From Rhizobium sp. SG_E_25_P2 (GTDB lineage: Bacteria; Pseudomonadota; Alphaproteobacteria; Rhizobiales; Rhizobiaceae): 64,000 bases of DNA. Shown one piece after another: positions 1 through 64,000 of this stretch (its first letter is position 1; each line of letters begins with the position of its first letter). The translations under genes and the position numbers were made by a program. A model generated the notes under the pieces. It saw only the letters and a list, made by a program, of their open reading frames with translations. It searched no databases and was not told the origin of the DNA. The stretch is taken from contig NZ_JARXVM010000004.1 in NCBI RefSeq assembly GCF_029892285.1, positions 124,001 through 188,000 of the forward strand. The letters are read 5' to 3'.

Positions 1-804
1 ATGACCTTCGGCGCGATGATCGGCTGGCTCGCGGTCTATAACGGCGCCGATCTCTGGACCGGATTCCTGATTGCGGGGATCGCCGGCGGCGTCTTCGGTC
101 TGCTGCATGCCGGCCTGACCGTGACGCTCGGCCTGTCGCAGCATGTCTCCGGCCTGGGCGTCACGCTGTTTGCGTCGAGTTTCAGTTACTACGTCTTTCG
201 CCTCATGGTGCCGGTCGCCGGCACGCCGCCGACGATCGAGCCATTTCAACCGATTGCGATCCCCGGGCTGAGCGATATTCCCTTCATCGGACCGGCGCTG
301 TTTTCCCAGACGCCGCCCACATACGCCGCCATTCTTCTCGCAATCGTGCTGGCCTATATGCTGTTTCGCACCCCGCTCGGGCTGGCGATCCGGATGACGG
401 GGGAAAATCCGCATGCGGCGGATGCGCAGGGCGTCAATCCCATGGCGGTGCGTTATGGCGCCGTCATCGCCGGCAGCGCCCTGATGGGCATGGCGGGAGC
501 GTTTCTGACGCTGTCGGCTTTCAACAGCTTTTTCCCGACCATGGTGCAGGGGCGTGGCTGGATCTGCATCGCGCTCGTGGTGTTTTCGTCCTGGCGGCCC
601 GAGCGGGCGCTGTTGGGCGCGCTGCTGTTTGCTTTCTTCGACGGCTTTCAGCTCAGGCTGCAGACGACGCTCGGCGGCGCGGTGCCCTATCAACTGTTCC
701 TGATGATCCCCTATATCCTGTCGATTGCGGCGCTGGCGGTCATGGCCCGGCGCGCGCGCGTTCCCCAGGCGCTGATGCAACCCTATCGGCGCGGCGAGCG
801 CTGA
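1..804 (+). CDS. BMP/nucleoside-type ABC transporter permease (5' partial)
   Basis: Inner-membrane permease of the YufP/YufQ (BmpC) class, which pairs with a BMP-family binding lipoprotein to import nucleosides, bases or related heterocycles. The 267 visible residues are almost wholly hydrophobic, with about seven membrane segments and the family-like stretch LTVTLGLSQHVSGLGVTLFA near residue 40. Family members are usually near 300 residues and begin with an SERSG/NIGLEG-type segment that is missing here. The frame is open from base 1, so the true start probably lies upstream and the first ATG is internal. The C-terminus ends in basic residues 16 bp before the amidohydrolase start, so the two are probably co-transcribed. 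The remaining subunits of the importer would lie outside the window. The substrate is inferred only from the heterocycle genes that follow. Confidence 0.85.
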   Translation: MTFGAMIGWLAVYNGADLWTGFLIAGIAGGVFGLLHAGLTVTLGLSQHVSGLGVTLFASSFSYYVFRLMVPVAGTPPTIEPFQPIAIPGLSDIPFIGPALFSQTPPTYAAILLAIVLAYMLFRTPLGLAIRMTGENPHAADAQGVNPMAVRYGAVIAGSALMGMAGAFLTLSAFNSFFPTMVQGRGWICIALVVFSSWRPERALLGALLFAFFDGFQLRLQTTLGGAVPYQLFLMIPYILSIAALAVMARRARVPQALMQPYRRGER

Positions 805-820
805 CCTCCGGAGAGTGACC

Positions 821-2113
821 ATGTTCGATCTGATCATCCGCAACGCCAATCTGCCCGATGGCCGCCAGGGCTGGGATATCGGTCTCAAGGGCGGCAAGAT
901 CACCGCGATCGAGAAGAGTATCGCCGCTGAGGCGGGCGAGGAGATCGACGCGTCAGGCCGCCTCGTCAGCCCGCCCTTCTGCGATCCGCATTTCCACATG
1001 GATGCGACGCTGTCGCTCGGCATGCCCCGGATGAATGTATCCGGCACGCTTCTGGAGGGCATTGCGCTATGGGGCGAGTTGCGGCCGCTGCTCACCAAGG
1101 AGGCGCTGGTCGAGCGCGCCCTGCGCTATTGCGATCTCGCCGTAAGCCAGGGGCTTCTCTATATCCGCAGCCATGTCGACACCTCTGATCCCCGGCTGGT
1201 CACGGCCGAGGCATTGATCGAGGTCCGCGAGCGCGTCGCGCCCTATATCACGCTCCAGCTCGTCGCTTTTCCGCAGGATGGCTATTACCGCGCGCCCGAG
1301 GGCGAGAAGTCGCTGGAACGCGCGCTGGACATGGGCATCGACATTGTCGGCGGCATCCCGCATTTCGAACGCACCATGGATGACGGGCGCCGCTCGCTGG
1401 AAGCGCTCTGCCGTATCGCCGCCGAACGCGGCCTGCCGGTCGATATTCACTGCGACGAGACCGACGATCCCATGTCCCGGCATATCGAGACGCTGGCGGC
1501 TGAGGCGATCCGCTACGGACTGCAAGGCCGTGTCGCCGGCTCGCATCTCACCTCCATGCATTCCATGGACAATTACTATGTCTCGAAACTCATTCCGCTG
1601 ATGGCGGAGGCCGAGATCAACGTCATCCCCAATCCGCTGATCAACATCATGCTGCAGGGGCGGCACGACACCTATCCGAAACGTCGCGGCATGACGCGGG
1701 TGCGCGAATTGATGGCGGCTGGCCTCAACGTGTCCTTCGGCCAGGATTGCACCATGGACCCCTGGTATTCGATGGGCTCGGCCGACATGCTCGAAGTCGG
1801 GCACATGGCCATCCATGTGGCGCAGATGGGCGGCATCGAGGACAAGAAGAGGATCTTCGAGGCGCTGACCGTCAATTCCGCCAAGACAATGGGGCTGGAA
1901 GGCTATGGCCTGGAGGTCGGCTGCAACGCCGATCTCGTGGTGCTGCAGGCAGCCGATGTGATCGAGGCGCTCCGGCTGAAGCCGACGCGGCTCTATGTCG
2001 TCAAGAGCGGCAAGGTCATTTCCCGCTCGGCGCCGCGCATCGGCGAATTGTTCCTCGACGGTCGCCCTGGAAGTATCGATCCGGGGCGTGACTACGTGCC
2101 GAAAATGGCTTGA
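821..2113 (+). CDS. Cytosine deaminase-like amidohydrolase
   Basis: Metal-dependent amidohydrolase of the CodA group, which hydrolyses the ring or exocyclic amine of pyrimidine-like heterocycles in the cytoplasm. Visible motifs are the N-terminal metal pair DPHFHMD near residue 55, VDIHCDET near 210, GSHLTSMHSMDN near 243, and GQDCTMDPWYSMGSADM near 305. E. coli CodA has a GHD motif where this has GQD. The 430-residue length matches CodA. I chose ATG 821 because GGAG lies 7 bp upstream; an in-frame GTG at 815 is less likely. It follows the permease directly, so uptake and hydrolysis look coupled. Given the nicotinate genes nearby it might act as an enamidase on a reduced nicotinate ring rather than on cytosine. 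Superfamily is certain; substrate is not. Confidence 0.85.
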   Translation: MFDLIIRNANLPDGRQGWDIGLKGGKITAIEKSIAAEAGEEIDASGRLVSPPFCDPHFHMDATLSLGMPRMNVSGTLLEGIALWGELRPLLTKEALVERALRYCDLAVSQGLLYIRSHVDTSDPRLVTAEALIEVRERVAPYITLQLVAFPQDGYYRAPEGEKSLERALDMGIDIVGGIPHFERTMDDGRRSLEALCRIAAERGLPVDIHCDETDDPMSRHIETLAAEAIRYGLQGRVAGSHLTSMHSMDNYYVSKLIPLMAEAEINVIPNPLINIMLQGRHDTYPKRRGMTRVRELMAAGLNVSFGQDCTMDPWYSMGSADMLEVGHMAIHVAQMGGIEDKKRIFEALTVNSAKTMGLEGYGLEVGCNADLVVLQAADVIEALRLKPTRLYVVKSGKVISRSAPRIGELFLDGRPGSIDPGRDYVPKMA

Positions 2114-2119
2114 GGATGA

Positions 2120-2141
2120 TGGCGCTCCCGAAGGAGCGCCA
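2120..2141. terminator. Hairpin between convergent genes
   Basis: A perfect 9-bp stem (TGGCGCTCC paired with GGAGCGCCA) with a CGAA loop sits between the converging ends of the amidohydrolase and the ferredoxin reductase. No clear T-run follows on either side, so it may be a weak bidirectional terminator or an RNA end-stabilising hairpin. Confidence 0.5.
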
Positions 2142-2146
2142 CGAGA

Positions 2147-2953
2147 TCAGCCGACAAAGGCCCTTTCGACCACGAAGGTGGAAGGGGCATTGTTCGCGCC
2201 CTCTTCGAGACCAAAACCTTCGAGCACTGATTTGGTCTCGTTGAGCATCGCCATGGAGCCGCAGATCATCGCCCGGTCGGTTTCGGGCGAGATCGCGGGC
2301 AGGCCGAGATCGGCAAACAGTTTGCCATTGCGCATGAGATCGGTGACGCGGCCCATGCGAGGGGACGCTTCGCGGGTCGTTGTGGTGTAGAGGCGCAGCT
2401 TGCCGGCCGAGCATTCGCCGACCAGCGGGTCCTCCGCCAGGCCTTCCACCAGCTCCGTGATGTAAGTGAGCTCGGCGACCTCGCGGCAGGTCTGCACCAG
2501 AATGACCTCTTCGAACTTCTCGTAGGTTTCAGGATCGCGCACAAGGCTTGCAAATGGCGCGACGCCGGTGCCGGTCGAAAAGAGGTAGAGTCGCTTTCCG
2601 GGCAGCAGCGCGTCCAGCACCAGCGTGCCCGTCGGCTTCTTGCGCATCAGCACAGTGTCGCCCGGAACGATTTTCTGGAGATGTTCGGTCAGCGGACCGT
2701 TCTCCACCTTGATGGAGAAAAACTCCACTTCCTCGTCCCAGGACGGGCTCGCCACGGAATAGGCGCGGTAGACGGGCTTTTCGGCGTTGGGCAGGCCGAT
2801 CATCACGAATTCGCCGGAGCGGAAGCGGAAAGCGGCGGGACGGGTGATCCGGAAGGAAAACAGACGGTCGGTGTAATGCTTCACGCTGACCACGCGCTCG
2901 GCGAAGACATTGTCGGGAATGGGGAAAGCGGGTGCGGAGACGAGGGCGTCCAT
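2147..2953 (-). CDS. fpr: Ferredoxin--NADP+ reductase
   Basis: FAD enzyme that exchanges electrons between NADPH and ferredoxin or flavodoxin. Over 268 residues it shows the FAD-binding RAYSVASP motif near residue 65, a FSIKVENGPLT segment, the nucleotide-binding STGTGVAPFASL motif near 126, and a C-terminal MICGSMAMLNE block. The C-terminus (STFVVERAFVG) matches bacterial type Fpr. ATG 2953 is preferred because AGGAG lies 6 bp upstream; an ATG 45 bp earlier overlaps the operator-like site. It follows hyuB in the same direction with 77 bp between, and that gap carries a site related to those before hyuA and the reductase operon. It may supply low-potential electrons to the 6-hydroxynicotinate-reductase-like protein; that link is inference. 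Confidence 0.92.
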   Translation of the reverse strand: MDALVSAPAFPIPDNVFAERVVSVKHYTDRLFSFRITRPAAFRFRSGEFVMIGLPNAEKPVYRAYSVASPSWDEEVEFFSIKVENGPLTEHLQKIVPGDTVLMRKKPTGTLVLDALLPGKRLYLFSTGTGVAPFASLVRDPETYEKFEEVILVQTCREVAELTYITELVEGLAEDPLVGECSAGKLRLYTTTTREASPRMGRVTDLMRNGKLFADLGLPAISPETDRAMICGSMAMLNETKSVLEGFGLEEGANNAPSTFVVERAFVG

Positions 2954-2972
2954 GACGGGCTCCTGTGGAGAG

Positions 2973-2989
2973 ATTGTTTGTGTGCGAAT
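2973..2989. promoter_or_regulatory. Operator-like site 1, upstream of fpr
   Basis: The 17-mer ATTGTTTGTGTGCGAAT differs from the site before hyuA (ATTGTTTGTATACAAAT) at only three positions, all A-to-G transitions. It lies 19 bp upstream of the fpr start and next to an AT-rich TTTAAT that could serve as a -10 on the minus strand. Identity as an operator is inferred from recurrence. Confidence 0.5.
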
Positions 2990-3030
2990 TAAATGCATGC
3001 ACGTTGACTGAGGAGGGCGTCAGGCGGCCC

Positions 3031-4782
3031 TCAGGCCGCCTTTGCAGATCGCGCCGCTTTCGTCGCCGCGATATCGACATCGCCGGTCGCATCGAGCGCC
3101 ACGCCGAATAGAGCCAAGGCTTGGTCAACAGTGTAGCGTCCGAGCCTGACATCGCGGGCCACGGCTTCCGGGTCTCGTTCGAACGGATTGCCGTAGCCGC
3201 CGCCGCCGGGGGTCTGCACCCGCACCCGGTCGCCGGCTTTCAGCGGAATGTCCTGCGCTTTGGACAGATGCTCGGGCGTCATGGCGACGCCGTCGCGATA
3301 GAGCGTCACCTGGTTGGTCGCGCCATCCTTGCCGCCGAGCGCGCCCGGAGGTCCGAAGCGGCCGTGATCCATCACGAAGCTCGCGGTGGCCAGTCCGCGC
3401 CGGAGTTCGATCTCATAGTCTAGACCGAAACCGCCGCGATGGCGGCCCGCGCCGCCCGAGCCTTCGCGAAGCGCATAGCGGTGATAGAGCACCGGATATT
3501 GCTGCTCCATGATTTCCACGGGCGGCGCCTTGGAAATGCCGATGGTCGAGCAGCCATTGGCGAGCCCGTCGTGATCGGCGTTGCCGCCGTAACCGCCGCC
3601 GGAGATCTGATACATGACATAGCCCTGGCCGCGTTCGGGATCATGGCCGCCAAGCGCGAAATTGCCGGAACTTCCGGCAGGCGAGGCCGTCACCCGGTCC
3701 GGCAGCGCCTCTACCAGCGCCGCAAACACCGCTTCGGCGATGCGCTGGCTGACTTCGGCGGCGCAGCCCGAGACCGGTCGGGGATAATGCGCGTCGAGGA
3801 ACGTGCCTTCCGGGCGGATCACCGTCAGCGGCTCAAACGCGCCGGCCGAGATCGGCACATCCGGAAAAATGTGGCGCATGGCGAGATAGACGGAGGACAG
3901 CGTCGTCGCCAGCACCGAATTCATCGGGCCGATGCAGGGTTTTGAAGATCCGGTGAAATCGAAGGTCAGTTTGCCCTGGTGGGCTGTGACCGTCAGGCGG
4001 ATTTCAAGCGGTTCATTGACCACGCCATCGCTGTCGACATAGGCGGTCGAGCGGTAAACGCCATCCGGGATCAGGCGGATATTGGCGCGCATCTGATCGG
4101 CCGCGCGACGGCGCAATTCGGCAATCGCCTCGGTTACTGTCGCGTCGCCATAGCGATCCAGCAGCCGCACAAGGCGCTTCTCGCCGACGAGAAGGGCAGC
4201 GGCCTGCGCCTTGACGTCGCCGATGCGCTGGTCGGCCACACGGATATTCGAGCAGATGATTGCATAGATTTCCGTGTCGAGTTCGCCTTGCTTGAACAGG
4301 CGCACGGGCGGTAGACGCAGGCCTTCCTGCTCGACGGATGTCGCTGACGCCGAAAAGCCGCCCGGCACCGCGCCGCCGGTATCCGGCCAATGGCCGGTGT
4401 TGGACAGCCAGCAGAAGATCTCGCCATTGCGATAGACGGGCATGGCGAAGCGCACATCCATCAGATGCGTGCCGCCGAGATAGGGATCGTTGACGATATA
4501 GATGTCTCCAGGCCTTGGAGCGGCCGCCTTGCCGGCGGCGATCATCTCGATCAGCACGCGGGTGGAATATTGCATCGTGCCGACGAACACCGGCAGGCCG
4601 CTCGATCCCTGCGCGATCAGCGCGCCATCGACGGCGGAATAGATGCCGTCGGAGCGGTCATTGGCTTCGGCGATGACAGGCGAGAAGGCGGCGCGGGAGA
4701 AGGACAGGTCCATCTCGTCGCAGACCTGCTGCAGGCCGGATTGAATGACGGAGAGCGTGATGGGATCGATGCCTTGGGTCAT
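3031..4782 (-). CDS. hyuB: Hydantoinase B / N-methylhydantoinase beta subunit
   Basis: Subunit B of an ATP-dependent 5-oxoprolinase/N-methylhydantoinase-type enzyme that opens cyclic amides. It begins with the family-typical IDPITLSVIQSGLQQVCDEM segment, followed by NDRSDGI, the NDPYLGGTHLMDVRF block near residue 100, and a glycine-rich C-terminus with QTPGGGGYGNPFERDP near 530. Its 583 residues are typical of separate B subunits. GGAGG lies 9 bp upstream of ATG 4782, and the gene begins 3 bp after the hyuA stop, so A and B are translated as a pair. The substrate cannot be read from sequence; a lactam from reduced nicotinate or a hydantoin or pyrimidine derivative would fit the neighbourhood. 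Confidence 0.92.
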   Translation of the reverse strand: MTQGIDPITLSVIQSGLQQVCDEMDLSFSRAAFSPVIAEANDRSDGIYSAVDGALIAQGSSGLPVFVGTMQYSTRVLIEMIAAGKAAAPRPGDIYIVNDPYLGGTHLMDVRFAMPVYRNGEIFCWLSNTGHWPDTGGAVPGGFSASATSVEQEGLRLPPVRLFKQGELDTEIYAIICSNIRVADQRIGDVKAQAAALLVGEKRLVRLLDRYGDATVTEAIAELRRRAADQMRANIRLIPDGVYRSTAYVDSDGVVNEPLEIRLTVTAHQGKLTFDFTGSSKPCIGPMNSVLATTLSSVYLAMRHIFPDVPISAGAFEPLTVIRPEGTFLDAHYPRPVSGCAAEVSQRIAEAVFAALVEALPDRVTASPAGSSGNFALGGHDPERGQGYVMYQISGGGYGGNADHDGLANGCSTIGISKAPPVEIMEQQYPVLYHRYALREGSGGAGRHRGGFGLDYEIELRRGLATASFVMDHGRFGPPGALGGKDGATNQVTLYRDGVAMTPEHLSKAQDIPLKAGDRVRVQTPGGGGYGNPFERDPEAVARDVRLGRYTVDQALALFGVALDATGDVDIAATKAARSAKAA

Positions 4783-4785
4783 GGC

Positions 4786-6873
4786 TCAGCCTCCGATGGT
4801 GATGATGATGTTGCCGTCGGCGTCCTGACGAGCGACGTCGCCGGGCTCGATGACGATGGTCGTGTCCATCTGCTCGATGATGGCAGGACCTTCGACGACG
4901 GCGTCGGCGGGCAGATGGTCGCGCCAGTAGACCGGCGTCTCTACGAAGCCGCCGAAAAACACCGGACGTCTGCCGGTCTCGGCTTCGGCGAGGCTTTGCT
5001 TGCGACCCGAGGCGTCGATCAGCGCCGAGAGATCGATCTCCTCACGGCGTCCGATGACCGATGTATTGACATTGACGAGATTGGCGCGGATTTCCGGCAG
5101 CGCCACATGGAAGCGGGCGAAATAGGCTTCTTCAAAGCGCTGCTGCAGCTCTTCGCGGCTCGGCGTGGGATTGGGCAACGGCACGCGCAGCACATGCGTC
5201 TGGCCGATGAACTGCATGTCGACCGAGCGCATCTCGCGGATTTCGCGGATTTGCACGGCTTCCTTGGCGATCAGGCTGCGGCCTTCCTCGCTCTGGCGGG
5301 CGAAGATCTGGTGGACAGTGTCGATATCGGCGACGGCCAGGGGACGATTGACGGTCTGCACGAAATCATGCCGGAGATCGGCCACTACGCAGCCCAGCGC
5401 ATTGGTGATGCCGGGTCTTGAGGGCGCGAGCACCTTGGGAATGCCGAGTTCCCTGGCGATGGCCGAGGCATGCAGGGGCCCCGCGCCGCCGAAGGCGAAG
5501 AGGGCGAAATCGCGCGGATCTTCGCCGAGGCTGACCGAGACCATGCGCACGGCGTCGGACATGCGGGCATTGGCGATGCGGATCACGGCGTCGGCGGCCT
5601 GGATCGCGTCGAGGCCAAGCCTGTCGCCGATTTCGCGGGCGAATGCGGCTTCGACATCGGCGAGCGTCACCCCGCCCGGCACCTTGTTGAGGCGCGAGGG
5701 GTTGAGGCGGCCGAGCAGAAGATTGGCGTCGGAAATGGTCGGTCTTGTTCCGCCCTTGCCATAACAGATAGGGCCGGGTGTGGCGCCAGCGCTTTCCGGG
5801 CCGACCTGCAGCAGGCCCGCTTCCGTGACGCGGGCGATCGAGCCGCCGCCGGCGCCGACGGTGCGCACATCCACCATCGGCACATGGATCGGCATGGCGT
5901 ATTCCACCTCGATCTCGTTGGAGACGGTGGGTTCGGCGTCGCGGATCAGCGCGACATCGGTGGAGGTGCCGCCCATGTCATAGGTGATCAGGTTGGGCAT
6001 GCCGGCGCGCCGACCGGTATAGGCGGCGGCCATCACGCCCGAGGCCGGGCCGGACATCACCGTCTTGGCCGCCTCATTGGCGACCCGGCGGGCGGAGACC
6101 ATGCCGCCATTGCCGTTCATCACCAGCACGTCATGGCGATAGCCGCGCGCAGCGAGCGTATCGGCGAGACGCTCGACATAGCGGCGCAACAGCGGCTGCA
6201 CCGAGGCGTTGACGGCGGCGGTGACGCCGCGCTCATATTCGCGGCTTTCCGACAGGAGCGCGTGCCCGAGCGTGATATTGCCGTTCGGCCAGACCTCGCG
6301 GGCGATTTCGCCGGCCCGGAGTTCATGGGCGGGATTGGCGTAGGCATGCAGGAAGTGAATGACCAGCGACTCACAGCCTTTGTCGGCGAGGTCCTTCAGC
6401 GCCGAACGAAGCGCTTCCTCGTCGAGCGGCGTCACCACCGTCCCGCGCGCGTCCATGCGCTCGGGAACCTCCATGCGAAGATCCCGCGGGATGATCGGAC
6501 GAAAGTCGCCCTTCATGCCATAGGCCTGCGGCCGGGTGCGGCGGCCAAGCTCGAGCACGTCGCGGAAGCCCAGGGTGGTGATCATCCCGGTCTTGCAGAG
6601 CTGGCGTTCGAGCACGGCGTTGGTGGTTGTGGTCGTGCCATGCACGATGAGATCCAGAGCGGCGAAATCGGCCTCTGCCGCCTCAAGCGCATGGATCACG
6701 CCGAAGGCCTGATTGTCGAGCGTCGTCGGCGTTTTCGCCAGCCGCACCGTGCCGGTTGCAGCGTCGAACAGCACGAGATCGGTGAATGTGCCGCCGACAT
6801 CGACGCCGGCGACGATCGATTGGCTGGAGGATGGAGTCCTGGCGTCGGTCGCCGATGCGGGGGGCTGAGACAC
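4786..6873 (-). CDS. hyuA: Hydantoinase A / N-methylhydantoinase alpha subunit
   Basis: ATP-binding subunit A of the hydantoinase/oxoprolinase complex, which activates the ring amide by phosphorylation. Near the N-terminus is the ASKHA-type phosphate loop AGVDVGGTFTDLVLFD, then HGTTTTTNAVLER near residue 78, ITYDMGGTSTDVALI near 300, and FAFGGAGPLHA near 460. I prefer GTG 6873: AAGGA lies just upstream, and starting there leaves a good TTGACA promoter and a palindrome outside the coding region. An ATG at 6906 would place the palindrome inside the gene. About 695 residues is normal for the family. It is first in the hyuAB pair. Confidence 0.92.
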   Translation of the reverse strand: MSQPPASATDARTPSSSQSIVAGVDVGGTFTDLVLFDAATGTVRLAKTPTTLDNQAFGVIHALEAAEADFAALDLIVHGTTTTTNAVLERQLCKTGMITTLGFRDVLELGRRTRPQAYGMKGDFRPIIPRDLRMEVPERMDARGTVVTPLDEEALRSALKDLADKGCESLVIHFLHAYANPAHELRAGEIAREVWPNGNITLGHALLSESREYERGVTAAVNASVQPLLRRYVERLADTLAARGYRHDVLVMNGNGGMVSARRVANEAAKTVMSGPASGVMAAAYTGRRAGMPNLITYDMGGTSTDVALIRDAEPTVSNEIEVEYAMPIHVPMVDVRTVGAGGGSIARVTEAGLLQVGPESAGATPGPICYGKGGTRPTISDANLLLGRLNPSRLNKVPGGVTLADVEAAFAREIGDRLGLDAIQAADAVIRIANARMSDAVRMVSVSLGEDPRDFALFAFGGAGPLHASAIARELGIPKVLAPSRPGITNALGCVVADLRHDFVQTVNRPLAVADIDTVHQIFARQSEEGRSLIAKEAVQIREIREMRSVDMQFIGQTHVLRVPLPNPTPSREELQQRFEEAYFARFHVALPEIRANLVNVNTSVIGRREEIDLSALIDASGRKQSLAEAETGRRPVFFGGFVETPVYWRDHLPADAVVEGPAIIEQMDTTIVIEPGDVARQDADGNIIITIGG

Positions 6874-6891
6874 GGCTGTTCCTTGGTTTTT

Positions 6892-6908
6892 ATTGTTTGT
6901 ATACAAAT
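6892..6908. promoter_or_regulatory. Operator-like palindrome 2, upstream of hyuA
   Basis: ATTGTTTGTATACAAAT contains the perfect 12-bp palindrome TTTGTATACAAA and starts 1 bp downstream of the hyuA -10 hexamer, where a bound repressor would block initiation. The same core recurs before the reductase operon at 10581-10592. TTGTATACAA-type sequences are known for several GntR/FadR-group repressors; the actual regulator here is unknown. Confidence 0.7.
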
Positions 6909-6909
6909 G

Positions 6910-6938
6910 ATATTGTCAGCCGTCTTTCCGGCTGTCAA
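6910..6938 (-). promoter_or_regulatory. Sigma-70-like promoter of hyuAB
   Basis: On the minus strand a perfect -35 TTGACA (6933-6938) is followed after 17 bp by CAATAT (6910-6915) as -10. It sits directly upstream of the palindrome at 6892-6908. The spacing and the match to the -35 consensus are strong for an alphaproteobacterium. Confidence 0.7.
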
Positions 6939-6948
6939 GCAAGGGCAG

Positions 6949-7533
6949 TCAGCGCAGACCGTCCTTGCCTTCGATTTCCTGGACCTTCAGTCCGCCGATA
7001 CGGGGCAGGGGGCGACCGCTGTCCGTCAAGGCCACCGCGACCATGATTTCTCCGGCTCTCGGACTATCGGCGAGCCTGATATCCATGCCATCGAAATGCG
7101 AGCGCACATAAGCGGCATCCTTGTGTCCCAAGGGAATGTCGAGCGTCTGCCCCGGGCCGCCACGCTTCTTGGACGAGGGCACCAGAGCCGCGCCCTTTTC
7201 GACGGCGGCGCGAAGCGGCTTGCCCAAAGCGGGATGGAGGATGGCGGCGGCATGTTCGAGTTCGCCGTCCTCGCCCACCATCGCCGCCTTGCCGTAACTT
7301 TCGACGGCGCCCGGCTCGATGCCCAACGCTTCGACGCAGCGCCGGCCGAGGAGATCGCCCAGTTCTGCGCCGATGTCGATCAGGTCGGTCAGATCCTCGA
7401 CATAGCGGCCCGCGAAGGGGTTGCGGATCACCCCCACCGCCGCGACCTTGCGGGTCGGAGGGGTGATCTCGCGGCCCATTTCCTGGCGCAACTCCTCGAC
7501 GAAGACAGCGATTTTCCGGATTTCGGCCTTCAC
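6949..7533 (-). CDS. DUF1185 (amino acid synthesis family) protein, copy 1
   Basis: A 194-residue protein of the DUF1185/AA_synth family, whose biochemical function I do not know to be established. It shares with its upstream neighbour the same length and the motifs NPFAGRY near residue 40, SYGKAA/AYGKGA near 80, a GGPG block near 125, AYVRSHFD near 142, and a C-terminal GGLK..(I)(E/K)G.DGLR. The start is GTG 7533, overlapping the upstream stop by 4 bp (GTGA), so the pair is translationally coupled and may form a hetero-oligomer. The family commonly sits beside UPF0280 and 6-hydroxynicotinate-reductase-like genes, which suggests a catalytic or structural role in ring catabolism rather than amino acid biosynthesis. 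Confidence 0.85.
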   Translation of the reverse strand: MKAEIRKIAVFVEELRQEMGREITPPTRKVAAVGVIRNPFAGRYVEDLTDLIDIGAELGDLLGRRCVEALGIEPGAVESYGKAAMVGEDGELEHAAAILHPALGKPLRAAVEKGAALVPSSKKRGGPGQTLDIPLGHKDAAYVRSHFDGMDIRLADSPRAGEIMVAVALTDSGRPLPRIGGLKVQEIEGKDGLR

Positions 7534-8114
7534 CGCAGTCCGTCCTCGCCCTTGATGTCCTCAGCCTTCAAGCCGCCGACGCGGGCATGGATGCGGGCGC
7601 CGGTGGTCATGACAAGGCAGAGCACGATCTCATTGGCGCGCGGCGCATCCGACACGCCAACTTCCATGGCGTCGAAATGGCTGCGCACATAGGAGGCGTT
7701 GATATGGGTCACAGGCACGTCAAGCCGGGTTCCCGGGCCGCCGACTTTCTTGGTCGAGGGCACAATGGCCTTGGCGTCGCCGAGCGCTTCGCGCATGGCG
7801 TAGCCGCCCGGCACATGCCAAAGCGCGCCATGTTCCAATTCTCCGCCCTGGCCGACGATCGCGCCCTTGCCATAGGCCTCGATATCATTGACGTCGCCGC
7901 CGAGACAATCGATCAGCTTGCGCGCCATCTCGAGACCAAGCGGCTCGAGATCCTTCATGAAGCCCGCAATCTCCGGCTCATAACGGCCGGCGAAAGGATT
8001 CTCGATCACGGCCATGACCGCGCCGCGCTTGAGCGGCGTTTCCGAAACCGGGCCGCCCTCGTGGAAGACGTCTTCGACGATGGTGGCGATCTTGCGCACT
8101 TTGGGTTCAGGCAT
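7530..8114 (-). CDS. DUF1185 (amino acid synthesis family) protein, copy 2
   Basis: Paralogue of the next gene, also 194 residues from ATG 8114, which has GGAGG 9 bp upstream. It carries ENPFAGRYEPEI near residue 38, the AYGKGAIVGQGGELEHGA block near 80, VPSTKKVGGPGTRLDVP near 118 and ASYVRSHFDAMEVGVSDAPRA near 140. It overlaps the stop of the UPF0280 gene by 8 bp and the start of copy 1 by 4 bp, so the operon is tightly coupled. The two copies are clearly homologous but diverged well beyond recent duplication. Function is unknown; conserved histidine, serine and aspartate positions shared by both copies are candidates for activity. Confidence 0.85.
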   Translation of the reverse strand: MPEPKVRKIATIVEDVFHEGGPVSETPLKRGAVMAVIENPFAGRYEPEIAGFMKDLEPLGLEMARKLIDCLGGDVNDIEAYGKGAIVGQGGELEHGALWHVPGGYAMREALGDAKAIVPSTKKVGGPGTRLDVPVTHINASYVRSHFDAMEVGVSDAPRANEIVLCLVMTTGARIHARVGGLKAEDIKGEDGLR

Positions 8115-9027
8115 AGAGTTTTTCCTCCGGAATGGGGATGTGCGGGGCAGAAGGGTGGGGCGGCGCAACGAGTCGGCCATGGTGGCCGAGAAACAATGCC
8201 GACCGCTCGACGAGAGTCCGTGAGCGAAGGTTTTCAGCCATCGCCTCGCCTTTGTCGAGCGCGAACGTAATGTCCTGATTTGTGAGCGCGCCGACGCCCG
8301 TCGTCACCAGACGCGCGCCGAGATCGCTGTCGTCGACGACAGTGTCTGCGGGCGCCCTGAAAACGGCGGGGTGACCAGGAAGATCGACGGCGTTGGCGAT
8401 GATCGTGGCTGCCGCGTCAGCGCTCGCAGCACTCTCGGAAAGCGTGGTCACGGAATCGGCGATGCCCATGGACAGCGACCGTCCACCGCGTCCAGACGTA
8501 GCGACGCCCCGGCAGCGATGTTCGGCGGTCACGCTGAAATCGCCGAGATCTGCGCCATCCTCGCGGGCAATCTTCACCCGGAATGACGCGTCCTGTTCCA
8601 GATGCAGCGCGATGTCGCCGCCATTGTTGACATAGATGCGGTTGGGGCGGTTCTCGACGGGAAAGCCTGAGATCATCGCAGCCAGGATTTCGTCGGCCAC
8701 CGCGCCCGCCACCGCAGCCATCGGTGTGATGAAGAATTCACTGGCGAAAGGCATCACAGCGCGCCACATGCGCTTGGCGACCGCGCCCTGAGGCTCAACA
8801 CCATCTGGCAGAGCCTGGCACTTGAGAAGGGGAAGTTCCGCCACGAGTTCGTCGAGAACCGTCTTGAAGCGGCGATGCGCAAGCGCGAAGGCATGCGCCC
8901 GCTGATAGGCTTCGAGTTCCAGCGAATGCGCGCCATCGACGCCGATCACCAGATCGATCGGACCGTGCTGCAAATGCAGACGTCCGTTCTGATGTCCATC
9001 GAGATAGGCGGCTAACGGTCCCGGCAT
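8107..9027 (-). CDS. UPF0280 family protein
   Basis: A 306-residue member of the UPF0280 family, which is distantly related to the flavin transferase ApbE; no reaction is established that I know of. Recognisable parts are FITPMAAVAGAVADEIL near residue 105, YVNNGGDIALHL near 140, and RGVATSGRGGRSLSMGIADSVT near 180, then a second conserved half with alanine- and aspartate-rich ASADAAATIIANAVD. ATG 9027 has AAAGG about 9 bp upstream; upstream in-frame ATG 9054 would overlap the reductase gene. It lies between the reductase-like gene and the DUF1185 pair in one operon. A role in maturation or flavinylation of a partner, perhaps the reductase, is a guess from the ApbE resemblance. Confidence 0.85.
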   Translation of the reverse strand: MPGPLAAYLDGHQNGRLHLQHGPIDLVIGVDGAHSLELEAYQRAHAFALAHRRFKTVLDELVAELPLLKCQALPDGVEPQGAVAKRMWRAVMPFASEFFITPMAAVAGAVADEILAAMISGFPVENRPNRIYVNNGGDIALHLEQDASFRVKIAREDGADLGDFSVTAEHRCRGVATSGRGGRSLSMGIADSVTTLSESAASADAAATIIANAVDLPGHPAVFRAPADTVVDDSDLGARLVTTGVGALTNQDITFALDKGEAMAENLRSRTLVERSALFLGHHGRLVAPPHPSAPHIPIPEEKLYA

Positions 9028-9041
9028 GATGTTTTGGCCTT

Positions 9042-10535
9042 TCAGGCGCCCCAACGGAAATTCTTGCCGTCCATCGGCCAGACGCTGTCCTCGGTCGAGG
9101 CGATCCGCCGCTCGGCCTGCTCGACGGCGCGCTCTACAGGAATGACGGCGTCCATATGGCCGCCCAGCGCCCGGTAGTCCTCGAGCCGCATGGTGAATTC
9201 GATCGGCGCGACAATGGCCGGCGTCGGCACATAGCCGAAACTGTTGGTCGGCATCTTGGTGACGTCGGCCATCACGGTGATGCCGCCGCCCGGCCAGACA
9301 TAAGCGGGCGCTCCGCCCACCGAAACATAGGTCAGCGCATCTTTGACCGACCGCGTCAGCCGCACCGGATTGGTGGTGACGCCCGCGCGCAGGCTGCCGC
9401 CGGCGCCGCCGATGAACAGCACCGAGGTCATCGCCGGTTCGCAGTTTTCGGCGACGATCTCGACCGTTTCCTGCACTGCGGAGGGCAGGATGTCCTGCAG
9501 AACCGGCTGCAGGTTTTCATCAAGGATGTAGTAGCCGTATTGCTCGCCGGTGGTGGAGACCATCAGCAGGCGCAGGCCGGGATAGGCGACCTTGGGGTCG
9601 AAATCGCCGAGAATGGCGAGCGGATCGGAAATATTGGTGCCGCCCCAGCCGGTGCCGGGTTCTGCGACCTGGAAATAGCGGCCCGGCGTCGAACGGCGGC
9701 CCTTGATCTTGATGCCGGTGGGCGCGACGTCGAGAAGTTTGCCTGCCTGATGTTCAGAAAGGACGCCGGTGATATGGTCGTCGACCACCACGACCTCGTC
9801 CACCATGTCCTTCCACTGCTTGGCGAACATGCCGATCGTTGCGGAGCCGCAGCCCACGCGCATGCGGCTTTCCTCGACGCCATTGATGATGGGGGGACAG
9901 CCGGCCGTAAGCCGGAGCGTCGCGCCGCCGTCGATGACGAGGTCGACGCTTTCGCGGTTACAGAGGCGCAGGATCGTGTCGCAGGTGACGCGGCCCTCTT
10001 TCTTGGAGCCGCCGGTCAGATGATGCACGCCGCCGATCGACAGCATCTGCGAGCCATATTCGCCCGTGGTCACATGGCCGACGGGTTCGCCATCCACCAG
10101 CACTTTGGCGGTCTCGGGGCCGATGAAGCGATCGGTGTCGATCTTTATCTTGGCGCCGCAATAGGAGAAGATGCCTTCGGTAACCACGGTCACCATATCG
10201 ACGCCAGCATGGGTCTGCGACACAATGAAGGGGGCCGGTTTGTAATCGGGATAGGTGGTGCCTGCGCCGACAGCGGTGACGAAGGGCGTCGAGGCGTGGA
10301 CGAGGTCGCCATTCCACTCTTCCGAGGGCTCGTTGGGCAGGAAAGCCACCACCTTGCCGCCATCGTCGATGGTGTTTTCGATAATGGTCAGGGGATCAAC
10401 GCGGATGAGCTCGCCGCCGACATTGGCGTAGCGGTCGCAGGCGCCGGAACGACCGTCGGCGATGTAGCACATGACCGGACAGGCGTCGCAGCGGATCTTT
10501 CCATTCACGGCGCTTTCGACTTGCTGTTTGACCAT
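9042..10535 (-). CDS. 6-hydroxynicotinate reductase-like iron-sulfur protein
   Basis: A 497-residue protein of the family annotated from Eubacterium barkeri 6-hydroxynicotinate reductase, which reduces 6-hydroxynicotinate to 1,4,5,6-tetrahydro-6-oxonicotinate with ferredoxin-level electrons. The N-terminus holds four cysteines (C16, C19, C23, C33; pattern C-x2-C-x3-C-x9-C) suited to a 4Fe-4S cluster. Further on are FSYCGAKIKID near residue 125, RMRVGCGSATIGMFA near 225 and a glycine-rich IGGAGGSLRAGVT near 375. It is first of a four-gene operon with UPF0280 and the DUF1185 pair, driven by a TTGACA promoter overlapped by a palindrome. Nicotinate dehydrogenase genes lie on the other side of the MarR gene, which supports the name. 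Many homologues sit in clusters lacking nicAB, so another ring substrate remains possible. Confidence 0.8.
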   Translation of the reverse strand: MVKQQVESAVNGKIRCDACPVMCYIADGRSGACDRYANVGGELIRVDPLTIIENTIDDGGKVVAFLPNEPSEEWNGDLVHASTPFVTAVGAGTTYPDYKPAPFIVSQTHAGVDMVTVVTEGIFSYCGAKIKIDTDRFIGPETAKVLVDGEPVGHVTTGEYGSQMLSIGGVHHLTGGSKKEGRVTCDTILRLCNRESVDLVIDGGATLRLTAGCPPIINGVEESRMRVGCGSATIGMFAKQWKDMVDEVVVVDDHITGVLSEHQAGKLLDVAPTGIKIKGRRSTPGRYFQVAEPGTGWGGTNISDPLAILGDFDPKVAYPGLRLLMVSTTGEQYGYYILDENLQPVLQDILPSAVQETVEIVAENCEPAMTSVLFIGGAGGSLRAGVTTNPVRLTRSVKDALTYVSVGGAPAYVWPGGGITVMADVTKMPTNSFGYVPTPAIVAPIEFTMRLEDYRALGGHMDAVIPVERAVEQAERRIASTEDSVWPMDGKNFRWGA

Positions 10536-10579
10536 CGAAAATTCCCCCGGGCGCCAATTGAAAGCGGCGCGCTCAATTT

Positions 10580-10596
10580 ATTTGTATACAAACAAA
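10580..10596. promoter_or_regulatory. Operator-like palindrome 3, upstream of the reductase operon
   Basis: The perfect core TTTGTATACAAA (10581-10592) lies in ATTTGTATACAAACAAA. Read on the opposite strand it differs from the 17-bp hyuA site at one position only. It overlaps the -10 and probable start point of the reductase operon, the same arrangement as at hyuA. Confidence 0.7.
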
Positions 10597-10623
10597 CTAG
10601 GTCTGCTTTGCCGAAGCTGTCAA
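10594..10623 (-). promoter_or_regulatory. Promoter of the reductase operon
   Basis: Minus-strand TTGACA (10618-10623), 18-bp spacer, then TAGTTT (10594-10599). The -10 match is poor, but the -35 is perfect and the palindrome overlaps the -10. Confidence 0.55.
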
Positions 10624-10666
10624 GCGCTGTTTCGCGCCATTTTCATGCTGTCTGCCGATAGAGCGC

Positions 10667-10688
10667 GATTGTCGTGCGATTGACAATC
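10667..10688. promoter_or_regulatory. Inverted repeat upstream of the MarR gene
   Basis: Perfect 7-bp arms GATTGTC and GACAATC separated by 8 bp, 64 bp upstream of the marR start. Palindromes of this size are typical autoregulatory MarR targets. It differs from the TTTGTATACAAA sites, so two regulators may act in this intergenic region. Confidence 0.45.
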
Positions 10689-10751
10689 AACTCGCCGTCG
10701 CTAAACCGGGAAAACGGAGCGAGGATTTCTTGTCCTCAGATGGGAGCGCCA

Positions 10752-11201
10752 ATGTCGACGAAACCGGATATTTCCGCCGCGCCCCTGGCCGTGGATTATC
10801 GCGTTGATCAGCAGATCGGCTTTATGCTTCGGCAGGCAAATCAGCGCCATGTCGCGATTTTTGCGGCGCGGATGGGCGACAAGCTGACCACCATGCAATG
10901 GTCTGCCCTCATCAAACTCCGGGAAATCCAGCCCTCGTCGCAGAACCAGCTCGGGCGCGAGATCGCCATGGATGCGGCGACGACCAAAGGCGTCATCGAT
11001 CGGCTGGTGGCGCGTGGATATGTCTCGACCTCGCCGGATCCAGAGGATGGCCGCCGTGTGATCCTGTCTTTGACCGAGGCCGGCGATGAGGCGGTGGAGC
11101 GCAATCTCGCCTCCGCGCAGACTGTCACCGAAGAGACGCTGGCGCCGTTAAGTGTTGAGGAGCGCTCGACCTTGCTCAGCCTGATCCGCAAGCTCTGCTG
11201 A
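10752..11201 (+). CDS. MarR family transcriptional regulator
   Basis: A 149-residue winged-helix regulator. The helix-turn-helix lies near residues 60-85 (SQNQLGREIAMDAATTKGVIDRLVARG), followed by the wing with STSPDPEDGRRVILSLTEAG. ATG 10752 is preferred: GGAG lies 5 bp upstream, and family members begin shortly before the dimerisation helix seen here. It stands between the divergent reductase operon and nicAB. In Pseudomonas putida the nicotinate genes are controlled by the MarR-type repressor NicR responding to 6-hydroxynicotinate, so this gene is a natural candidate for a similar role. Which of the nearby palindromes it binds cannot be told from sequence. Confidence 0.88.
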   Translation: MSTKPDISAAPLAVDYRVDQQIGFMLRQANQRHVAIFAARMGDKLTTMQWSALIKLREIQPSSQNQLGREIAMDAATTKGVIDRLVARGYVSTSPDPEDGRRVILSLTEAGDEAVERNLASAQTVTEETLAPLSVEERSTLLSLIRKLC

Positions 11202-11227
11202 CTGACGTCGCTTCGCCGTGAACAGGA

Positions 11228-11259
11228 CAAGAATTCATTTGCGCACGAATGATTTCTTG
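11228..11259. promoter_or_regulatory. Operator-like site 4: 32-bp hyphenated palindrome upstream of nicA
   Basis: Outer arms CAAGAA and TTCTTG and inner arms CATT and AATG are symmetric around an 8-bp centre. The central TTTGCGCACGAATGAT (11238-11253) matches the hyuA site TTTGTATACAAATGAT in 12 of 16 positions, and all four differences are transitions. It lies about 130 bp before the nicA start. Confidence 0.5.
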
Positions 11260-11386
11260 TTATCATCCCGGCGATGGATGCGATCGAAAAAAACCAAAAG
11301 GGGAACGCCGCAATCCTGAGCCCAATCCCTTGCCGGGATCAAGGCCGGATTTACGCGCGATGTCCCACCGAACAGGCGGGTGCGCG

Positions 11387-11887
11387 ATGTCTTCACCCCC
11401 GCTGACGCTCACAATCAACGGCGATGCCCGTGAGTTTTCCCTGCCGGTGGACACGCCGCTCATTTATGTCTTGCGCAATGATTGCGGGTTGAATGGCCCC
11501 AAATTCGGCTGCGGTCTCGGCGAATGCGGCGCCTGCGCCGTGTTGCTCGACGGTCGGCCGGTGCGATCCTGCGCGACGCCGCTTGCGGCCGTCGCAAAGC
11601 GTGAGGTGACGACGCTTGAGGGGCTGTCGCGCAATGGGCAGCCGCATCCTGTGCAGCAAGCCTTCATCGACATGCAGGCCGCGCAATGCGGCTATTGCCT
11701 CAACGGCATGATCATCGCGACGGTCGGGCTCCTGGCACGCAATCCCGATCCGACTGAAGCCGAAATTCGCACGGCACTCCGCCGCCATCTCTGTCGCTGC
11801 GGAACGCATATGGAAATCCTGGCGGCCGTCAGGCTGGCCCGTGCGCGATTGGATGCCCCTGAAACTGCGGAGACTGAAGCATCATGA
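11387..11887 (+). CDS. nicA: Nicotinate dehydrogenase small subunit, 2Fe-2S protein
   Basis: Iron-sulfur subunit of a xanthine-oxidase-type hydroxylase; 166 residues. The N-terminal plant-type 2Fe-2S domain has CGLGECGACAVLLDGRPVRSC near residues 42-62; the C-terminal helical domain binds the second cluster through AAQCGYCLNGM near 100 and HLCRCGTH near 138. ATG 11387 begins a normal MSSPPLTLTINGD start, with AGGCGGG upstream; earlier in-frame starts add an unlikely basic stretch. It overlaps nicB by 4 bp (ATGA). In NicAB of P. putida this subunit passes electrons from the molybdenum site toward the cytochromes. There is no separate FAD subunit, as in NicAB. An isoquinoline-type oxidoreductase acting on another aza-ring is the main alternative. 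Confidence 0.88.
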   Translation: MSSPPLTLTINGDAREFSLPVDTPLIYVLRNDCGLNGPKFGCGLGECGACAVLLDGRPVRSCATPLAAVAKREVTTLEGLSRNGQPHPVQQAFIDMQAAQCGYCLNGMIIATVGLLARNPDPTEAEIRTALRRHLCRCGTHMEILAAVRLARARLDAPETAETEAS

Positions 11888-14800
11888 CTGCGCCGCGCGA
11901 AGCCAGCCGGGACGCCTATCTCGCCATGTCCGACGCGCTGCTGGTGGTCAGGCCGGGAGGCTCGAACCAGCCTGACATCTATCTCGCCATGACGGCGGCG
12001 GGCGAGGTGGTCGGATTCAACGGCCATGTCGATCTCGGCACCGGCATCCGCACTGCGCTCGCCCAGATCATCGCCGAAGAACTGGATGTCGCGTTCGAGA
12101 GCGTGCGCATGGTGCTGGGCGCGACCAGCGCCGCCCCCGATCAAGGCCCCACCATCGCCAGCGAAACGATCCAGATCACCGCGATCCCGCTCAGGCAGGC
12201 CGCAGCGTCAGCGCGCCGCCGGCTAGTGCAGGCGGCGGCGGAGCTATGGGGCGTCGAGCCCGAGGAGATTTCAGTTTCCGAGGGCGTATTGAGCCATGGC
12301 GACCGCCGAAACTCCTATGCGGAGCTGCTCCTCGGCTGGCGCGAGCGGATCGAGATCGACCCGATAGCGCCTTTGAAGTCGGGAGCCGAATTCCGCATCG
12401 TCGGCCAGTCGCAGCCGCGCAATGATATTCCGGCCAAGGCGACGGGCGACTGGGTCTATGTGCACGATGTCAGGCTGCCGGACATGCTGCATGGCCGCGT
12501 CATCCGCCCGCCCTATGTTGGCTTCGATCATGGCGAAGGCGTCGGCGCGAGCCTGCTGGGCGTTGATGAAGCCTCTGTCGCCCAAATGCCGGGTCTGGTG
12601 TCCGTGGTCGTGGTCGGCGATTTCGTCGGCGTCGTCGCCGAACGCGAGGAACAGGCCGCAGCCATCGCCAAGGCGCTGAAACTGACATGGCGTGAGCCGC
12701 CGAAACGCCCGGATCTCAACGCGCCGGAACAGCCGCTGCGCGACAATCCCGCCTCGCGTCGGCTGTTGAAGGAGAGCGGCGATGTCGATCTGGCGCTCGA
12801 CGGCGCCTCGCCCCGTATGGACCGCACCTATGTCTGGCCCTATCAGATGCATGGCTCGATCGGTCCGTCCTGCGCCGTGGCCGACTGGACTCCTGAACGC
12901 CTCACCGTCTGGTCCGGGACGCAAAATCCCTATTTCATGCGCCGCGATCTTGCCCGCCTCATGGATTTGCCCGAGGACGCGATCGTGGTGGAGCGCCATG
13001 AGGCGGCGGGCTGTTACGGCCGCAATTGCGCCGATGACGTGACCGCTGACGCAGCACTTCTGTCGCGCGCCGTGGGGCGTCCTGTCCGCGTGCAGTTGAC
13101 GCGTGAGCAGGAACATGGCTGGGAGCCGAAGGGTGCGGCGCAAGTCATCGATGTGCGCGGCGGCCTGGATCTCGAAGGCGGTCCGATCGCCTATGATTTC
13201 GAGACCCGCTATCCCTCCAATCTCGCCCCGACGCTGGCGCTGGTGCTGACCGGCAAGACGACCGGCAACGACACCGTCGAAATGGGCGACCGCACGGCGA
13301 TCCCGCCTTATGCTGTCGGCAATATGCGCATCGCCGTGCATGACATGCCGCCGATCGCGCGGGCCTCCTGGTTTCGCGGCGTCTCCGCCATGCCGAATTC
13401 CTTCGCGCATGAAAGCTTTTTCGACGAACTCGCCGCCGCCGCTGGCGTCGATCCCGTCGAATACCGGCTCCGCTATCTGACCGATCCCAGGGCAATCGAT
13501 CTGGTGCGCGCCGTAGCGGAAAAAGCCAAGTGGAAACCTCGCACCCGCTGGGGCAGCGAAGGCGGAGAGGGCGACCTGCTCTATGGCCGAGGCTTTGCCT
13601 ACGCCCTTTACGTTCACGGAAAGTTTCCTGGAACACCAGCGGCCTGGTCGGCCTGGGTGGCCGATGTCGCCGTCAACAAGCGCACCGGTCAGGTGACCGT
13701 GACGCGGGTGACGGTGGGCCAGGATTCCGGCCTGATGATCAATCCGGACGGCGTTCGCCATCAGATCCACGGCAATGTCATCCAGTCCGTCAGCCGCGTG
13801 CTGAAAGAAAAGGTGACGTTCACCGAGACCGGCGTCGAGAGCCTGGAATGGGGCGGCTATCCGATCCTCACATTCGAGGAGACGCCCGATATCGATGTGC
13901 TGATGATCCCGCGTCCGGACGAGCCGCCAATGGGCGTCGGCGAATCCGCATCCGTTCCGAGCGCTGCGGCGATCGTCAATGCGGTCTATGACGCCACGGG
14001 CCTGCGCTTCCGCGAATTGCCGTTGACGCCCGACCGGATACTCGCCGGACTGGGCCGGCAGGCCTTGCCTCCTTCCGGCAACGACGGTGGCAAAAAGCGG
14101 ATGTCCTGGTTCCGCCGCAGCTTCGGCTTCGCCGGGCTGGCGGGGTTGGCCGTCTTCGGACTGGCGACCGCTTCGCCCTGGCGGCCGTCGATCGCGGCCA
14201 TTCAACGGCCCGATCCGGCCGTGTTCAGTCCCGCTTCAGTCGAGCGCGGCCGTCTGGTCGCCGCCGCCGGCGGCTGTGCGACCTGTCATGCTGGCGCCGA
14301 TGGCGCGGCCTTGGCCGGCGGTCGGGCGTTCGAGACGCCGTTCGGCACGGTGCGCGCCGCCAATATCTCTCCGGATGAGACCCATGGCATCGGCGGCTGG
14401 TCCTATCCCGCCTTTGCCCGCGCCGTCCGCGAGGGCGTCAGCCGAGACGGGTCTCATCTCTATCCCGCCCATCCCTACACCTCTTTTGTCAGTGTATCCG
14501 ATCAGGATCTTCAGGATCTCTACGCTTTCGTAATGAGCGCGCCGGCCGCGCATCAGCCTGCTGCCCAATCGGAGATGAAGCCGCCCTTTAATATCAGAGG
14601 ATTGATGGCTGGCTGGAATACGTTGTTTCTCGGCGCCAAGACCGTCGCCTATGACCCCGCCAAGGGCGAAGCCTGGAACCGGGGCGCTTATCTGGTCGAA
14701 GGACTGGGCCATTGCTCCGCCTGCCATACGGACCGCAATATGCTGGGCGCCGAGCGCAGCGGCGATGCCCATCTCGCCGGCGGCTTTGCCGATGGCTGGG

Positions 14801-15423
14801 CGGCGCCGGCAATCAATGGCCCGGGCGAGGGCGCCGTTCCCTGGACCAAGGCTGCGCTCTATGACTATCTCCGCCGCGGTCATTCCGATGATCATGGCGG
14901 CGCCGGCGGGCCTATGGCGCAGGTCGTCGCCTCGCTCTCGGCATTGCCGGACAAGGATATCGAGGCGATGGCGACCTATCTGTCGAGCATGGCGCCTGAG
15001 CCTTCCGCACAAGACGTTGCGAGCGCCAAGCGCCAGGCGCTTGATCGCGCCGCAGCGGCGGAAAGCGCGGCGGCGCTAGCTTTTCCGGAAGGCCAGCGCC
15101 TGTTCGACGGCGCGTGTTCTTCTTGCCACGAGGGCGATGGAGCATTGACGAGCCTGGCCCTCAACACCAACCTTCTGAGCGGAGGCCCCGACAATGTGCT
15201 GCAGGCGATCCTGCATGGCGCGCCGGCGCCAGCCGGATTGAAGGAGCGGCTGGACGCCGACGGGCAGCCCATGGCTATGCCGTCCTTTGCCGGCAGTCTG
15301 TCGGATCGGCAGATCGGTGAATTGGCTCAGTATCTCCGCGCCCGCTTCGCCTCGAACCAGCCACCTTGGCGGATCGAGCCGGAAAACATTTCGGCGATGC
15401 GGGCCGCGCATGCCGCGCATTGA
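11884..15423 (+). CDS. nicB: Nicotinate dehydrogenase large subunit: molybdopterin domain fused to three cytochrome c domains
   Basis: A 1179-residue fusion with the NicB architecture. Residues 1 to about 735 form the molybdopterin aldehyde-oxidase-type domain, ending with the PPMGVGES segment, in which E687 is the expected catalytic glutamate. A hydrophobic segment (FGFAGLAGLAVFGLATA) follows near 745. Three haem c motifs then appear: CATCH at 798, CSACH at 944 and CSSCH at 1078. The family hydroxylates nicotinate at C6 with water and sends electrons to the respiratory chain through the haems. The hydrophobic stretch implies the haem part is periplasmic. Overlap with nicA shows co-translation. 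The molybdenum part has no obvious Tat signal at its N-terminus, so topology is uncertain. Confidence 0.88.
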   Translation: MTAPREASRDAYLAMSDALLVVRPGGSNQPDIYLAMTAAGEVVGFNGHVDLGTGIRTALAQIIAEELDVAFESVRMVLGATSAAPDQGPTIASETIQITAIPLRQAAASARRRLVQAAAELWGVEPEEISVSEGVLSHGDRRNSYAELLLGWRERIEIDPIAPLKSGAEFRIVGQSQPRNDIPAKATGDWVYVHDVRLPDMLHGRVIRPPYVGFDHGEGVGASLLGVDEASVAQMPGLVSVVVVGDFVGVVAEREEQAAAIAKALKLTWREPPKRPDLNAPEQPLRDNPASRRLLKESGDVDLALDGASPRMDRTYVWPYQMHGSIGPSCAVADWTPERLTVWSGTQNPYFMRRDLARLMDLPEDAIVVERHEAAGCYGRNCADDVTADAALLSRAVGRPVRVQLTREQEHGWEPKGAAQVIDVRGGLDLEGGPIAYDFETRYPSNLAPTLALVLTGKTTGNDTVEMGDRTAIPPYAVGNMRIAVHDMPPIARASWFRGVSAMPNSFAHESFFDELAAAAGVDPVEYRLRYLTDPRAIDLVRAVAEKAKWKPRTRWGSEGGEGDLLYGRGFAYALYVHGKFPGTPAAWSAWVADVAVNKRTGQVTVTRVTVGQDSGLMINPDGVRHQIHGNVIQSVSRVLKEKVTFTETGVESLEWGGYPILTFEETPDIDVLMIPRPDEPPMGVGESASVPSAAAIVNAVYDATGLRFRELPLTPDRILAGLGRQALPPSGNDGGKKRMSWFRRSFGFAGLAGLAVFGLATASPWRPSIAAIQRPDPAVFSPASVERGRLVAAAGGCATCHAGADGAALAGGRAFETPFGTVRAANISPDETHGIGGWSYPAFARAVREGVSRDGSHLYPAHPYTSFVSVSDQDLQDLYAFVMSAPAAHQPAAQSEMKPPFNIRGLMAGWNTLFLGAKTVAYDPAKGEAWNRGAYLVEGLGHCSACHTDRNMLGAERSGDAHLAGGFADGWAAPAINGPGEGAVPWTKAALYDYLRRGHSDDHGGAGGPMAQVVASLSALPDKDIEAMATYLSSMAPEPSAQDVASAKRQALDRAAAAESAAALAFPEGQRLFDGACSSCHEGDGALTSLALNTNLLSGGPDNVLQAILHGAPAPAGLKERLDADGQPMAMPSFAGSLSDRQIGELAQYLRARFASNQPPWRIEPENISAMRAAHAAH

Positions 15424-15506
15424 CGGAATTCACGCTGATCAGCATGCTGTGTGGCGCACAAATTTGCCGCATTGCCGGCTTGCCGAAAAGCAAATAGAGA
15501 GGGCGC

Positions 15507-15896
15507 ATGACCCGTTTTCGGCCCCGCAAAGACCTTCGAAACGTCGTGATGACCCTGCGCCTTGTCTGCGCGCTGGCCATTGCGATGATCGGCTTTGCGC
15601 ATCAGCCGGTGTTTGCGGCGCAAGCATTCGGATACGACGTTTCGGTTCTCCCGGACGGCGAAATCGCCGCCATGTGCCTGTCTTCGTCTGAAGAGGGCGT
15701 CAAGAAAGGCGCTGTCGGAAATGGGATGTGCGAAGCCTGCCGGCTGTCGGCGGCTTGCCTGCTTCCGGCGCCGTCCGATGTCCATGCCGCCGTCATCCGC
15801 ACGGCACTTGCCTTTCCAGCTGGGAATGGGCGGGAAGGCCCGCCTCTCGACGTCCTGTCCTATCGTGGCGCGCCGCGCGCCTCTCCCTGTGTCTGA
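15507..15896 (+). CDS. Small exported Cys-containing protein of a copper operon (DUF2946-like)
   Basis: A 129-residue protein with a signal or membrane segment at residues 14-37 (MTLRLVCALAIAMIGFAHQPVFA). The mature part carries cysteines in MCLSS and CEACRLSAACLLP, plausible for binding copper. AGAGAGG precedes ATG 15507. Small proteins of this kind often sit in front of PCuAC and SCO genes, as here. I assign the DUF2946-like label from this layout and from the Cys pattern, not from strong motif identity. No function is established. Confidence 0.6.
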   Translation: MTRFRPRKDLRNVVMTLRLVCALAIAMIGFAHQPVFAAQAFGYDVSVLPDGEIAAMCLSSSEEGVKKGAVGNGMCEACRLSAACLLPAPSDVHAAVIRTALAFPAGNGREGPPLDVLSYRGAPRASPCV

Positions 15897-16010
15897 GGGC
15901 TCGGCCGCTTGCGCCCGACAAGGGTGGAGCCGGCCTGTCAATGCGAGCGTCCGGTTTTAAGCCTGTCCTGCTCGCTCCGGTTCACAGAATTTACGCATAG
16001 GATCGTCACC

Positions 16011-16970
16011 ATGAAAAAGTCACTCATTCGCGCCGCGCTGATGGCCGCTTTGTTCGCCGCAGCGCCGGCTCTCGCCCATGAATACAAACTGGGCCAGCTC
16101 GAGATCGATCATCCCTATTCCCGCGCCATGTTGCCGGGCGCTGTCGTTGGCGGCGGTTACCTGAAGATCGTCAATCACGGCGCGGCGGACCGGCTGCTTC
16201 GCGTCACCACGCCCCGCGCCGAATCTTCGCAATTGCACGAGATGCAGATGGGCGACGACGTCATGACCATGCAGGAAATGTCCGACGGCGCCGAAATTCC
16301 CGCCCATGGCGTTCTCGAATTGAAGCCCGGCGCCTTCCATGTGATGTTCATGAATGTCGCCCAGCCCTTCAAGGAAGGCGAGCGCGTCAAGGCGACGCTC
16401 TATTTCGAAAAAGCCGGCGCTGTCGATGTCGACTTCGTTGTTGGCGCGCCGGCTGGCGATCCGCCCGCCCATGCCGATCACGATGGCGGCCATGATCATA
16501 TGGCGCATCAGCATGCTCAGGCGGATGCAAACGCCCATCATGATCATTCCGCCCATCAGATGCAGGCCGCCTCCGGCGATCCCGCACAGGACATTCCGGC
16601 GATCATGAAGGCGATGTTCGAAACCCCTGACACGCCCCTGTCCGTCGAACCTGTGGTGGTTGAGGGCGATTGGGCTGTCGCCGGCTGGGCGCAACAGGAT
16701 CGCGGCGGTCGCGCGCTTCTCAAGAAGAAGGGCGACGGCTGGGCGATCCAGATCTGCAGCGGCGATAGTCTCAAACAGGCGGATGCGCTTGAAAAGGCTG
16801 GCATCTCCAAGCCGGACGCCGAGGCTTTGGCGGCCAAGGTCATCGATGCCGAGAAGAATTTCGACGTCGCGAAACTGGCGCTGTTCGCCAGTTTCGAAGG
16901 CACGGTGGTGGTCGATGGCGGCGAGCATGACCATGGCGCCACCGGAGGCCATCAGGATCACGCGCAATGA
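16011..16970 (+). CDS. Copper chaperone PCu(A)C with His-rich linker and C-terminal extension
   Basis: Periplasmic copper carrier for cytochrome oxidase assembly; 319 residues. A cleavable signal (AALMAALFAAAPALAHE) is followed by the PCuAC domain, residues 25-150, with the HEMQMGDDVMTMQEM copper motif and the HVMFMNV ligand block (H-x10-M...H-x-M pattern). A linker near 155-195 is full of His, Asp and Met. The last 120 residues (from DIPAIMKAMFETPDTPLSVEP) form a second domain seen in proteins annotated as copper uptake system-associated; the C-terminus again ends in His/Asp repeats. Most PCuAC proteins are near 160 residues, so this is a two-domain version. It overlaps the SCO gene by 4 bp. 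Confidence 0.88.
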   Translation: MKKSLIRAALMAALFAAAPALAHEYKLGQLEIDHPYSRAMLPGAVVGGGYLKIVNHGAADRLLRVTTPRAESSQLHEMQMGDDVMTMQEMSDGAEIPAHGVLELKPGAFHVMFMNVAQPFKEGERVKATLYFEKAGAVDVDFVVGAPAGDPPAHADHDGGHDHMAHQHAQADANAHHDHSAHQMQAASGDPAQDIPAIMKAMFETPDTPLSVEPVVVEGDWAVAGWAQQDRGGRALLKKKGDGWAIQICSGDSLKQADALEKAGISKPDAEALAAKVIDAEKNFDVAKLALFASFEGTVVVDGGEHDHGATGGHQDHAQ

Positions 16971-17584
16971 CCAAGACCAATCCCTTCCTGATCGTGGTTC
17001 TGGCCGTCATCGGCCTGTTCATGTCAGCGCTGATCGGCATCATCGCCTGGGTGGCGGCGGATGATTACAGGCCAGGCCCGTTCCGCGAAACCTTCACGCT
17101 GATCAATGATCGCGGCGAGACGGTGACGGAAAAGATGTTCCGGGGACGGCCCTCGCTCGTCTATTTCGGCTATACGCATTGCCCGGAAGTCTGCCCGACC
17201 ACGCTGTACGACGTCTCGGTCTGGTTGAAGAAACTGGGTCCGGAAGGGGCGGGTCTACAGGTCTATTTCATCACCATCGATCCCGAGCGCGACACCCAGC
17301 AATTGCTGCATGGCTATGTCAACGCGTTCACCAACCGCATCACCGGGGTAACAGGCGATCCCAGGGAGATCCAGAAGGTGGTCGATGGCTGGATGATCCA
17401 TGCCTCGAAATCGGCGAGCAAGAATGGCGACTATCACATGAGCCATACGACGTCGCTCCTGTTGATCGGCTCGGATGCCCGGCTGAAATATCTGCTTCCC
17501 TATGGCACGGAAGACAGTGTCGCGGTCGACCGCATCCGGGATTTCCTGAAGCGCGACCGTCGCGCGGCGGAAGCCAACAGTTAG
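16967..17584 (+). CDS. SCO1/SenC family copper protein
   Basis: Membrane-anchored thioredoxin-fold protein that helps build the CuA centre of cytochrome c oxidase; 205 residues. An N-terminal anchor (residues 7-30) precedes the copper motif GYTHCPEVCPTT with C72 and C76, and a distal histidine lies in MSHTTSLLLI near residue 160. All three ligands expected for SCO are present. It is the third gene of the copper operon and is followed by an intrinsic terminator 26 bp after its stop. Confidence 0.93.
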   Translation: MTKTNPFLIVVLAVIGLFMSALIGIIAWVAADDYRPGPFRETFTLINDRGETVTEKMFRGRPSLVYFGYTHCPEVCPTTLYDVSVWLKKLGPEGAGLQVYFITIDPERDTQQLLHGYVNAFTNRITGVTGDPREIQKVVDGWMIHASKSASKNGDYHMSHTTSLLLIGSDARLKYLLPYGTEDSVAVDRIRDFLKRDRRAAEANS

Positions 17585-17609
17585 AGATTGATCTCAGCAT
17601 GACATATGA

Positions 17610-17639
17610 AGCCGCGCGCCTTGTGACGCGCGGCTTTTC
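17610..17639 (+). terminator. Rho-independent terminator of the copper operon
   Basis: Perfect 9-bp stem AGCCGCGCG / CGCGCGGCT with an 8-nt loop, followed by TTTTCT on the plus strand. It separates the SCO gene from the convergent chemoreceptor gene. Confidence 0.85.
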
Positions 17640-17650
17640 TCTTGCCTATC

Positions 17651-19489
17651 TCAGGCTGCTCGCCGCTGTTCCCAGGCGATTCCGAGTTCACGGGCATCGG
17701 CTTGGCGGTTGAGCTTGAATTGTCCCACCAGTTCCGAAAGCCCGGTCGAATCCTGCGCCAGCGAATGGCTGATCGCGGTCGTCTCCTCCACCATGGCGGC
17801 ATTCTGCTGGGTCATCTGGTCGATCGAATTCACCGCTGCTGAGATTTCCTGCAGCCCGATCGACTGTTCGCGCGAGGCGGTGTCGATGGCGTTGATCTTG
17901 AGATCGATATCGTTGACGAAGGCGGCGATGCGCGTCAACGCCTGGCCGGTCTCGTCCACGAGACGGACGCCGGAGGAGACCTGTTCGCTCGAACTCTTGA
18001 TGAGCGCGGAGATTTCCTTGGCCGCCTGCGCCGAACGTTGCGCCAGTTCCCGCACCTCCTGGGCGACCACCGCGAAACCCTTGCCGGCGTCGCCGGCGCG
18101 GGCGGCTTCGACGCCGGCGTTCAGTGCGAGAAGATTGGTCTGAAAGGCGATCTGGTCGATCACGGCGATGATCTGGCCGATCTTGCCAGACGAGTCCTCG
18201 ATCCGGCGCATGGCGTCGACAGCTTCAGTCACCACATCCTGGGACGTCTGGGCGCAGGCGCGCGCATCGCCCACCAGCATGCGGGTCTCGGAGGCGCGTT
18301 CCGCCGAAGACTTGACCGTCGATGTCACCTCGTCGAGCGAAGCGGAGGTCTGCTCCAGCGCCGCCGCCTGCTGTTCCGTGCGCTTGGCGAGGTTGCCGGC
18401 CGAATCCTTCATCTCCTCGGCATTGCCGGAGACCTGCGCGGTCTTGGCCAGCACCTGTTCGAGCGCGCGCTGGAAGGTGGCGATCGAATTGTTGAAATAA
18501 TGCCGAAGCGGCTCGAAACGCGGCGCGAAAGCGTGGTCGATCGTCACCCGCATGTCGCAGGCCGCAAGCCGTTCGAGGCCGGCGCCGAGTTCATCGACCA
18601 CCTGCTTCAATTCTCCGGCTTCCGTCTGCATCAGTTCTTCGCGGGCGCGCTTTTCGTCCTCGATCCGGTCATTCTGCTCGGCGATCTTGCGCAACCTGTC
18701 CTGGACGCGGGCGCTGACGGAATCGCGCAGCGTTTCCAGCGCCCGCGACATGTCGCCGAATTCGCTGCGATCCTTCGCGCCGCTGATCGGCGCGTCAAAC
18801 TCTTCCGATGCGATGCGCTGCATGGAGCGCATCAGCGATTTCATTGGCGCGATAACGCTGCGGATGACGGTGAAGGCAAAGCCCTGCAGGATGATCATGC
18901 CGATGATGCTGACCAGCCCCTGCTGACGGCCGATCTCCCAACGGCGGGCATGGAGATCGTCGACATAGACGCCCGTGCCGATGACCCAGCCCCAGGGTTC
19001 GAACAGGGTGACATGCGACAGTTTTTCGGCGGGCTCGGCCTCGCCGGGTTTGGGCCATTGATAGGTGACGAAGCCGGACTTCTCGTCGCGGGCCACCCGC
19101 GTGAATTCGGTGAACACGGCAAGACCGGTCGGGTCTTTCATGCCGCTGACATCCTTGCCGTTCAGTTCCGGCTTGGTCGGGTGCATGATCATCGTCTGGT
19201 CGAGATCGTTGATCCACACATAGCCGTTTTCGCCATAGCGCAGCGCGCCAATGTTCTCCATGGCGCGGGTCTGGGCCTGGTCGCGTGTCAGTTTGCCCGC
19301 CGTTTCCAGCGCATGAGCCGCCTTGGCGATGGCCATGGCGTTGTCGTCGATGGACGATAGCAGCATCCGCCGGTCCGCCATCATTTGGGCGTCCGTCGTC
19401 GTCAGGCTGAAATAGAAGACGCCGGCGAGCACGAGAAAGGCGAGCGTCACAAGGGCGTAGAGTCTTGAGGAAACCGAAAAGTTTTGCAT
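17651..19489 (-). CDS. Methyl-accepting chemotaxis protein with single Cache domain
   Basis: A 612-residue chemoreceptor. Membrane segment one lies at residues 10-29 ([20 protein letters not shown]). A periplasmic sCache_2-type sensor follows, with [20 protein letters not shown] near 82 and [17 protein letters not shown] near 160. The second membrane segment is near 175-195, followed by a HAMP region and a signalling domain whose hairpin tip reads [34 protein letters not shown] near 450. ATG 19489 with AGGA 7 bp upstream gives a normal N-terminus; an earlier start adds a non-membrane tail. Cache sensors of this type often detect small carboxylates, but the ligand cannot be named. Confidence 0.93.
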
Positions 19490-19630
19490 GGTCAGTCCTG
19501 AAATGCAGGTGGACGAATGCGGGCGACAAGACACGGGTCAATCCACCAGCGCCATGACTTTCGTCAATCCAGCCGACCGGAAGAGGGTCGGAAGCGGAAT
19601 TATTTGATTGTGGTATAAAAATAGTTTCTT

Positions 19631-19667
19631 GCAATTTTAAGGGCGACCTGAACTCTTCAGATCGCCC
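19631..19667 (-). terminator. Hairpin terminator after the RND pump operon
   Basis: On the minus strand GGGCGA pairs with TCGCCC, and CTGAA with TTCAG around a 3-nt loop, with one mismatch in the stem. TTAAAATT follows. The hairpin begins 13 bp after the RND stop. The T-tract is imperfect. Confidence 0.65.
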
Positions 19668-19679
19668 CAGGGCGCCGCA

Positions 19680-22600
19680 TCATTCCGCCGCTTGCGGCAG
19701 CGGTTCAGGCCGATGGTGATCCAGCTCAGTCACCACATCATTCTTGGTCGCATCTTTAGTTCCGTCCTCCTTCTTCGCTCGGCCGAAGAATAGCGCATAG
19801 CCGGCGGGCAGCACGAAGATGGTCAGAAGCGTGGCGACAAGGATGCCGCCCATCATCGCAAAGGCGAGCGGTCCCCAGAAGACGCCGCGTGAGATCGGGA
19901 TCAGCGCCAGCACGGCGGTGAGCGCGGTCAGCGTGATCGGCCGGAAACGCCTGACGGCGGCGCCAATAATCGCTTCGGATCGCTCCATGCCGGCCGCGAT
20001 ATCCTGGTCGATCTGGTCAACAAGAATGATCGAATTGCGGATGATGATGCCGAGCAGGGCGATGACGCCGAGGATGGCGACGAAGCCGAACGGCGCGCCG
20101 CTGATCAAAAGCGCGGCGGCGGCGCCGATGATGCCCAGGGGACCGGTCGCGAGCACCAGCATCGCCTTGCCGAAATGCTGCAGCTGGATCATCAGCAACA
20201 CCACGATGATGGCGAGCATGATCGGCGCCTTGGCGGCGATCGAGGCCTGGCTTTCGGCGGAATCCTCAGGCCCGCCCTGGATTTCGACCCGATAGCCCGC
20301 CGGCAGCGCGGCGCGGAGATCGGTCATGCCGGCATACATGGCCGTCACCACGTCGTTGGCCTGGACGTCGTCGGGCAGCGTGGCGCGCACGGTGATCGTC
20401 GGCAGGCGGTCGCGGCGCCATTCGATGCCCTGTTCGATGACAGGCTCCACCTTGGCGATCTGCGATAGCGGCACGAAGGTTCCGAGATCGGTGGGAATAG
20501 AGATGCTCTGCACCGCCGACAGCAGCTTGCGATTGGCTTCGGGCTCGCGGGCGACGATCGACACGGTTTCCTCGCCATCGCGGAAATCATCGAGCGGCGC
20601 GCCTGACATCGTCGCCTGCAACATCTGGCGGATACGTTGCGAGGTGACGCCGAGGGCGCGGGCGCGGTCCTGGTCGACGACCAGTTTCATGGCTGTCACA
20701 GGCTCCAGCCAGTCGTCATGCACGGCGCCGAGTTGTGGATTGGCTATGAAGCGTTCCTTGACCTGATCTGCGATGCGGCGCACCTCTGCTCTGTCAGGAC
20801 CCATCACCCGCATCTGCACCGGCCAGCCGGTCGGCGGACCCAGGAACAGACGGTCGACCTTGCCGCGGATCGAGGGGAAGTCGCTGGCGAGGATGCCGCG
20901 CAGCTTGACGATCAGCCTTTCGCGGGCCGGTTCGTCATTCGCCATCACCAGAAGCTGGGCGTAATTAGGATTGCGCAATTGCTGATCGAGCGGCAGGAAG
21001 AAGCGCGGCGCGCCTTCGCCGATATAGGTGGCGACGAATTTCTTGTCCTTGTCGTCGGCGATTTTGGCTTCGAGCAATTTCGCCTGGCGCTCCACTTCCG
21101 TGATGCTGGTTCCCTCCGGCAGCCAGAGATCGACGAGAATTTCCGGACGCGACGATTGCGGGAAAAAGTTCTTTGGAATGAACTGGAACGCCCAAAGGCT
21201 TGCGCCGAACGTGAGAAGAGTCAGCGTCAGCACGATCGTCTTGTAACGCACAGCCCAGGCGACCGTGTGGTGGAGTCCGCGATAAAAGCGGGTGTCGAAC
21301 ACATCTTTATGCTCGCCGGCATGCGCCCGCTGCTTGAGGATCATGTGCCCGAGCCAGGGCGTGAAATAGACGGCGACGAACCAGGAGAGCACCAGCGCGA
21401 TGCCGACGACGTAGAAGAGCGAGCGCACATATTCGCCGGCGGTGGATTCCGCAAAACCCACGGGAATGAAGCCGGCGGTGGTGATCAATGTGCCCGTGAG
21501 CATGGGAAAAGCGGTGGAGGAATAAGCGAAGCTCGCGGCCTCGAGTTTCGGCAGGCCTTCCTCCAGCTTGCGCTCCATCAACTCCACGACGATCATCGCG
21601 TCGTCGACCAGAAGGCCGAGCGCAATGATCAGCGCGCCCAACGAGATGCGCTGAAGATCGATGCCGAGCTGATGCATGATGGCGAAAGTCGCGGCCAGCA
21701 CCAAGGGAATGGTGATGGCGATGACGATGCCCGAGCGCCAGCCGATCGACAGGAAGGAGACGATCAGCACGATCACCAACGCTTCGCCCAGCGCCTTCAT
21801 GAATTCGCCGACGGCTTCGGTCACCACATGCGGCTGATTGGCGATCTGGTCGACCTTGACGCCATAGGGCAGCGATGCCGCGAACCGTTGATAGGTCTCC
21901 TCGATCTTGGCTCCGACATCGGTGACCTTGAAGCCCTTGCTCATCACCACGCCGACCTGGACGCTGTCGGCGCCGTTGAAGCGGAACTTGCGCTGGACGG
22001 GGTCTTCGAGCCCTTGATAGACGGTGGCGATGTCGCCGAGGCGGGTCACCTCGCTGCCCGCGCGGAGGCGCAGTTCACGGATGGCGGCGACGCGATCCAC
22101 CGCGCCATCGACGGAAATTCGCACCGATCTCAGGCCGGTGTCGACGGAGCCGGAGGGATCGACGCCATTCTGGCCTTTCAGCGCATTCTGGATATTGGTG
22201 AGCGTCAGTCCGCGTTCCGCGAGTGCTTGGGAGGAGATGTCGATATAGATCTTCTCAGGCTGGTCGCCGAGGATGACCGCCTTTTCGACGCCGGGCGTGG
22301 TCAACAGCATGTCGCGGGCCTGGATGGCGAAAGCCTTCAGCTCCGGGTAGGAATAGCCGTCGCCGCTCAGGGAATGCAGTGTGACATAGGTGTCGCCGAA
22401 TTCGTCGTTGAAATAGGGGCCGAGCAATCCCGACGGCAATTCATTGGCGATGTCGCCGACTTTCTTGCGCGCCTGATAGAAGGACTCAGCGACGTCCTCG
22501 CCGGTGGTGTCGCCCTTGATCTGCAGGGTGATGATAGCGCTGCCGGCGCGGGTGTAGGATTTGACCCAGTCGAGATGCGGGGTTTCCTGCAGCTTGCGCT

Positions 22601-22832
22601 CGATCTTGTTGACGACCTGATCCTGCATGTCCTGGATCGATGCGCCCGGCCACACAGCCTGGACGACCATCACCCGAAAGGTGAAGTCGGGATCTTCCTT
22701 CTGCCCCATGTTCAAGAGGCCGAATACGCCGGTCAGCAGAATGAGGCCGAACAGAAAGCGCGCTATGCTCGGATGGCCGATGGCCCAGCGCGACAGGTTG
22801 AACTTTTCCTTCTCAGGGGATGTCGTCTGCAT
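19680..22832 (-). CDS. RND efflux transporter, inner-membrane pump
   Basis: A 1050-residue proton-driven resistance-nodulation-division pump with 12 membrane segments and two large periplasmic loops. The N-terminus (RWAIGHPSIARFLFGLILLTGVF) is the first membrane helix, and LGLLVDDAMIVVELMERKLEEG near residue 405 carries the paired aspartates needed for proton relay in RND pumps. A second repeat starts near 515. GGAG lies 9 bp upstream of ATG 22832. It follows the adaptor gene after 26 bp, with a TetR gene beyond that. No outer-membrane channel gene is nearby, so it must share one encoded elsewhere. Substrate unknown; the hydrophobic drug (HAE) group fits better than the metal group. Confidence 0.95.
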   Translation of the reverse strand: MQTTSPEKEKFNLSRWAIGHPSIARFLFGLILLTGVFGLLNMGQKEDPDFTFRVMVVQAVWPGASIQDMQDQVVNKIERKLQETPHLDWVKSYTRAGSAIITLQIKGDTTGEDVAESFYQARKKVGDIANELPSGLLGPYFNDEFGDTYVTLHSLSGDGYSYPELKAFAIQARDMLLTTPGVEKAVILGDQPEKIYIDISSQALAERGLTLTNIQNALKGQNGVDPSGSVDTGLRSVRISVDGAVDRVAAIRELRLRAGSEVTRLGDIATVYQGLEDPVQRKFRFNGADSVQVGVVMSKGFKVTDVGAKIEETYQRFAASLPYGVKVDQIANQPHVVTEAVGEFMKALGEALVIVLIVSFLSIGWRSGIVIAITIPLVLAATFAIMHQLGIDLQRISLGALIIALGLLVDDAMIVVELMERKLEEGLPKLEAASFAYSSTAFPMLTGTLITTAGFIPVGFAESTAGEYVRSLFYVVGIALVLSWFVAVYFTPWLGHMILKQRAHAGEHKDVFDTRFYRGLHHTVAWAVRYKTIVLTLTLLTFGASLWAFQFIPKNFFPQSSRPEILVDLWLPEGTSITEVERQAKLLEAKIADDKDKKFVATYIGEGAPRFFLPLDQQLRNPNYAQLLVMANDEPARERLIVKLRGILASDFPSIRGKVDRLFLGPPTGWPVQMRVMGPDRAEVRRIADQVKERFIANPQLGAVHDDWLEPVTAMKLVVDQDRARALGVTSQRIRQMLQATMSGAPLDDFRDGEETVSIVAREPEANRKLLSAVQSISIPTDLGTFVPLSQIAKVEPVIEQGIEWRRDRLPTITVRATLPDDVQANDVVTAMYAGMTDLRAALPAGYRVEIQGGPEDSAESQASIAAKAPIMLAIIVVLLMIQLQHFGKAMLVLATGPLGIIGAAAALLISGAPFGFVAILGVIALLGIIIRNSIILVDQIDQDIAAGMERSEAIIGAAVRRFRPITLTALTAVLALIPISRGVFWGPLAFAMMGGILVATLLTIFVLPAGYALFFGRAKKEDGTKDATKNDVVTELDHHRPEPLPQAAE

Positions 22833-22858
22833 GGCCGGGCTCCGTCTGGATATCAGGA

Positions 22859-23986
22859 TCAGTTGAGGATGTTTTCAGCCAGCGCCCCGACATCGGGAAG
22901 CTTTACGATCAGATTTTCGCGCATGAACTGGGTGCCCGCCGCGACCACGAGGTCGCCTGCCTTCAGGCCCGAAGTCACGCCGACGCCGTCATCAGTAAAT
23001 CCGGCCACTTCGACGGCGCGCGCATGCACGGTCGCCTTGGCGGGATCGACCGTCCAGACGATCTTGGCGCCATCCTTTTCAGCGAGTGCGGTCAGAGGCA
23101 CGGCATAGGCTGCCGTTTCCGCCTTTGCCTCCGCTTCGATCATGGCGGTCATGCCGATCAGCACCCGGTCATTGGCCGGCAGGCTGATGCGGACGGAGAA
23201 GGTGCGCGACTGCGGATCGGCGCTGCCGGAGACTTCGCGCACCTGGCCCGTCAACGTCAGCGCGTCGTCGGCCCAGAAGCGCGCCTTGACTGTTTTCCCT
23301 GGGCGGAATTCGGAAATCTCGGTCTCGGGAACGGCGATCTGTACTTCCTTTTCGTCGTCGGCGACGACGGTGAGAACGGGCGAGCCGGCGCTGACGACCT
23401 GGCCGCGATCGGCATTGACCGCAGAGACGATGCCATCGCGGTCCGACGCCAATTCGGCATAGGCAAGCTGGTTCTGGGCCTGTTCGAGCGCCGATTGCGC
23501 CGCTGTTCTGGTCGCTGCGGCCTGATCATAACTCAATTGCGCCTGTTCGAGTTGCGCCTTGGGAACGGCGTTCTTGGCAAACAGCGTCCTGGCGCGGCGA
23601 TTGGCCAGGTCGGCGGTCTCCAACGCCTTTTGCGCAGAGCGCAAATCAGCCTCAGCCGATTGCACTGCGAGCTGATAATCGGTCGGATCGAGACGGGCGA
23701 GCACGTCGCCCTTCTTCACCCGATCGCCGATATCCACCTTGCGCTCGATCACCTTGCCTGCGACGCGGAAACCGAGGTTCATTTCGGTGCGGGATTTGAC
23801 TGAACCGGAATAGGAGAGTGTGCGTGTGGCTGCAGCTGGTGCGATCTCCACCACTTTGACCGGTCGGATCACTGCAGCCGGTGCCTCAGCCTTCTCCTCG
23901 GTGCAGCCGACGAGAGCGAGGGAACCGATCGCGAGACCGGCGAGAAGAACAGATGTCCTGATGCGCATGCGGTTCAGCGTGGTCAT
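22859..23986 (-). CDS. RND efflux periplasmic adaptor (membrane fusion protein), lipoprotein
   Basis: A 375-residue adaptor linking the RND pump to an outer-membrane channel. Residues 12-28 form a lipoprotein signal ending in LVGC, so C28 is lipidated. The barrel/lipoyl segment GFRVAGKVIERKVDIGDRVKKGDVLARLD lies near 75, followed by a long coiled-coil hairpin near 100-170 rich in Ala, Gln and Glu. The second lipoyl half starts near ASDRDGIVSAVNADRGQVV. GGAGG lies 5 bp before ATG 23986. It is translated just before the pump gene and after the TetR gene in the same direction. Confidence 0.95.
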   Translation of the reverse strand: MTTLNRMRIRTSVLLAGLAIGSLALVGCTEEKAEAPAAVIRPVKVVEIAPAAATRTLSYSGSVKSRTEMNLGFRVAGKVIERKVDIGDRVKKGDVLARLDPTDYQLAVQSAEADLRSAQKALETADLANRRARTLFAKNAVPKAQLEQAQLSYDQAAATRTAAQSALEQAQNQLAYAELASDRDGIVSAVNADRGQVVSAGSPVLTVVADDEKEVQIAVPETEISEFRPGKTVKARFWADDALTLTGQVREVSGSADPQSRTFSVRISLPANDRVLIGMTAMIEAEAKAETAAYAVPLTALAEKDGAKIVWTVDPAKATVHARAVEVAGFTDDGVGVTSGLKAGDLVVAAGTQFMRENLIVKLPDVGALAENILN

Positions 23987-24001
23987 GGATGCCTCCGGTC
24001 G

Positions 24002-24661
24002 TTACTTGAGCGCGGCAAGCGCGAATTCGATGAGCTGTTCGGGCGTCGCCCGGTTGGTCTTGGCCATGCATTGCGCCACCATCTGCGGATGGCAAAGCAC
24101 GACGGTCGCTCCGCCAAAGCAGCGCGCGGCGATCTCGGGATCCTGATCGCGAAATTCCCCGGCTTCGATACCCTGGCGGATCGCTTCAGTCAGAAGTACG
24201 TGCAGGCGATTGATGTGCTGGTCGATGACATGCCAGTCGCGCTCCAGCGCCACGACCACCATTTCATGCACTTTCTCTTCGTCGAGCATGGTCTCGACAG
24301 TCATGCGGTGTTGCGCATGCCCCCATTGCCGCAGGCGCTCGGTGGCGCTGATCGGCTGGGACAGGATCTGTCGCGCCATGTCGTGTGAGCCCATCAGCAT
24401 CCGCCCGCAGATCGCTTGGTGGATCTCAACCTTGGAGGTGAAGAACCGGTAGATATTGGCCGGCGACATGCCGAGATCGCGGGCGATATCCGCCACATTG
24501 GTCTTGGCGTAGCCGTAATGGCGAAACAGCCGCTCCGCCGCATCAAGGATGCGGGTGACGGTTTCGTTCTTCGAAACATCGGCTGCAAGCTCTGGCGTAT
24601 CAATCACGACTGACGTCTTTCGAATTACGTGTGACGAAATATATAAATCGTCAGTAGACAT
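24002..24661 (-). CDS. TetR family regulator of the RND pump
   Basis: About 219 residues if started at ATG 24661. The DNA-binding helices are near residues 32-80 (ILDAAERLFRHYGYAKTNVADIARDLGMSPANIYRFFTSK), a clear TetR signature; the rest is the helical ligand domain. The start is uncertain: a perfect inverted repeat at 24632-24653 lies inside the first codons of this version, and a GTG at 24607 would begin the protein just before its conserved part (VIDTPELAADV) and free the repeat to act as operator. The gene ends 15 bp before the adaptor, so it probably represses its own operon, as in many TetR-RND loci. Confidence 0.88.
   Translation of the reverse strand: MSTDDLYISSHVIRKTSVVIDTPELAADVSKNETVTRILDAAERLFRHYGYAKTNVADIARDLGMSPANIYRFFTSKVEIHQAICGRMLMGSHDMARQILSQPISATERLRQWGHAQHRMTVETMLDEEKVHEMVVVALERDWHVIDQHINRLHVLLTEAIRQGIEAGEFRDQDPEIAARCFGGATVVLCHPQMVAQCMAKTNRATPEQLIEFALAALK
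24632..24653. promoter_or_regulatory. Probable TetR operator
   Basis: Perfect 6-bp arms TGACGA / TCGTCA separated by the AT-rich AATATATAAA. A minus-strand TTGACA lies at 24674-24679. If this is the operator, translation is likely to begin at GTG 24607. Confidence 0.5.
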
Positions 24662-24721
24662 AATTTTAGCGCGTGTCAATGGATGATGCAGCGCGGGTTC
24701 TGGTCCCGGGCGGTAAGGGCA

Positions 24722-24748
24722 ACAAAAAACCCGCCGGAAAGCGGCGGG
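24722..24748 (-). terminator. Rho-independent terminator of the sugar ABC operon
   Basis: Minus-strand stem CCCGCCG / CGGCGGG (7 bp, 5-nt loop) followed by a TTTTTT tract. It lies 27 bp after the mutarotase stop and ends the operon that starts at 30494. Confidence 0.85.
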
Positions 24749-24775
24749 CTCGTGTCGTAGTGGTGCTGGAAAAGC

Positions 24776-25105
24776 TCAGGCGTGGTGAAAGACTTCCTCC
24801 ATCGAGGCCCACCATTCCCCCTCTTTCCGCGTCTCAAGCGGCTTCTGGCAGGGCATGCAGACGGCCCACCAATCCTGCGTCACCGGATCGGCGGCCATGA
24901 TCTTCATGTCGGCGTCGAAATCCTCCCCATGATATTCGAAATAGGAGAAGAGCAGGTTTTCCGGCTCCTTGAGGAAGATAGAATAGTTGCGGATGTGGCA
25001 TTGGCTGATCATCCTGAGGACATCGGGCCAGACCGCGGCATGCAGACGCTTGTACTCCTCGATCTTATCGGCGTTGAGGCCGATCACCATTCCCATCCGC
25101 TGCAT
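24776..25105 (-). CDS. rhaM: L-rhamnose mutarotase family protein
   Basis: A 109-residue ferredoxin-like-fold mutarotase that interconverts sugar anomers. Family signatures are MGMVIGLNADKIEEYKRLHA at the N-terminus, the catalytic-type HAAVWPDVL block with H and W near 25, IRNYSIFL near 40, and the C-terminal WWAVCMPCQKPLETRKEGEWWASMEEVFH. GGAGG lies 6 bp before ATG 25105, and the gene starts 11 bp after the enolase-family gene. It is last in the ABC operon. True rhamnose genes (rhaI, kinase) are absent, so the sugar could be L-fucose, L-rhamnose or a relative. Confidence 0.85.
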   Translation of the reverse strand: MQRMGMVIGLNADKIEEYKRLHAAVWPDVLRMISQCHIRNYSIFLKEPENLLFSYFEYHGEDFDADMKIMAADPVTQDWWAVCMPCQKPLETRKEGEWWASMEEVFHHA

Positions 25106-25116
25106 GCTGTCCTCCC

Positions 25117-26225
25117 TCAGGCAATAACGCGATTGAAGTCCGGGATCGCCCGGCGGCGGATTTCCTGCCAGTCCCAGTCGATCCCGAGGCCCGGCGCGGA
25201 GGGCGCGATCGCCATGCCGCTTTCGATCTTCATCTTCTCGCCGGTGATCTCGTCGAGTTGGGGAATATACTCGACATATTTGCCGTTCGGAACGGCGCAA
25301 GCGAGGCTGACATGCAGTTCCATCAGAAAATGCGGACAGATCGGGATATTATAGGCTTCCGCCGCATGCGCGACCTTGAGCCAGGGCGTGATGCCGCCGA
25401 TGCGTCCGACATCGACCTGGACGATCGAGCAGGCGCCCCGCTGCATATATTCGCGGAAATGCCGGATGGAGTAGAGCGATTCACCGATGGCGATCGGCGT
25501 CGAGGTCGAGGCGGACAGCCTGACATGGCCGTCGATATCGTCAGCGGCCAGGGGCTCCTCGATCCAGGCGAGATCGAGATCGGCGAAGCGACCCGAACGC
25601 CGGATGGCTTCGTCGAGCCCAAAACCCTGATTGGCGTCCGTCATGATCTCATAGCCGTCGCCGAGGGCGGCGCGCATGGCTTCCAACCGCTCGACATCCT
25701 CGGCGGCGCGGGGCTTGCCGATCTTGACCTTGGAGCCAGTGAAACCTTTTTCGCGCGCGGCCAGAGCATCTTCGATCAGCGCCTGCTTGTCGATATGCAG
25801 CCAGCCGCCTTCGGTGGTGTAGAGCGGCCGGCGATCGGAAGCGCCGCCGGCGAGTTTCCAGAGCGGCAGCCCATCTTCCGGGCGCGCAGATCCCAGAGCG
25901 CCGTGTCGATGGCTGCAAGCGCAATGGCGGTGATCGCGCCGATCGTGGTGGCATGGGTGTAGAATTCCAGATCGCGCCAGATCGCCTCGATCCGGTCGGC
26001 GTCCTGGCCGATGATGCGCGGCGCGAGATGATCGGCGAGCAGCCGCATCACCGAGGAGCCGCCGGTGCCGATCGTGTAACTATAGCCCGCGCCGGTCGCG
26101 CCATCGCTGTCGGTGACGATGACTACAGGCGTTTCCTGGCTAACGAAGCTCTGGATCGCATCGGTGCGCTTCACTTTCGGCGCGAGGTCGACCATCAGCA
26201 GTTCGACTTTTTCGATTTTCGCCAT
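25117..26225 (-). pseudogene. Mandelate racemase/enolase-superfamily dehydratase, frameshifted
   Basis: The first part (26225 down to about 25873) encodes the enolase-type N-terminal domain to LWDLRARKMG. The homologous continuation GLPLWKLAGGASDRRPLYTT is in another frame. The break falls at the C-run 25870-25872, where one extra base would restore a protein of about 370 residues. The downstream part holds the acid-sugar dehydratase set: KVK in GFTGSKVKIG, TDANQGF, IEEPL, GESL, VDVGRIGG and CPHF with the catalytic His. These mark a mandelate-racemase-group enzyme that dehydrates sugar acids. It sits between the ABC ATPase (3 bp upstream) and rhaM. Either a genuine recent mutation or a homopolymer sequencing error; the rest of the frame is intact with no other damage, which favours error or very recent loss. 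Confidence 0.85.
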
Positions 26226-26228
26226 GGT

Positions 26229-27326
26229 TCAGACCCTCAGGCTCGCGCCTGTTACGGCGTCGAACAGATGCGCCTGCGAAAGATCCACGCTCATGGCGAT
26301 CACTTCGCCGGATTTCAGCGTGCGCGGATTGAGCATGCGCGCCACCCATTCCTTGCCGGCGAAGGTCACGAAGACCAGGGTCTCGTTGCCGAGCGGCTCG
26401 GTGATCGACACCGGCAGATCGAGAGCCGCGACTTCATGGGCTTCGCCCGAATGCAGGCCATGGCCGGCGGGGTAGAAATCGTCAGGTCGGATGCCGAACA
26501 CCACTTTCTGTCCTGGTCGCAGCCGGTCGCGGAAGGCCTGCGGAATGGGCAGCGCATCGCCATTGGCGAAGACGAGCCGGCCCTGATCCACCGTCGCCTC
26601 GACGAGATTCATTGGCGGCGAGCCAATGAAGCCGGCGACGAAGCGGCTGGCGGGGCGCTTGAACACGTCTTCGGGCGTTCCCGCCTGCTCGATGCGGCCG
26701 TCGCGCATGATGACGATGCGGTCGGCAAGCGTCATTGCCTCCACCTGGTCATGGGTTACATAGATGACCGTCGACTGCACTTTTGCATGCAGTTTCTTGA
26801 TCTCGGTGCGCATCTGCGTGCGCAGCTTGGCGTCCAGATTGGACAGCGGCTCATCAAACAGGAAGACTTCGGGATGGCGCACGATGGCGCGGCCCATGGC
26901 GACGCGCTGGCGCTGGCCGCCAGACAATTGCGCCGGCCGCCGCTCCAAGAGTTGTTCGAGATCGAGAGTCTTGGCAGCGTCGGCGACGCGGGCGGCGATC
27001 TCATCCTTGGAAGCGCCGGCGATCTTGAGCGAAAAGCCCATATTCTCCGCCACCGTCATATGCGGATAGAGCGCATAGGACTGGAACACCATGGAGATGT
27101 TGCGGGCGCGCGGCGGCAGGTCGTTGACCACTCTGCCGCCGATTTCGATCTCGCCGCCGGAAATGTCTTCCAGACCGGCGATCATGCGCAGCGTCGTCGA
27201 CTTGCCGCAGCCGGAGGGGCCGACCAGCGCGATGAATTCGCGATCGGCGACATCGAGATTGATGCCATGGACGATTTCAAAGGCGCCGTAGCGCTTGACG
27301 AGGTTTCTGAGTGTGACGGGAGCCAT
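26229..27326 (-). CDS. Sugar ABC transporter ATPase (UgpC/MalK type)
   Basis: A 365-residue ATPase of a carbohydrate importer. Walker A is GPSGCGKST at residues 36-44, the Q-loop MVFQSYALYPHMTV is near 82, the signature LSGGQRQRVAMGRA near 135, and Walker B VFLFDEPLSNLD near 156. The C-terminal third is the regulatory TOBE barrel (FGIRPDDFYPAG, then ITEPLGNETLVFV). Start ATG 27326 lies 3 bp after the permease stop. It energises the two permeases upstream. The length and TOBE region fit the CUT1 class for di-/oligosaccharides or glycerol-phosphates. Confidence 0.95.
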   Translation of the reverse strand: MAPVTLRNLVKRYGAFEIVHGINLDVADREFIALVGPSGCGKSTTLRMIAGLEDISGGEIEIGGRVVNDLPPRARNISMVFQSYALYPHMTVAENMGFSLKIAGASKDEIAARVADAAKTLDLEQLLERRPAQLSGGQRQRVAMGRAIVRHPEVFLFDEPLSNLDAKLRTQMRTEIKKLHAKVQSTVIYVTHDQVEAMTLADRIVIMRDGRIEQAGTPEDVFKRPASRFVAGFIGSPPMNLVEATVDQGRLVFANGDALPIPQAFRDRLRPGQKVVFGIRPDDFYPAGHGLHSGEAHEVAALDLPVSITEPLGNETLVFVTFAGKEWVARMLNPRTLKSGEVIAMSVDLSQAHLFDAVTGASLRV

Positions 27327-27329
27327 GAT

Positions 27330-28196
27330 TTACCCTTTGACCGCGCCGGATGTCAGGCCGGAGACGAGATGTTTCTGGACGGCGAAGGTGAGCGCGAGCG
27401 CAGGCAGGATCATCACCACGGCCAGCGCGCACATGCCGCGCCAGTCGATGGTGAATTCCGCCGTGTAATCGAGCAGCCCGACCGGCAGGGTCTTGGAATT
27501 GACCGAGCGGGTGAGGTTCGACGCCAGCGCGAACTCGTTCCAGGAGGTGAGAAAGGCGAAGATGCCGGCGGACGCGATGCCGGGTCCGGCGAGCGGAAAC
27601 TCGACCTGCCAGAAGGCCTGCCAGCGCGTGCAGCCGTCGATCTGGGCGGCTTCGGCGAGGTCTTTCGGCACCTGCCGGAAGAAGCCGTCGATCAGCCAGA
27701 TCGTGAAGGGCACGTTGAGCGCCACATAAGCGAGGATCAGGCCCATATGCGTGTCGAGAAGGCCAAGCTTGGCGTAGACGAAGAACAGCGGCAGCGACAG
27801 CGCGATGCCCGGAACGGTGCGGGTCAGCATCAGTCCGAGAAACCAGCCGGCCTTGCCCTTGAAGGAGAAGCGGGCGAAGGCGTAACCGCCGGACATGCCG
27901 ATGGCGAGCGCGATCACCGTGGAGGTGATCGAGATGATCAGCGAATTGCGGAAATACTCGATGACCGGAATGCCGCCTTTGCCGACGCCTGAGAACATCG
28001 CGACATAGGCGTCGAAGGAGATTTCGCTGGGGATCCAGACCGGCGGCTTTGCCATGATTTCAACAGTCGGGCGGAGCGACGACAGCACGATCCAGAAGCC
28101 GGGCAGGCAGATGACCATCATCGCCAGGAACAGGCCGATGAGATGCCCGGCCTTGAGGAGCCGACGGCGGATGCGGTGGCTTGAATTGACGTCCAT
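27330..28196 (-). CDS. Sugar ABC transporter permease (MalG type)
   Basis: A 288-residue membrane permease with six predicted helices. The ATPase-docking loop EAAQIDGCTRWQAFWQVEFPLAGPGIASAG near residue 200 carries the EAA...G motif. ATG 28196 is chosen because GGAG lies 8 bp upstream and it avoids overlap with the preceding gene's stop at 28199. It is the second permease of the importer. Confidence 0.93.
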   Translation of the reverse strand: MDVNSSHRIRRRLLKAGHLIGLFLAMMVICLPGFWIVLSSLRPTVEIMAKPPVWIPSEISFDAYVAMFSGVGKGGIPVIEYFRNSLIISITSTVIALAIGMSGGYAFARFSFKGKAGWFLGLMLTRTVPGIALSLPLFFVYAKLGLLDTHMGLILAYVALNVPFTIWLIDGFFRQVPKDLAEAAQIDGCTRWQAFWQVEFPLAGPGIASAGIFAFLTSWNEFALASNLTRSVNSKTLPVGLLDYTAEFTIDWRGMCALAVVMILPALALTFAVQKHLVSGLTSGAVKG

Positions 28197-28198
28197 GA

Positions 28199-29095
28199 TC
28201 ACCACTCCGTCCCGACCTGGGCGCGGGCAAGCGCGAGTTTCTTGTAAAAATAGACCGTGAAGACGATCGACAGCAGGATCGAGAAATAGGCCATGGCGTT
28301 GGCCATCCCCATCTTGGCGTCGGCATAGGCCGTGCGTGAGACCAGCGTCCAGAGAAGCTCGGTGCGCTTGGCGGGGCCGCCATCGGTCATGATCTTGACG
28401 ATGTCATAGGCGCGCGCCACATCGAGCGAGCGGATGGTCATGGCGATGAAGGCGAAGGGCATCACGAAGGGCCAGGTGACATAGCGGAAGGTCTGCCAGG
28501 GCGTGCAGCCGTCGACTTTGGCCGCCTCGATCGGCTCCTTCGGCATGGCGAGCAGGCCCGCCAGGATGAGGATTGCAAAGACGGAGGTGGACGACCAGAC
28601 TTCCGCGACCACGATCGAGAAGAAGGCGAGTTGGCCGTCGATCAGCCAGGGAATGGCCTGGTCGGTCAGGCCCAGCGATTGCAAAGCGTTGTTCACCAGG
28701 CCGACATTGTCGTTGAACATGAATTTGAACTGGAAGCCGACGAGCAGCGGCGAAAACATCATCGGCAGCATCATCAGCGTGCGCAGGATGCGCTGGCCGG
28801 AGACGGCCTTTTCCACCAGCATCGCCAGTCCGAGGCCGAGCAGCATTTCGAGATTGAGCGCCACGGTGAGCAACAGCACGGTGCGGCCGAAAGCCGTCCA
28901 GAATTCGAGATCGGCCAGCAGCCGCGCATAATTGCGCAGGCCGATGAACACCCAGAATGTCTCCGGCTTGGTCAGCCGGAACGGTGTGAAGCTCGAATAG
29001 AAGGACAAAATCAGGGGCGCGATCACCACGGCCGCCAGCACGATTACGGCCGGCAGCAGCAGAAGAACGGGCGCCGAAAGTTTAAAACCTCTCAT
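28199..29095 (-). CDS. Sugar ABC transporter permease (MalF type)
   Basis: A 298-residue permease. Helix one starts at residue 8 (APVLLLLPAVIVLAAVVIAPLIL), and the EAA loop EAAKVDGCTPWQTFRYVTWPFVMPFAF lies near 197. It follows the binding-protein gene after a 79-bp gap that holds a strong hairpin, which would be expected to lower permease relative to binding-protein expression. Confidence 0.93.
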   Translation of the reverse strand: MRGFKLSAPVLLLLPAVIVLAAVVIAPLILSFYSSFTPFRLTKPETFWVFIGLRNYARLLADLEFWTAFGRTVLLLTVALNLEMLLGLGLAMLVEKAVSGQRILRTLMMLPMMFSPLLVGFQFKFMFNDNVGLVNNALQSLGLTDQAIPWLIDGQLAFFSIVVAEVWSSTSVFAILILAGLLAMPKEPIEAAKVDGCTPWQTFRYVTWPFVMPFAFIAMTIRSLDVARAYDIVKIMTDGGPAKRTELLWTLVSRTAYADAKMGMANAMAYFSILLSIVFTVYFYKKLALARAQVGTEW

Positions 29096-29133
29096 GCGAG
29101 GGCTCCGGCCGATATGCGTGATAACAAGGGAGA

Positions 29134-29160
29134 GGCGCGACCGCGGGAAGCGGTCGCGCC
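29134..29160 (-). promoter_or_regulatory. Intercistronic hairpin after the binding-protein gene
   Basis: Perfect 11-bp GC-rich stem with a 5-nt loop, between the binding-protein stop and the first permease. There is no T-run. Hairpins in this position stabilise the upstream message in several ABC operons. Confidence 0.6.
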
Positions 29161-29174
29161 CATGTCGGAAACGC

Positions 29175-30494
29175 TCAGAGAGCGCCGGCGTCTTCGAGGA
29201 TGGCCACCGCCTTGGCGGCGGCGTCGTCCAGCGCCTGCTTGGAGGTCTTGTCGCCGAGAATGGCGGCCTGAAGCTCCGGATAGACGGCGTTGGAGATCTC
29301 GATCCACTGCGCGGTCTGCGGCACCGGGAAAGCGTGCTTGGCGGCTTCCTGGAAAGCGGTCAGCACTTCCTTCTTGTAGGGATCGCTCGCGGCCTCGGCT
29401 ACATCCCATTCCCAGACGGCGGTGCGGGTCGGCAGCGGGCCTGCGGCGGCTTCGAGCTTCTGGCTGTCCTCATTGGTCAGGAACCAGACGAGCGAGGCGG
29501 CCGCATCCTTGTTGGCGCAGGATTCGGTCACCGAGAAGCCGTGATGACCCGACCAGCCGGTGCGGATGCCGGCCGAACCCATCGGCTGAACCTTCACGCC
29601 GACATTGCCGGCGACCTTGGAGGACTTGGGATCGTTGAAGAAAGTCGCCCAGCCCGGCCAATCGAGATTGAGCGCCACAGTGCCCGAGGCGAAGCCCTGG
29701 CCGAGATCGTCCCAGAGATAGTTGGTCGTGCCGGCTGGAACCGCCTTGTTCTTGTACATACGCACGAACCAGTCGAGCGCGCGCACGCCGGCGTCGGAAT
29801 TGAAGGCCGGCTTGCCTTCGCCGTCGAGATACTGGCCGCCCTCGGCCACCAGCATTTCGTAGAAGCGACCGTTGATCGCCTCTTCCTTGCCGGCGAACTG
29901 GGTGCCGTAGAAATCCGGCGGGCTCGCGAAGAATTCCGCCTGGTCGGCGAGGTCGGCCCAGGTGTCCGGCGGGGTCAGGTCACGGCCATATTTTTCCTTG
30001 AAGGCCTTCTTCTTGGCTTCGTCCTGATAAAGGCTCTTCTGGTAATAGAGCGCCGAGACGTCGAACTGCGCGCGCGGCAGCATCACCAGCTTGCCGTCGA
30101 GCGTCGAGGCCTTGATATTGGCCGGCACGAAGGCGTCGATTTCTTCCTTCGGCAGCAATGCGCCGAGATCGGTGTAGATATCGGGATATTGCGGGGCGAA
30201 GGACGAGTGGTTCGAGCCCACGCACCAGGTCACGCTGCTGGATGCGATGTCCGACTTGATTTCCTTGTCGAGTTCGAAGTGGTTCTTCTTCGAGAGAATG
30301 TTTACCTTGGCGCCGGTCGCCTTCTCCCATTCGCCTATCCGCGCATAGAGCGCCTCATATTGCTGACCGCCGATCAGCTTGGCGTCGATCGTGACGCCGT
30401 CGAACTTTCCCGGCAGATCCGCGGCCTGAGCAAACCCGCCCAGCAACATCAAGGAGACGACTCCGGCGGAGACGCCGGACAGCAATTTCACCAT
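29175..30494 (-). CDS. Sugar ABC transporter substrate-binding protein
   Basis: A 439-residue periplasmic binding protein of the MalE/UgpB class. The signal peptide (LLSGVSAGVVSLMLLGGFAQA) ends near residue 23. The mature protein shows the class pattern, with EWEKATGAKVNI near 55 and aromatic residues such as LNLDWPGWATFFND near 265. GGAGGAA lies 6 bp before ATG 30494; a longer frame upstream lacks a proper signal. It is first in the operon SBP - permease - permease - ATPase - dehydratase - mutarotase, so the ligand is probably a sugar or sugar acid broken down by the dehydratase. Confidence 0.93.
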   Translation of the reverse strand: MVKLLSGVSAGVVSLMLLGGFAQAADLPGKFDGVTIDAKLIGGQQYEALYARIGEWEKATGAKVNILSKKNHFELDKEIKSDIASSSVTWCVGSNHSSFAPQYPDIYTDLGALLPKEEIDAFVPANIKASTLDGKLVMLPRAQFDVSALYYQKSLYQDEAKKKAFKEKYGRDLTPPDTWADLADQAEFFASPPDFYGTQFAGKEEAINGRFYEMLVAEGGQYLDGEGKPAFNSDAGVRALDWFVRMYKNKAVPAGTTNYLWDDLGQGFASGTVALNLDWPGWATFFNDPKSSKVAGNVGVKVQPMGSAGIRTGWSGHHGFSVTESCANKDAAASLVWFLTNEDSQKLEAAAGPLPTRTAVWEWDVAEAASDPYKKEVLTAFQEAAKHAFPVPQTAQWIEISNAVYPELQAAILGDKTSKQALDDAAAKAVAILEDAGAL

Positions 30495-30561
30495 GACTTC
30501 CTCCCAGTTTGACAATGGCGGCCCCCTCCGGACCTGGCCCATCAAACCCTCACCCATGAAG

Positions 30562-30601
30562 GTTTCATTTATATGTAAACAGTGAATCCGACATGCGTCA
30601 A
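30562..30601 (-). promoter_or_regulatory. Promoter and overlapping operator of the sugar ABC operon
   Basis: Minus-strand TTGACG (30596-30601), 18-bp spacer, TACATA (30572-30577). The -10 lies inside an imperfect palindrome (30562-30580) with GTTT and AAAC ends and TTTA/TAAA inner arms, a plausible repressor site. No regulator gene lies inside this operon. Confidence 0.5.
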
Positions 30602-30793
30602 GCCGGGATTGTGTTTGCGGAACAAAAGCGCCCGGAACACGCGCGTTCGCGGCCGCCCAGGCGGACGTCGCTTCCGTGGTATTTTGGGGAATTGAGAAAG
30701 AAGACGCAGCAAAGAAGGCCCGTGCGGTTCAACGCCGATGAAATCGCGGCCTATAGACGGCCCTGTCTCATGGAGGGCGCGGAAGAAAGCGCG

Positions 30794-30825
30794 CAAAAAA
30801 AATAGCCCGGGCGCTGGGCCCGGGC
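30794..30825 (-). terminator. Rho-independent terminator of the gntR-GT-aldehyde dehydrogenase operon
   Basis: Minus-strand stem GCCCGGG / CCCGGGC with a 7-nt loop, followed by TATTTTTTTT. It begins 26 bp after the dehydrogenase stop. Confidence 0.9.
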
Positions 30826-30851
30826 CATGATCGAAAGCGAAAACTTGGGGA

Positions 30852-32330
30852 TCAGGACTTCAGATACCAGCCCCAGGTTTCGGATGCGTCGAAGCTGGTG
30901 ATCTGCTTGGTCTCCAGATAGTTTTCCAGCCCCCAGCGGCCCAGTTCGCGGCCGATGCCAGATTGCTTGTAGCCGCCCCAGGGCGCTTCGGTGAAGGTCG
31001 GCTGCGAGCAGTTGACCCAGACGATGCCGGCGCGGAAAGCGCGGGCGACGCGCTCACATCGGGCAAGATCATCCGACATCACCGCAGCTGCGAGGCCAAA
31101 GCGGCTGTCATTGGCCATGCGGATGGCGTCCGCCTCGTCCTTGAACGGCTTGACGCAGACGACGGGTCCAAAGATCTCTTCCCGCCAAAGGCTGTTGCCC
31201 TCGGCGAGTTCGGTGATGATGGTCGGCTCAAGAAAGTAGCCGGTCTGCAAGGTCGCCGGCGGCTTGCCGCCTGTGGCCACGACAGCGCCTTCCGCCATTC
31301 CTTGTTCGATCATGGCAAGGATCTTGTCGCGCTGGCCCTTCGATACGAGCGGGCCGAGCAGCACGCCCTCAGTGAGGCCGTCGCCCATGGTGATCTTCTG
31401 CGTCTCCTCGGTCAGTCGCGCCAGCAAGGCCGGATAGAGGCTTTCTTCGACGAGCACCCTCGAGGTCGCCGAGCAGACCTGACCCTGATTCCAGAAGATG
31501 CCGAACATGATCCATTCGACGGCCTTGTCGATGTCGCAATCAGCGAAGACCACGAAAGGCGATTTGCCGCCGAGTTCGAGGCTGACATTCTTGATGTCGC
31601 GCGCCGCCGTCGCCATGATCTTGGAACCGGTCGGCACCGAGCCGGTGAAGGCGAGCTTGTCGACGCCGGGATGTTCCGACAGCGGCTGACCGGCGTCCGC
31701 TCCGAAGCCGGTGACGATGTTGAGCACGCCAGCGGGAAGGCCGACCTCCTCGGCGATCGCCCCCAGTTCGAGGGCGGTGAGGGGCGTCAGCTCCGACGGC
31801 TTCAGCACCATGGCGCAACCCGCCGCCAAAGCAGGGGCGACTTTCCAGGATGCCATCAGCAGCGGATAGTTCCAGGGGATGATCGCGCCGGCGACGCCGA
31901 TCGGCTCGCGGACGACCTTTGACGTGAAGCGGGCGTCGCCGAGCGGAATGGCTTCCTCGGGATGGGCGTCCAGTTGTTCGGCGAGACCGGCATAGAAGGC
32001 GAAGCAGCCGGCGGCGTCCTCGATGTCCCACACCGCTTCTGGCAGCGGCTTGCCGTTATCCATCACCTCGATCCGTGCGAGATCCTGTTTCCGTTCGAGG
32101 ATCTTGTCAGAGATGGCGCGCAGATAGCGGGCGCGCTCGGCGCCAGTCATGCGCGGCCAGGGGCCGCTGTCGAAGGCGCGGCGCGCGGCCTTCACCGCGA
32201 GATCGATATCGCCCGCGCCGCCGGCCGGCGCCGTGGCGAATTCTTGTTCGGTGGCCGGATTGATCACCGGAAATGCGCCGCCGCCGAGCGGGGCGACCCA
32301 TTGGCCGTCGATGAAGAGCTTGTCGCGCAT
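30852..32330 (-). CDS. NAD(P)-dependent aldehyde dehydrogenase (betaine-aldehyde type)
   Basis: A 492-residue cytosolic ALDH that oxidises an aldehyde to its acid. It has the N-terminal FIDGQWVAP start, the PWNYPLL substrate-tunnel motif near 158, FTGSVPTGSKIM near 235, the general base in LELGGKSP near 258, and the catalytic cysteine in NQGQVCSATSR near 292. AGGAGG lies 5 bp before ATG 32330. It is the last gene of an operon with a GntR regulator and a glycosyltransferase. Close relatives oxidise betaine or amino-aldehydes, fitting the polyamine-type importer encoded divergently; the exact substrate is unknown. Confidence 0.92.
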   Translation of the reverse strand: MRDKLFIDGQWVAPLGGGAFPVINPATEQEFATAPAGGAGDIDLAVKAARRAFDSGPWPRMTGAERARYLRAISDKILERKQDLARIEVMDNGKPLPEAVWDIEDAAGCFAFYAGLAEQLDAHPEEAIPLGDARFTSKVVREPIGVAGAIIPWNYPLLMASWKVAPALAAGCAMVLKPSELTPLTALELGAIAEEVGLPAGVLNIVTGFGADAGQPLSEHPGVDKLAFTGSVPTGSKIMATAARDIKNVSLELGGKSPFVVFADCDIDKAVEWIMFGIFWNQGQVCSATSRVLVEESLYPALLARLTEETQKITMGDGLTEGVLLGPLVSKGQRDKILAMIEQGMAEGAVVATGGKPPATLQTGYFLEPTIITELAEGNSLWREEIFGPVVCVKPFKDEADAIRMANDSRFGLAAAVMSDDLARCERVARAFRAGIVWVNCSQPTFTEAPWGGYKQSGIGRELGRWGLENYLETKQITSFDASETWGWYLKS

Positions 32331-32348
32331 AAAGCCTCCTTGCAGAAG

Positions 32349-33647
32349 TCAGCGCCGCGCCGCGCGCGTCGCCTTGGTGTCGCTGATGGTGTCGAGGATG
32401 CGGCGGGCGGCGAGCGTCGCGCCGGAATGGGCCTGCATGGTCGCGGCATTCGCCTTGAGGCGCGCCTGCATCGCCTCGTTGCCGATCAGGCGCAGAATCG
32501 CGCCGGAGAGATCTTGGGACGACCAGTCGTAGCGAGCGAGCTTTTCACCCACCTGGGTTTCTTCTGCGCGGCGGGCATTGTCATGGCCGTCCCAGCAATA
32601 GGGCATGACCAGTGACGGGACGCCGAAATAAAGCGCCTCGCAAAAGCTGTTATTGCCGCCGTGATGGATGAACAGGCTGGATTGACGCACGACGGACGGC
32701 TGCGGAAACCAGCTGTCGACATAGACATTGTCGGGCACATCGGAATAGTCGTCGCGCCAAGGCCCCGCATTGACCAGGAAACGGCAGGGCAGATGGGCGA
32801 AGACATCGATCATCCGCTTCATCATCTCGACATCCATGGCGCCGAGCGAGCCAAAGCTGACCAGCGCGAGCGGCGCATCATTGTGGCTGGCGAAACGCGG
32901 CGGCGCATAATCCACCTCGCGACGGACGCAGCCGTCGAGAAAGACGAAACGGTCAGGATCGAGAGGACTTTTGCGTTCCCGGCGGATGATCTCAGGCGCG
33001 AGCAGCAGATTGAGCCAGGGCGACGGGTCGAGGAAGGACGGCGAGGGCGGCGCCTTTACGCCGCAGTCGCCGAGAAAGGATGCGAAACGGCGATGCGCCG
33101 GCGCGGTGACCTTGGCGTAAGCGCTGGAAAACTCTTCCCAGCTCCTGTTCGGCTCGCCCCCCAGGCCCGAGAGATAGGGCGGCACTGAAACGTCGGCGAT
33201 CTCTGTTTCGGCGCAGGAGACGATCCTGATCCAGGGAACGCCGGCTGTGGCGATGGCCGGAAACATCACCACATTGTCGAGCACGATCGCATCCGGTTTC
33301 AGCCGCGCCAGCAATTGGCGCAGCGGCTCTTCAGCCTTCACGGCGGTGTCGACGATGGCGTCCCAGGTCGGCCCCACATAACTGGTCAGTTGCTCATAGG
33401 GCGACTGCCGGAACGCGTCCTGATGGCGGGCGATGAAGTCGGTCCAATCGGTTGCGTCTGCACCGTCGTCGCTGCCCAGCTGATATTCGGCGAAACCGTA
33501 TTCGGCAAAGACGCCGCGAAAGCCGGGGTGACAGATGAAGACCGGATTGGCGCCCATGTCTCTCAACGCCTGAGCCACGCCGACGCAATTGAGCGCCGCG
33601 CCGAAGCTGGCTTCCGGAAACAGGGCGATTGTCTTTGCTGCGCTCAT
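32349..33647 (-). CDS. GT1-family glycosyltransferase, copy 1
   Basis: A 432-residue UGT/MGT-like glycosyltransferase. The N-terminal domain begins IALFPEASFGAALNCVGVAQAL, the position of acceptor binding in GT-B enzymes. The C-terminal donor-binding domain has ALVSFGSLGAMD near 275, VDSWFPQPSVVRQ near 320 and the GT1 signature FIHHGGNNSFCEALYFGVPSLVMP near 338, ending in WDGHDNA. It is clearly homologous along its whole length to the gene at 38719. The gene lies 18 bp before the dehydrogenase and 21 bp after gntR. A glycosyltransferase in what looks like an uptake and oxidation locus is unusual. No secretion signal or membrane helix is seen, so it should be cytosolic. Confidence 0.88.
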   Translation of the reverse strand: MSAAKTIALFPEASFGAALNCVGVAQALRDMGANPVFICHPGFRGVFAEYGFAEYQLGSDDGADATDWTDFIARHQDAFRQSPYEQLTSYVGPTWDAIVDTAVKAEEPLRQLLARLKPDAIVLDNVVMFPAIATAGVPWIRIVSCAETEIADVSVPPYLSGLGGEPNRSWEEFSSAYAKVTAPAHRRFASFLGDCGVKAPPSPSFLDPSPWLNLLLAPEIIRRERKSPLDPDRFVFLDGCVRREVDYAPPRFASHNDAPLALVSFGSLGAMDVEMMKRMIDVFAHLPCRFLVNAGPWRDDYSDVPDNVYVDSWFPQPSVVRQSSLFIHHGGNNSFCEALYFGVPSLVMPYCWDGHDNARRAEETQVGEKLARYDWSSQDLSGAILRLIGNEAMQARLKANAATMQAHSGATLAARRILDTISDTKATRAARR

Positions 33648-33668
33648 TACTGTGTTTGGACTGCGTTT

Positions 33669-34601
33669 CTAGCGTGTGGCGAGTTTGAGGGCGGGCGGAA
33701 CGCCGCGCCCGGCGAGTCGCGGCCGCTGGGATTGCGATAGCTGCAGATGCACGCGCATCAGATCCGCCGCAAGCGTCATTTGGCCCCGTTCGATCTGTTC
33801 GAGGATCTGCAGATGCTCGGTGTTGGATTGCATCAGCCTGAATGTGCCGACATGATTGGCGGCCGGCAGCGCGAAACGCCGGCGGTGATGCGCGTTCAAC
33901 GCTTCGGCCATGAAGGGATTGCCGCAGCTCTTGGCGATCAGCAGGTGAAAGTCCATGTCGGTGCGTTCAAACAGTCGCCGGTCGAACTGCCGCTCGTCCA
34001 TCGCTTTCAGCGCCAGCATGGATTGGCGAAGCGAAAAGATCGCGGTCGCGTCGCGCTTGAAGTCCGGCATGGTCAGCGCCAGTGGTTCAGCCGCAAGACG
34101 GAATTCGAAACTCTTGACCAGCGCTTCCGCGCCGACAGCGAACTGCTTCAAAATCCATTGCTGGCCTGATCCGCGTTCGGCGAGATTGTCTTCCGACAGT
34201 TTGATCAGCGCATTTTGTACCGCCTGCCTGCCGGCCTCATAGCGGCGTTGCAGGCTTGCGACCGTCTGGACGTCGCCAATCCGGCCCGCCGCGAGATCGC
34301 GCAGGATTGCCGCATGCAGGTCTTCTTCCGAGGCGTCGGCGAAATCGGTCTCGGTCCGCGCCAGCATCACCGGGTCGGCTGCAAACCTGTAACCGCCGTC
34401 CGTATCGGGCAGGACCAGACCTTTCTCCGCCAGGATCTGCAGGGCCTTGCGCACCGGAGTTCTAGAGACATTGCAAAGGCTTGCGATCGCTTGTTCAGCC
34501 ATGCGCTCACCCGGCGACATGCCGCGCTCGGTGGCGATCTCCAGTATTTTCTGCGCCAATTCGACATGGCGTCGGTTGGGTTTTTTCGGCGTGTCCGTCA
34601 T
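33669..34601 (-). CDS. GntR-type regulator with two winged-helix domains and FCD-like C-terminus
   Basis: A 310-residue regulator. The first winged helix spans residues 12-75 (MAEQAIASLCNVSRTPVRKALQILAEKGLV). A second similar unit follows near 95-150 (LRDLAAGRIGDVQTVASLQRRYEAGRQAVQNALIKLSEDNLAERG), then an all-helical FCD-type ligand domain with FELRLAAEPLAL-like and DMDFHLLIAKSCGNPF segments near 165-225, the latter typical of the metal/ligand site. Most GntR/FadR proteins have one winged helix and about 230 residues. It heads its own operon and is divergent from the importer operon, so it is the likely regulator of both. Confidence 0.88.
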   Translation of the reverse strand: MTDTPKKPNRRHVELAQKILEIATERGMSPGERMAEQAIASLCNVSRTPVRKALQILAEKGLVLPDTDGGYRFAADPVMLARTETDFADASEEDLHAAILRDLAAGRIGDVQTVASLQRRYEAGRQAVQNALIKLSEDNLAERGSGQQWILKQFAVGAEALVKSFEFRLAAEPLALTMPDFKRDATAIFSLRQSMLALKAMDERQFDRRLFERTDMDFHLLIAKSCGNPFMAEALNAHHRRRFALPAANHVGTFRLMQSNTEHLQILEQIERGQMTLAADLMRVHLQLSQSQRPRLAGRGVPPALKLATR

Positions 34602-34683
34602 GCGCTCTTGTCCGGTTCAATGGGTATGCTGCCTGCGAAACCAGTGCTTTGCAAGCGTCTCCCACGGCTTCCAGCGTAAAATT

Positions 34684-34734
34684 TGCGCAGCGCACGATTT
34701 GCTATTGACGTATTTTTTTTTGAAATAATACTGT
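34684..34734 (+). promoter_or_regulatory. Promoter region of the polyamine-type importer operon
   Basis: Plus-strand TTGACG (34705-34710), 18-bp spacer with a T-run, TACTGT (34729-34734). Just upstream is the small palindrome TGCGCAGCGCA (34684-34694), which might be bound by the divergent GntR protein. The transcript leader would be about 70 nt. Confidence 0.45.
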
Positions 34735-34811
34735 AGCGCATCGGGCGAACAGATCGCAACAAGCGGCGGCGCCGATGCTGAGGCTGGAACAATTCAACAA
34801 GGGAGCTTCCC

Positions 34812-35879
34812 GTGATTGCGAAAATTCGATCTGGTTCGCGGAACTGGACCGCGACACTCTTGGCCGCGACCATGCTCGCCTCCGGCGCCGGCATGGCCAG
34901 CGCCGCCGACCTGGTGATCTCCAACTGGGCTGGCTATATGGCCCCCGACATCGCCGAGACCTTCAAGAAGGCGACCGGGCTTGAGGTCGAGATCGTCAAT
35001 CACGCCACCAATGAAGAAGTCATGGGCAAACTGATGGCGAGCGGCGGCAAGGGCTACGACATCGTCTTCGTGTCCTCGCCCTTTGCCGAAATCCTCAATG
35101 GCCAGGGCCTGGCCGAGCCGATCGACAAGGCTGCCGTTCCGAACCTCGCCAATCTCTATCCGGAAGCCGCAAGCCTCGCTTACGATCCCGGCGCGAATTT
35201 CTCCGTCCCCTATACCTGGGGCACGACCGGCCTTTGCTATCGCTCCGATCTGGTGAAAACCACGCCGGACAGCTGGATGAATCTGCTGAAGCCGTCTGAC
35301 GATCTCAAGGGCAAGGTCACAATGCTGGCGACCGACCGCTGGCTGATGGCGGCAGGCCTGTTCGCGCTGGGCTATTCGGCCAATGAAAAGGATCCGGCCA
35401 AGATCGAGGAAGCCAAGAACCTGCTGATCGAGGCGAAAAAGACCTTGCTCGCCTATGACGACACGACCTTCTATTCCAAGCTCGTTTCCGGCGAAGCCTC
35501 GCTGGTGCATGCCTGGGACGGCTGGTGCAATTACGGCATCACCGACAACAAGGACATCAAGTTCGTGACGCCGAAGGAAGGCTCGGATCTCTGGGTCGAC
35601 ACGATGGTGGTGATGAAATCATCAGAGCATAAGGATGCGGCGATGAAGTTCATCAACTTCATGCTCGACGCCAAGAACCATGCCTGGGCCGCCGCCAACA
35701 TCCTCTACAAGGTGCCGAACAAGGCCGCCATGGAAAGCCTCGATCCGGCGCTGATCACAGCCTATCCGAATATGGGCATGACGCCGGCGGAACTCACCAA
35801 GTTCGAACTGCTGCGCGATCTCGGCGATGCGCAGAAGGATTATTCCAAGGCGGTCAGCGAGATCAAGGCCGCCAACTGA
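34812..35879 (+). CDS. Polyamine-type ABC transporter substrate-binding protein
   Basis: A 355-residue PotD/PotF-class periplasmic protein. The signal peptide ends near residue 32 (ASGAGMASAADLVI). The class signature ISNWAGYMAPDIAETFKKATG follows, then FVSSPFAEILNGQG and VPYTWGTTGLCYRSD near 130. The start is GTG 34812 with GGGAG upstream. PotD-like proteins bind spermidine or putrescine, but this class also takes up other cations and some opines, so polyamine is a family-level inference. It is first of the importer operon. Confidence 0.9.
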   Translation: MIAKIRSGSRNWTATLLAATMLASGAGMASAADLVISNWAGYMAPDIAETFKKATGLEVEIVNHATNEEVMGKLMASGGKGYDIVFVSSPFAEILNGQGLAEPIDKAAVPNLANLYPEAASLAYDPGANFSVPYTWGTTGLCYRSDLVKTTPDSWMNLLKPSDDLKGKVTMLATDRWLMAAGLFALGYSANEKDPAKIEEAKNLLIEAKKTLLAYDDTTFYSKLVSGEASLVHAWDGWCNYGITDNKDIKFVTPKEGSDLWVDTMVVMKSSEHKDAAMKFINFMLDAKNHAWAAANILYKVPNKAAMESLDPALITAYPNMGMTPAELTKFELLRDLGDAQKDYSKAVSEIKAAN

Positions 35880-35986
35880 CGGTCTGCCTCTGAAGACCCG
35901 GCGGGGTTCTCTGAATCCTGCCGGCGCCGAGGCGAAAGCGAGGCGGGCCGTGTTCGCCTCGGCCAATCTCATCCCATTGTCAGACT

Positions 35987-36865
35987 GTGAATCGAAACCC
36001 CGTGTCCTCCAAGGCTGCACGTTCTAATCTCATGGCTGCGCCCGCCGTCGCCTGGCTTCTCCTGTTCATGGTGACGCCCTGCGCGCTGGTGCTCGCCTAT
36101 GCCTTTTTCGAAAGAGGCCCGTGGGGCGGCGTCGTCTTCAATTTCAATTTTGACAATTTCATCAGGGTCGCCGATCCGCTTTACGCCAAGATCTTCCTGT
36201 CTTCGGCGCGGATTGCCGCGATCACCACACTGATCGCCATTCTCATCGCCTATCCCGCCGCCTACGCCATCAACCGCGCGCCGCGCTCGCGCCAGGCGTT
36301 GCTGCTGTTCTTCGCGGTGCTGCCCTTCTGGAGCAATTATCTGATCCGCACCTATGCCTGGATCGTGCTGCTCAACCGCGAGGGCCTGTTCAACAATCTG
36401 CTGCGCTGGCTGGGATACGAGGGCGAGCCGCTGTCGCTGCTCTACACCGAAGGCGCTGTGATCACCGGCCTCGTCTACAATTACCTGCCCTTCGTGATCC
36501 TGGCGATCTACTCCTCGCTGTCGCGCCTGAGCCCGGATTACGCCGAAGCGTCGCGCGATCTCGGGGCCGGCCCCGTCAGAACCTTCCTGCGGGTGATCCT
36601 GCCCTTGACGCTGCCGGGCGTCGCCGCCGGCGGCGTGTTCGTCTTCGTGCTGTCGATCGGGAATTTCGTCACGCCGGCGCTGCTCGGCGGCGGACGCTTC
36701 CAGATGATCGGCAATGTCGTCTACGACCAGTTCCTCACCGCCAATGACTGGCCTTTCGGCGCGGCGCTCGGCATGGCGCTGATTGCGGTGATGGTGGCGC
36801 TGCTCACCCTTCAGGCCAAGGCCGCCTCCCGCGCCGCCGGCGAAGTCAGGGAGGCCGAGGCATGA
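35987..36865 (+). CDS. Polyamine-type ABC transporter permease (PotB class)
   Basis: About 292 residues with six membrane helices. The EAA loop reads YAEASRDLGAGPVRTFLRVILPLTLPGVAAG near residue 185. The start is uncertain: GTG 35987 is shown, but GTG 36002 and ATG 36032 are possible and none has a strong ribosome site. Some 107 bp separate it from the binding-protein gene. It overlaps the next permease by 4 bp. Confidence 0.9.
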   Translation: MNRNPVSSKAARSNLMAAPAVAWLLLFMVTPCALVLAYAFFERGPWGGVVFNFNFDNFIRVADPLYAKIFLSSARIAAITTLIAILIAYPAAYAINRAPRSRQALLLFFAVLPFWSNYLIRTYAWIVLLNREGLFNNLLRWLGYEGEPLSLLYTEGAVITGLVYNYLPFVILAIYSSLSRLSPDYAEASRDLGAGPVRTFLRVILPLTLPGVAAGGVFVFVLSIGNFVTPALLGGGRFQMIGNVVYDQFLTANDWPFGAALGMALIAVMVALLTLQAKAASRAAGEVREAEA

Positions 36866-37637
36866 AGACCCGTTCGCTGCCCTTCCGGCTGATCCTCGTC
36901 GCCGTCTTCGGCTTTCTCTATCTGCCGATCGCCGTGCTGGTGCTGCTGTCTTTCAACGAGGCCGGCCTGCCGACCGCCTGGTCCGGCTTTTCGCTGAAAT
37001 GGTATGCATCTCTCGCCGAGAACAAGGACATTCTCGGCGCAGCCTGGAACACATTGGTGGTCGGCGTTTTCGCCACGGTGATCTCCACCGTGCTCGGCAC
37101 GATGCTGGCGATCGGCATCGAAAGCCGGAGGCGAAAGAGCGCCTCGCTGGAAGCGCTGATCTTCGCGCCGATGGTGATCCCGGACATCGTGCTCGCGGTG
37201 GCGCTGCTCACCTTCTTCTCGCGCCTCGACATCACGCTCGGCCTGCACACGATCGTCATCAGCCATGTGATCTTCGATCTCGCTTTCGTCAGCTCCATCG
37301 TCCGCGCCCGGCTCAAGCATTTCGACTATTCGATCGTGGAGGCGTCGCGCGATCTCGGCGCCTCGCCTTGGACGACCTTCTGGCGGATCACCTTCCCGGT
37401 GCTGGCCCCGGCCATCATCGCCGGCGCGCTTCTGGCTTTCACCCTGTCGGTGGATGAATTCATCATCGCCTTCTTCACGGCCGGCGCCGGCCGCGGCTCG
37501 ATCACGCTGCCGATCCAGATCTATTCGATGATCCGCTTCGGCGTGACGCCCGAGATCAACGCGCTCGCGACCATCGTTATGGGGGTCAGCGCGCTCGCGC
37601 TCATCCTTTCCCAATGGCTCAACAAAGAACAGATGCA

Positions 37638-37641
<4 letters not shown>
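36862..37641 (+). CDS. Polyamine-type ABC transporter permease (PotC class)
   Basis: A 259-residue permease with YLPIAVLVLLSFNEAGLP near the N-terminus, typical of PotC, and the EAA loop VEASRDLGASPWTTFWRITFPVLAPAIIAG near 165. The start ATG overlaps the previous stop (ATGA), and its own stop overlaps the ATPase start in the same way. Confidence 0.93.
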
Positions 37642-38717
<1,076 letters not shown>

Positions 38718-38718
38718 G

Positions 38719-40011
38719 ATGTCCAAGACGATTGCATTTTTCCCGGAAGCGGCCTTCGGGCCAGCGCTGAATTCCGTCGGCATCGCCCAGGCTGTCGAGG
38801 CGCTGGGCCACAAGGCCGTGTTCCTGTCCGATCCAGGTTTCGTTTCGGTCTATGAAGGCTATGGATTTGAGGCGCATCCGGTCAATCTTTCCGAACCGAT
38901 GCCGCCCGAGCAGATGGCGAAGTTCTGGGAAGACTTCATCAACGGCCATATCCCGAACTTCCGCAAGAGCCCCTATGACCAGATCGACAATTATGTGAAG
39001 GATTGCTGGACGGCGATCGTCGACAGCGCCAAATGGGCCGAGAAGGATCTGCCGGGCGTGCTCGCCAAGATCAATCCAGACATGATCTGCGTCGACAATG
39101 TCATCCTGTTTCCGGCGGTCAAGCATTTCGGCAAACCCTGGGTGCGCATCATCTCCTGCTCGGAAAACGAAATCGAGGATCCGAAGATCCCGCCGCATCT
39201 CTCCGGCTGCCGTCAGGACGATTACGAGGGCCACAAGGCCTATCGCGACCACTTCAACGAGGTGATCAAGCCGATCCATGACGATTACAACGCCTTCCTC
39301 GCCTCAACGGGCGAAGCGGCCTATCCGATCGGCCAGTTCTTCGAAGCCTCGCCTTACATGAACCTGCTGCTCTATCCGGAATCGGCAAAGTTCGATCGCG
39401 AACATCCGCTCGATCCCAACCAGTTCCAGTATCTCGAAGGCTGCGTCCGCAAGGAAAAGTCCTATGAGGCGCCGACGTTCGCGATCAACAACGACAAGCC
39501 GCTGATCTACATTTCCTTCGGCTCGCTCGGCGCCGGCGACACCGATCTCCTGAAGCGGCTGATCGAGACGATCGGCAAGCTGCCCTACCGGGCGCTCGTC
39601 AATGTCGGCGACTACAAGGACCAGTATGAAAACGTGCCGGGCAATGTGGTCATCGAAAGCTGGTTCCCGCAGCCCTCGGTCATCCCGCAGGTCGACGCGG
39701 CCATTCATCACGGCGGCAATAACTCCTTCACCGAATGCCTCTATTTCGGCAAACCCGCCATCATCATGCCCTATGTCTGGGACGGTCATGACAACGCCAC
39801 GCGCGTCGACGAAACCGGCCACGGCTTCAAGATGCCGCGCTACGACTGGACCGACGAGGAACTGGCCGCCAAGCTCGACCACATGATCAACGATCCCAAG
39901 ATGAAGGCGAAGCTTCAGGCCACCTCGGCGCATATGCAGTCGCAGAACGGTCCGCAGAAGGCGGCGGTCATTCTGGATCAGTTGGTGAAGACGGGGGCGT
40001 ATCGTGCTTGA
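38719..40011 (+). CDS. GT1-family glycosyltransferase, copy 2
   Basis: A 430-residue paralogue of the glycosyltransferase at 32349, sharing the start (IAFFPEAAFGPALNSVGIAQAV), SPYDQIDNYVKDCWTAIVDSA near 85, INPDMICVDNVILFPA near 120, SFGSLGAGD near 275 and the donor-site HHGGNNSFTECLYFGKPAIIMP near 335 with WDGHDNA. AGAGGG precedes ATG 38719. The two paralogues occupy matching positions in the divergent operons, each followed by an aldehyde dehydrogenase further on. They may act in series or on two related acceptors. Donor and acceptor are unknown. After its stop comes a palindromic repeat, then the cupin genes. Confidence 0.88.
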   Translation: MSKTIAFFPEAAFGPALNSVGIAQAVEALGHKAVFLSDPGFVSVYEGYGFEAHPVNLSEPMPPEQMAKFWEDFINGHIPNFRKSPYDQIDNYVKDCWTAIVDSAKWAEKDLPGVLAKINPDMICVDNVILFPAVKHFGKPWVRIISCSENEIEDPKIPPHLSGCRQDDYEGHKAYRDHFNEVIKPIHDDYNAFLASTGEAAYPIGQFFEASPYMNLLLYPESAKFDREHPLDPNQFQYLEGCVRKEKSYEAPTFAINNDKPLIYISFGSLGAGDTDLLKRLIETIGKLPYRALVNVGDYKDQYENVPGNVVIESWFPQPSVIPQVDAAIHHGGNNSFTECLYFGKPAIIMPYVWDGHDNATRVDETGHGFKMPRYDWTDEELAAKLDHMINDPKMKAKLQATSAHMQSQNGPQKAAVILDQLVKTGAYRA

Positions 40012-40042
40012 TATATCCGCATCACACGTAGGTGGTCGAGGC

Positions 40043-40201
40043 TACCCCCCTCTGGTCTGCCGACCATCTCCCCCTCAAGGGGGGAGATTGGATGGTGGTG
40101 CCGGCATCCCCCATCCTCGACGTCTGTTGCTGGGGGATGGTCGATCCTCTTGTCAATCTCCCCCCTTGAGGGGGAGATGTCCGGCAGGACAGAGGGGGGT
40201 A
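40043..40201. repeat. RIME-like palindromic intergenic repeat
   Basis: Two 48-bp arms (40043-40090 and 40154-40201) are inverted repeats of each other with a few mismatches. Each arm also holds its own short hairpin around CTCCCCCTCAAGGGGGGAG. Between them an inner stem pairs CATCCCCC (40105-40112) with GGGGGATG (40132-40139). Compact C/G-run palindromes of this sort are scattered between genes in rhizobia (RIME and similar elements). It lies inside the operon between the glycosyltransferase and the first cupin, so the RNA would fold strongly there and may reduce downstream expression. Confidence 0.8.
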
Positions 40202-40233
40202 ATGCTGGCTCCAACCACCCCGGAGGTCCTCCA

Positions 40234-40596
40234 TTGACCGACACCCTCAAATCCACCGCCCCGCATATCCACAACGCCACCAGTTTCGACGATCTCGTCG
40301 ATTGGGGTGTGCAATCGGACGCCATTGAGGGCCAATCGACATCCACAGGGCGGCTGCTGTTCAAAGGGCCGAACAACCAGCCGGAAACCGGCATCTGGGT
40401 CTGCACGCCCGGCCGCTGGCGATTGTCCATCCCGCGCGACGAATTCTGCCATTTCGTCTCGGGCTCGGCCACCTATCGTTCGGATGACGGCGAGGTGGTC
40501 GAGGTCTCGGCGGCAACCGCGGTGATGTTCAAGGCGGGCTGGACCGGCGAATGCACGGTGCATGAGACCATGCGCAATATCTACATGCTGGTATGA
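40234..40596 (+). CDS. Small cupin protein (DUF861/Cupin_3-like), copy 1
   Basis: A 120-residue single-domain cupin. I start it at TTG 40234 because GGAGG lies 7 bp upstream and the next two cupin genes start at the equivalent place; a longer frame would run through the repeat. Core motifs are GIWVCTPGRWRLSIPRDEFCHFVSGSATY near residues 53-82 and AVMFKAGWTGECTVHETMRNIYML at the end. The His/Glu pattern of metal cupins is only partly kept. The DUF861 group includes EutQ-like and ureidoglycine-aminohydrolase-like proteins. The substrate is unknown. Confidence 0.82.
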   Translation: MTDTLKSTAPHIHNATSFDDLVDWGVQSDAIEGQSTSTGRLLFKGPNNQPETGIWVCTPGRWRLSIPRDEFCHFVSGSATYRSDDGEVVEVSAATAVMFKAGWTGECTVHETMRNIYMLV

Positions 40597-40603
40597 GGTT
40601 GAG

Positions 40604-40945
40604 ATGACCACACCCCACTGGGCGAAAGCCGACGCCGTGGCGCTCGAAGACTGGGGCGCGTCGACGACCGCCACCGAAGGCAATCCGGTCATGGCCGGCA
40701 AGATCCTCAGCGTGAACGCGGATGGATCGAGCGAATGCGGCATCTGGTCCTGCACGCCGGGAACCCGGAAGATCACGATTGCCAGCGACGAGTTCTGCGT
40801 CTTTCTGGGCGGCAAGGGCCTCTATATCAGTGAAGACGGCGAGGAGATCGCCGTCGAAGCCGGTTCGATCGTTTTCTTTCCCAGAGGTTGGACCGGAACC
40901 TCCATCATCACCGAAACTCTGTCCAAGGCTTTCATGAGCCGCTGA
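40604..40945 (+). CDS. Small cupin protein (DUF861/Cupin_3-like), copy 2
   Basis: A 113-residue paralogue of the flanking cupins: ECGIWSCTPGTRKITIASDEFCVFLGGKGLYISEDGEEI near residue 43, then SIVFFPRGWTGTSIITETLSKAF. Where copies 1 and 3 have DEFCHF, this has DEFCVF, so a candidate metal-binding histidine is lost; copies 1 and 3 also have VHET where this has ITET. ATG 40604 lies 7 bp after the previous stop. It may be a non-catalytic partner of its neighbours. Confidence 0.82.
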   Translation: MTTPHWAKADAVALEDWGASTTATEGNPVMAGKILSVNADGSSECGIWSCTPGTRKITIASDEFCVFLGGKGLYISEDGEEIAVEAGSIVFFPRGWTGTSIITETLSKAFMSR

Positions 40946-40960
40946 CTGCAAGGAATAGAC

Positions 40961-41308
40961 ATGACCTCCGCACCCCTTATGTACAAGCCGCTCGAACAGG
41001 ACAACCTGGTCGATTGGGGCACGATCCCCACCATGATCGAAGGCGTCAGCCACGTCTCCGGCAAGCTCATTCACAAGGGCCCGAACGGCGAAAGCGAATG
41101 CGGCTTGTGGATCTGCACGCCCGGCAAATGGGAATGCCATGTGACGCGCGACGAATTCTGCCACTTCCTCGAGGGACGTTCGACCTATGTGCATGAAAGC
41201 GGCGAGGTGATCGAAATCACCCCTGATACCGCCGCCTTCTTCCCCAAGGATTGGAAGGGCGTCTGCACCGTCCATGAGACGATCAAGAAAGTCTACATGA
41301 TCCGCTGA
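40961..41308 (+). CDS. Small cupin protein (DUF861/Cupin_3-like), copy 3
   Basis: A 115-residue cupin, closest to copy 1: DNLVDWGTIPTMIEGVSHVSGK near residue 14, ECGLWICTPGKWECHVTRDEFCHFLEGRSTY near 46 and AAFFPKDWKGVCTVHETIKKVYMIR at the end. It keeps both DEFCHF and VHET. It follows copy 2 by 15 bp and precedes the aldehyde dehydrogenase by 38 bp. Confidence 0.83.
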   Translation: MTSAPLMYKPLEQDNLVDWGTIPTMIEGVSHVSGKLIHKGPNGESECGLWICTPGKWECHVTRDEFCHFLEGRSTYVHESGEVIEITPDTAAFFPKDWKGVCTVHETIKKVYMIR

Positions 41309-41346
41309 GCAAGCGGGACGGCCTTAACGGCCAGTCAGGACCAGAT

Positions 41347-42852
41347 ATGCAGGACTTATTGAAACCCGTCCATTTCGTGGACGGCGGCTACCGGCCGAGC
41401 CTGGGCGCCCGCGCCGATGTGATCGACCCGGCGACGCTTGCCGTGGTCGGCGCGTTTGCCGAAACCACAGACGCCGAGCTCGACGCAGCGCTGGCGCTTG
41501 CGACCGCCGCGCAAAAGAGCTGGGCGAAGATTGACGCCAAGACGCGCGCCGCGATCCTGCACCGGATCGCCAACCGCATCGAGACGACCGATATGCGCCG
41601 CTGCGCCGAGGTGATGTCGCGGGAAATGGGCAAGCCCTATCCCGAGGCGATCGGCGAAGTCGCCAATTGCGCCGGCGCCTTCCGCTATTTCGCCGAGATC
41701 GCCAGAGACGAAGCGGGCAAGGTGGCGGGAACGACGCAGACCGGCTCGTTTCAATATGCGCGCTACGAGCCGCTGGGCGTCTCCGTTCACATCATGCCCT
41801 TCAACTTCCCGATCCTGTTGATGTGCTGGACGGTCGCCGCCTCGCTCGCCTCGGGCAATGCTTGCATCATCAAGCCCGCGCCGGCGACGACGCTGTCGAC
41901 ATTGATTTTCATGGAGGTCTTCGCCGATCTGCCAGCCGGCCTGATCGCCTGCCTGCCGGGCGGCGCGGAGATTGCCAAGGCGCTGGTTGCGTCGAAGAAG
42001 ACGCATGCCGTCGCCTTCACCGGTTCGGCGGAGGCGGGCAGGGCGGTGGCCATGGCCGCCGCTGGCGCAATGAAGCCTGCGGTGATCGAGGGCGGCGGCT
42101 CGGATCCGATGATCATCACCGCGCATGCGCCGCTCGATGTCGCCGCCGCCGGCGCGGTCACGGCCGCTTTCCACATGTCGGGCCAGGTCTGCACCTCGGC
42201 CGAGCGCTTCTTCGTTGTCGACGCCGTGCATGACGCCTTCATCGAGCAATTCGTCGCCGAGACCCGCCGGTTGCGGATCGGCAACGGCCTCGACAAGGCA
42301 GAGATCGGCCCTCTCGTCTCCAAGGCGGCGCGCGACAAGGTGATCCGTCTGGTCGAGGACGCCAAATCCAAGGGCGCAACGGCTGTTATCGGCGGCAAGA
42401 TCCCCGAGGACCAGCCGGTGGGCTGGTTCTATGAGCCGACCATCCTGACCGGCTGCACGCCCGACATGGCGATCATGCAGGAGGAATGCTTCGGCCCGGT
42501 CGCGGCCGTGATGCGCGTGCAGGATTTCGACGAGGCTATAACCCGCGCCAATGACAGCGAATTCGGTCTCGGCGCATCGGTGTTCACCACCTCGCTCGAA
42601 GAGGCGATGGAGGCGGCCGAACGGCTGGAGGCCGGCATGGTCTGGGTCAACAATCCGTTGATCGACAATGACGCGCTGCCCTTCGGCGGCTGGAAGCGCT
42701 CGGGCCTGGGACGGGAACTCTCACGGCTTGGCCTAGACGCCTTCCGGCGCTCCAAGATGGTCATCATCGACCACAAGCCAGTGCGTCAGGGCTGGTGGTA
42801 TCCCTATCCCGACGACTGGTTCTACGAGACGGGCGGCCGCAAGCACGTCTGA
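41347..42852 (+). CDS. Aldehyde dehydrogenase family protein, divergent active-site context
   Basis: A 501-residue ALDH-superfamily enzyme. The catalytic cysteine is in HMSGQVCTSAERF near residue 283 and the cofactor-loop FTGSAEAGRAVAM near 226. The usual LELGGKSP segment reads VIEGGGSDP, keeping the glutamate but replacing the following Leu and Lys. PFNFPILLMCW near 150 replaces the usual PWNYP. It ends with a long WWYPYPDDWFYETGGRK tail. These changes suggest a specialised substrate, such as an amino- or glycosylated aldehyde. It follows the cupins and precedes the saccharopine-dehydrogenase-like gene by 29 bp. Confidence 0.88.
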   Translation: MQDLLKPVHFVDGGYRPSLGARADVIDPATLAVVGAFAETTDAELDAALALATAAQKSWAKIDAKTRAAILHRIANRIETTDMRRCAEVMSREMGKPYPEAIGEVANCAGAFRYFAEIARDEAGKVAGTTQTGSFQYARYEPLGVSVHIMPFNFPILLMCWTVAASLASGNACIIKPAPATTLSTLIFMEVFADLPAGLIACLPGGAEIAKALVASKKTHAVAFTGSAEAGRAVAMAAAGAMKPAVIEGGGSDPMIITAHAPLDVAAAGAVTAAFHMSGQVCTSAERFFVVDAVHDAFIEQFVAETRRLRIGNGLDKAEIGPLVSKAARDKVIRLVEDAKSKGATAVIGGKIPEDQPVGWFYEPTILTGCTPDMAIMQEECFGPVAAVMRVQDFDEAITRANDSEFGLGASVFTTSLEEAMEAAERLEAGMVWVNNPLIDNDALPFGGWKRSGLGRELSRLGLDAFRRSKMVIIDHKPVRQGWWYPYPDDWFYETGGRKHV

Positions 42853-42881
42853 CACAACGACATTTCAGCAGGAACGACATC

Positions 42882-44069
42882 ATGATCATCAGCCTTCTCG
42901 GCGGCGCCGGCCTTATGGGCGCGGGCATCGTGCGCGACCTTCTTTCCGATCGCGCCATCATCGACATCAAGACCGTCCGAATCTGCGACGCGCAACGCGA
43001 GCGGATGGAGGCGCTGAAAGCCGAACTCGACGACATCAGGATCGAGCTTTTCGATCTCGACGTCACCAAGCCGGATGCGCTGGCCAGCGCTGTGGCTGGC
43101 GCCGATCTCTGCATCAACTGCGTGCCGACCCTGCTAGGCCACCAGATGACCATCTTCGAAGCCGCGCTGGCGGCCAAGGTCGCCTATATGGATCTCGGGG
43201 GCTTGGGCACCTACACCGTCAAGCAGATCGCCGAGCATGAGCGCTTCAAGGCGGCCGGCGTGACGGCGGTGGTCGGCTGCGGCGCCGATCCCGGCATGTC
43301 CAACGTCATCTGCCGCGCCGTCGCCGACGAACTCGACGAGATCGACACGATCAATCTCTATTGGGCGGCGGAACTGGTCGGCGAGGAGAACCCGGTTCTC
43401 GTGCCGCCCTATAGCGTCTCGACGGTGCTGGCCGAATACGCCCATGAAAGCACGCAGTTCTATGACGGCAAGCATGTGACCTGCCCGCCGATGAGCGGCT
43501 CTGAATATCTCGACCTTCCCGAGCCCTGGGGCCGGTGCGAATTCATGCATTCGCCGCATTCCGAACAGCTCACCGTGCCCTTGGCCGACGGCATTCGCGA
43601 AAAGGGTATCAAGGAATTTTCTTGGAAGCTGCATCTGCCGCATCGCGAGCATGAAGCCTGGGTCGGCCTCGTCAAAGCCGGTTTCGGCGATTTCGACGAT
43701 CCGGTCGAGGTTGGCGGCGTCAAGGTGCGTCCGCTCGACGTGCTCAACAAGGTCATCGAGCGCAATATCAAGAAGAACGCCGCCCGTATGCCGGAGCAGG
43801 AAAGCCACGAAATCCATTTCGCCATCGGCCGTGGCCGCAAGGATGGCGTCGCGCGCACGGTGACCGTCGAAGTCGTGGTCAAGCCGGATGCGATGTATGC
43901 GCCCTATGTCGACGCCTGCACCTCGATGAACGGTTCGATCGCCGCGCAACTGATCCTCGCCAATCCGAAAAAGCCGGGCGTCTGGGCGCCGGAAGCCTAT
44001 TTCGACATCCCGCCCTATTTCGTTGAATTGGAGAAGCGCAAGTTCATACTGTCGACGCGGGTTGAATAG
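42882..44069 (+). CDS. Saccharopine dehydrogenase-like NAD(P)-binding protein
   Basis: A 395-residue oxidoreductase. The Rossmann start is IISLLGGAGLMGAGIVRDLL, followed by VRICDAQRERMEAL, GADLCINCVPTLLGHQM near 80 and VVGCGADPGMSNVICRAVADEL near 130, which matches the saccharopine-dehydrogenase/carboxynorspermidine-synthase type. ATG 42882 has AGGAA 8 bp upstream. Enzymes of this family make or split secondary amines between amino acids and carbonyls. As last gene of the importer operon it may cleave or form an opine- or carboxyspermidine-like conjugate; this is inference. Confidence 0.85.
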   Translation: MIISLLGGAGLMGAGIVRDLLSDRAIIDIKTVRICDAQRERMEALKAELDDIRIELFDLDVTKPDALASAVAGADLCINCVPTLLGHQMTIFEAALAAKVAYMDLGGLGTYTVKQIAEHERFKAAGVTAVVGCGADPGMSNVICRAVADELDEIDTINLYWAAELVGEENPVLVPPYSVSTVLAEYAHESTQFYDGKHVTCPPMSGSEYLDLPEPWGRCEFMHSPHSEQLTVPLADGIREKGIKEFSWKLHLPHREHEAWVGLVKAGFGDFDDPVEVGGVKVRPLDVLNKVIERNIKKNAARMPEQESHEIHFAIGRGRKDGVARTVTVEVVVKPDAMYAPYVDACTSMNGSIAAQLILANPKKPGVWAPEAYFDIPPYFVELEKRKFILSTRVE

Positions 44070-44153
44070 GCGCGTTGCGTCCGGGGCCGGCAATCGCCTA
44101 TGTGACGTCTACGCCATGACGGCGCGACAGGCGATTCCCGGTCAGGATGCTCG

Positions 44154-46010
44154 ATGCACGAAAATAGAAGCACGGACAGGCTTTTTAGCGATCAAGGCCA
44201 GCGCAACCCGCTCTCGGTCCTGAAGGAAATCTACGGCTATCCTGCCTTTCGCGGCAAGCAGGCTGATGTCATCGAGACTGTCACCGCCGGCGGCGACGCC
44301 GTCGTGCTGTTTCCGACAGGGGCGGGCAAGTCACTCTGCTTTCAGATCCCGGCGCTGTGCCGCCCCGGTCTTGGCGTGGTGGTCTCGCCGCTGATCGCCT
44401 TGATGCGCGATCAGGTCGAGGCGCTCAAGCAGTTGGGCGTCCGCGCGGCCGCGCTGAATTCGGCCATGAGCCGCGAGGATTACCTTGACACTCGCCGCGC
44501 CATATCGCGCGGCGAACTGGATCTTCTCTATGTGACGCCGGAGCGCATCGTCACGCCGGCCTTCAAGGAACTGGTCGGGTCGTCCAAAATTTCGCTTTTT
44601 GCCATCGATGAGGCGCATTGCGTGTCGCAATGGGGCCATGACTTCCGGCCGGAATATCGCGAGCTCGGTAAGCTCGGTGAAGACTATCCTGGCGTGCCCA
44701 GAGTGGCGCTGACTGCCACCGCCGATCCGCATACCCGCGAGGACATCATCCGCGGCCTCGGCCTTGAGGGCGCGGAGGTCTTCACCACCTCGTTCGACCG
44801 CCCGAACATCTCTTATGAAATCGTCGAGCGCGACCAGCCGCGCCAGCAATTGCTGCAGTTCCTGTCGCGTCACAAGGGATCGAGCGGCATCGTCTATTGC
44901 TTGTCCCGCGCCAAGGTGGAAGACACCGCCGAATGGCTTGATGGTCAGGGCATCCGGGCGCTCGCTTACCACGCTGGCATGGACAGGGCTGTTCGCGACG
45001 CGCATCAGGACGCCTTTCTCAAGGAGGAAGATCTCTGCCTCGTCGCCACGGTCGCCTTCGGCATGGGCATCGACAAGCCGAATGTGCGCTATGTCGCCCA
45101 TCTCGACCTGCCGGGCTCGGTCGAGGCCTATTATCAGGAAACGGGCCGCGCGGGTCGCGACGGTCTGCCGTCCGACGTCTGGATGGCTTACGGCATGGCC
45201 GATGTCATCCAGCGCGGCCGCATGATCGATGAAGGCGGGGCAAGCGACGAGATCAAGCGCATCGAGCGCGGCAAGCTCAATGCGCTGCTCGCCATCTGCG
45301 AAACGGCAGGATGCCGGCGCCAGGCGATCCTCAATCATTTCGGCGAAGCCCATGCCGGCGGTTGCGGCAATTGCGACACCTGCTTGAAACCGGTCGACAC
45401 CTGGGACGGCACCGAGGCCGCCATCAAGGCGCTGGCCGCCGTCTATCGTACCGGCGAGCGTTTTGGCGTCGGCCATCTCATCGACGTGCTCTTGGGCGTC
45501 GTCAATGAGAAAACTCAACGCTTCGGCCATGTCGACATGCCGGTGTTTGGCGTTGGCAAGGACATCGCGGCCAAGACCTGGCAATCGGTCTATCGGCAGC
45601 TGCTCGCGGCCGGCTATGTCGGCGTCGATCACAGCGCTTTCGGCGCGATCAAGCTCGACGAGCGGGCGCGCGCGGTGTTTCGCAAGGAAGAAACAGTGCG
45701 CTTCCGCGTCGACCGTCCCACCAAGGGCAAGGCGGCGCGCAAGGCGTCAGCCAGTTCCAGCCAGGCCCGCTCGTCGCTTGATGTCGCTGATGGCGAGCTG
45801 TTCGAGGCGCTGAGGGCCGCGCGCAGCGCCATTGCCAGGGAGCTCGCTATCCCGCCTTATCTCGTCTTTCCAGACACGACGCTCGTGGCGCTCGCCACCG
45901 ACCGACCTGATACGCCCGAAGCCATGCTGGCTATCTCCGGCGTCGGCCAATCCAAGCTGGAAAAGTATGGCGAGGCCTTTCTGGCGGTGATTGCAGAGCA
46001 TCAAAGATAG
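44154..46010 (+). CDS. recQ: ATP-dependent DNA helicase RecQ
   Basis: A 618-residue 3'-5' DNA helicase for recombination and repair. Walker A is PTGAGKS at 54-60, DEAH at 152-155 inside the aromatic-rich [18 protein letters not shown], and helicase motif VI is [10 protein letters not shown] near 330. The RecQ zinc site follows, with CGNCDTC near 402, then the RQC winged helix and a C-terminal HRDC domain ([15 protein letters not shown] near 560). AGGA lies 8 bp before ATG 44154. It seems unrelated to the catabolic genes on either side. Confidence 0.95.
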
Positions 46011-46014
46011 GTCT

Positions 46015-46044
46015 TTGACTTTTGTCAGCGTTCGTGAATAATGT
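46015..46044 (+). promoter_or_regulatory. Promoter of the sorC-type regulator
   Basis: TTGACT (46015-46020), 18-bp spacer, TAATGT (46039-46044). The -35 lies in a small palindrome, TGAC-TTTT-GTCA, and an ATGTCA half-site overlaps the -10. ATGTCA is also the half-site of the mtn operator at 53724-53746, so autoregulation is possible. Confidence 0.45.
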
Positions 46045-46077
46045 CAGAAACGCTGCGCAAAGGGAGATGCGAGGGAC

Positions 46078-47037
46078 ATGCGGTCCACAGACCAGATCAT
46101 GCACAAGGCCGCCTGGCTTTATTACATGCACGGGCTCCGGCAGGACGAGGTCGCCAAGCAGCTCAATATTTCTCGCGCCTCGATCGCCACCTATCTCAGG
46201 CGCGCCCGCGAGATCGGCATCGTCAATATCTCCACGTCGACGCAGCTGTTCTCTGATGACGTTCTGGCGCGCAAGCTCGAAGACGCGCTGAGCCTGGAGA
46301 CCGTCTGGATCGTGCCGGAGGACCGGTTGGCCATCGATCCGGCGGCGGAAATGCCTGTTGTGGCGGCCGCCGTCTTTCTCGAACTGATCAACAAGGGCGA
46401 CCGGATCGGCGTGGCCTGGGGCCGGACGGTCTATCATCTCGCCGATGTCATGCCCTATGCCGATCTCCAAGGCGTCACCGTCGTGCAACTCTGCGGCAAT
46501 CTCGGCGCGCCCTATAATTACCGTCCCGACCAGTGCACGACAGAAATCGGCCGGCGGCTCAATGCTGAAGGCATCAATCTCTATGCGCCGCTGGTGCTGA
46601 GTTCCGAGCGCCTGGCGAGCGATCTGCGCAACGAGCCTGTCATCCGCGAACAGCTCGCCTCGATCGCCGACTGTCAGCTGGTGCTCTATTCGGTCGGCGG
46701 CATCGAAAGCGACAGCCATCTGGTGCGCTGCGGCGCACTGACGCCAGAGGAAATGCAGGCTCTAGGAGAGGGCGGCGCGGGAGGGGTCATCGCCGGCCAG
46801 GTCATCGATCATGAGGGCCGCTGGCTCGACTGTCCGCACAATCGCCGCTGCATTTCGGCGGATCTGGAGATCATCAAGACGATCCCCAAGCGGATGATGG
46901 TGGTGGAGGAGGATTCCAAATTCCAGCCGCTGGTGGCCGCCATCAAGGGCGGCTTCGTCTCGCATCTCGTGGTGACGCATTCCATGGCGATGCGGCTTCT
47001 GGCCCGCTGGGAGGCTGAGGGACCACAGCGCAGCTGA
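46078..47037 (+). CDS. SorC/DeoR-type sugar-binding transcriptional regulator
   Basis: A 319-residue regulator. The helix-turn-helix is near residues 18-45 (LRQDEVAKQLNISRASIATYLRRAREIGIV). The rest is a SorC-type phosphosugar-binding domain with GVAWGRTVYHLADVMP near 108, VVQLCGNLGAPYN near 132 and VLYSVGGIES near 202. Such proteins sense a phosphorylated pentose or hexose intermediate. It is 66 bp upstream of the aldolase gene and is the only sugar regulator near the mtn and ABC genes, so it is their most likely controller. Confidence 0.9.
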   Translation: MRSTDQIMHKAAWLYYMHGLRQDEVAKQLNISRASIATYLRRAREIGIVNISTSTQLFSDDVLARKLEDALSLETVWIVPEDRLAIDPAAEMPVVAAAVFLELINKGDRIGVAWGRTVYHLADVMPYADLQGVTVVQLCGNLGAPYNYRPDQCTTEIGRRLNAEGINLYAPLVLSSERLASDLRNEPVIREQLASIADCQLVLYSVGGIESDSHLVRCGALTPEEMQALGEGGAGGVIAGQVIDHEGRWLDCPHNRRCISADLEIIKTIPKRMMVVEEDSKFQPLVAAIKGGFVSHLVVTHSMAMRLLARWEAEGPQRS

Positions 47038-47057
47038 GAGCTAGGCAATTAGAATTC

Positions 47058-47083
47058 TCCGCCCGGCCCGGATGCCGGGCGGA
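47058..47083 (+). promoter_or_regulatory. Hairpin between regulator and aldolase genes
   Basis: A perfect stem with CCGCCCGGC / GCCGGGCGG arms (10 bp with the flanking T-A pair) and a 6-nt loop, without a T-run. It ends about 20 bp before the aldolase start and could modulate its translation or stabilise the processed message. Confidence 0.5.
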
Positions 47084-47103
47084 ATCATGTTGAGGAGGAA
47101 ACT

Positions 47104-49158
47104 ATGGACAATCTCTGGAACGACCAGGACGCCGAGCGCATGGTCGAAACCTATGCGCCCAAGGGCGTCAATCGCGATCTCGCGCTGCGCACCTATACGA
47201 CGCGACTTCTCGGCGGCGTGCCGAAACTCGTTCTGCATGGCGGCGGCAATACGTCGGTCAAGACCACCGTCACCGATCTGGTCGGCGATGAATGGGACGT
47301 GCTCTGCGTCAAGGGCAGCGGCTGGGACATGGGAGTCATCGAGCCCGCTGGCCTGCCGGCGGTCAAGATCGCGCCGCTGCTCAAGGCCCGCAAGCTCGAT
47401 CGTCTGTCAGACGAAGACATGGTGACGCTGCAGCGCGCCAATCTCATCGATCCATCCTCGCCCAATCCCTCGGTGGAAGCGCTTCTGCACGCCTTCATTC
47501 CGCATAAATTCGTCGATCACACCCATTCCACCGGCGTGCTCGCGATTGCAGATCTCTCCGACAGCATGGCGCGCAGCAAGGAACTCTATGGCGACAAGAT
47601 GGGCTATGTGCCCTATGTCATGCCGGGCTTCGCGCTCGCCAAACTGGCCGCCGAAGTCTATGACCGGAATCCAGACGTCGAGGGGCTGATCCTCGACAAG
47701 CATGGCATCTTCACCTTCGGCGCGACTGCGAAGGAAGCCTATGACCGGATGATCCACTATGTGAGCATGGCCGAGGACTATGTCCGCGCCCATGGCCGCA
47801 ACCCCTTCACGCCTGTGACGCTGCCGAGCGCGCTCGCCAAGCCCGAGGATATCGCGCCGATGCTGCGCGGAGCCGTCGCCGTGCCCAAGGGCGAGGGCCG
47901 TTTCGACCGCATGGTCAGCGCGTTCCGCACCTCTCCCGACATCCTCGCTTTCGTCAACGCGGCCGAGGTCGAAGACATGGCGCGACGCGGCGTGTCGACG
48001 CCGGATCTCTCCATCCGCATCAAGACCGGACCGGTGGTGCTGGCCGCGCCCGAAGCCGGCAAGCTCGACGCCTACAAGTCCGACATCGCCGCCCGCGTTG
48101 CCGGCTTCATCGAGGATTACACCAATTATTTCAAGGCCAATGACGGCCGCGACGGCGTCAAGAAGATCATGCTCGATCCCATGCCGCGCCTGACGCTGGT
48201 TCCCGGTCTCGGCCTGTTCGGCCATGGCCGCACGCTGAAGGACGCGAAGATCGCCGCAGATGTCGCGGAAACCTGGATCGAGACCGCCCGCGACGCCGAA
48301 TCCATCGGCCGTTTCGAGCCTGTCAGCAAGCCTGACCTCTTCGATCTCGAATATTGGTCTCTGGAACAGGCCAAGCTCGCCGGCGCCAAGCCGAAGCCGT
48401 TCACCGGTCAGGTGGCGCTGGTCACCGGCGGCGCGGGCGCGATCGGCGCGGCTGTCGCCAAGGCCTTCGCCCGCGAAGGCGCCCATGTCGTGGTGCTCGA
48501 TCTCGATGGCGCCAAGGCTGCGGATGCGGCCAAGGCGGCCGGCAATATGTCGATCGGCGTCGCCTGCGACGTCACCGACCCGGCGTCGGTTCGCGCCGCT
48601 TTCGATAAGGCTGTCGCGACCTATGGCGGCGTCGATATCGTGATATCCAATGCCGGCGCGGCCTGGGAGAGCCCGATCGCCACCATGGACGATGCACTGC
48701 TGCGCAAGAGTTTCGAACTCAACTTCTTCGCTCATCAGACCGTGGCGCAGAATGCTGTGCGCATCATGAAGGAGCAGGGCACGGGCGGCGCGCTTCTGTT
48801 CAACGCCAGCAAGCAGGCAATCAATCCGGGCGCAAAATTCGGCGCTTACGGTCTGGCCAAGGCGGCGACCTTGTTCCTGTCGCGGCAATATGCGCTGGAG
48901 CATGGCGCTGCCGGCATCCGCGTCAACGCGGTGAATGCCGACCGGATCCGCTCCGGCCTGCTCAACGACGATATGATCGCCAACCGCGCCGCAGCCCGCG
49001 GCCTGTCCGTCAAGGATTACATGGGCGGCAATCTGCTCGGCCTCGAAGTGACCGCCGAGGATGTCGCCCAGGCCTTCGTCCACCATGCCCTGGCGGAGCG
49101 GACAACGGCCGATGTCACGACCGTGGATGGCGGGAATATTGCCGCGATCCTGAGGTAA
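47104..49158 (+). CDS. Bifunctional class II aldolase / short-chain dehydrogenase
   Basis: A 684-residue fusion of the type annotated rhamnulose-1-phosphate aldolase/alcohol dehydrogenase. The aldolase part, to about residue 430, has LHGGGNTSVK near 40, CVKGSGWDMG near 63 and the zinc motif KFVDHTHSTGVLAI near 136. The dehydrogenase part starts near 435 with VALVTGGAGAIGAAVAKAF and has the catalytic YGLAK near 580. AGGAGG precedes ATG 47104. Family members split a ketose-1-phosphate to DHAP and an aldehyde, then oxidise the aldehyde. Beside mtnK and mtnA, 5-methylthioribulose-1-phosphate or 5-deoxyribulose-1-phosphate is a better candidate substrate than rhamnulose phosphate. Confidence 0.9.
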   Translation: MDNLWNDQDAERMVETYAPKGVNRDLALRTYTTRLLGGVPKLVLHGGGNTSVKTTVTDLVGDEWDVLCVKGSGWDMGVIEPAGLPAVKIAPLLKARKLDRLSDEDMVTLQRANLIDPSSPNPSVEALLHAFIPHKFVDHTHSTGVLAIADLSDSMARSKELYGDKMGYVPYVMPGFALAKLAAEVYDRNPDVEGLILDKHGIFTFGATAKEAYDRMIHYVSMAEDYVRAHGRNPFTPVTLPSALAKPEDIAPMLRGAVAVPKGEGRFDRMVSAFRTSPDILAFVNAAEVEDMARRGVSTPDLSIRIKTGPVVLAAPEAGKLDAYKSDIAARVAGFIEDYTNYFKANDGRDGVKKIMLDPMPRLTLVPGLGLFGHGRTLKDAKIAADVAETWIETARDAESIGRFEPVSKPDLFDLEYWSLEQAKLAGAKPKPFTGQVALVTGGAGAIGAAVAKAFAREGAHVVVLDLDGAKAADAAKAAGNMSIGVACDVTDPASVRAAFDKAVATYGGVDIVISNAGAAWESPIATMDDALLRKSFELNFFAHQTVAQNAVRIMKEQGTGGALLFNASKQAINPGAKFGAYGLAKAATLFLSRQYALEHGAAGIRVNAVNADRIRSGLLNDDMIANRAAARGLSVKDYMGGNLLGLEVTAEDVAQAFVHHALAERTTADVTTVDGGNIAAILR

Positions 49159-49167
49159 CCGGCTCCG

Positions 49168-49584
49168 TTAGCCCAGATCAGTATGTATGAAATCGTTCCC
49201 CTTGTAGAGGAGGGGAACGCGTTCAGCCTTTGCGCATGCATAGCTGAAACAGTCGCCAAGATTTAGGCTTGCGCGATGGCCGACTACTTTGCCGTACACA
49301 CGAGCAGCCATCAAGGCAAGCACGCCAATCTCGGTTGTGATACCAACTTCCCGAACGCCAATTTCAACGAGCATTCCATTCACGAGCATTTCAGCTTCAC
49401 CAAGGGCTTGCCCTCGGTTGTTGGCGTATGAGTCTGGACTTCGAGCAAAAGCAAGAACGGCTTCAAATTTTGAGAGTGGAGAAACCAAAAACTCCCCAGA
49501 GCACTCGTCCATGCGATCCGCAATGGCTTTCCACCCCGGCTCCCGCGCAAGAAGCGCAACGATGACCGAAGCGTCCAAGAACAT
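49168..49584 (-). CDS. vapC: VapC-type PIN-domain toxin ribonuclease
   Basis: A 138-residue PIN nuclease. The acidic set is present: D4 in MFLDASVIVALL, glutamate in SKFEAVLAF near residue 41, and aspartate in LNLGDCFSYACAKAERVPLLYKGNDFIHTDL near 110 and 129. Its ATG overlaps the antitoxin stop by one base (TAATG). The pair is placed between the aldolase and ABC genes and is lower in GC than its surroundings, which suggests insertion. Confidence 0.92.
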   Translation of the reverse strand: MFLDASVIVALLAREPGWKAIADRMDECSGEFLVSPLSKFEAVLAFARSPDSYANNRGQALGEAEMLVNGMLVEIGVREVGITTEIGVLALMAARVYGKVVGHRASLNLGDCFSYACAKAERVPLLYKGNDFIHTDLG

Positions 49585-49829
49585 TAGATGTCACCCCACA
49601 TCTCGTCGAAGAACGCCTTCATATCAAAATTCGGATCACGGGGCCCCATCTTCGCTGCCAGCGCTTGCGACGCAGCGAGCCGTTCGCGCATCGGCCTCTT
49701 TTCGCTGACGCGCCTCAGTTCATTTTCAAGCGCTTGCTTGACGGCATCCTTCTTGGTCGGCGCGTTGGTCACCTTTTGAAGCTCGCTTGCCAAAGCATCG
49801 ACTGTCTCGTCGCGAATGAATAGAGCCAT
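49584..49829 (-). CDS. vapB: VapB-type antitoxin
   Basis: An 81-residue antitoxin of the Rv0623/PSK type. It starts MALFIRDETVDALASELQ, followed by a ribbon-helix-helix-like region to about 45 (TKKDAVKQALENELRR) and a toxin-binding tail RDPNFDMKAFFDEMWGDI. GGAGG lies 7 bp before ATG 49829. It is expressed ahead of vapC and should neutralise it and repress the promoter. Confidence 0.9.
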   Translation of the reverse strand: MALFIRDETVDALASELQKVTNAPTKKDAVKQALENELRRVSEKRPMRERLAASQALAAKMGPRDPNFDMKAFFDEMWGDI

Positions 49830-49922
49830 GAAGAGCCCTCCAGATATCTCTCTTCTCATAGCAGATAGATGGGCGTGGTAAAATGCCTCGCTCAGAGATG
49901 AGCCGCCCAAGCTCTCAAAAGC

Positions 49923-49955
49923 AAAAAAGCCCAGCCGGGGCGAACCGGCTGGGCT
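49923..49955 (-). terminator. Rho-independent terminator of the ribose-type ABC operon end
   Basis: Perfect 11-bp stem AGCCCAGCCGG / CCGGCTGGGCT with a 6-nt loop, followed on the minus strand by TTTTTT. It starts 27 bp after the binding-protein stop. Confidence 0.92.
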
Positions 49956-49981
49956 CATTTTACATGCCGTCGAACTTAAAC

Positions 49982-51031
49982 TTACTTCGCGTTCGGGTTC
50001 GGCATCCAGGCGGGCATTACGACATCGGCATGGGCGAACTGCGGCAATTTCGCGCCGAGTTCCTCGACATTCTTGATGTCCTTGTCGAGCAGATCCTTCT
50101 GGGTGATCAGCGTCGGCGGAACGATGACGCTTTTGCCGGGGTCTTCGCCGGTGAGCATCATGGCCAGCGCGCGGACCGATACCTGGCCGACGACTGCGGG
50201 ATTGGTGGCGGCGGTGGCGGCCCAGGCGGAGCCCGGTTCGCGCATCGCGGCGATGTCGGAGGTCGAGATGTCGGCGGAATAGATCTTCACGCTGGAGGAC
50301 ATGCCGGCTTCGTCGACGGCGATCTTCACGCCCTTGGCGAATTCGTCATAGGGCGCGAACATCACGGTGATGTCGGGATTGGCCGAAATGACCGAACGCG
50401 CCTGGTTGGCGACGGAGTTGGCGATCGGATTGTCGAGCGTACCGAACATCGCCTTTTCCTTGATGCCCGGATATTTCGCCTTGAACTCTTTCCAGGTTTC
50501 GTCGCGGCGGTCGAGCGGCGCGATGCCGGCGACATAGACATAGCCGGCGTTGAAGCTCTCGCCATTGTCCTTGATCGCCTGTTCAAGGGCGAGACGGGCG
50601 AGGTCGCGGTCGGACTGTTCGATCTGCGGGATCTTGTCGTTTTCGACATTGACGTCAAAAGCCACGACCTTGATGCCGGCGGCCACTGCGCGCTGGGCGG
50701 CTTCCTTCATGGATTCGGTCAGGCCGTGCTGGATGATGATGCCCTGCACGCCCATGGCGATGGCCTGGTCGACCATGTCAGCTTGGAGTGCGGCGTCCTG
50801 ACGGCTGTCGAGCACGCGCAGGTCGATGCCGAGCGCCTTGGACTGGGCTTCCACGCCCGCCAGATAGGACTGGAAGAAATCGCCGGTCGAGAGATAGCGG
50901 ACCAGCGCGATCTTGGCGCCGGGCTTGTCGAACGGGGCGGGCATATCGGCTGCGAGTGCCGCGCCTCCCAACGCGGCGGCGCCGATGACGCCGAGGGTGA
51001 GTTTTCCGAGCAGTCTGCGGGTGATCGTCAT
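49982..51031 (-). CDS. Ribose-type ABC transporter substrate-binding protein
   Basis: A 349-residue periplasmic binding protein of the RbsB type. The signal (LLGKLTLGVIGAAALGGAALA) ends near 28. The fold is visible in IALVRYLSTGDFFQSYLAGVEAQSKALGIDLRVLDSRQDA near 40-80, GVQGIIIQHG near 95, VVAFDVNVEN near 122, and TVMFAPYDEFAKGV near 217. The gene ends the operon ATPase - permease - binding protein, an unusual order since binding proteins usually come first. Divergent from mtnK, it probably binds 5-methylthioribose or another free pentose. Confidence 0.9.
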   Translation of the reverse strand: MTITRRLLGKLTLGVIGAAALGGAALAADMPAPFDKPGAKIALVRYLSTGDFFQSYLAGVEAQSKALGIDLRVLDSRQDAALQADMVDQAIAMGVQGIIIQHGLTESMKEAAQRAVAAGIKVVAFDVNVENDKIPQIEQSDRDLARLALEQAIKDNGESFNAGYVYVAGIAPLDRRDETWKEFKAKYPGIKEKAMFGTLDNPIANSVANQARSVISANPDITVMFAPYDEFAKGVKIAVDEAGMSSSVKIYSADISTSDIAAMREPGSAWAATAATNPAVVGQVSVRALAMMLTGEDPGKSVIVPPTLITQKDLLDKDIKNVEELGAKLPQFAHADVVMPAWMPNPNAK

Positions 51032-51071
51032 AGGGCTCCTCCACTTATTGACGGTCTGGTGTCTGTTCTTG

Positions 51072-51105
51072 CGCCTGCCGTCGGATAAAAGTCCTGCGGC
51101 AGGCG
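51072..51105 (-). promoter_or_regulatory. Intercistronic hairpin before the binding-protein gene
   Basis: Perfect 9-bp stem CGCCTGCCG / CGGCAGGCG with a 16-nt loop, between permease and binding-protein genes; no T-run. It could protect the binding-protein message from 5' decay and so raise its level. Confidence 0.5.
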
Positions 51106-51119
51106 ATGGTCCGGGCCGG

Positions 51120-52172
51120 TCACCGCTTGCGGTGCGACAGCGCGAAGGTGAAGACGAGAGCGACGACGAGCACGCCGCCCTTGACGAAATCCTGGGTGTA
51201 ATAGGGCGCGTTCATCATCGTCAGGCCCTGCAAGAGCACGCCGACAAACAATGCGCCGATTGCTGTGCCGAAGGCGTTGGGCTTGGCCGCGCCGAGCACC
51301 GCGAAACCGATCAGCGCCGCCGCGACCGCATCCAGCAAAAGATTGTTGCCCGAGGCGATGTCGCCGCGTCCCAGGCGGGCGGCAAGCAGGATGCCGCCGA
51401 TCGAGGCGAAGACGCCGGAGATGACATAGGCGCTGATCTTGTAGGCGTTGACCGGCGCGCCGGCGAGCGAGGCAGCGCGCTCATTCGAGCCGACGGCGTA
51501 CATCATGCGGCCGAAGCGGGTGTATTCGAGGAAGAACCAGATGACGATCGCCAGCACGATCAACACCACCACCGACACCGGCAACAGGTTCGGCAGGATG
51601 AAATCGAAGCGATGGCGGCCGAGCGCCAGGAAGGCGGGCGAGAACGTGCCGTTCGCCACGGTTCCATCCGGCAGGCTCATGCCGGTGGCGATCGAGCGGC
51701 CCTCGGTTGGAATGCGCTGCAGGCCGACCAGCAGGAACATCATGCCGAGCGTCGCCAGGAGATCCGGCACGCGCATATAGACAATCAGCACACTGTTGAC
51801 GAGGCCGACGGCGACGCCGATCAGAATGCAGACGAGGGTGGCGGTCATCGCATCGCCGCCCATCACCACCATCACATAGGACGAGGCCATCATCGCCGTG
51901 GTGGCGACCGAGCCGATCGACAAGTCGAAGCCGCCCACCACCAGCGTGGCGGTGACGCCCAACGCCAGAATGCCGGTGATCGACACCGATTGCAGGATGA
52001 AGACGGCGCTTTGCGGCGAAGCGAAGCCGTCGGTCGACACGCAGAAGAACAGGATGAGGCCGAGCAGCAGCACGAGGAAGCCATATTTGATGGCGAGCTC
52101 GCGGCCGGTCAGCTTGCGGGCCTGCATCGGCCGGTGGGTGAGGGGGGACGTGACGTTCGTCTGTTCGGTCAT
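51120..52172 (-). CDS. Ribose-type ABC transporter permease
   Basis: A 350-residue RbsC-class permease with about ten hydrophobic segments. Family motifs are LGVTATLVVGGFDLSIGSVATTAMMASS near residue 70 and YAVGSNERAASLAGAPVNAYKISAYVISG near 225. It starts 2 bp after the ATPase stop. Confidence 0.93.
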   Translation of the reverse strand: MTEQTNVTSPLTHRPMQARKLTGRELAIKYGFLVLLLGLILFFCVSTDGFASPQSAVFILQSVSITGILALGVTATLVVGGFDLSIGSVATTAMMASSYVMVVMGGDAMTATLVCILIGVAVGLVNSVLIVYMRVPDLLATLGMMFLLVGLQRIPTEGRSIATGMSLPDGTVANGTFSPAFLALGRHRFDFILPNLLPVSVVVLIVLAIVIWFFLEYTRFGRMMYAVGSNERAASLAGAPVNAYKISAYVISGVFASIGGILLAARLGRGDIASGNNLLLDAVAAALIGFAVLGAAKPNAFGTAIGALFVGVLLQGLTMMNAPYYTQDFVKGGVLVVALVFTFALSHRKR

Positions 52173-52174
52173 GA

Positions 52175-53683
52175 TCAGGCAACCATATGATTTTGGCCCG
52201 CGATCTGAGCGAGCAATTTGTCGAGATCGATATCGGCGTTTTGATGTTCGCCGACGATCGTGTGTTCCGACATCACGAGAATGCGGTCGGCGACCTCGAA
52301 GGCCTCGTCGAGTTCGGTCAGAAACACGACGGTGGTGCGTCCTTCAGCCGAGGCGCGTAGTTTCGCGCCGATATCACGGCGGGCGGCGATGTCGACGCCC
52401 TGGAAGGGCTCGTCGAGGATCAGGAGACGCGAGGCTTGCGACAGCCAGCGTCCGACCATCACCTTCTGCTGATTGCCGCCTGACAAAGTGTTCATTTCGT
52501 CGAATTCGTTGCGGCAGACCACGCCCAGTTCGCGGATCTGCCGCTGCGCCATGTCGCGTTCACGGCGCCTGTTGGTGACGCCGAAGGTCGAGATGCGCCG
52601 CAGAAACGGCAGGCTGATGTTTTCGTAGATGTTGAAGCCCGGCACGATGCCGTTGTCACCACGATCCTTGGCGATGAGAAACACGCCTTTGTCGATCGCA
52701 GCCCGTGTCGATGACGGGTGATAGGCCGCGCCATCCAGGCGCATCTGGCCTGCGAAAGGTCGGCGTGCGCCGAACAGGGTTTCGGCAAGCACCGTCTTGC
52801 CGACGCCGACAAGGCCGGTGATCGCCACCACTTCGCCCGCGCCGAAGGATAGCGAGAGAGGCTTCGATGTCGGCGTAATCTGCAAGCTGTCAGCCGTGAA
52901 AACGGGCCGCGTCGCCGCGCGCAGCGTGATGTCGCCGGCCGAGACTTTCTTGCCGAGCATGGCGTTGACAGCGCCTTCGTAATCGAGCTCCGGCCCTTCG
53001 AAAAGGCCGGCGATGCGGCCGTCGCGCAGGCTGACGATGGTGTCGGCAAGCCGGCGGATGTCGGACATGCGGTGTGAGATGTAGAGGATGGCGACGCCGC
53101 GCGCCTTGAGACGCTCGACGAGTTCAAACAGCCGCTCGGCCTCGGCGCTCGACAGCGACGAGGTCGGCTCGTCGAGGATCAGCACTTTCGGTTCATGCGC
53201 CATGGCCCGTGCGATCGCCACCATCTGGCGGTCTGCGAGCGAGAGATCGTTGATATTGGCGGAGAGATCGAGCGACAGGCCCATGCGCTCGGCCACAGCC
53301 TGGGCTTCGCGCTTCACCCGGCGCGGATTGAAGATCAGCCGCGCGCCGCGACCGTTCAGTCGGTCGAGCGTCAGATTGGTGGCGACGTCGAGATCGGCCA
53401 CCACGCCGTCATTGATATTCTGATGCACGGTCACGACGCCTGCGCGCATGGCTTCAGCCGGCGTCACCGGCGCATAGCTCGCACCCGCCAGCGACATCGT
53501 TCCGCCATCATGGTCGTAGACCCCGCTGACGATACGCACCAGCGTGGATTTTCCGGCGCCATTGGCGCCCATCAAGACCGTCACCGCTCCAGCGCGCAAT
53601 TCGAGATCGACCCCGCCCAGAACATGGACGCGACCAAACGATTTGCGCAAGCCGGCGATGCGGAACACCGCTTCTTGCACCAT
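52175..53683 (-). CDS. Ribose-type ABC transporter ATPase, duplicated
   Basis: A 502-residue two-cassette ATPase of the RbsA class. Cassette one has Walker A GANGAGKST near 38 and Walker B KVLILDEPTSSLS near 160. In cassette two the loop reads GLVGVGKT near 280, with the signature LSGGNQQKVMVGRWL near 393 and LLILDEPFQGVD near 413. GGAGG lies 6 bp before ATG 53683; an earlier in-frame ATG lacks a ribosome site. It is first of the minus-strand importer operon. Confidence 0.93.
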   Translation of the reverse strand: MVQEAVFRIAGLRKSFGRVHVLGGVDLELRAGAVTVLMGANGAGKSTLVRIVSGVYDHDGGTMSLAGASYAPVTPAEAMRAGVVTVHQNINDGVVADLDVATNLTLDRLNGRGARLIFNPRRVKREAQAVAERMGLSLDLSANINDLSLADRQMVAIARAMAHEPKVLILDEPTSSLSSAEAERLFELVERLKARGVAILYISHRMSDIRRLADTIVSLRDGRIAGLFEGPELDYEGAVNAMLGKKVSAGDITLRAATRPVFTADSLQITPTSKPLSLSFGAGEVVAITGLVGVGKTVLAETLFGARRPFAGQMRLDGAAYHPSSTRAAIDKGVFLIAKDRGDNGIVPGFNIYENISLPFLRRISTFGVTNRRRERDMAQRQIRELGVVCRNEFDEMNTLSGGNQQKVMVGRWLSQASRLLILDEPFQGVDIAARRDIGAKLRASAEGRTTVVFLTELDEAFEVADRILVMSEHTIVGEHQNADIDLDKLLAQIAGQNHMVA

Positions 53684-53723
53684 GAACTCCTCCCTTGTCC
53701 GCACTCTAAAAGCGCATTTAATC

Positions 53724-53746
53724 AAATGTCAAGGCCATTGACATTT
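53724..53746. promoter_or_regulatory. Shared operator between divergent mtn and ABC operons
   Basis: Perfect 9-bp arms AAATGTCAA and TTGACATTT around a 5-bp centre. Each arm contains a TTGACA -35 box, one facing mtnK (53738-53743) and the other facing the ABC operon (complement of 53727-53732). The -10 boxes are weak in both directions (TTAGGA-like and TAGAGT-like), typical of regulated promoters. The SorC-type protein at 46078 is the likely ligand. Confidence 0.75.
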
Positions 53747-53824
53747 GCTAGCATGGCAATTTAGGAAATGGGGGAGGGCCGGTTTCGCGCAAGGAGGCGC
53801 GCCCGGACCCACGGGAGGAAAAGC

Positions 53825-55087
53825 ATGCAAACATTCGAGGCGCTGAACGCCGAGACGCTGCCCGTTCGTCTTGGCTCCTACGCCGTCCTGACCGACCGTA
53901 TCGGCTCGGCTGCTGATGGCTGGACCGTTCGCGAAGTGGGTGACGGCAATCTCAATCTGGTCTTTATCGTCGAAGGCGCAAAGGGCAGCCTGATCGTCAA
54001 GCAGGCGCTGCCTTATGTGCGCTTGGTCGGCGAAAGCTGGCCCTTGCCGCTCAAACGGTCCTATTTCGAATACAACGCGCTGATCCGACAGGCCGAACGC
54101 GATCCGGGCATGACCCCGGACGTGCTGTTCTTCGATCGCGAACAGGCGATCATCGTTATGGAGTTCCTGACGCCGCACATCATTCTGCGGCGCGCGCTGA
54201 TCGAAGGTCAGCAGCTTCCCAAGATCGGCCGCGATCTCGGCCTGTTCCTGGCGCGCACACTGTTTCGCGGCTCTGATCTCGCCATGGAGGCGCGCAAGCG
54301 CAAGGAAGACCTGGCGCTGTTCGCCGACAATGTCGAATTATGCGACATCACCGAGAACCTTGTGTTCTCCGATCCCTATTACGAGGCCGTACTCAACCGG
54401 CATACGACGCCGCAGCTCGACGGCATCGTGGCCGAACTCCGCGCCGACCGCGATCTCAAGGTCGAGGCGCAGCGGTTGAAACACAAATTCGTCGCCCATG
54501 CCGAAACGCTGCTGCATGGTGATCTGCATACCGGCTCGGTGATGGTGACCCCGGACAATACCCGGGTCATCGATCCCGAGTTCGCCTTTTATGGGCCTAT
54601 GGCCTTTGACGTCGGCATGCTGCTCGCTAATTTCTGGATGAGCTATTTCTCGCAGGCGGGCCATGAAAAGGCCGGTGACCGCGAGGAGATGCGCGCCTAT
54701 CTGCTCGGCGTCGTTGTCGAGATCTGGGACGTGTTCCGCGCCGAATTCGCTCATCTCTGGCGCACCGAGCGCAAGGGCATCCTGTATCAGGCCGCTCTCT
54801 TTGAAAATCGCGGCGATCCGCTCGGGGCCGAACAGGCGCTGGACGAAGTTCTGCACGCAATCTGGGACGACATGCTTGGATTTGCAGGCATCGAGATTCA
54901 CCGGCGCATTCTCGGCCTGGCGCACAACGCCGATTTTGAAACCATTGAGGATGCGGATCTCCGCGCCCGTTGTGAAACCAAGGCGCTCAAGCTGGGCCGC
55001 CACCTCGCCGTCAACAGGCACAGGATCCACGGCCTCGCCGAGATCCATGCGCTCGCCGAACGGCTGGAAAAGGAGATTGTCTCGTGA
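53825..55087 (+). CDS. mtnK: S-methyl-5-thioribose kinase
   Basis: A 420-residue kinase that phosphorylates methylthioribose at O1. Signatures are [32 protein letters not shown] near residue 40, [11 protein letters not shown] near 178, the catalytic loop [17 protein letters not shown] near 226 and [15 protein letters not shown] near 252. ATG 53825 has GGAGG 7 bp upstream. It overlaps mtnA by 4 bp (GTGA). Kinases of this family can also act on 5-deoxyribose, so the import substrate may be either. It stands divergent from the ribose-type importer. Confidence 0.93.
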
Positions 55088-56178
55088 AAGTCGGAGACCG
55101 CCACTACCGCACCATCTGGATGAACGAAGACGGCCGCTCCATCGACGTCATCGACCAGCGCTGGCTGCCGCATGAATTCCGCGTCGTCACGCTGAAGACC
55201 GTCGACGATGTCGCCACCGCCATCCGTGATATGTGGATCCGCGGCGCGCCGCTGATCGGCGTCACTGCAGCCTATGGCGTGGCGATCGCGATGAACGAGG
55301 ACGCCTCGGACGCCGCCCTCGACCAGGTCTGGGAAAAGCTGCACGAGACGCGGCCGACCGCGATCAACCTGCGCTGGGCGCTCGACGCGATGCGCGCTCA
55401 TTTGAAGGCCTATCCCGAATCCGAACGCGCTGAAGCCGCCTATGCGCGGGCGCATGAGATTGCCGATGAGGACGTTGAGCTCAATCGCTCAATCGGCGCC
55501 AATGGGCTGGAACTGATTCGCAGGATCGCCGCCGGGAAGAAGCCGGGCGAGCCGGTCAATATTCTCACCCATTGCAATGCCGGCTGGCTGGCGACCGTCG
55601 ATTACGGCACGGCGACTGCGCCGATCTATATGGCGGTCGAAGAGGGCATTCCGGTTCACGTCTATGTCGACGAGACCCGGCCCCGCAATCAGGGCGCCCA
55701 GCTGACCGCCTGGGAAATGAACGGCCATGGCGTGCCGCATACGCTGATCGTCGACAATGCCGGCGGCCATCTGATGCAGCATGGCCAGGTCGACATGGTG
55801 ATTGTCGGCACCGACCGCACCACGGCCAATGGCGATGTCTGCAACAAGATCGGCACCTATCTCAAGGCGCTTGCCGCCCGCGACAACGACGTGCCGTTCT
55901 ACGTGGCGCTGCCGTCGCCGACCATCGACTGGACGGTCAAGGACGGCGTCAAGGAGATCCCCATCGAAGAGCGCAACAGCGACGAAGTGACCTTTGTCCA
56001 GGGGCGCGCCGCCGATGGCTCCATCGCCATGGTGCGGATTTCTCCCCAGGGCAGCCCGGCGGCCAATCCGGCCTTCGACGTGACCCCGGCGCGCCTGATC
56101 ACCGGCCTGATCACCGAACGCGGCGTCGCCCAGGCCTCGCCCGACGGCCTCAAGGCCATGTTCCCCGAACGGAGCTGA
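55084..56178 (+). CDS. mtnA: S-methyl-5-thioribose-1-phosphate isomerase
   Basis: A 364-residue isomerase giving 5-methylthioribulose-1-phosphate. It has [19 protein letters not shown] near residue 48, the catalytic C164 in [10 protein letters not shown] and D244 in [19 protein letters not shown]. The start is GTG 55084 inside the mtnK stop. A stop-to-start gap of 5 bp leads to the transketolase genes. Confidence 0.94.
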
Positions 56179-56183
56179 TAGAG

Positions 56184-57119
56184 ATGACCCTGACCAATCG
56201 GCAAAGCACGGAAGATGTGGCGGCGGGTATCCGCAAGCGCGTCTTCTTTCACACCATGCGCAACAATGGCGGCTATCTGAGCCAGGCCTGTTCGGCCGCC
56301 GAAAGCCTCGCTTTCCTCTACAATGAAGCGCTCAATCTCGGCGAACCGACGCTTCCGAAAGTGCCGCTGCCCTTTTCCGGCGTGCCCTCGGCAACCAATC
56401 CGGACGCCTTCACCGGCGCCGGCTATCACGGTCCTTTCGCTCCCGAATATGACCGCTTCATCATTTCGCCCGCCCATTATGCTCTGGTGATCTATTCGGC
56501 TCTCATTCAGATGGGCCGCATGGACGAACATGCGCTCGATCACTTCAATCGCGACGGCAGTTCCGTCGAAATGATCGGCGCCGAGCATAGCCCCGGAATG
56601 GAAGTCACCACCGGCTCGCTCGCCCAGGGCCTGTCGATGGCCTCGGGCGTCGCCTGGGCGCGCAAGCGCAGGGGAGAGGCCGGCAAGGTCTGGGTCTATA
56701 TGTCTGACGGCGAATTCCAGGAAGGGCAAACCTGGGAATGCCTGGCGGCGATGGCCTATCACGGCATCGACAATATCCGTGTCGTCGTCGACGTGAACCG
56801 CCAGCAATGCGACGGCGCGATGTCGTCGGTGCTCGATCTCGGCGATCTCGCCGCGCGCGTCGCCTCCTTCGGCGTCACCTGCCGGTCGATCAACGGCCAT
56901 GATCTCGACGCTTTCCGCGAGGCTGCCGCCAGCGCGGAGCCGGGCAAGCCGCTGATCATTCTCGCCAACACCTCGCCCTATCAGGGCATGGAATTCCTGA
57001 AGCGCCGTTTCCCGCGTCTGCACTATGTCCGGTTCAAATCGGCTCAGGAACACCAGGAAATGCAGACCGCCATCGCTGCCGAACTCGGCGTCGATGAAGC
57101 CGAAATCGCGAGGGCCTGA
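56184..57119 (+). CDS. Transketolase N-terminal subunit
   Basis: A 311-residue ThDP-binding half of a two-gene transketolase. It contains SPAHYALVIYSALIQMG near 95, EHSPGMEVTTGSLAQGLSMASG near 135 and the ThDP motif DGEFQEGQTWE near 175 ending at VDVNRQQCDG. It forms the active site with the next gene product. Separate-subunit transketolases occur in sugar-catabolic clusters, for example AptA/AptB for apulose-4-phosphate. In this operon it may act on a ketose phosphate from methylthioribose breakdown; the usual pentose-phosphate role would not need this location. Confidence 0.9.
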   Translation: MTLTNRQSTEDVAAGIRKRVFFHTMRNNGGYLSQACSAAESLAFLYNEALNLGEPTLPKVPLPFSGVPSATNPDAFTGAGYHGPFAPEYDRFIISPAHYALVIYSALIQMGRMDEHALDHFNRDGSSVEMIGAEHSPGMEVTTGSLAQGLSMASGVAWARKRRGEAGKVWVYMSDGEFQEGQTWECLAAMAYHGIDNIRVVVDVNRQQCDGAMSSVLDLGDLAARVASFGVTCRSINGHDLDAFREAAASAEPGKPLIILANTSPYQGMEFLKRRFPRLHYVRFKSAQEHQEMQTAIAAELGVDEAEIARA

Positions 57120-57121
57120 TC

Positions 57122-58123
57122 ATGGTGGAAATCGTCAATCGTCCCTACGCCAAGGCCTTTGGGGCCTTTGCCTCGGCGCGTCCCGAAATTCTCTGCCTGT
57201 CGGCGGACCTCACCTCGTCTTGCGAGGTCGACGGCTTCCGTGACCGGCATCCCGACCAGTTCCTGTCGCTCGGCATGGCAGAGCAGAACATGCTGTCCTT
57301 TGCCGGCGGTCTGGCCATGCAGGGTTTCCGGCCCTTCATCCACACCTTTGCGGTGTTCCTCTATCGCCGTCCTTATGACCAGCTGATCAATTCCATCGCT
57401 TATTCGAACCGCAAGGTCAGGATGATGGGCTTCCTTCCGGGCATCACCACGCCGGGCGGCATCACCCATCAGGCGATCGAGGATATCTCGGTCATGCGGG
57501 CGATCCCCAATATGACCATTCTCGAATGCGGCGACGCCACCGAAGTCGAAACCGTGCTTGAGGTCGCCGACAGTATCGACGGTCCCGTCTATGTCCGCGT
57601 GCTGCGCGGCGAGGTGCCACGGCTGTTTTCCACGCCCTTCGTGTTCAACAAGGTCAGGACGTTGAGTGAAGGCGACGACGTGCTGGTGGTCACCGCGGGC
57701 GTCTGCACCGAGGAAGCGATGCGCGCGGCCGAACCGCTGAAGGCGCGTGGCGTTGGGGTTCATCACCTGCACGCATCCACCCTGAAGCCCTTCGATCGCG
57801 AGGCGATCGTCAAGGCTGCCGCCGGCAAGAAAGGCGTGGTGACGCTCGAGAATCACACGATCAATGGCGGGCTGGGCTCGATGGTTGCGGAAATTCTCGC
57901 CGAGGAGGGGATGGGCGTCAAATTGCGCCGGCTCGGACTCAACGACACTTTCGCGCACGGCGCCTCCAAGCCTTACCTCATGAAGAAGTACAAGTTGGAC
58001 GCCAGCGCGCTGGTCTCGGCCATTTCCGACCTGCTGGGCAGGCCGCTCGACATTGCCGATGCCGAGTTCGAGGCTGTGCGACTTGACGCGGTTCATTCCA
58101 CCCAGAAGGCGGAGGCGCTCTGA
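57122..58123 (+). CDS. Transketolase C-terminal subunit
   Basis: A 333-residue pyrimidine-binding half. It carries the catalytic-type glutamate in SLGMAEQNMLSFAGGLAMQG near residue 52, the RPYDQLINSIAYSNRKVRM block near 82, and a C-terminal domain starting near 190 (DDVLVVTAGVCTEEAM). ATG 57122 lies 2 bp after the partner's stop and the stop overlaps the RuBisCO-like start by one base (TGATG). Such tight packing means subunits and RuBisCO-like protein are made together. Confidence 0.9.
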   Translation: MVEIVNRPYAKAFGAFASARPEILCLSADLTSSCEVDGFRDRHPDQFLSLGMAEQNMLSFAGGLAMQGFRPFIHTFAVFLYRRPYDQLINSIAYSNRKVRMMGFLPGITTPGGITHQAIEDISVMRAIPNMTILECGDATEVETVLEVADSIDGPVYVRVLRGEVPRLFSTPFVFNKVRTLSEGDDVLVVTAGVCTEEAMRAAEPLKARGVGVHHLHASTLKPFDREAIVKAAAGKKGVVTLENHTINGGLGSMVAEILAEEGMGVKLRRLGLNDTFAHGASKPYLMKKYKLDASALVSAISDLLGRPLDIADAEFEAVRLDAVHSTQKAEAL

Positions 58124-59241
58124 TGGCTCGGTTCTCAGTCACCTATTGGGTCGGGGCGCGTGACGAGAGCGAGGCGCGCCAGCGCGCCCTAGACATCGCG
58201 CTCGAACAGACCGTCGAGATTCCGCGCGATGCGGTGCCCGCAGGTTATGTCGAGGATGAGATTCTCGGCAAACTCGAAAGGTTGGAGCCGGGGCGTGACG
58301 CGCGCGGCGGCTATCTCGCCGAAATCTCCTATAGCGAGGACGATATCGGCGGCGATTTCCTGCAATTGCTCAACATCATCTTCGGCAATTCCTCGATCAA
58401 GACCAATATCCGCGTCGAGGACATCACGCTGTCGCCGGGCATTTTGGAGTTATGCTCCGGTCCGCGTTTCGGCATCGAGGGTTTGCGCGCGCGGGCGGGC
58501 CTGACTTCAGGGCCGCTTCTGATGTCGGCGATCAAGCCCGTCGGTCTGTCGTCGCGGGAACTGGCGAAAATCGCTCATGATTTCGCGTTGGGCGGTATGG
58601 ATTACGTCAAGGACGATCACGGTCTCGTCGACCAGAAGACCTCGCCCTTCCTGGAACGGGTCAAGGCCTGCGTCGCCGCCGTGCATGACGCCAACGCCAA
58701 GACCGGCGGCAAATGCTCCTTCGTGCCGAACATCACCGGTCCGGCGCGGCAGGTGCTCGACCGCGCCTTTGAGGCCAAGCAAGCCGGCGTCGGCGCCGTC
58801 ATGCTCGCGCCCGCGCTGGTGGGGTACGACGTGGCGCGAGAACTGGCTGCCGATTCGTCCTTCGGCATTCCCATCGTCTCGCATCCGACTTTCGGCGGTC
58901 CGAATGTGCTGACGCCGACGACAGGCTTTTCGCTGCGCTTCTATTACGGGCTGTTGCCGCGCTTGATGGGCTGCGACGCCGTCGTCTATCCCAATTTCGG
59001 CGGACGTTTCGGCTTCAGCCTCGAAGAATGCCAGTCGATCGTCGATGGCTGCCGCGCCGAATTCGGCGGCTACAAGTCGATTGCGCCTGCGCCAGGCGGC
59101 GGCATGTCGTTGGCTCGCGTCGACGAGATGAAATCCGCCTATGGCGACTATGTCATGTATCTGATCGGCGGCGCGCTAATCCGCGAAAAAGACGGGCTCA
59201 CCGACGCCTGCCGACGTCTCGTCGACGCTGTCAGGGCCTGA
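58123..59241 (+). CDS. RuBisCO-like protein (form IV)
   Basis: A 372-residue RuBisCO large-chain homologue that should not fix CO2. The carbamylation lysine is kept (K163 in DYVKDDHGLVDQ), followed by D165; the usual glutamate after it is H166. The first catalytic lysine (K138 in SAIKPVGLSS) is kept but the second, two residues on, is Val. The loop-6 lysine region reads YPNFGGRFGFS and has no lysine. This set fits enolase/isomerase or decarboxylase RuBisCO-like proteins. In Rhodospirillum rubrum one such protein turns methylthioribulose-1-phosphate into 1-methylthioxylulose-5-phosphate, which fits mtnK-mtnA upstream; related ones act on oxo-isoapionate phosphate. The exact clade needs a tree. 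Confidence 0.92.
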   Translation: MARFSVTYWVGARDESEARQRALDIALEQTVEIPRDAVPAGYVEDEILGKLERLEPGRDARGGYLAEISYSEDDIGGDFLQLLNIIFGNSSIKTNIRVEDITLSPGILELCSGPRFGIEGLRARAGLTSGPLLMSAIKPVGLSSRELAKIAHDFALGGMDYVKDDHGLVDQKTSPFLERVKACVAAVHDANAKTGGKCSFVPNITGPARQVLDRAFEAKQAGVGAVMLAPALVGYDVARELAADSSFGIPIVSHPTFGGPNVLTPTTGFSLRFYYGLLPRLMGCDAVVYPNFGGRFGFSLEECQSIVDGCRAEFGGYKSIAPAPGGGMSLARVDEMKSAYGDYVMYLIGGALIREKDGLTDACRRLVDAVRA

Positions 59242-59246
59242 ACGAC

Positions 59247-59274
59247 AAAGGCCGGCGCACGAACGCCGGCCTTT
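59247..59274. terminator. Bidirectional terminator between the mtn operon and minE
   Basis: Perfect 11-bp stem AAAGGCCGGCG / CGCCGGCCTTT with a 6-nt loop in the 53-bp gap between convergent genes. The T-rich 3' ends serve both strands. Confidence 0.88.
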
Positions 59275-59294
59275 CCACGTTGCAGATAATCGGC

Positions 59295-59567
59295 TCAGGC
59301 TGCTTCGAGTTGGGTTTCGAGATGGGCTTCGAGCGGAATTTCCACGTCGATTTCCAGGATCGAGACGAATTCTTCCCGATCCATCGTTACCCGCACCTTG
59401 TCGGCGTCGAGCTGCACATGCTTGGCGATCACCGCGAGGATTTCTTCCCGCAGGATTGCGCAGAGATCGGAATTGCCCGTCGCCCGTTCATGGGCGAGCA
59501 GGACCTGCAGCCGCTCCCGCGCCTTGGGCGCGGATTGGTTTTTCTTGAACAGGCCGAAAATATTCAT
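59295..59567 (-). CDS. minE: Cell division topological specificity factor MinE
   Basis: A 90-residue regulator that drives MinD oscillation by stimulating its ATPase. The N-terminal membrane/MinD-binding part is [28 protein letters not shown], and the dimer domain shows [21 protein letters not shown]. Its start overlaps the minD stop by 4 bp. Confidence 0.95.
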
Positions 59568-60379
59568 GCAGCCCTCCGTGCGAAGATCTTGCCGAACAGT
59601 CCGCGCTTTTCGCCCGGGATGGTGACCGGCAGCGTTTCGCCGCAGAGACGGCGCGCCGCTTCGAAATAGGCCTGCGCCGCGGCGCTGCGGGCGTCGGCCA
59701 GCGTCACCGGAGCGCCGATATTGGAAGCCCGCAACACATCGGTGCTTTCCGGGATGATGCCGACCAGCGGGATGGAGAGGATTTCCAGCACGTCTTCGAC
59801 CTTCAGCATGTCGCCGCGCTCGGCGCGTGCGGCGTCATAGCGGGTCAGCAGCAAGTGCTTTTCCATTCGTTCGCCGCGTTCGGCCTTCAGCGTCTTGGAG
59901 TCGAGCAGGCCGATGATGCGATCGGAGTCGCGCACCGAAGACACTTCCGGATTGGTGACCACCACGGCAATATCGGCATGGCGCATGGCCAGCGTCGCGC
60001 CGCGCTCGATCCCGGCGGGGCTGTCGCAAATGACCCAGTCGAAATAGCGCTTCAGCTCGCCGATCACCCATTCCACGCCTTCGGCGGTGAGATTGTCCTT
60101 GTCGCGGGTCTGCGACGCCGGCAGCAGGAAGAGCGTTTCCAGACGCTTGTCGCGGATCAGCGCCTGCGGCAGCTTGGCGTCGCCCTGGATGACGTTGATG
60201 AGGTCATAGACCACGCGGCGCTCCGCGCCCATGACCAGATCGAGATTGCGCAACCCGACGTCGAAATCGACGACGACGACCTTCTCATTGCGCTGGGCAA
60301 GCGCCGCGCCAAGCGCGGCCGTCGACGTTGTCTTGCCGACCCCGCCTTTGCCTGACGTGACCACAATAACCTTCCCCAT
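59564..60379 (-). CDS. minD: Septum site-determining ATPase MinD
   Basis: A 271-residue membrane ATPase of the ParA/MinD family. It carries the deviant Walker A KGGVGKTT at 11-18, [16 protein letters not shown] near 38 and [10 protein letters not shown] near 120. The C-terminus ([15 protein letters not shown]) is the amphipathic membrane-targeting helix. GGAG lies 7 bp before ATG 60379. Confidence 0.96.
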
Positions 60380-60409
60380 CCTACTCTCCTGTTTTCGGCC
60401 GGATTCGGC

Positions 60410-61171
60410 TTAATTGATCTTTTCCGCCATGATGGCGTCGTCTTCGAGCCACAGCTGGACAGGGTGTCCGTGCAGCGTTTCGGGCATGTCGTCCGCCATC
60501 TTGTAGACACCGTCGATGGCGATCAGTTCGGCTTCCATCTTGCGACAGAAGATGCGGGCGGCGGCATTGCCGAGAGACCCGGCCAGCGCCCGGCCGCGCA
60601 GCGCGCCGTAAATATGGATCGACCCTCCGGCGATCACTTCGGCGCCCGATGCGACCGAGCCGATCACGGTGATGTCGCCTTCCGGAAAGATCACCGACTG
60701 GCCCGAGCGCACCGGCTCGCGGATGATCAGGGATTGCAGCTGCGGGCGGCTTTCCATGATCATTTGCTGCGGAGCTTCGGCCGCGGCGTCGCCCGGCTTT
60801 TCATCTTCGACTTTTTTAGGCGCCGCCGTGACGGTGGCGGGAACTTCCGAGACGTCTACGTCCGACGAGCCGCGTCCTCCCTTGAGCGCCGGCGGCATGC
60901 CGGGTCCGATCAGCGACGGACGCGCGCCTTCGACGCCCATGACGCTGACATTGCGCTTGGATAACTCTTCGAGAAAGGCCGTCAATTGGGCGCGGTCGAT
61001 ATCAAGGCCGGCGAGATCCAGCACAACGGGGCGGCCGAGGAAAAATCCGGCCGAACGCGACGCGAGATCGTCCAGCCGTCCCAGCCAGTCCTCGAAGGGA
61101 AGGTCGGGCGACAGCACGACGGCCAGAAAGGACCGGCCCTTGATGCGGATCGAGCGAGCGTCTGTTAGCAC
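60410..61171 (-). CDS. minC: Septum formation inhibitor MinC
   Basis: A 253-residue FtsZ-polymerisation inhibitor. The N-terminal domain starts SIRIKGRSFLAVVLSP, a linker rich in Ala, Pro and Glu lies near 110-135, and the C-terminal beta-helix has GDITVIGSVASGAEVIAGGSIHIYGALRGRALAG near 165-200 and the MinD-binding part. I use GTG 61171, the only plausible in-frame start before this conserved block; the ribosome site is weak. First of minCDE. Confidence 0.94.
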   Translation of the reverse strand: MLTDARSIRIKGRSFLAVVLSPDLPFEDWLGRLDDLASRSAGFFLGRPVVLDLAGLDIDRAQLTAFLEELSKRNVSVMGVEGARPSLIGPGMPPALKGGRGSSDVDVSEVPATVTAAPKKVEDEKPGDAAAEAPQQMIMESRPQLQSLIIREPVRSGQSVIFPEGDITVIGSVASGAEVIAGGSIHIYGALRGRALAGSLGNAAARIFCRKMEAELIAIDGVYKMADDMPETLHGHPVQLWLEDDAIMAEKIN

Positions 61172-61221
61172 TTTGATAATCTGTGTTAAGAATTCGTTGA
61201 CATGGAGTAACGTCCGTTAGG

Positions 61222-61236
61222 TTAACAAATGGTTAA
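61222..61236. promoter_or_regulatory. CtrA-type box upstream of minCDE
   Basis: TTAACAAATGGTTAA is an exact TTAA-N7-TTAA, the full CtrA recognition sequence, 51 bp upstream of minC and 157 bp upstream of the cyclase gene. CtrA control of the min operon is known in Sinorhizobium meliloti, which supports the assignment. Confidence 0.7.
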
Positions 61237-61392
61237 CGCGGCTTGCCCGAGCCTTGCGACCAGGCTCTTGGTTACCTCCTGATGCATTCCGGACACGCCG
61301 AAAGATGCGGACATCGTCTCCGCCAGACGCTATGAACGGAAATCGTGCGCATTGGACGCGCACGGTCGCAGCAGGTCCGACAGGAAGGCGTC

Positions 61393-63039
61393 TTGACGAT
61401 CCGATATTTCACCAACCGTTCACGCCTTCACATCGCTTCCGGCGTCGTCCTCGCCGTGTTTCTCGTTACGCATTTCATCAACCATGCGCTTGGCTTGCAT
61501 TCCCTGGCGTTGATGGAGTGGGGCCGGGTCTATTTCAGTCTGATCTGGCGCAGTCCGCCCGGCACAGTGCTGCTCTACGGCGCGCTTCTGACGCATGCGG
61601 CGCTGGCGCTCGAACAGTTGGCCCTGCGCCGCAGCTGGCGGATGCCGGCGCGGGAGGCGCTGAAGATCGCTTTCGGTCTGTCGATCCCCTATCTGATGAT
61701 GGCGCATGTGGCGGGAACGCGGCTGGAATACGCGTTGTCGGGCTATGACCGCGGTTATCTCGAAGTCCTGCGGGCGCTTTGGAGCGGCGTCGGGTCGAAG
61801 ATCCAGTATATCCTCGCTCTGCTCGTGGTCTGGGGCCATGCCTGTCTCGGTCTGTGGTACTGGCTGCGTGGAAAGACCTGGTTCGGGCGCGCTGCCGGCT
61901 TTCTTGGCGCTCTGGCGCTATTGCTTCTGTTCATAGCCCTGGCCGGTTTCGTCACCGGCGGCGTCGAGGCGCGGGGGACCGCCATGCCACGGCCTGCGGT
62001 CCGGCCCCTGTCGCTCGATCAACTCTATACGATTCAGTATTGGCTTTATGGCGGTTGGACCTTGCTCATCGCCGCGGCCGCCTCATCGGGTTTTCTCGTG
62101 CGGGGGGAAAAAATCCGTGTGCGTTACGCCGGCGGAAAACTGGTTGCGGTTCCCAAGGGGTCGAGTGTTCTCGAGGCGAGCCGATCCGGCGGCGTGCCGC
62201 ATGTTTCCGTCTGCGGCGGCAAGGGGCGATGTTCCACCTGCCGCGTCCAAGTGCTCGATGGCGGCCAAGGCCAGCCGGAGCCCGAGGCGCGCGAAGCCGC
62301 GACGCTGCGCAGCATCGGGGCGGGGGCGGATGTCAGGCTCGCTTGTCAGTTGCGGCCCACTCATGATCTAACCGTGTTGCCGCTGCTGGACGCCTCCGAC
62401 TTCGATCGGGCGCCCGGGCGGTCCAGCGACGGCGCGGCGGGTCGCGAGCGCCTCGTGGCCGCGCTGTTTTGCGACCTGCGCGGCTTCACGCAACTTTCGG
62501 AGAGCAAGCTGCCCTATGACGTGGTGTTTCTGCTCAATCGTTACTTCTCCATGGTGGACAGGGCGGTGACGGAATCAGGCGGCGTGGTCGACAAATTCAT
62601 CGGCGACGGCGCGATCGCGCTGTTTGGGTTGGAAACTGGTTTCGATGTTGGCTGCCGACAGGCGCTCGCCGCCGCCGCGCGACTCTCTGACGAATTGCGC
62701 GGCCTGAACCTGTCGCTGGCCGCCGAGCTCGACAGGCCGTTGCGCGTCGCCATGGGCCTGCATGGCGGCACGGCCATTGTCGGGCGCATGGGGTCTGGCC
62801 GGGCAGCCGGGCTGACGGCGATCGGCGACACGATCAACACCGCAAGCCGGCTTGAAGGCCTGGCCAAGCAACGCAATGTCGAGCTTGCCGTCTCCGCCGA
62901 TCTCGTCCGCGCCGCCGGCGCCGACTGTACGGATCTGCAATCCGAGCATCTGGAAATTCGCGGCAAGAGCGGTCTTCTTGAAACCTGGCTGGTGCCGGAC
63001 GCTGCGACAGTGCGGCGCCTGCTGCCGGTCGCCAAGTAG
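61393..63039 (+). CDS. Membrane class III adenylate cyclase with 2Fe-2S ferredoxin domain
   Basis: A 548-residue protein from TTG 61393, which has AGGAAGG 5 bp upstream; an upstream GTG at 61345 lacks that. Residues 1 to about 235 hold six hydrophobic segments with histidines in SRLHIASG, TLTH-like VTHFINHALGLH and other helices, resembling cytochrome-b-type anchors. A ferredoxin domain follows with CGGKGRCSTC near 272-281 and a distal cysteine in RLACQLRP near 317. The cyclase domain starts near 355: FCDLRGFTQLSE (metal aspartate) and VDKFIGDGAIALFG near 400, then GDTINTASRLEG near 480. A redox or respiratory signal probably sets cAMP output. Confidence 0.9.
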   Translation: MTIRYFTNRSRLHIASGVVLAVFLVTHFINHALGLHSLALMEWGRVYFSLIWRSPPGTVLLYGALLTHAALALEQLALRRSWRMPAREALKIAFGLSIPYLMMAHVAGTRLEYALSGYDRGYLEVLRALWSGVGSKIQYILALLVVWGHACLGLWYWLRGKTWFGRAAGFLGALALLLLFIALAGFVTGGVEARGTAMPRPAVRPLSLDQLYTIQYWLYGGWTLLIAAAASSGFLVRGEKIRVRYAGGKLVAVPKGSSVLEASRSGGVPHVSVCGGKGRCSTCRVQVLDGGQGQPEPEAREAATLRSIGAGADVRLACQLRPTHDLTVLPLLDASDFDRAPGRSSDGAAGRERLVAALFCDLRGFTQLSESKLPYDVVFLLNRYFSMVDRAVTESGGVVDKFIGDGAIALFGLETGFDVGCRQALAAAARLSDELRGLNLSLAAELDRPLRVAMGLHGGTAIVGRMGSGRAAGLTAIGDTINTASRLEGLAKQRNVELAVSADLVRAAGADCTDLQSEHLEIRGKSGLLETWLVPDAATVRRLLPVAK

Positions 63040-63048
63040 CCGCCGGCT

Positions 63049-64000
63049 TCAGATCACCGCGCAGACGGTCTTGGTCTCCAGATAGTTTTCGAGCCCCTGT
63101 CCGCCGTTTTCATAGCCCCAGCCGGATTGCTTGTGGCCGCCCTTGGGCAGTTCCGGCGAGAAATAGGAATGGCAATTGATCCAGATCGTGCCGGCCTTTA
63201 CTGCCGCCGCGACGCGATGGGCGCTGGAGAGATCCTGCGTCCAGACGCTGCCGGCCAGGCCGTAGGGACTGTCGTTGGCGAAGGCGAGCGCTTCCTCGAT
63301 CTCGTCGAACGGCGTCACTGCCGCCACGGGGCCGAAAATCTCTTCCCGCATCATGCGCATGTCAGGCCGTACCGAGGTGACGACCGTCGGCAGATAGAAC
63401 GCGCCGGTCTCGCCCTCCTGCCGTCCGCCCACCGCGATCTCGGCGCCATCGGACTTGCCCTCATCGATGAAAGCCGCGACGCGATCGGCTTGCTTGCGGT
63501 TGACCAGCGGTCCGAGATCGACCTTGGGGTCGAGGCCATGGCCGAGCGTCATTCCACCCGCCGTCGCCGCTAGTCTTTCAACGACCTCCTCATAGACAGA
63601 GCGATGGGCATAGATTCTGGAGCCCGCGACGCAGACCTGGCCGGAATTGGCGAAAATGCCCCTGGCGACGCCGGGAATTGCAAGCGCCATATCGGCGTCG
63701 GAGAGGATGATGGCAGGGGATTTACCGCCGAGTTCCAGCGTCAGCTTTTTGAGATTGCCCTGGGCCGCGCGGACGATGAGCTTGCCGACCTCGGTCGATC
63801 CGGTGAAGGCGACCTTGTCGATATCGGGATGGGCGGTCAACGCTGCGCCGACATCCTCGCCGAAGCCGGTGACGATATTGACGACGCCGGCCGGCAGGCC
63901 TGCCTCTATCATCAATTCGCCGAGGCGTATGGCTGTGAGAGATGTCTCCTCCGCCGGCTTCAGCACCACTGTGCAGCCCGCGGCCAAAGCCGGCGCAAGT
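63049..64000 (-). CDS. Aldehyde dehydrogenase (5' partial, runs off the window)
   Basis: The C-terminal 317 residues of an NAD(P)-dependent ALDH; the frame stays open to the last base, so the start lies beyond 64000. It has LAAGCTVVLKPAEETSLTA, FTGSTEVGKLIVRAA, the general base in LELGGKSP and the catalytic cysteine in NSGQVCVAGSR. The C-terminus WGYENGGQGLENYLETKTVCAVI matches plant-type betaine/phenylacetaldehyde dehydrogenases. It is convergent with the cyclase gene, 9 bp apart. The substrate cannot be inferred from the fragment. Confidence 0.92.
   Translation of the reverse strand, partial: LAPALAAGCTVVLKPAEETSLTAIRLGELMIEAGLPAGVVNIVTGFGEDVGAALTAHPDIDKVAFTGSTEVGKLIVRAAQGNLKKLTLELGGKSPAIILSDADMALAIPGVARGIFANSGQVCVAGSRIYAHRSVYEEVVERLAATAGGMTLGHGLDPKVDLGPLVNRKQADRVAAFIDEGKSDGAEIAVGGRQEGETGAFYLPTVVTSVRPDMRMMREEIFGPVAAVTPFDEIEEALAFANDSPYGLAGSVWTQDLSSAHRVAAAVKAGTIWINCHSYFSPELPKGGHKQSGWGYENGGQGLENYLETKTVCAVI

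Follow-up and report, generated by a model that had tools for sequence, protein, structure and literature searches.

What would a two-gene transketolase and a RuBisCO-like protein (RLP) do behind the first two enzymes that break down methylthioribose (MTR), a sulphur-bearing cellular waste product? The question is raised by a locus of the soil bacterium Rhizobium sp. SG_E_25_P2, found in a 64,000-nucleotide stretch of DNA that was analysed whole (the window). Methylthioadenosine commonly arises as waste, and the ways in which bacteria recover its sulphur in the absence of oxygen are understood only in part.

Five plus-strand genes, with intergenic gaps of −4, 5, 2 and −1 bp, form a gapless operon: mtnK (methylthioribose kinase; 53825–55087; TIGR01767, 497.5 bits for a cut-off of 275), mtnA (methylthioribose-1-phosphate isomerase; 55084–56178; TIGR00512, 450.4 bits for a cut-off of 279), TKN (ThDP-binding half of a split transketolase-like enzyme; 56184–57119; Transketolase_N PF00456, and 591 bits to alignment A2), TKC (its pyrimidine-binding and C-terminal half; 57122–58123; PF02779 and PF02780) and RLP (58123–59241; PF00016), a putative methylthioribulose-1-phosphate 1,3-isomerase. 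Divergent from this operon, a ribose-type ABC importer is encoded on the minus strand by genes for a substrate-binding protein (49982–51031; PF13407, 111 bits), a permease (51120–52172; PF02653, 136 bits) and an ATPase with two ABC domains (52175–53683; PF00005 in two stretches), the start of the last being set at an internal ATG, read from the sequence, of a frame that is open to TTG 53725. Upstream, on the plus strand, lie a SorC/DeoR-type sugar-responsive regulator (46078–47037; PF04198 Sugar-bind, 166 bits; DeoR model NF053881, 149.8 bits, below the cut-off of 420) and AldSDR, a bifunctional fusion of a class II aldolase and a short-chain dehydrogenase (SDR) (47104–49158; NF006192 PRK08324.1-6, 1142.8 bits for a cut-off of 639). 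Operon, divergent importer, regulator and fusion were all found where the original prediction had placed them. Missing from its list were a PIN/antitoxin pair (49168–49958) and a 25-bp palindrome in the divergent promoter (53723–53747; CAAATGTCAA-N5-TTGACATTTG), which is an operator candidate.

The genome, which is 99.5% complete, was searched for the enzymes of other salvage routes. No match was found in it for mtnD (ARD), and three weak matches for mtnB were all under the cut-off; the predicted absence of both thus holds genome-wide, and universal methionine salvage was ruled out. Cupin methylsulfurylase, also predicted to be absent, had no match in the genome, an empty answer that is little proof as it comes from one cupin query; within the limits of that query, the cupin shunt was ruled out for this genome. 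That route, the MTA-isoprenoid shunt of Rhodospirillum rubrum and Rhodopseudomonas palustris, pairs a DeepYkr RLP with the cupin methylsulfurylase and employs MtnP, whereas here the cluster holds MtnK plus an importer, and a split ThDP enzyme instead of the cupin. The RLPs of the two systems are related and share their conserved residues, and here too the MtnA product would be handled by RLP.

The nearest solved chain to RLP is 3qfw (E 4e-72), which we take to be a member of the DeepYkr clade and which in turn sits closer to a cupin-type RLP (419.8 bits). Against the MtnW model TIGR03332, RLP scored 129.7 bits for a cut-off of 513.6, and its conserved residues in the alignment (from which L037, L100, L121, L122, L127 and L132 were left out) are those of cupin-type RLPs. 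The clade name follows PMC5893883. A second RLP of the genome, on contig C9, is among the outgroup sequences of the RLP tree (four weaker RLPs, L067–L070; 30 near-copies were left out of the tree, plus L123, L141 and L147, which have no long frame). A partial RLP match of 155 residues was seen in G282.

Among 397 genomes of the order, the split transketolase (TK) adjoins RLP in 21 of the 22 best-scoring genomes (including L038, which shows only the TKC end at its contig end) and lies ~19 kb from it in the 22nd. None of the next 13 RLPs by score has an adjacent TK; 11 of the 13 adjoin one small-protein cluster, the L054 copy of which is Cupin_2. TK-type and cupin-type RLPs were separated by bit score (at least 306 versus at most 258), percent identity having been dropped as a border for two cupin-type matches at 42–43%. 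TKC is beside RLP in 69 of 80 named relatives, in five phyla (a script placed TKC at most 1 kb from RLP in 68; in L152, the 69th, the locus is truncated where the contig stops). Of the other 11, six carry a family TKN at a distance from RLP or on a separate contig (G071, G778, G782, G783, G785 and G786), and in five, all metagenome bins, none was found. L128 has TKC, with TKN unmatched in the locus stretch examined. In the reverse test, TKN was matched in full in 3 of 385 genomes of the class (this one and two more), each time beside an RLP. Both mtnK and mtnA are present in 41 of the 46 TK-adjacent named loci with stretches of at least 18 kb, and a cupin match was found in none of the 68 TK-adjacent named loci. 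In L040, L041, L042, L046 and L047, neither mtnK nor mtnA was found in the stretch examined. As the family rows contain near-copies and some order-level genomes are also named ones (L034 and L100 are identical in the RLP tree), these counts are not independent events. The case for an RLP-TK grouping beyond chance is made by the co-occurrence at order, class and named-genome level. A neighbourhood search for RLP genes adjoining split TKs, which the original prediction had proposed, thus revealed a widespread pairing; no paper on the pair was found in searches of an open-access library, and its standing as a conserved module seems to be what is new.

In the TK tree (53 family rows after a list of 30 was thinned out), the RLP-linked TKs form a single clade. 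The nearest solved chain to TKC is 6yaj (E 1.3e-61), from the Carboxydothermus split transketolase (6yaj, 6yak), which, like SqwGH of sulfoquinovose degradation, shares the two-gene transketolase fold. In E. coli TktA numbering, D155, N185, E411 and H473, which we take to be ThDP-binding and catalytic residues of transketolase, are kept in 82 of 82 family rows, as are S385 and R520 (the alignment omits L042, L122, L123 and L159, which are short, frame-broken or a window duplicate; L167 and L173, with no in-frame TKC partner, lie outside it). Positions H26, H100, H461 and D469, presumably the sugar contacts, are Y, I, L and G in all 82 rows. The changes of H100 to I and D469 to G occur in none of 33 other split TKs, chosen by similarity to the family, and others recur among these 33: H26 to Y in 14, H461 to L in 11, Y440 to R in 32 and SDG for GDG in 19, the R358 position not being conserved. 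The notion that every active-site change is unique to the family was dropped, since several are common to the comparison set. The label of split transketolase is therefore better taken to name a fold than an activity, because several sugar-contacting residues are replaced.

The palindrome is the sole site at three or fewer mismatches in the 5.56-Mb genome (reversed control, 0), and none was found in 100 shuffles of the window. The operator candidate is conserved in relatives, is common to the mtnK, TKN and RLP promoters and is found again there in front of TKN and RLP genes that stand apart.

The activities of MtnK and MtnA are known for their families. The operon would import MTR through the ABC importer and break it down, MtnK converting it to MTR-1-phosphate and MtnA converting this to 5-methylthioribulose-1-phosphate. 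By homology with characterised relatives, RLP would then shift the carbonyl within the carbon chain to form 1-methylthioxylulose-5-phosphate, leaving the methylthio group adjacent to the ketone; R. palustris RLP1 yields methylthioxylulose-5-phosphate in vitro (PMC5893883). The split ThDP enzyme would stand in for the cupin methylsulfurylase, with thiamine attack at C2, cleavage between C2 and C3 and release of glyceraldehyde-3-phosphate. Isomerisation of the MtnA product by RLP, followed by cleavage by the ThDP enzyme, as originally predicted, is the reading best backed by sequence comparison (exchange of the cupin for a TK partner, shared operator and changed active site), and the balance leans slightly towards the product of RLP being the substrate of the ThDP enzyme.

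The methylthio-C2 adduct on ThDP would most likely lose methanethiol to give acetyl-ThDP, from which acetate, acetyl phosphate or acetyl-CoA may be released. This step would parallel sulfoacetaldehyde acetyltransferase (Xsc) and phosphoketolase, whose ThDP adducts carry a leaving group on the neighbouring carbon and become acetyl-ThDP; both belong to other ThDP families, and on this analogy, one of mechanism, elimination of methanethiol is proposed tentatively. SqwGH, likened here by description, serves an odd sulphur sugar, as the proposed enzyme would. The ketol unit that SqwGH moves onto glyceraldehyde-3-phosphate is sulphur-free (PMC11659671), whereas here the sulphur would sit on the C2 unit of the donor. 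Acetate kinase had no match in the genome, which argues against acetyl phosphate as the product in Rhizobium sp. SG_E_25_P2: release via that kinase is weakened. The two Pta-domain matches of the genome are in frames of 765 and 782 aa, and L221, read by eye, is malic enzyme-like; a plain acetyl-phosphate route is therefore doubtful here.

The missing acetate kinase fits an unlikely variant with the same substrate and cleavage, wherein the adduct is only protonated to 2-methylthioacetaldehyde, or its C2 unit is handed to an acceptor aldehyde, the reaction of a true transketolase, and the SDR half of AldSDR reduces the aldehyde. The transketolase fold with R520, S385 and H473 kept and the SDR encoded within the same cluster also agree with it, but its C2 product would be that of the aldolase exit, so that a two-enzyme route would gain little. 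H100 presumably holds the C1 hydroxyl of the donor; its loss would suit a donor lacking that hydroxyl and does not settle the fate of the adduct.

Under methanethiol elimination, the thiol could be reused by O-acetylhomoserine sulfhydrylase, which is over the cut-off in this genome and lies before TKN in L154, the one TK locus with a full-length copy (L088 has a 72-residue stretch). Elsewhere, a BisC-type S/N-oxide reductase is beside the module in L040, L041, L042, L046, L047, L190 and L210, and a homocysteine S-methyltransferase in L041, L042 and L046; neither was found in the 80 named loci. Such sulphur-metabolism neighbours, though few, are hints of a thioether in some relatives. The original prediction had left the substrate as MTR or a 5-deoxypentose; MTR is now favoured, and a 5-deoxypentose as sole substrate is less likely because of these neighbours. 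Quite improbable is 5-deoxyribose as the main substrate, taken by MtnK, MtnA and RLP to 1-deoxyxylulose-5-phosphate, with the ThDP enzyme as a reverse 1-deoxyxylulose-5-phosphate synthase or the product feeding isoprenoids. TKC is somewhat similar to Dxs (TIGR00204, 174.7 bits for a cut-off of 466), DrdK, a relative of MtnK, takes 5-deoxyribose as well as MTR (PMC6079011), and a transketolase can take 5-deoxyribose as acceptor (PMC8102628). However, the adduct on ThDP would lack a leaving group, and RLP would be superfluous, because in the known route an aldolase splits 5-deoxyribulose-1-phosphate. Least probable of all is that the TK halves serve another pentose phosphate under the same regulator, with RLP a neighbour by operon history only: other split TKs are accompanied by SDR and TRAP importer genes and not by RLP, and TKN is detached from RLP in six genomes, but the co-occurrence runs in both directions through five phyla and the operator is shared even when the genes are apart. 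Transketolase beside true RuBisCO in Calvin operons is a different case, since the study describing it excluded RLPs (PMC7895386).

The favoured RLP-ThDP route would require neither oxygen nor reductant. Possibly, though this is held with less than even confidence, it is an undescribed form of methionine salvage in which RLP and a dedicated two-subunit ThDP lyase yield glyceraldehyde-3-phosphate, methanethiol and an acetyl unit; its range would take in Alphaproteobacteria, sulphur-oxidising Gammaproteobacteria, Bacillota including acetogens, Spirochaetota, Chloroflexota and Nitrospirota. If so, methionine salvage would gain a new chemistry, with one ThDP enzyme cleaving both a carbon chain and a C–S bond beside a RuBisCO relative, RLPs would gain a further role, and the route could be a methanethiol source among soil bacteria and acetogens.

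A second exit from methylthioribulose-1-phosphate would lead via AldSDR to DHAP and methylthioacetaldehyde or methylthioethanol. In the DHAP shunt (MtnK or MtnP, MtnA and Ald2), mtnK, mtnA and a class II aldolase are likewise clustered with a DeoR/SorC-type regulator; here both mtnK and mtnA are over their cut-offs, the aldolase is present as a PRK08324 fusion to an SDR, and the RLP-TK branch is an addition. As an exit, the aldolase route is already known as the DHAP shunt, and AldSDR is probably an exit of that kind. Two exits from one intermediate in one locus had been predicted to be new, yet in R. palustris the RLP and aldolase routes have both been shown, their genes lying in separate places (PMC5893883); the same paper describes the enzymes that release methanethiol in the DHAP route as yet to be identified. 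AldSDR scored 484 bits against RhaD-ADH TIGR02632, under the cut-off of 567.75, and an AldSDR-like gene is present in the stretch examined of 37 of the 68 TK-adjacent named loci.

Gene and domain calls on the window bore out the gene list of the original prediction. The plus-strand operon (53825-59241) starts with mtnK and mtnA, both of which pass their NCBIfam cut-offs, continues with two genes for the N-terminal and then the C-terminal half of a transketolase fold (TKN and TKC; together TK), and ends with the gene of a RuBisCO-like protein (RLP), with successive intergenic gaps of −4, 5, 2 and −1 bp. The promoter between the operon and a divergent ribose-type ABC importer contains a perfect 25-bp palindrome (53723-53747), and past the importer lie a regulator and an aldolase-dehydrogenase fusion (aldolase-SDR). 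A PIN-domain toxin and Rv0623-like antitoxin pair (49168-49958; GC 0.53-0.56 versus ~0.63 in the surroundings) sits between this fusion and the importer.

RLP was matched in 174 of the 397 genomes of the order, and neighbourhoods were inspected for the top 22 RLPs (≥306 bits) and the next 13 (188 to 258 bits). TK is next to RLP in 21 of the 22 top-scoring genomes (counting locus L038, where only a TKC end is visible, at a contig end), and in the 22nd (G071) a TKN-TKC pair lies ~19 kb from RLP on the same contig. TK was beside none of the 13 next-scoring RLPs, 11 of which adjoin small proteins that all belong to one cluster, the L054 copy being a Cupin_2 protein. In a tree of 87 RLP rows, the cupin-type RLPs formed one group (SH-aLRT 88) with no TK-type row inside; this tree, for which the program gave a long-branch warning, does not settle where the TK-type rows are rooted. 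Moreover, the solved RLP 3qfw scored 419.8 bits to a cupin-type member versus 246 bits to the window RLP. The partner counts, the tree and these scores therefore indicate one kind of RLP that goes with the cupin and a sister kind that goes with the thiamine diphosphate (ThDP) enzyme.

The RLP-associated TKN/TKC (82 rows, 'the family') were aligned to Escherichia coli TktA and compared with 33 other split transketolases. D155, N185, E411, H473, S385 and R520 (TktA numbering) are conserved in the family, H66 is retained in 74 rows and replaced by Gln in eight, and R358 shows no conservation across the alignment. H100 is replaced by Ile and D469 by Gly in all 82 family rows, versus none of the 33 others. 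Changes of H26 to Tyr, GDG to SDG, H461 to Leu and Y440 to Arg were rejected as family-specific because part or most of the other split transketolases share them. The family formed one clade (SH-aLRT 100) in a tree built from 53 of its rows, the 33 others and TktA. H100 presumably contacts the hydroxyl at C1 of the donor; if so, the change to Ile is consistent with a donor that carries methylthio at that position. Split transketolases outside the family (L207, L208 and L209) are found in clusters of an SDR-like gene, TKN, TKC and genes that by eye resemble those of a TRAP importer.

The cupin of Rhodopseudomonas palustris and Rhodospirillum rubrum uses the RLP product, 1-methylthioxylulose-5-phosphate, as its substrate (excerpts of PMC5893883). 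As the cupin is the counterpart of the ThDP enzyme beside the sister RLPs, the plainest inference is that the latter uses this compound too. RLP would place the methylthio group adjacent to the ketone, and a ThDP adduct at the ketone could release glyceraldehyde-3-phosphate and then expel methanethiol, leaving an acetyl unit for which the window's genome shows no acetate kinase match. Such a mechanism requires neither oxygen nor reductant and would account for the use of an isomerase ahead of a transketolase fold. The aldolase-SDR may in turn split methylthioribulose-1-phosphate in the manner of Ald2, and the alcohol dehydrogenase termed 'putative' in the same excerpts might correspond to its SDR half. 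Searches of an open-access library yielded no paper on an RLP-transketolase pair, nor one linking the two to methylthioribose (MTR) or methanethiol. In the portions available, PMC7895386 places transketolase with true RuBisCO in Calvin operons and excludes RuBisCO-like proteins, and PMC8102628 describes a promiscuous transketolase active on 5-deoxyribose.

Among named genomes, the best 80 of at least 548 RLP relatives were considered. In 68 of the 80, a TKC on the strand of RLP lies ≤1 kb upstream of it, and 66 of these loci show TKN as well; in L152, a TKC end beside RLP is interrupted by the contig end. TK adjoins RLP in, among others, Rhizobium, Ensifer, Shinella, Devosia, Hoeflea, Thioploca and relatives, as well as Clostridium ljungdahlii, C. 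drakei, Spirochaetia, one Nitrospirae bin and, on the basis of a contig-cut TKC, an Anaerolineae bin. For the remaining 11, a family TKN was found elsewhere in six genomes and none in five, all metagenome bins; that of Shinella sp. SUS2 (L121) sits in a second complete cluster (L212), and that in the genome of L158 is cut by a contig end. Where at least 18 kb of sequence was present, mtnK and mtnA occurred together in 41 of 46 TK-adjacent loci. A reverse search with TKN gave full-length matches in three of 385 genomes of the class (591, 408 and 402 bits), RLP adjoining TKN in all three, and the next-best match (170 bits) is without the first 83 positions.

Other arrangements were also observed. 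In L151 an FGGY pentulose kinase gene (8409-9965) lies immediately 5′ of an RLP of this kind, together with an importer, perhaps representing another entry route; no family TKN was found in that genome. L065 (7053-11955) harbours in a row a distant mtnK, a glycerol-1-phosphate-dehydrogenase-like gene, RLP and a PfkB kinase gene, with neither TK nor cupin adjoining. An RbsD/FucU-type mutarotase gene is present in six clusters (L050, L052, L127, L131, L138 and L145; family checked on the L145 copy, the others assigned through similarity).

The palindrome occurs once in the window's genome at ≤3 mismatches. At ≤5 mismatches, at least one site is present in 59 of the 101 related loci (1.80 Mb in total); 550 kb of other sequence contained one site, so a few of the 59 may be due to chance. 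In loci with a divided cluster, degenerate copies with 3 to 5 mismatches precede TKN in eight loci (L040, L044, L048, L051, L053, L124, L126 and L129) and RLP in three (L138, L145 and L155); such copies are also upstream of TKN genes located elsewhere (L189, L190, L191 and L192), whereas L161, L193 and L195 gave no site. From these sites we infer that the genes concerned answer to a common signal. The palindrome has ends similar to those of CAAAT-N9-ATTTG, a candidate site of the E. coli regulator MtnR (PMC12632272, in part), which is a lead only.

Sulphur genes accompany the module in some relatives. A BisC-type molybdenum S/N-oxide reductase (family tested on the L047 copy) is near TKN-TKC in L040, L041, L042, L046, L047, L190 and L210, a hint at use of MTR S-oxide, and a homocysteine S-methyltransferase (tested on the L041 copy) is beside the module in three loci; neither was found in the 80 best-scoring named loci (of at least 548). 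An O-acetylhomoserine sulfhydrylase gene immediately precedes TKN in L154, and cysteine synthases are beside the module in L142 and L153. L142 also harbours a corrinoid methyltransferase set; sets of this type were proposed to serve methionine salvage in PMC10418091, whose accessible text lacks the terms transketolase and RuBisCO. Though each occurs in few loci, these neighbours speak for a thioether substrate.

The window's genome (5.56 Mb, 99.5% complete), whose closest named relative by RLP among the matches listed is Rhizobium sp. G21 (94% identity), gave no match to ARD/MtnD, to acetate kinase or to the cupin (single query, from an RLP-cupin pair), and none above cut-off to MtnB. Two Pta-domain matches lie within frames of 765 and 782 aa, one of which by eye looks like malic enzyme. 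An O-acetylhomoserine sulfhydrylase above cut-off is encoded, as is a methylthioadenosine/SAH nucleosidase above the TIGR01704 cut-off (L071, 1489-2394), the start of which resembles a signal peptide by eye; MTR for the importer could come from such an exported nucleosidase. The genome also encodes a second RLP of another clade (contig C9, 152955-153848; loci L001 and L069), followed by a 441-aa gene that by eye resembles a four-carbon acid sugar kinase.
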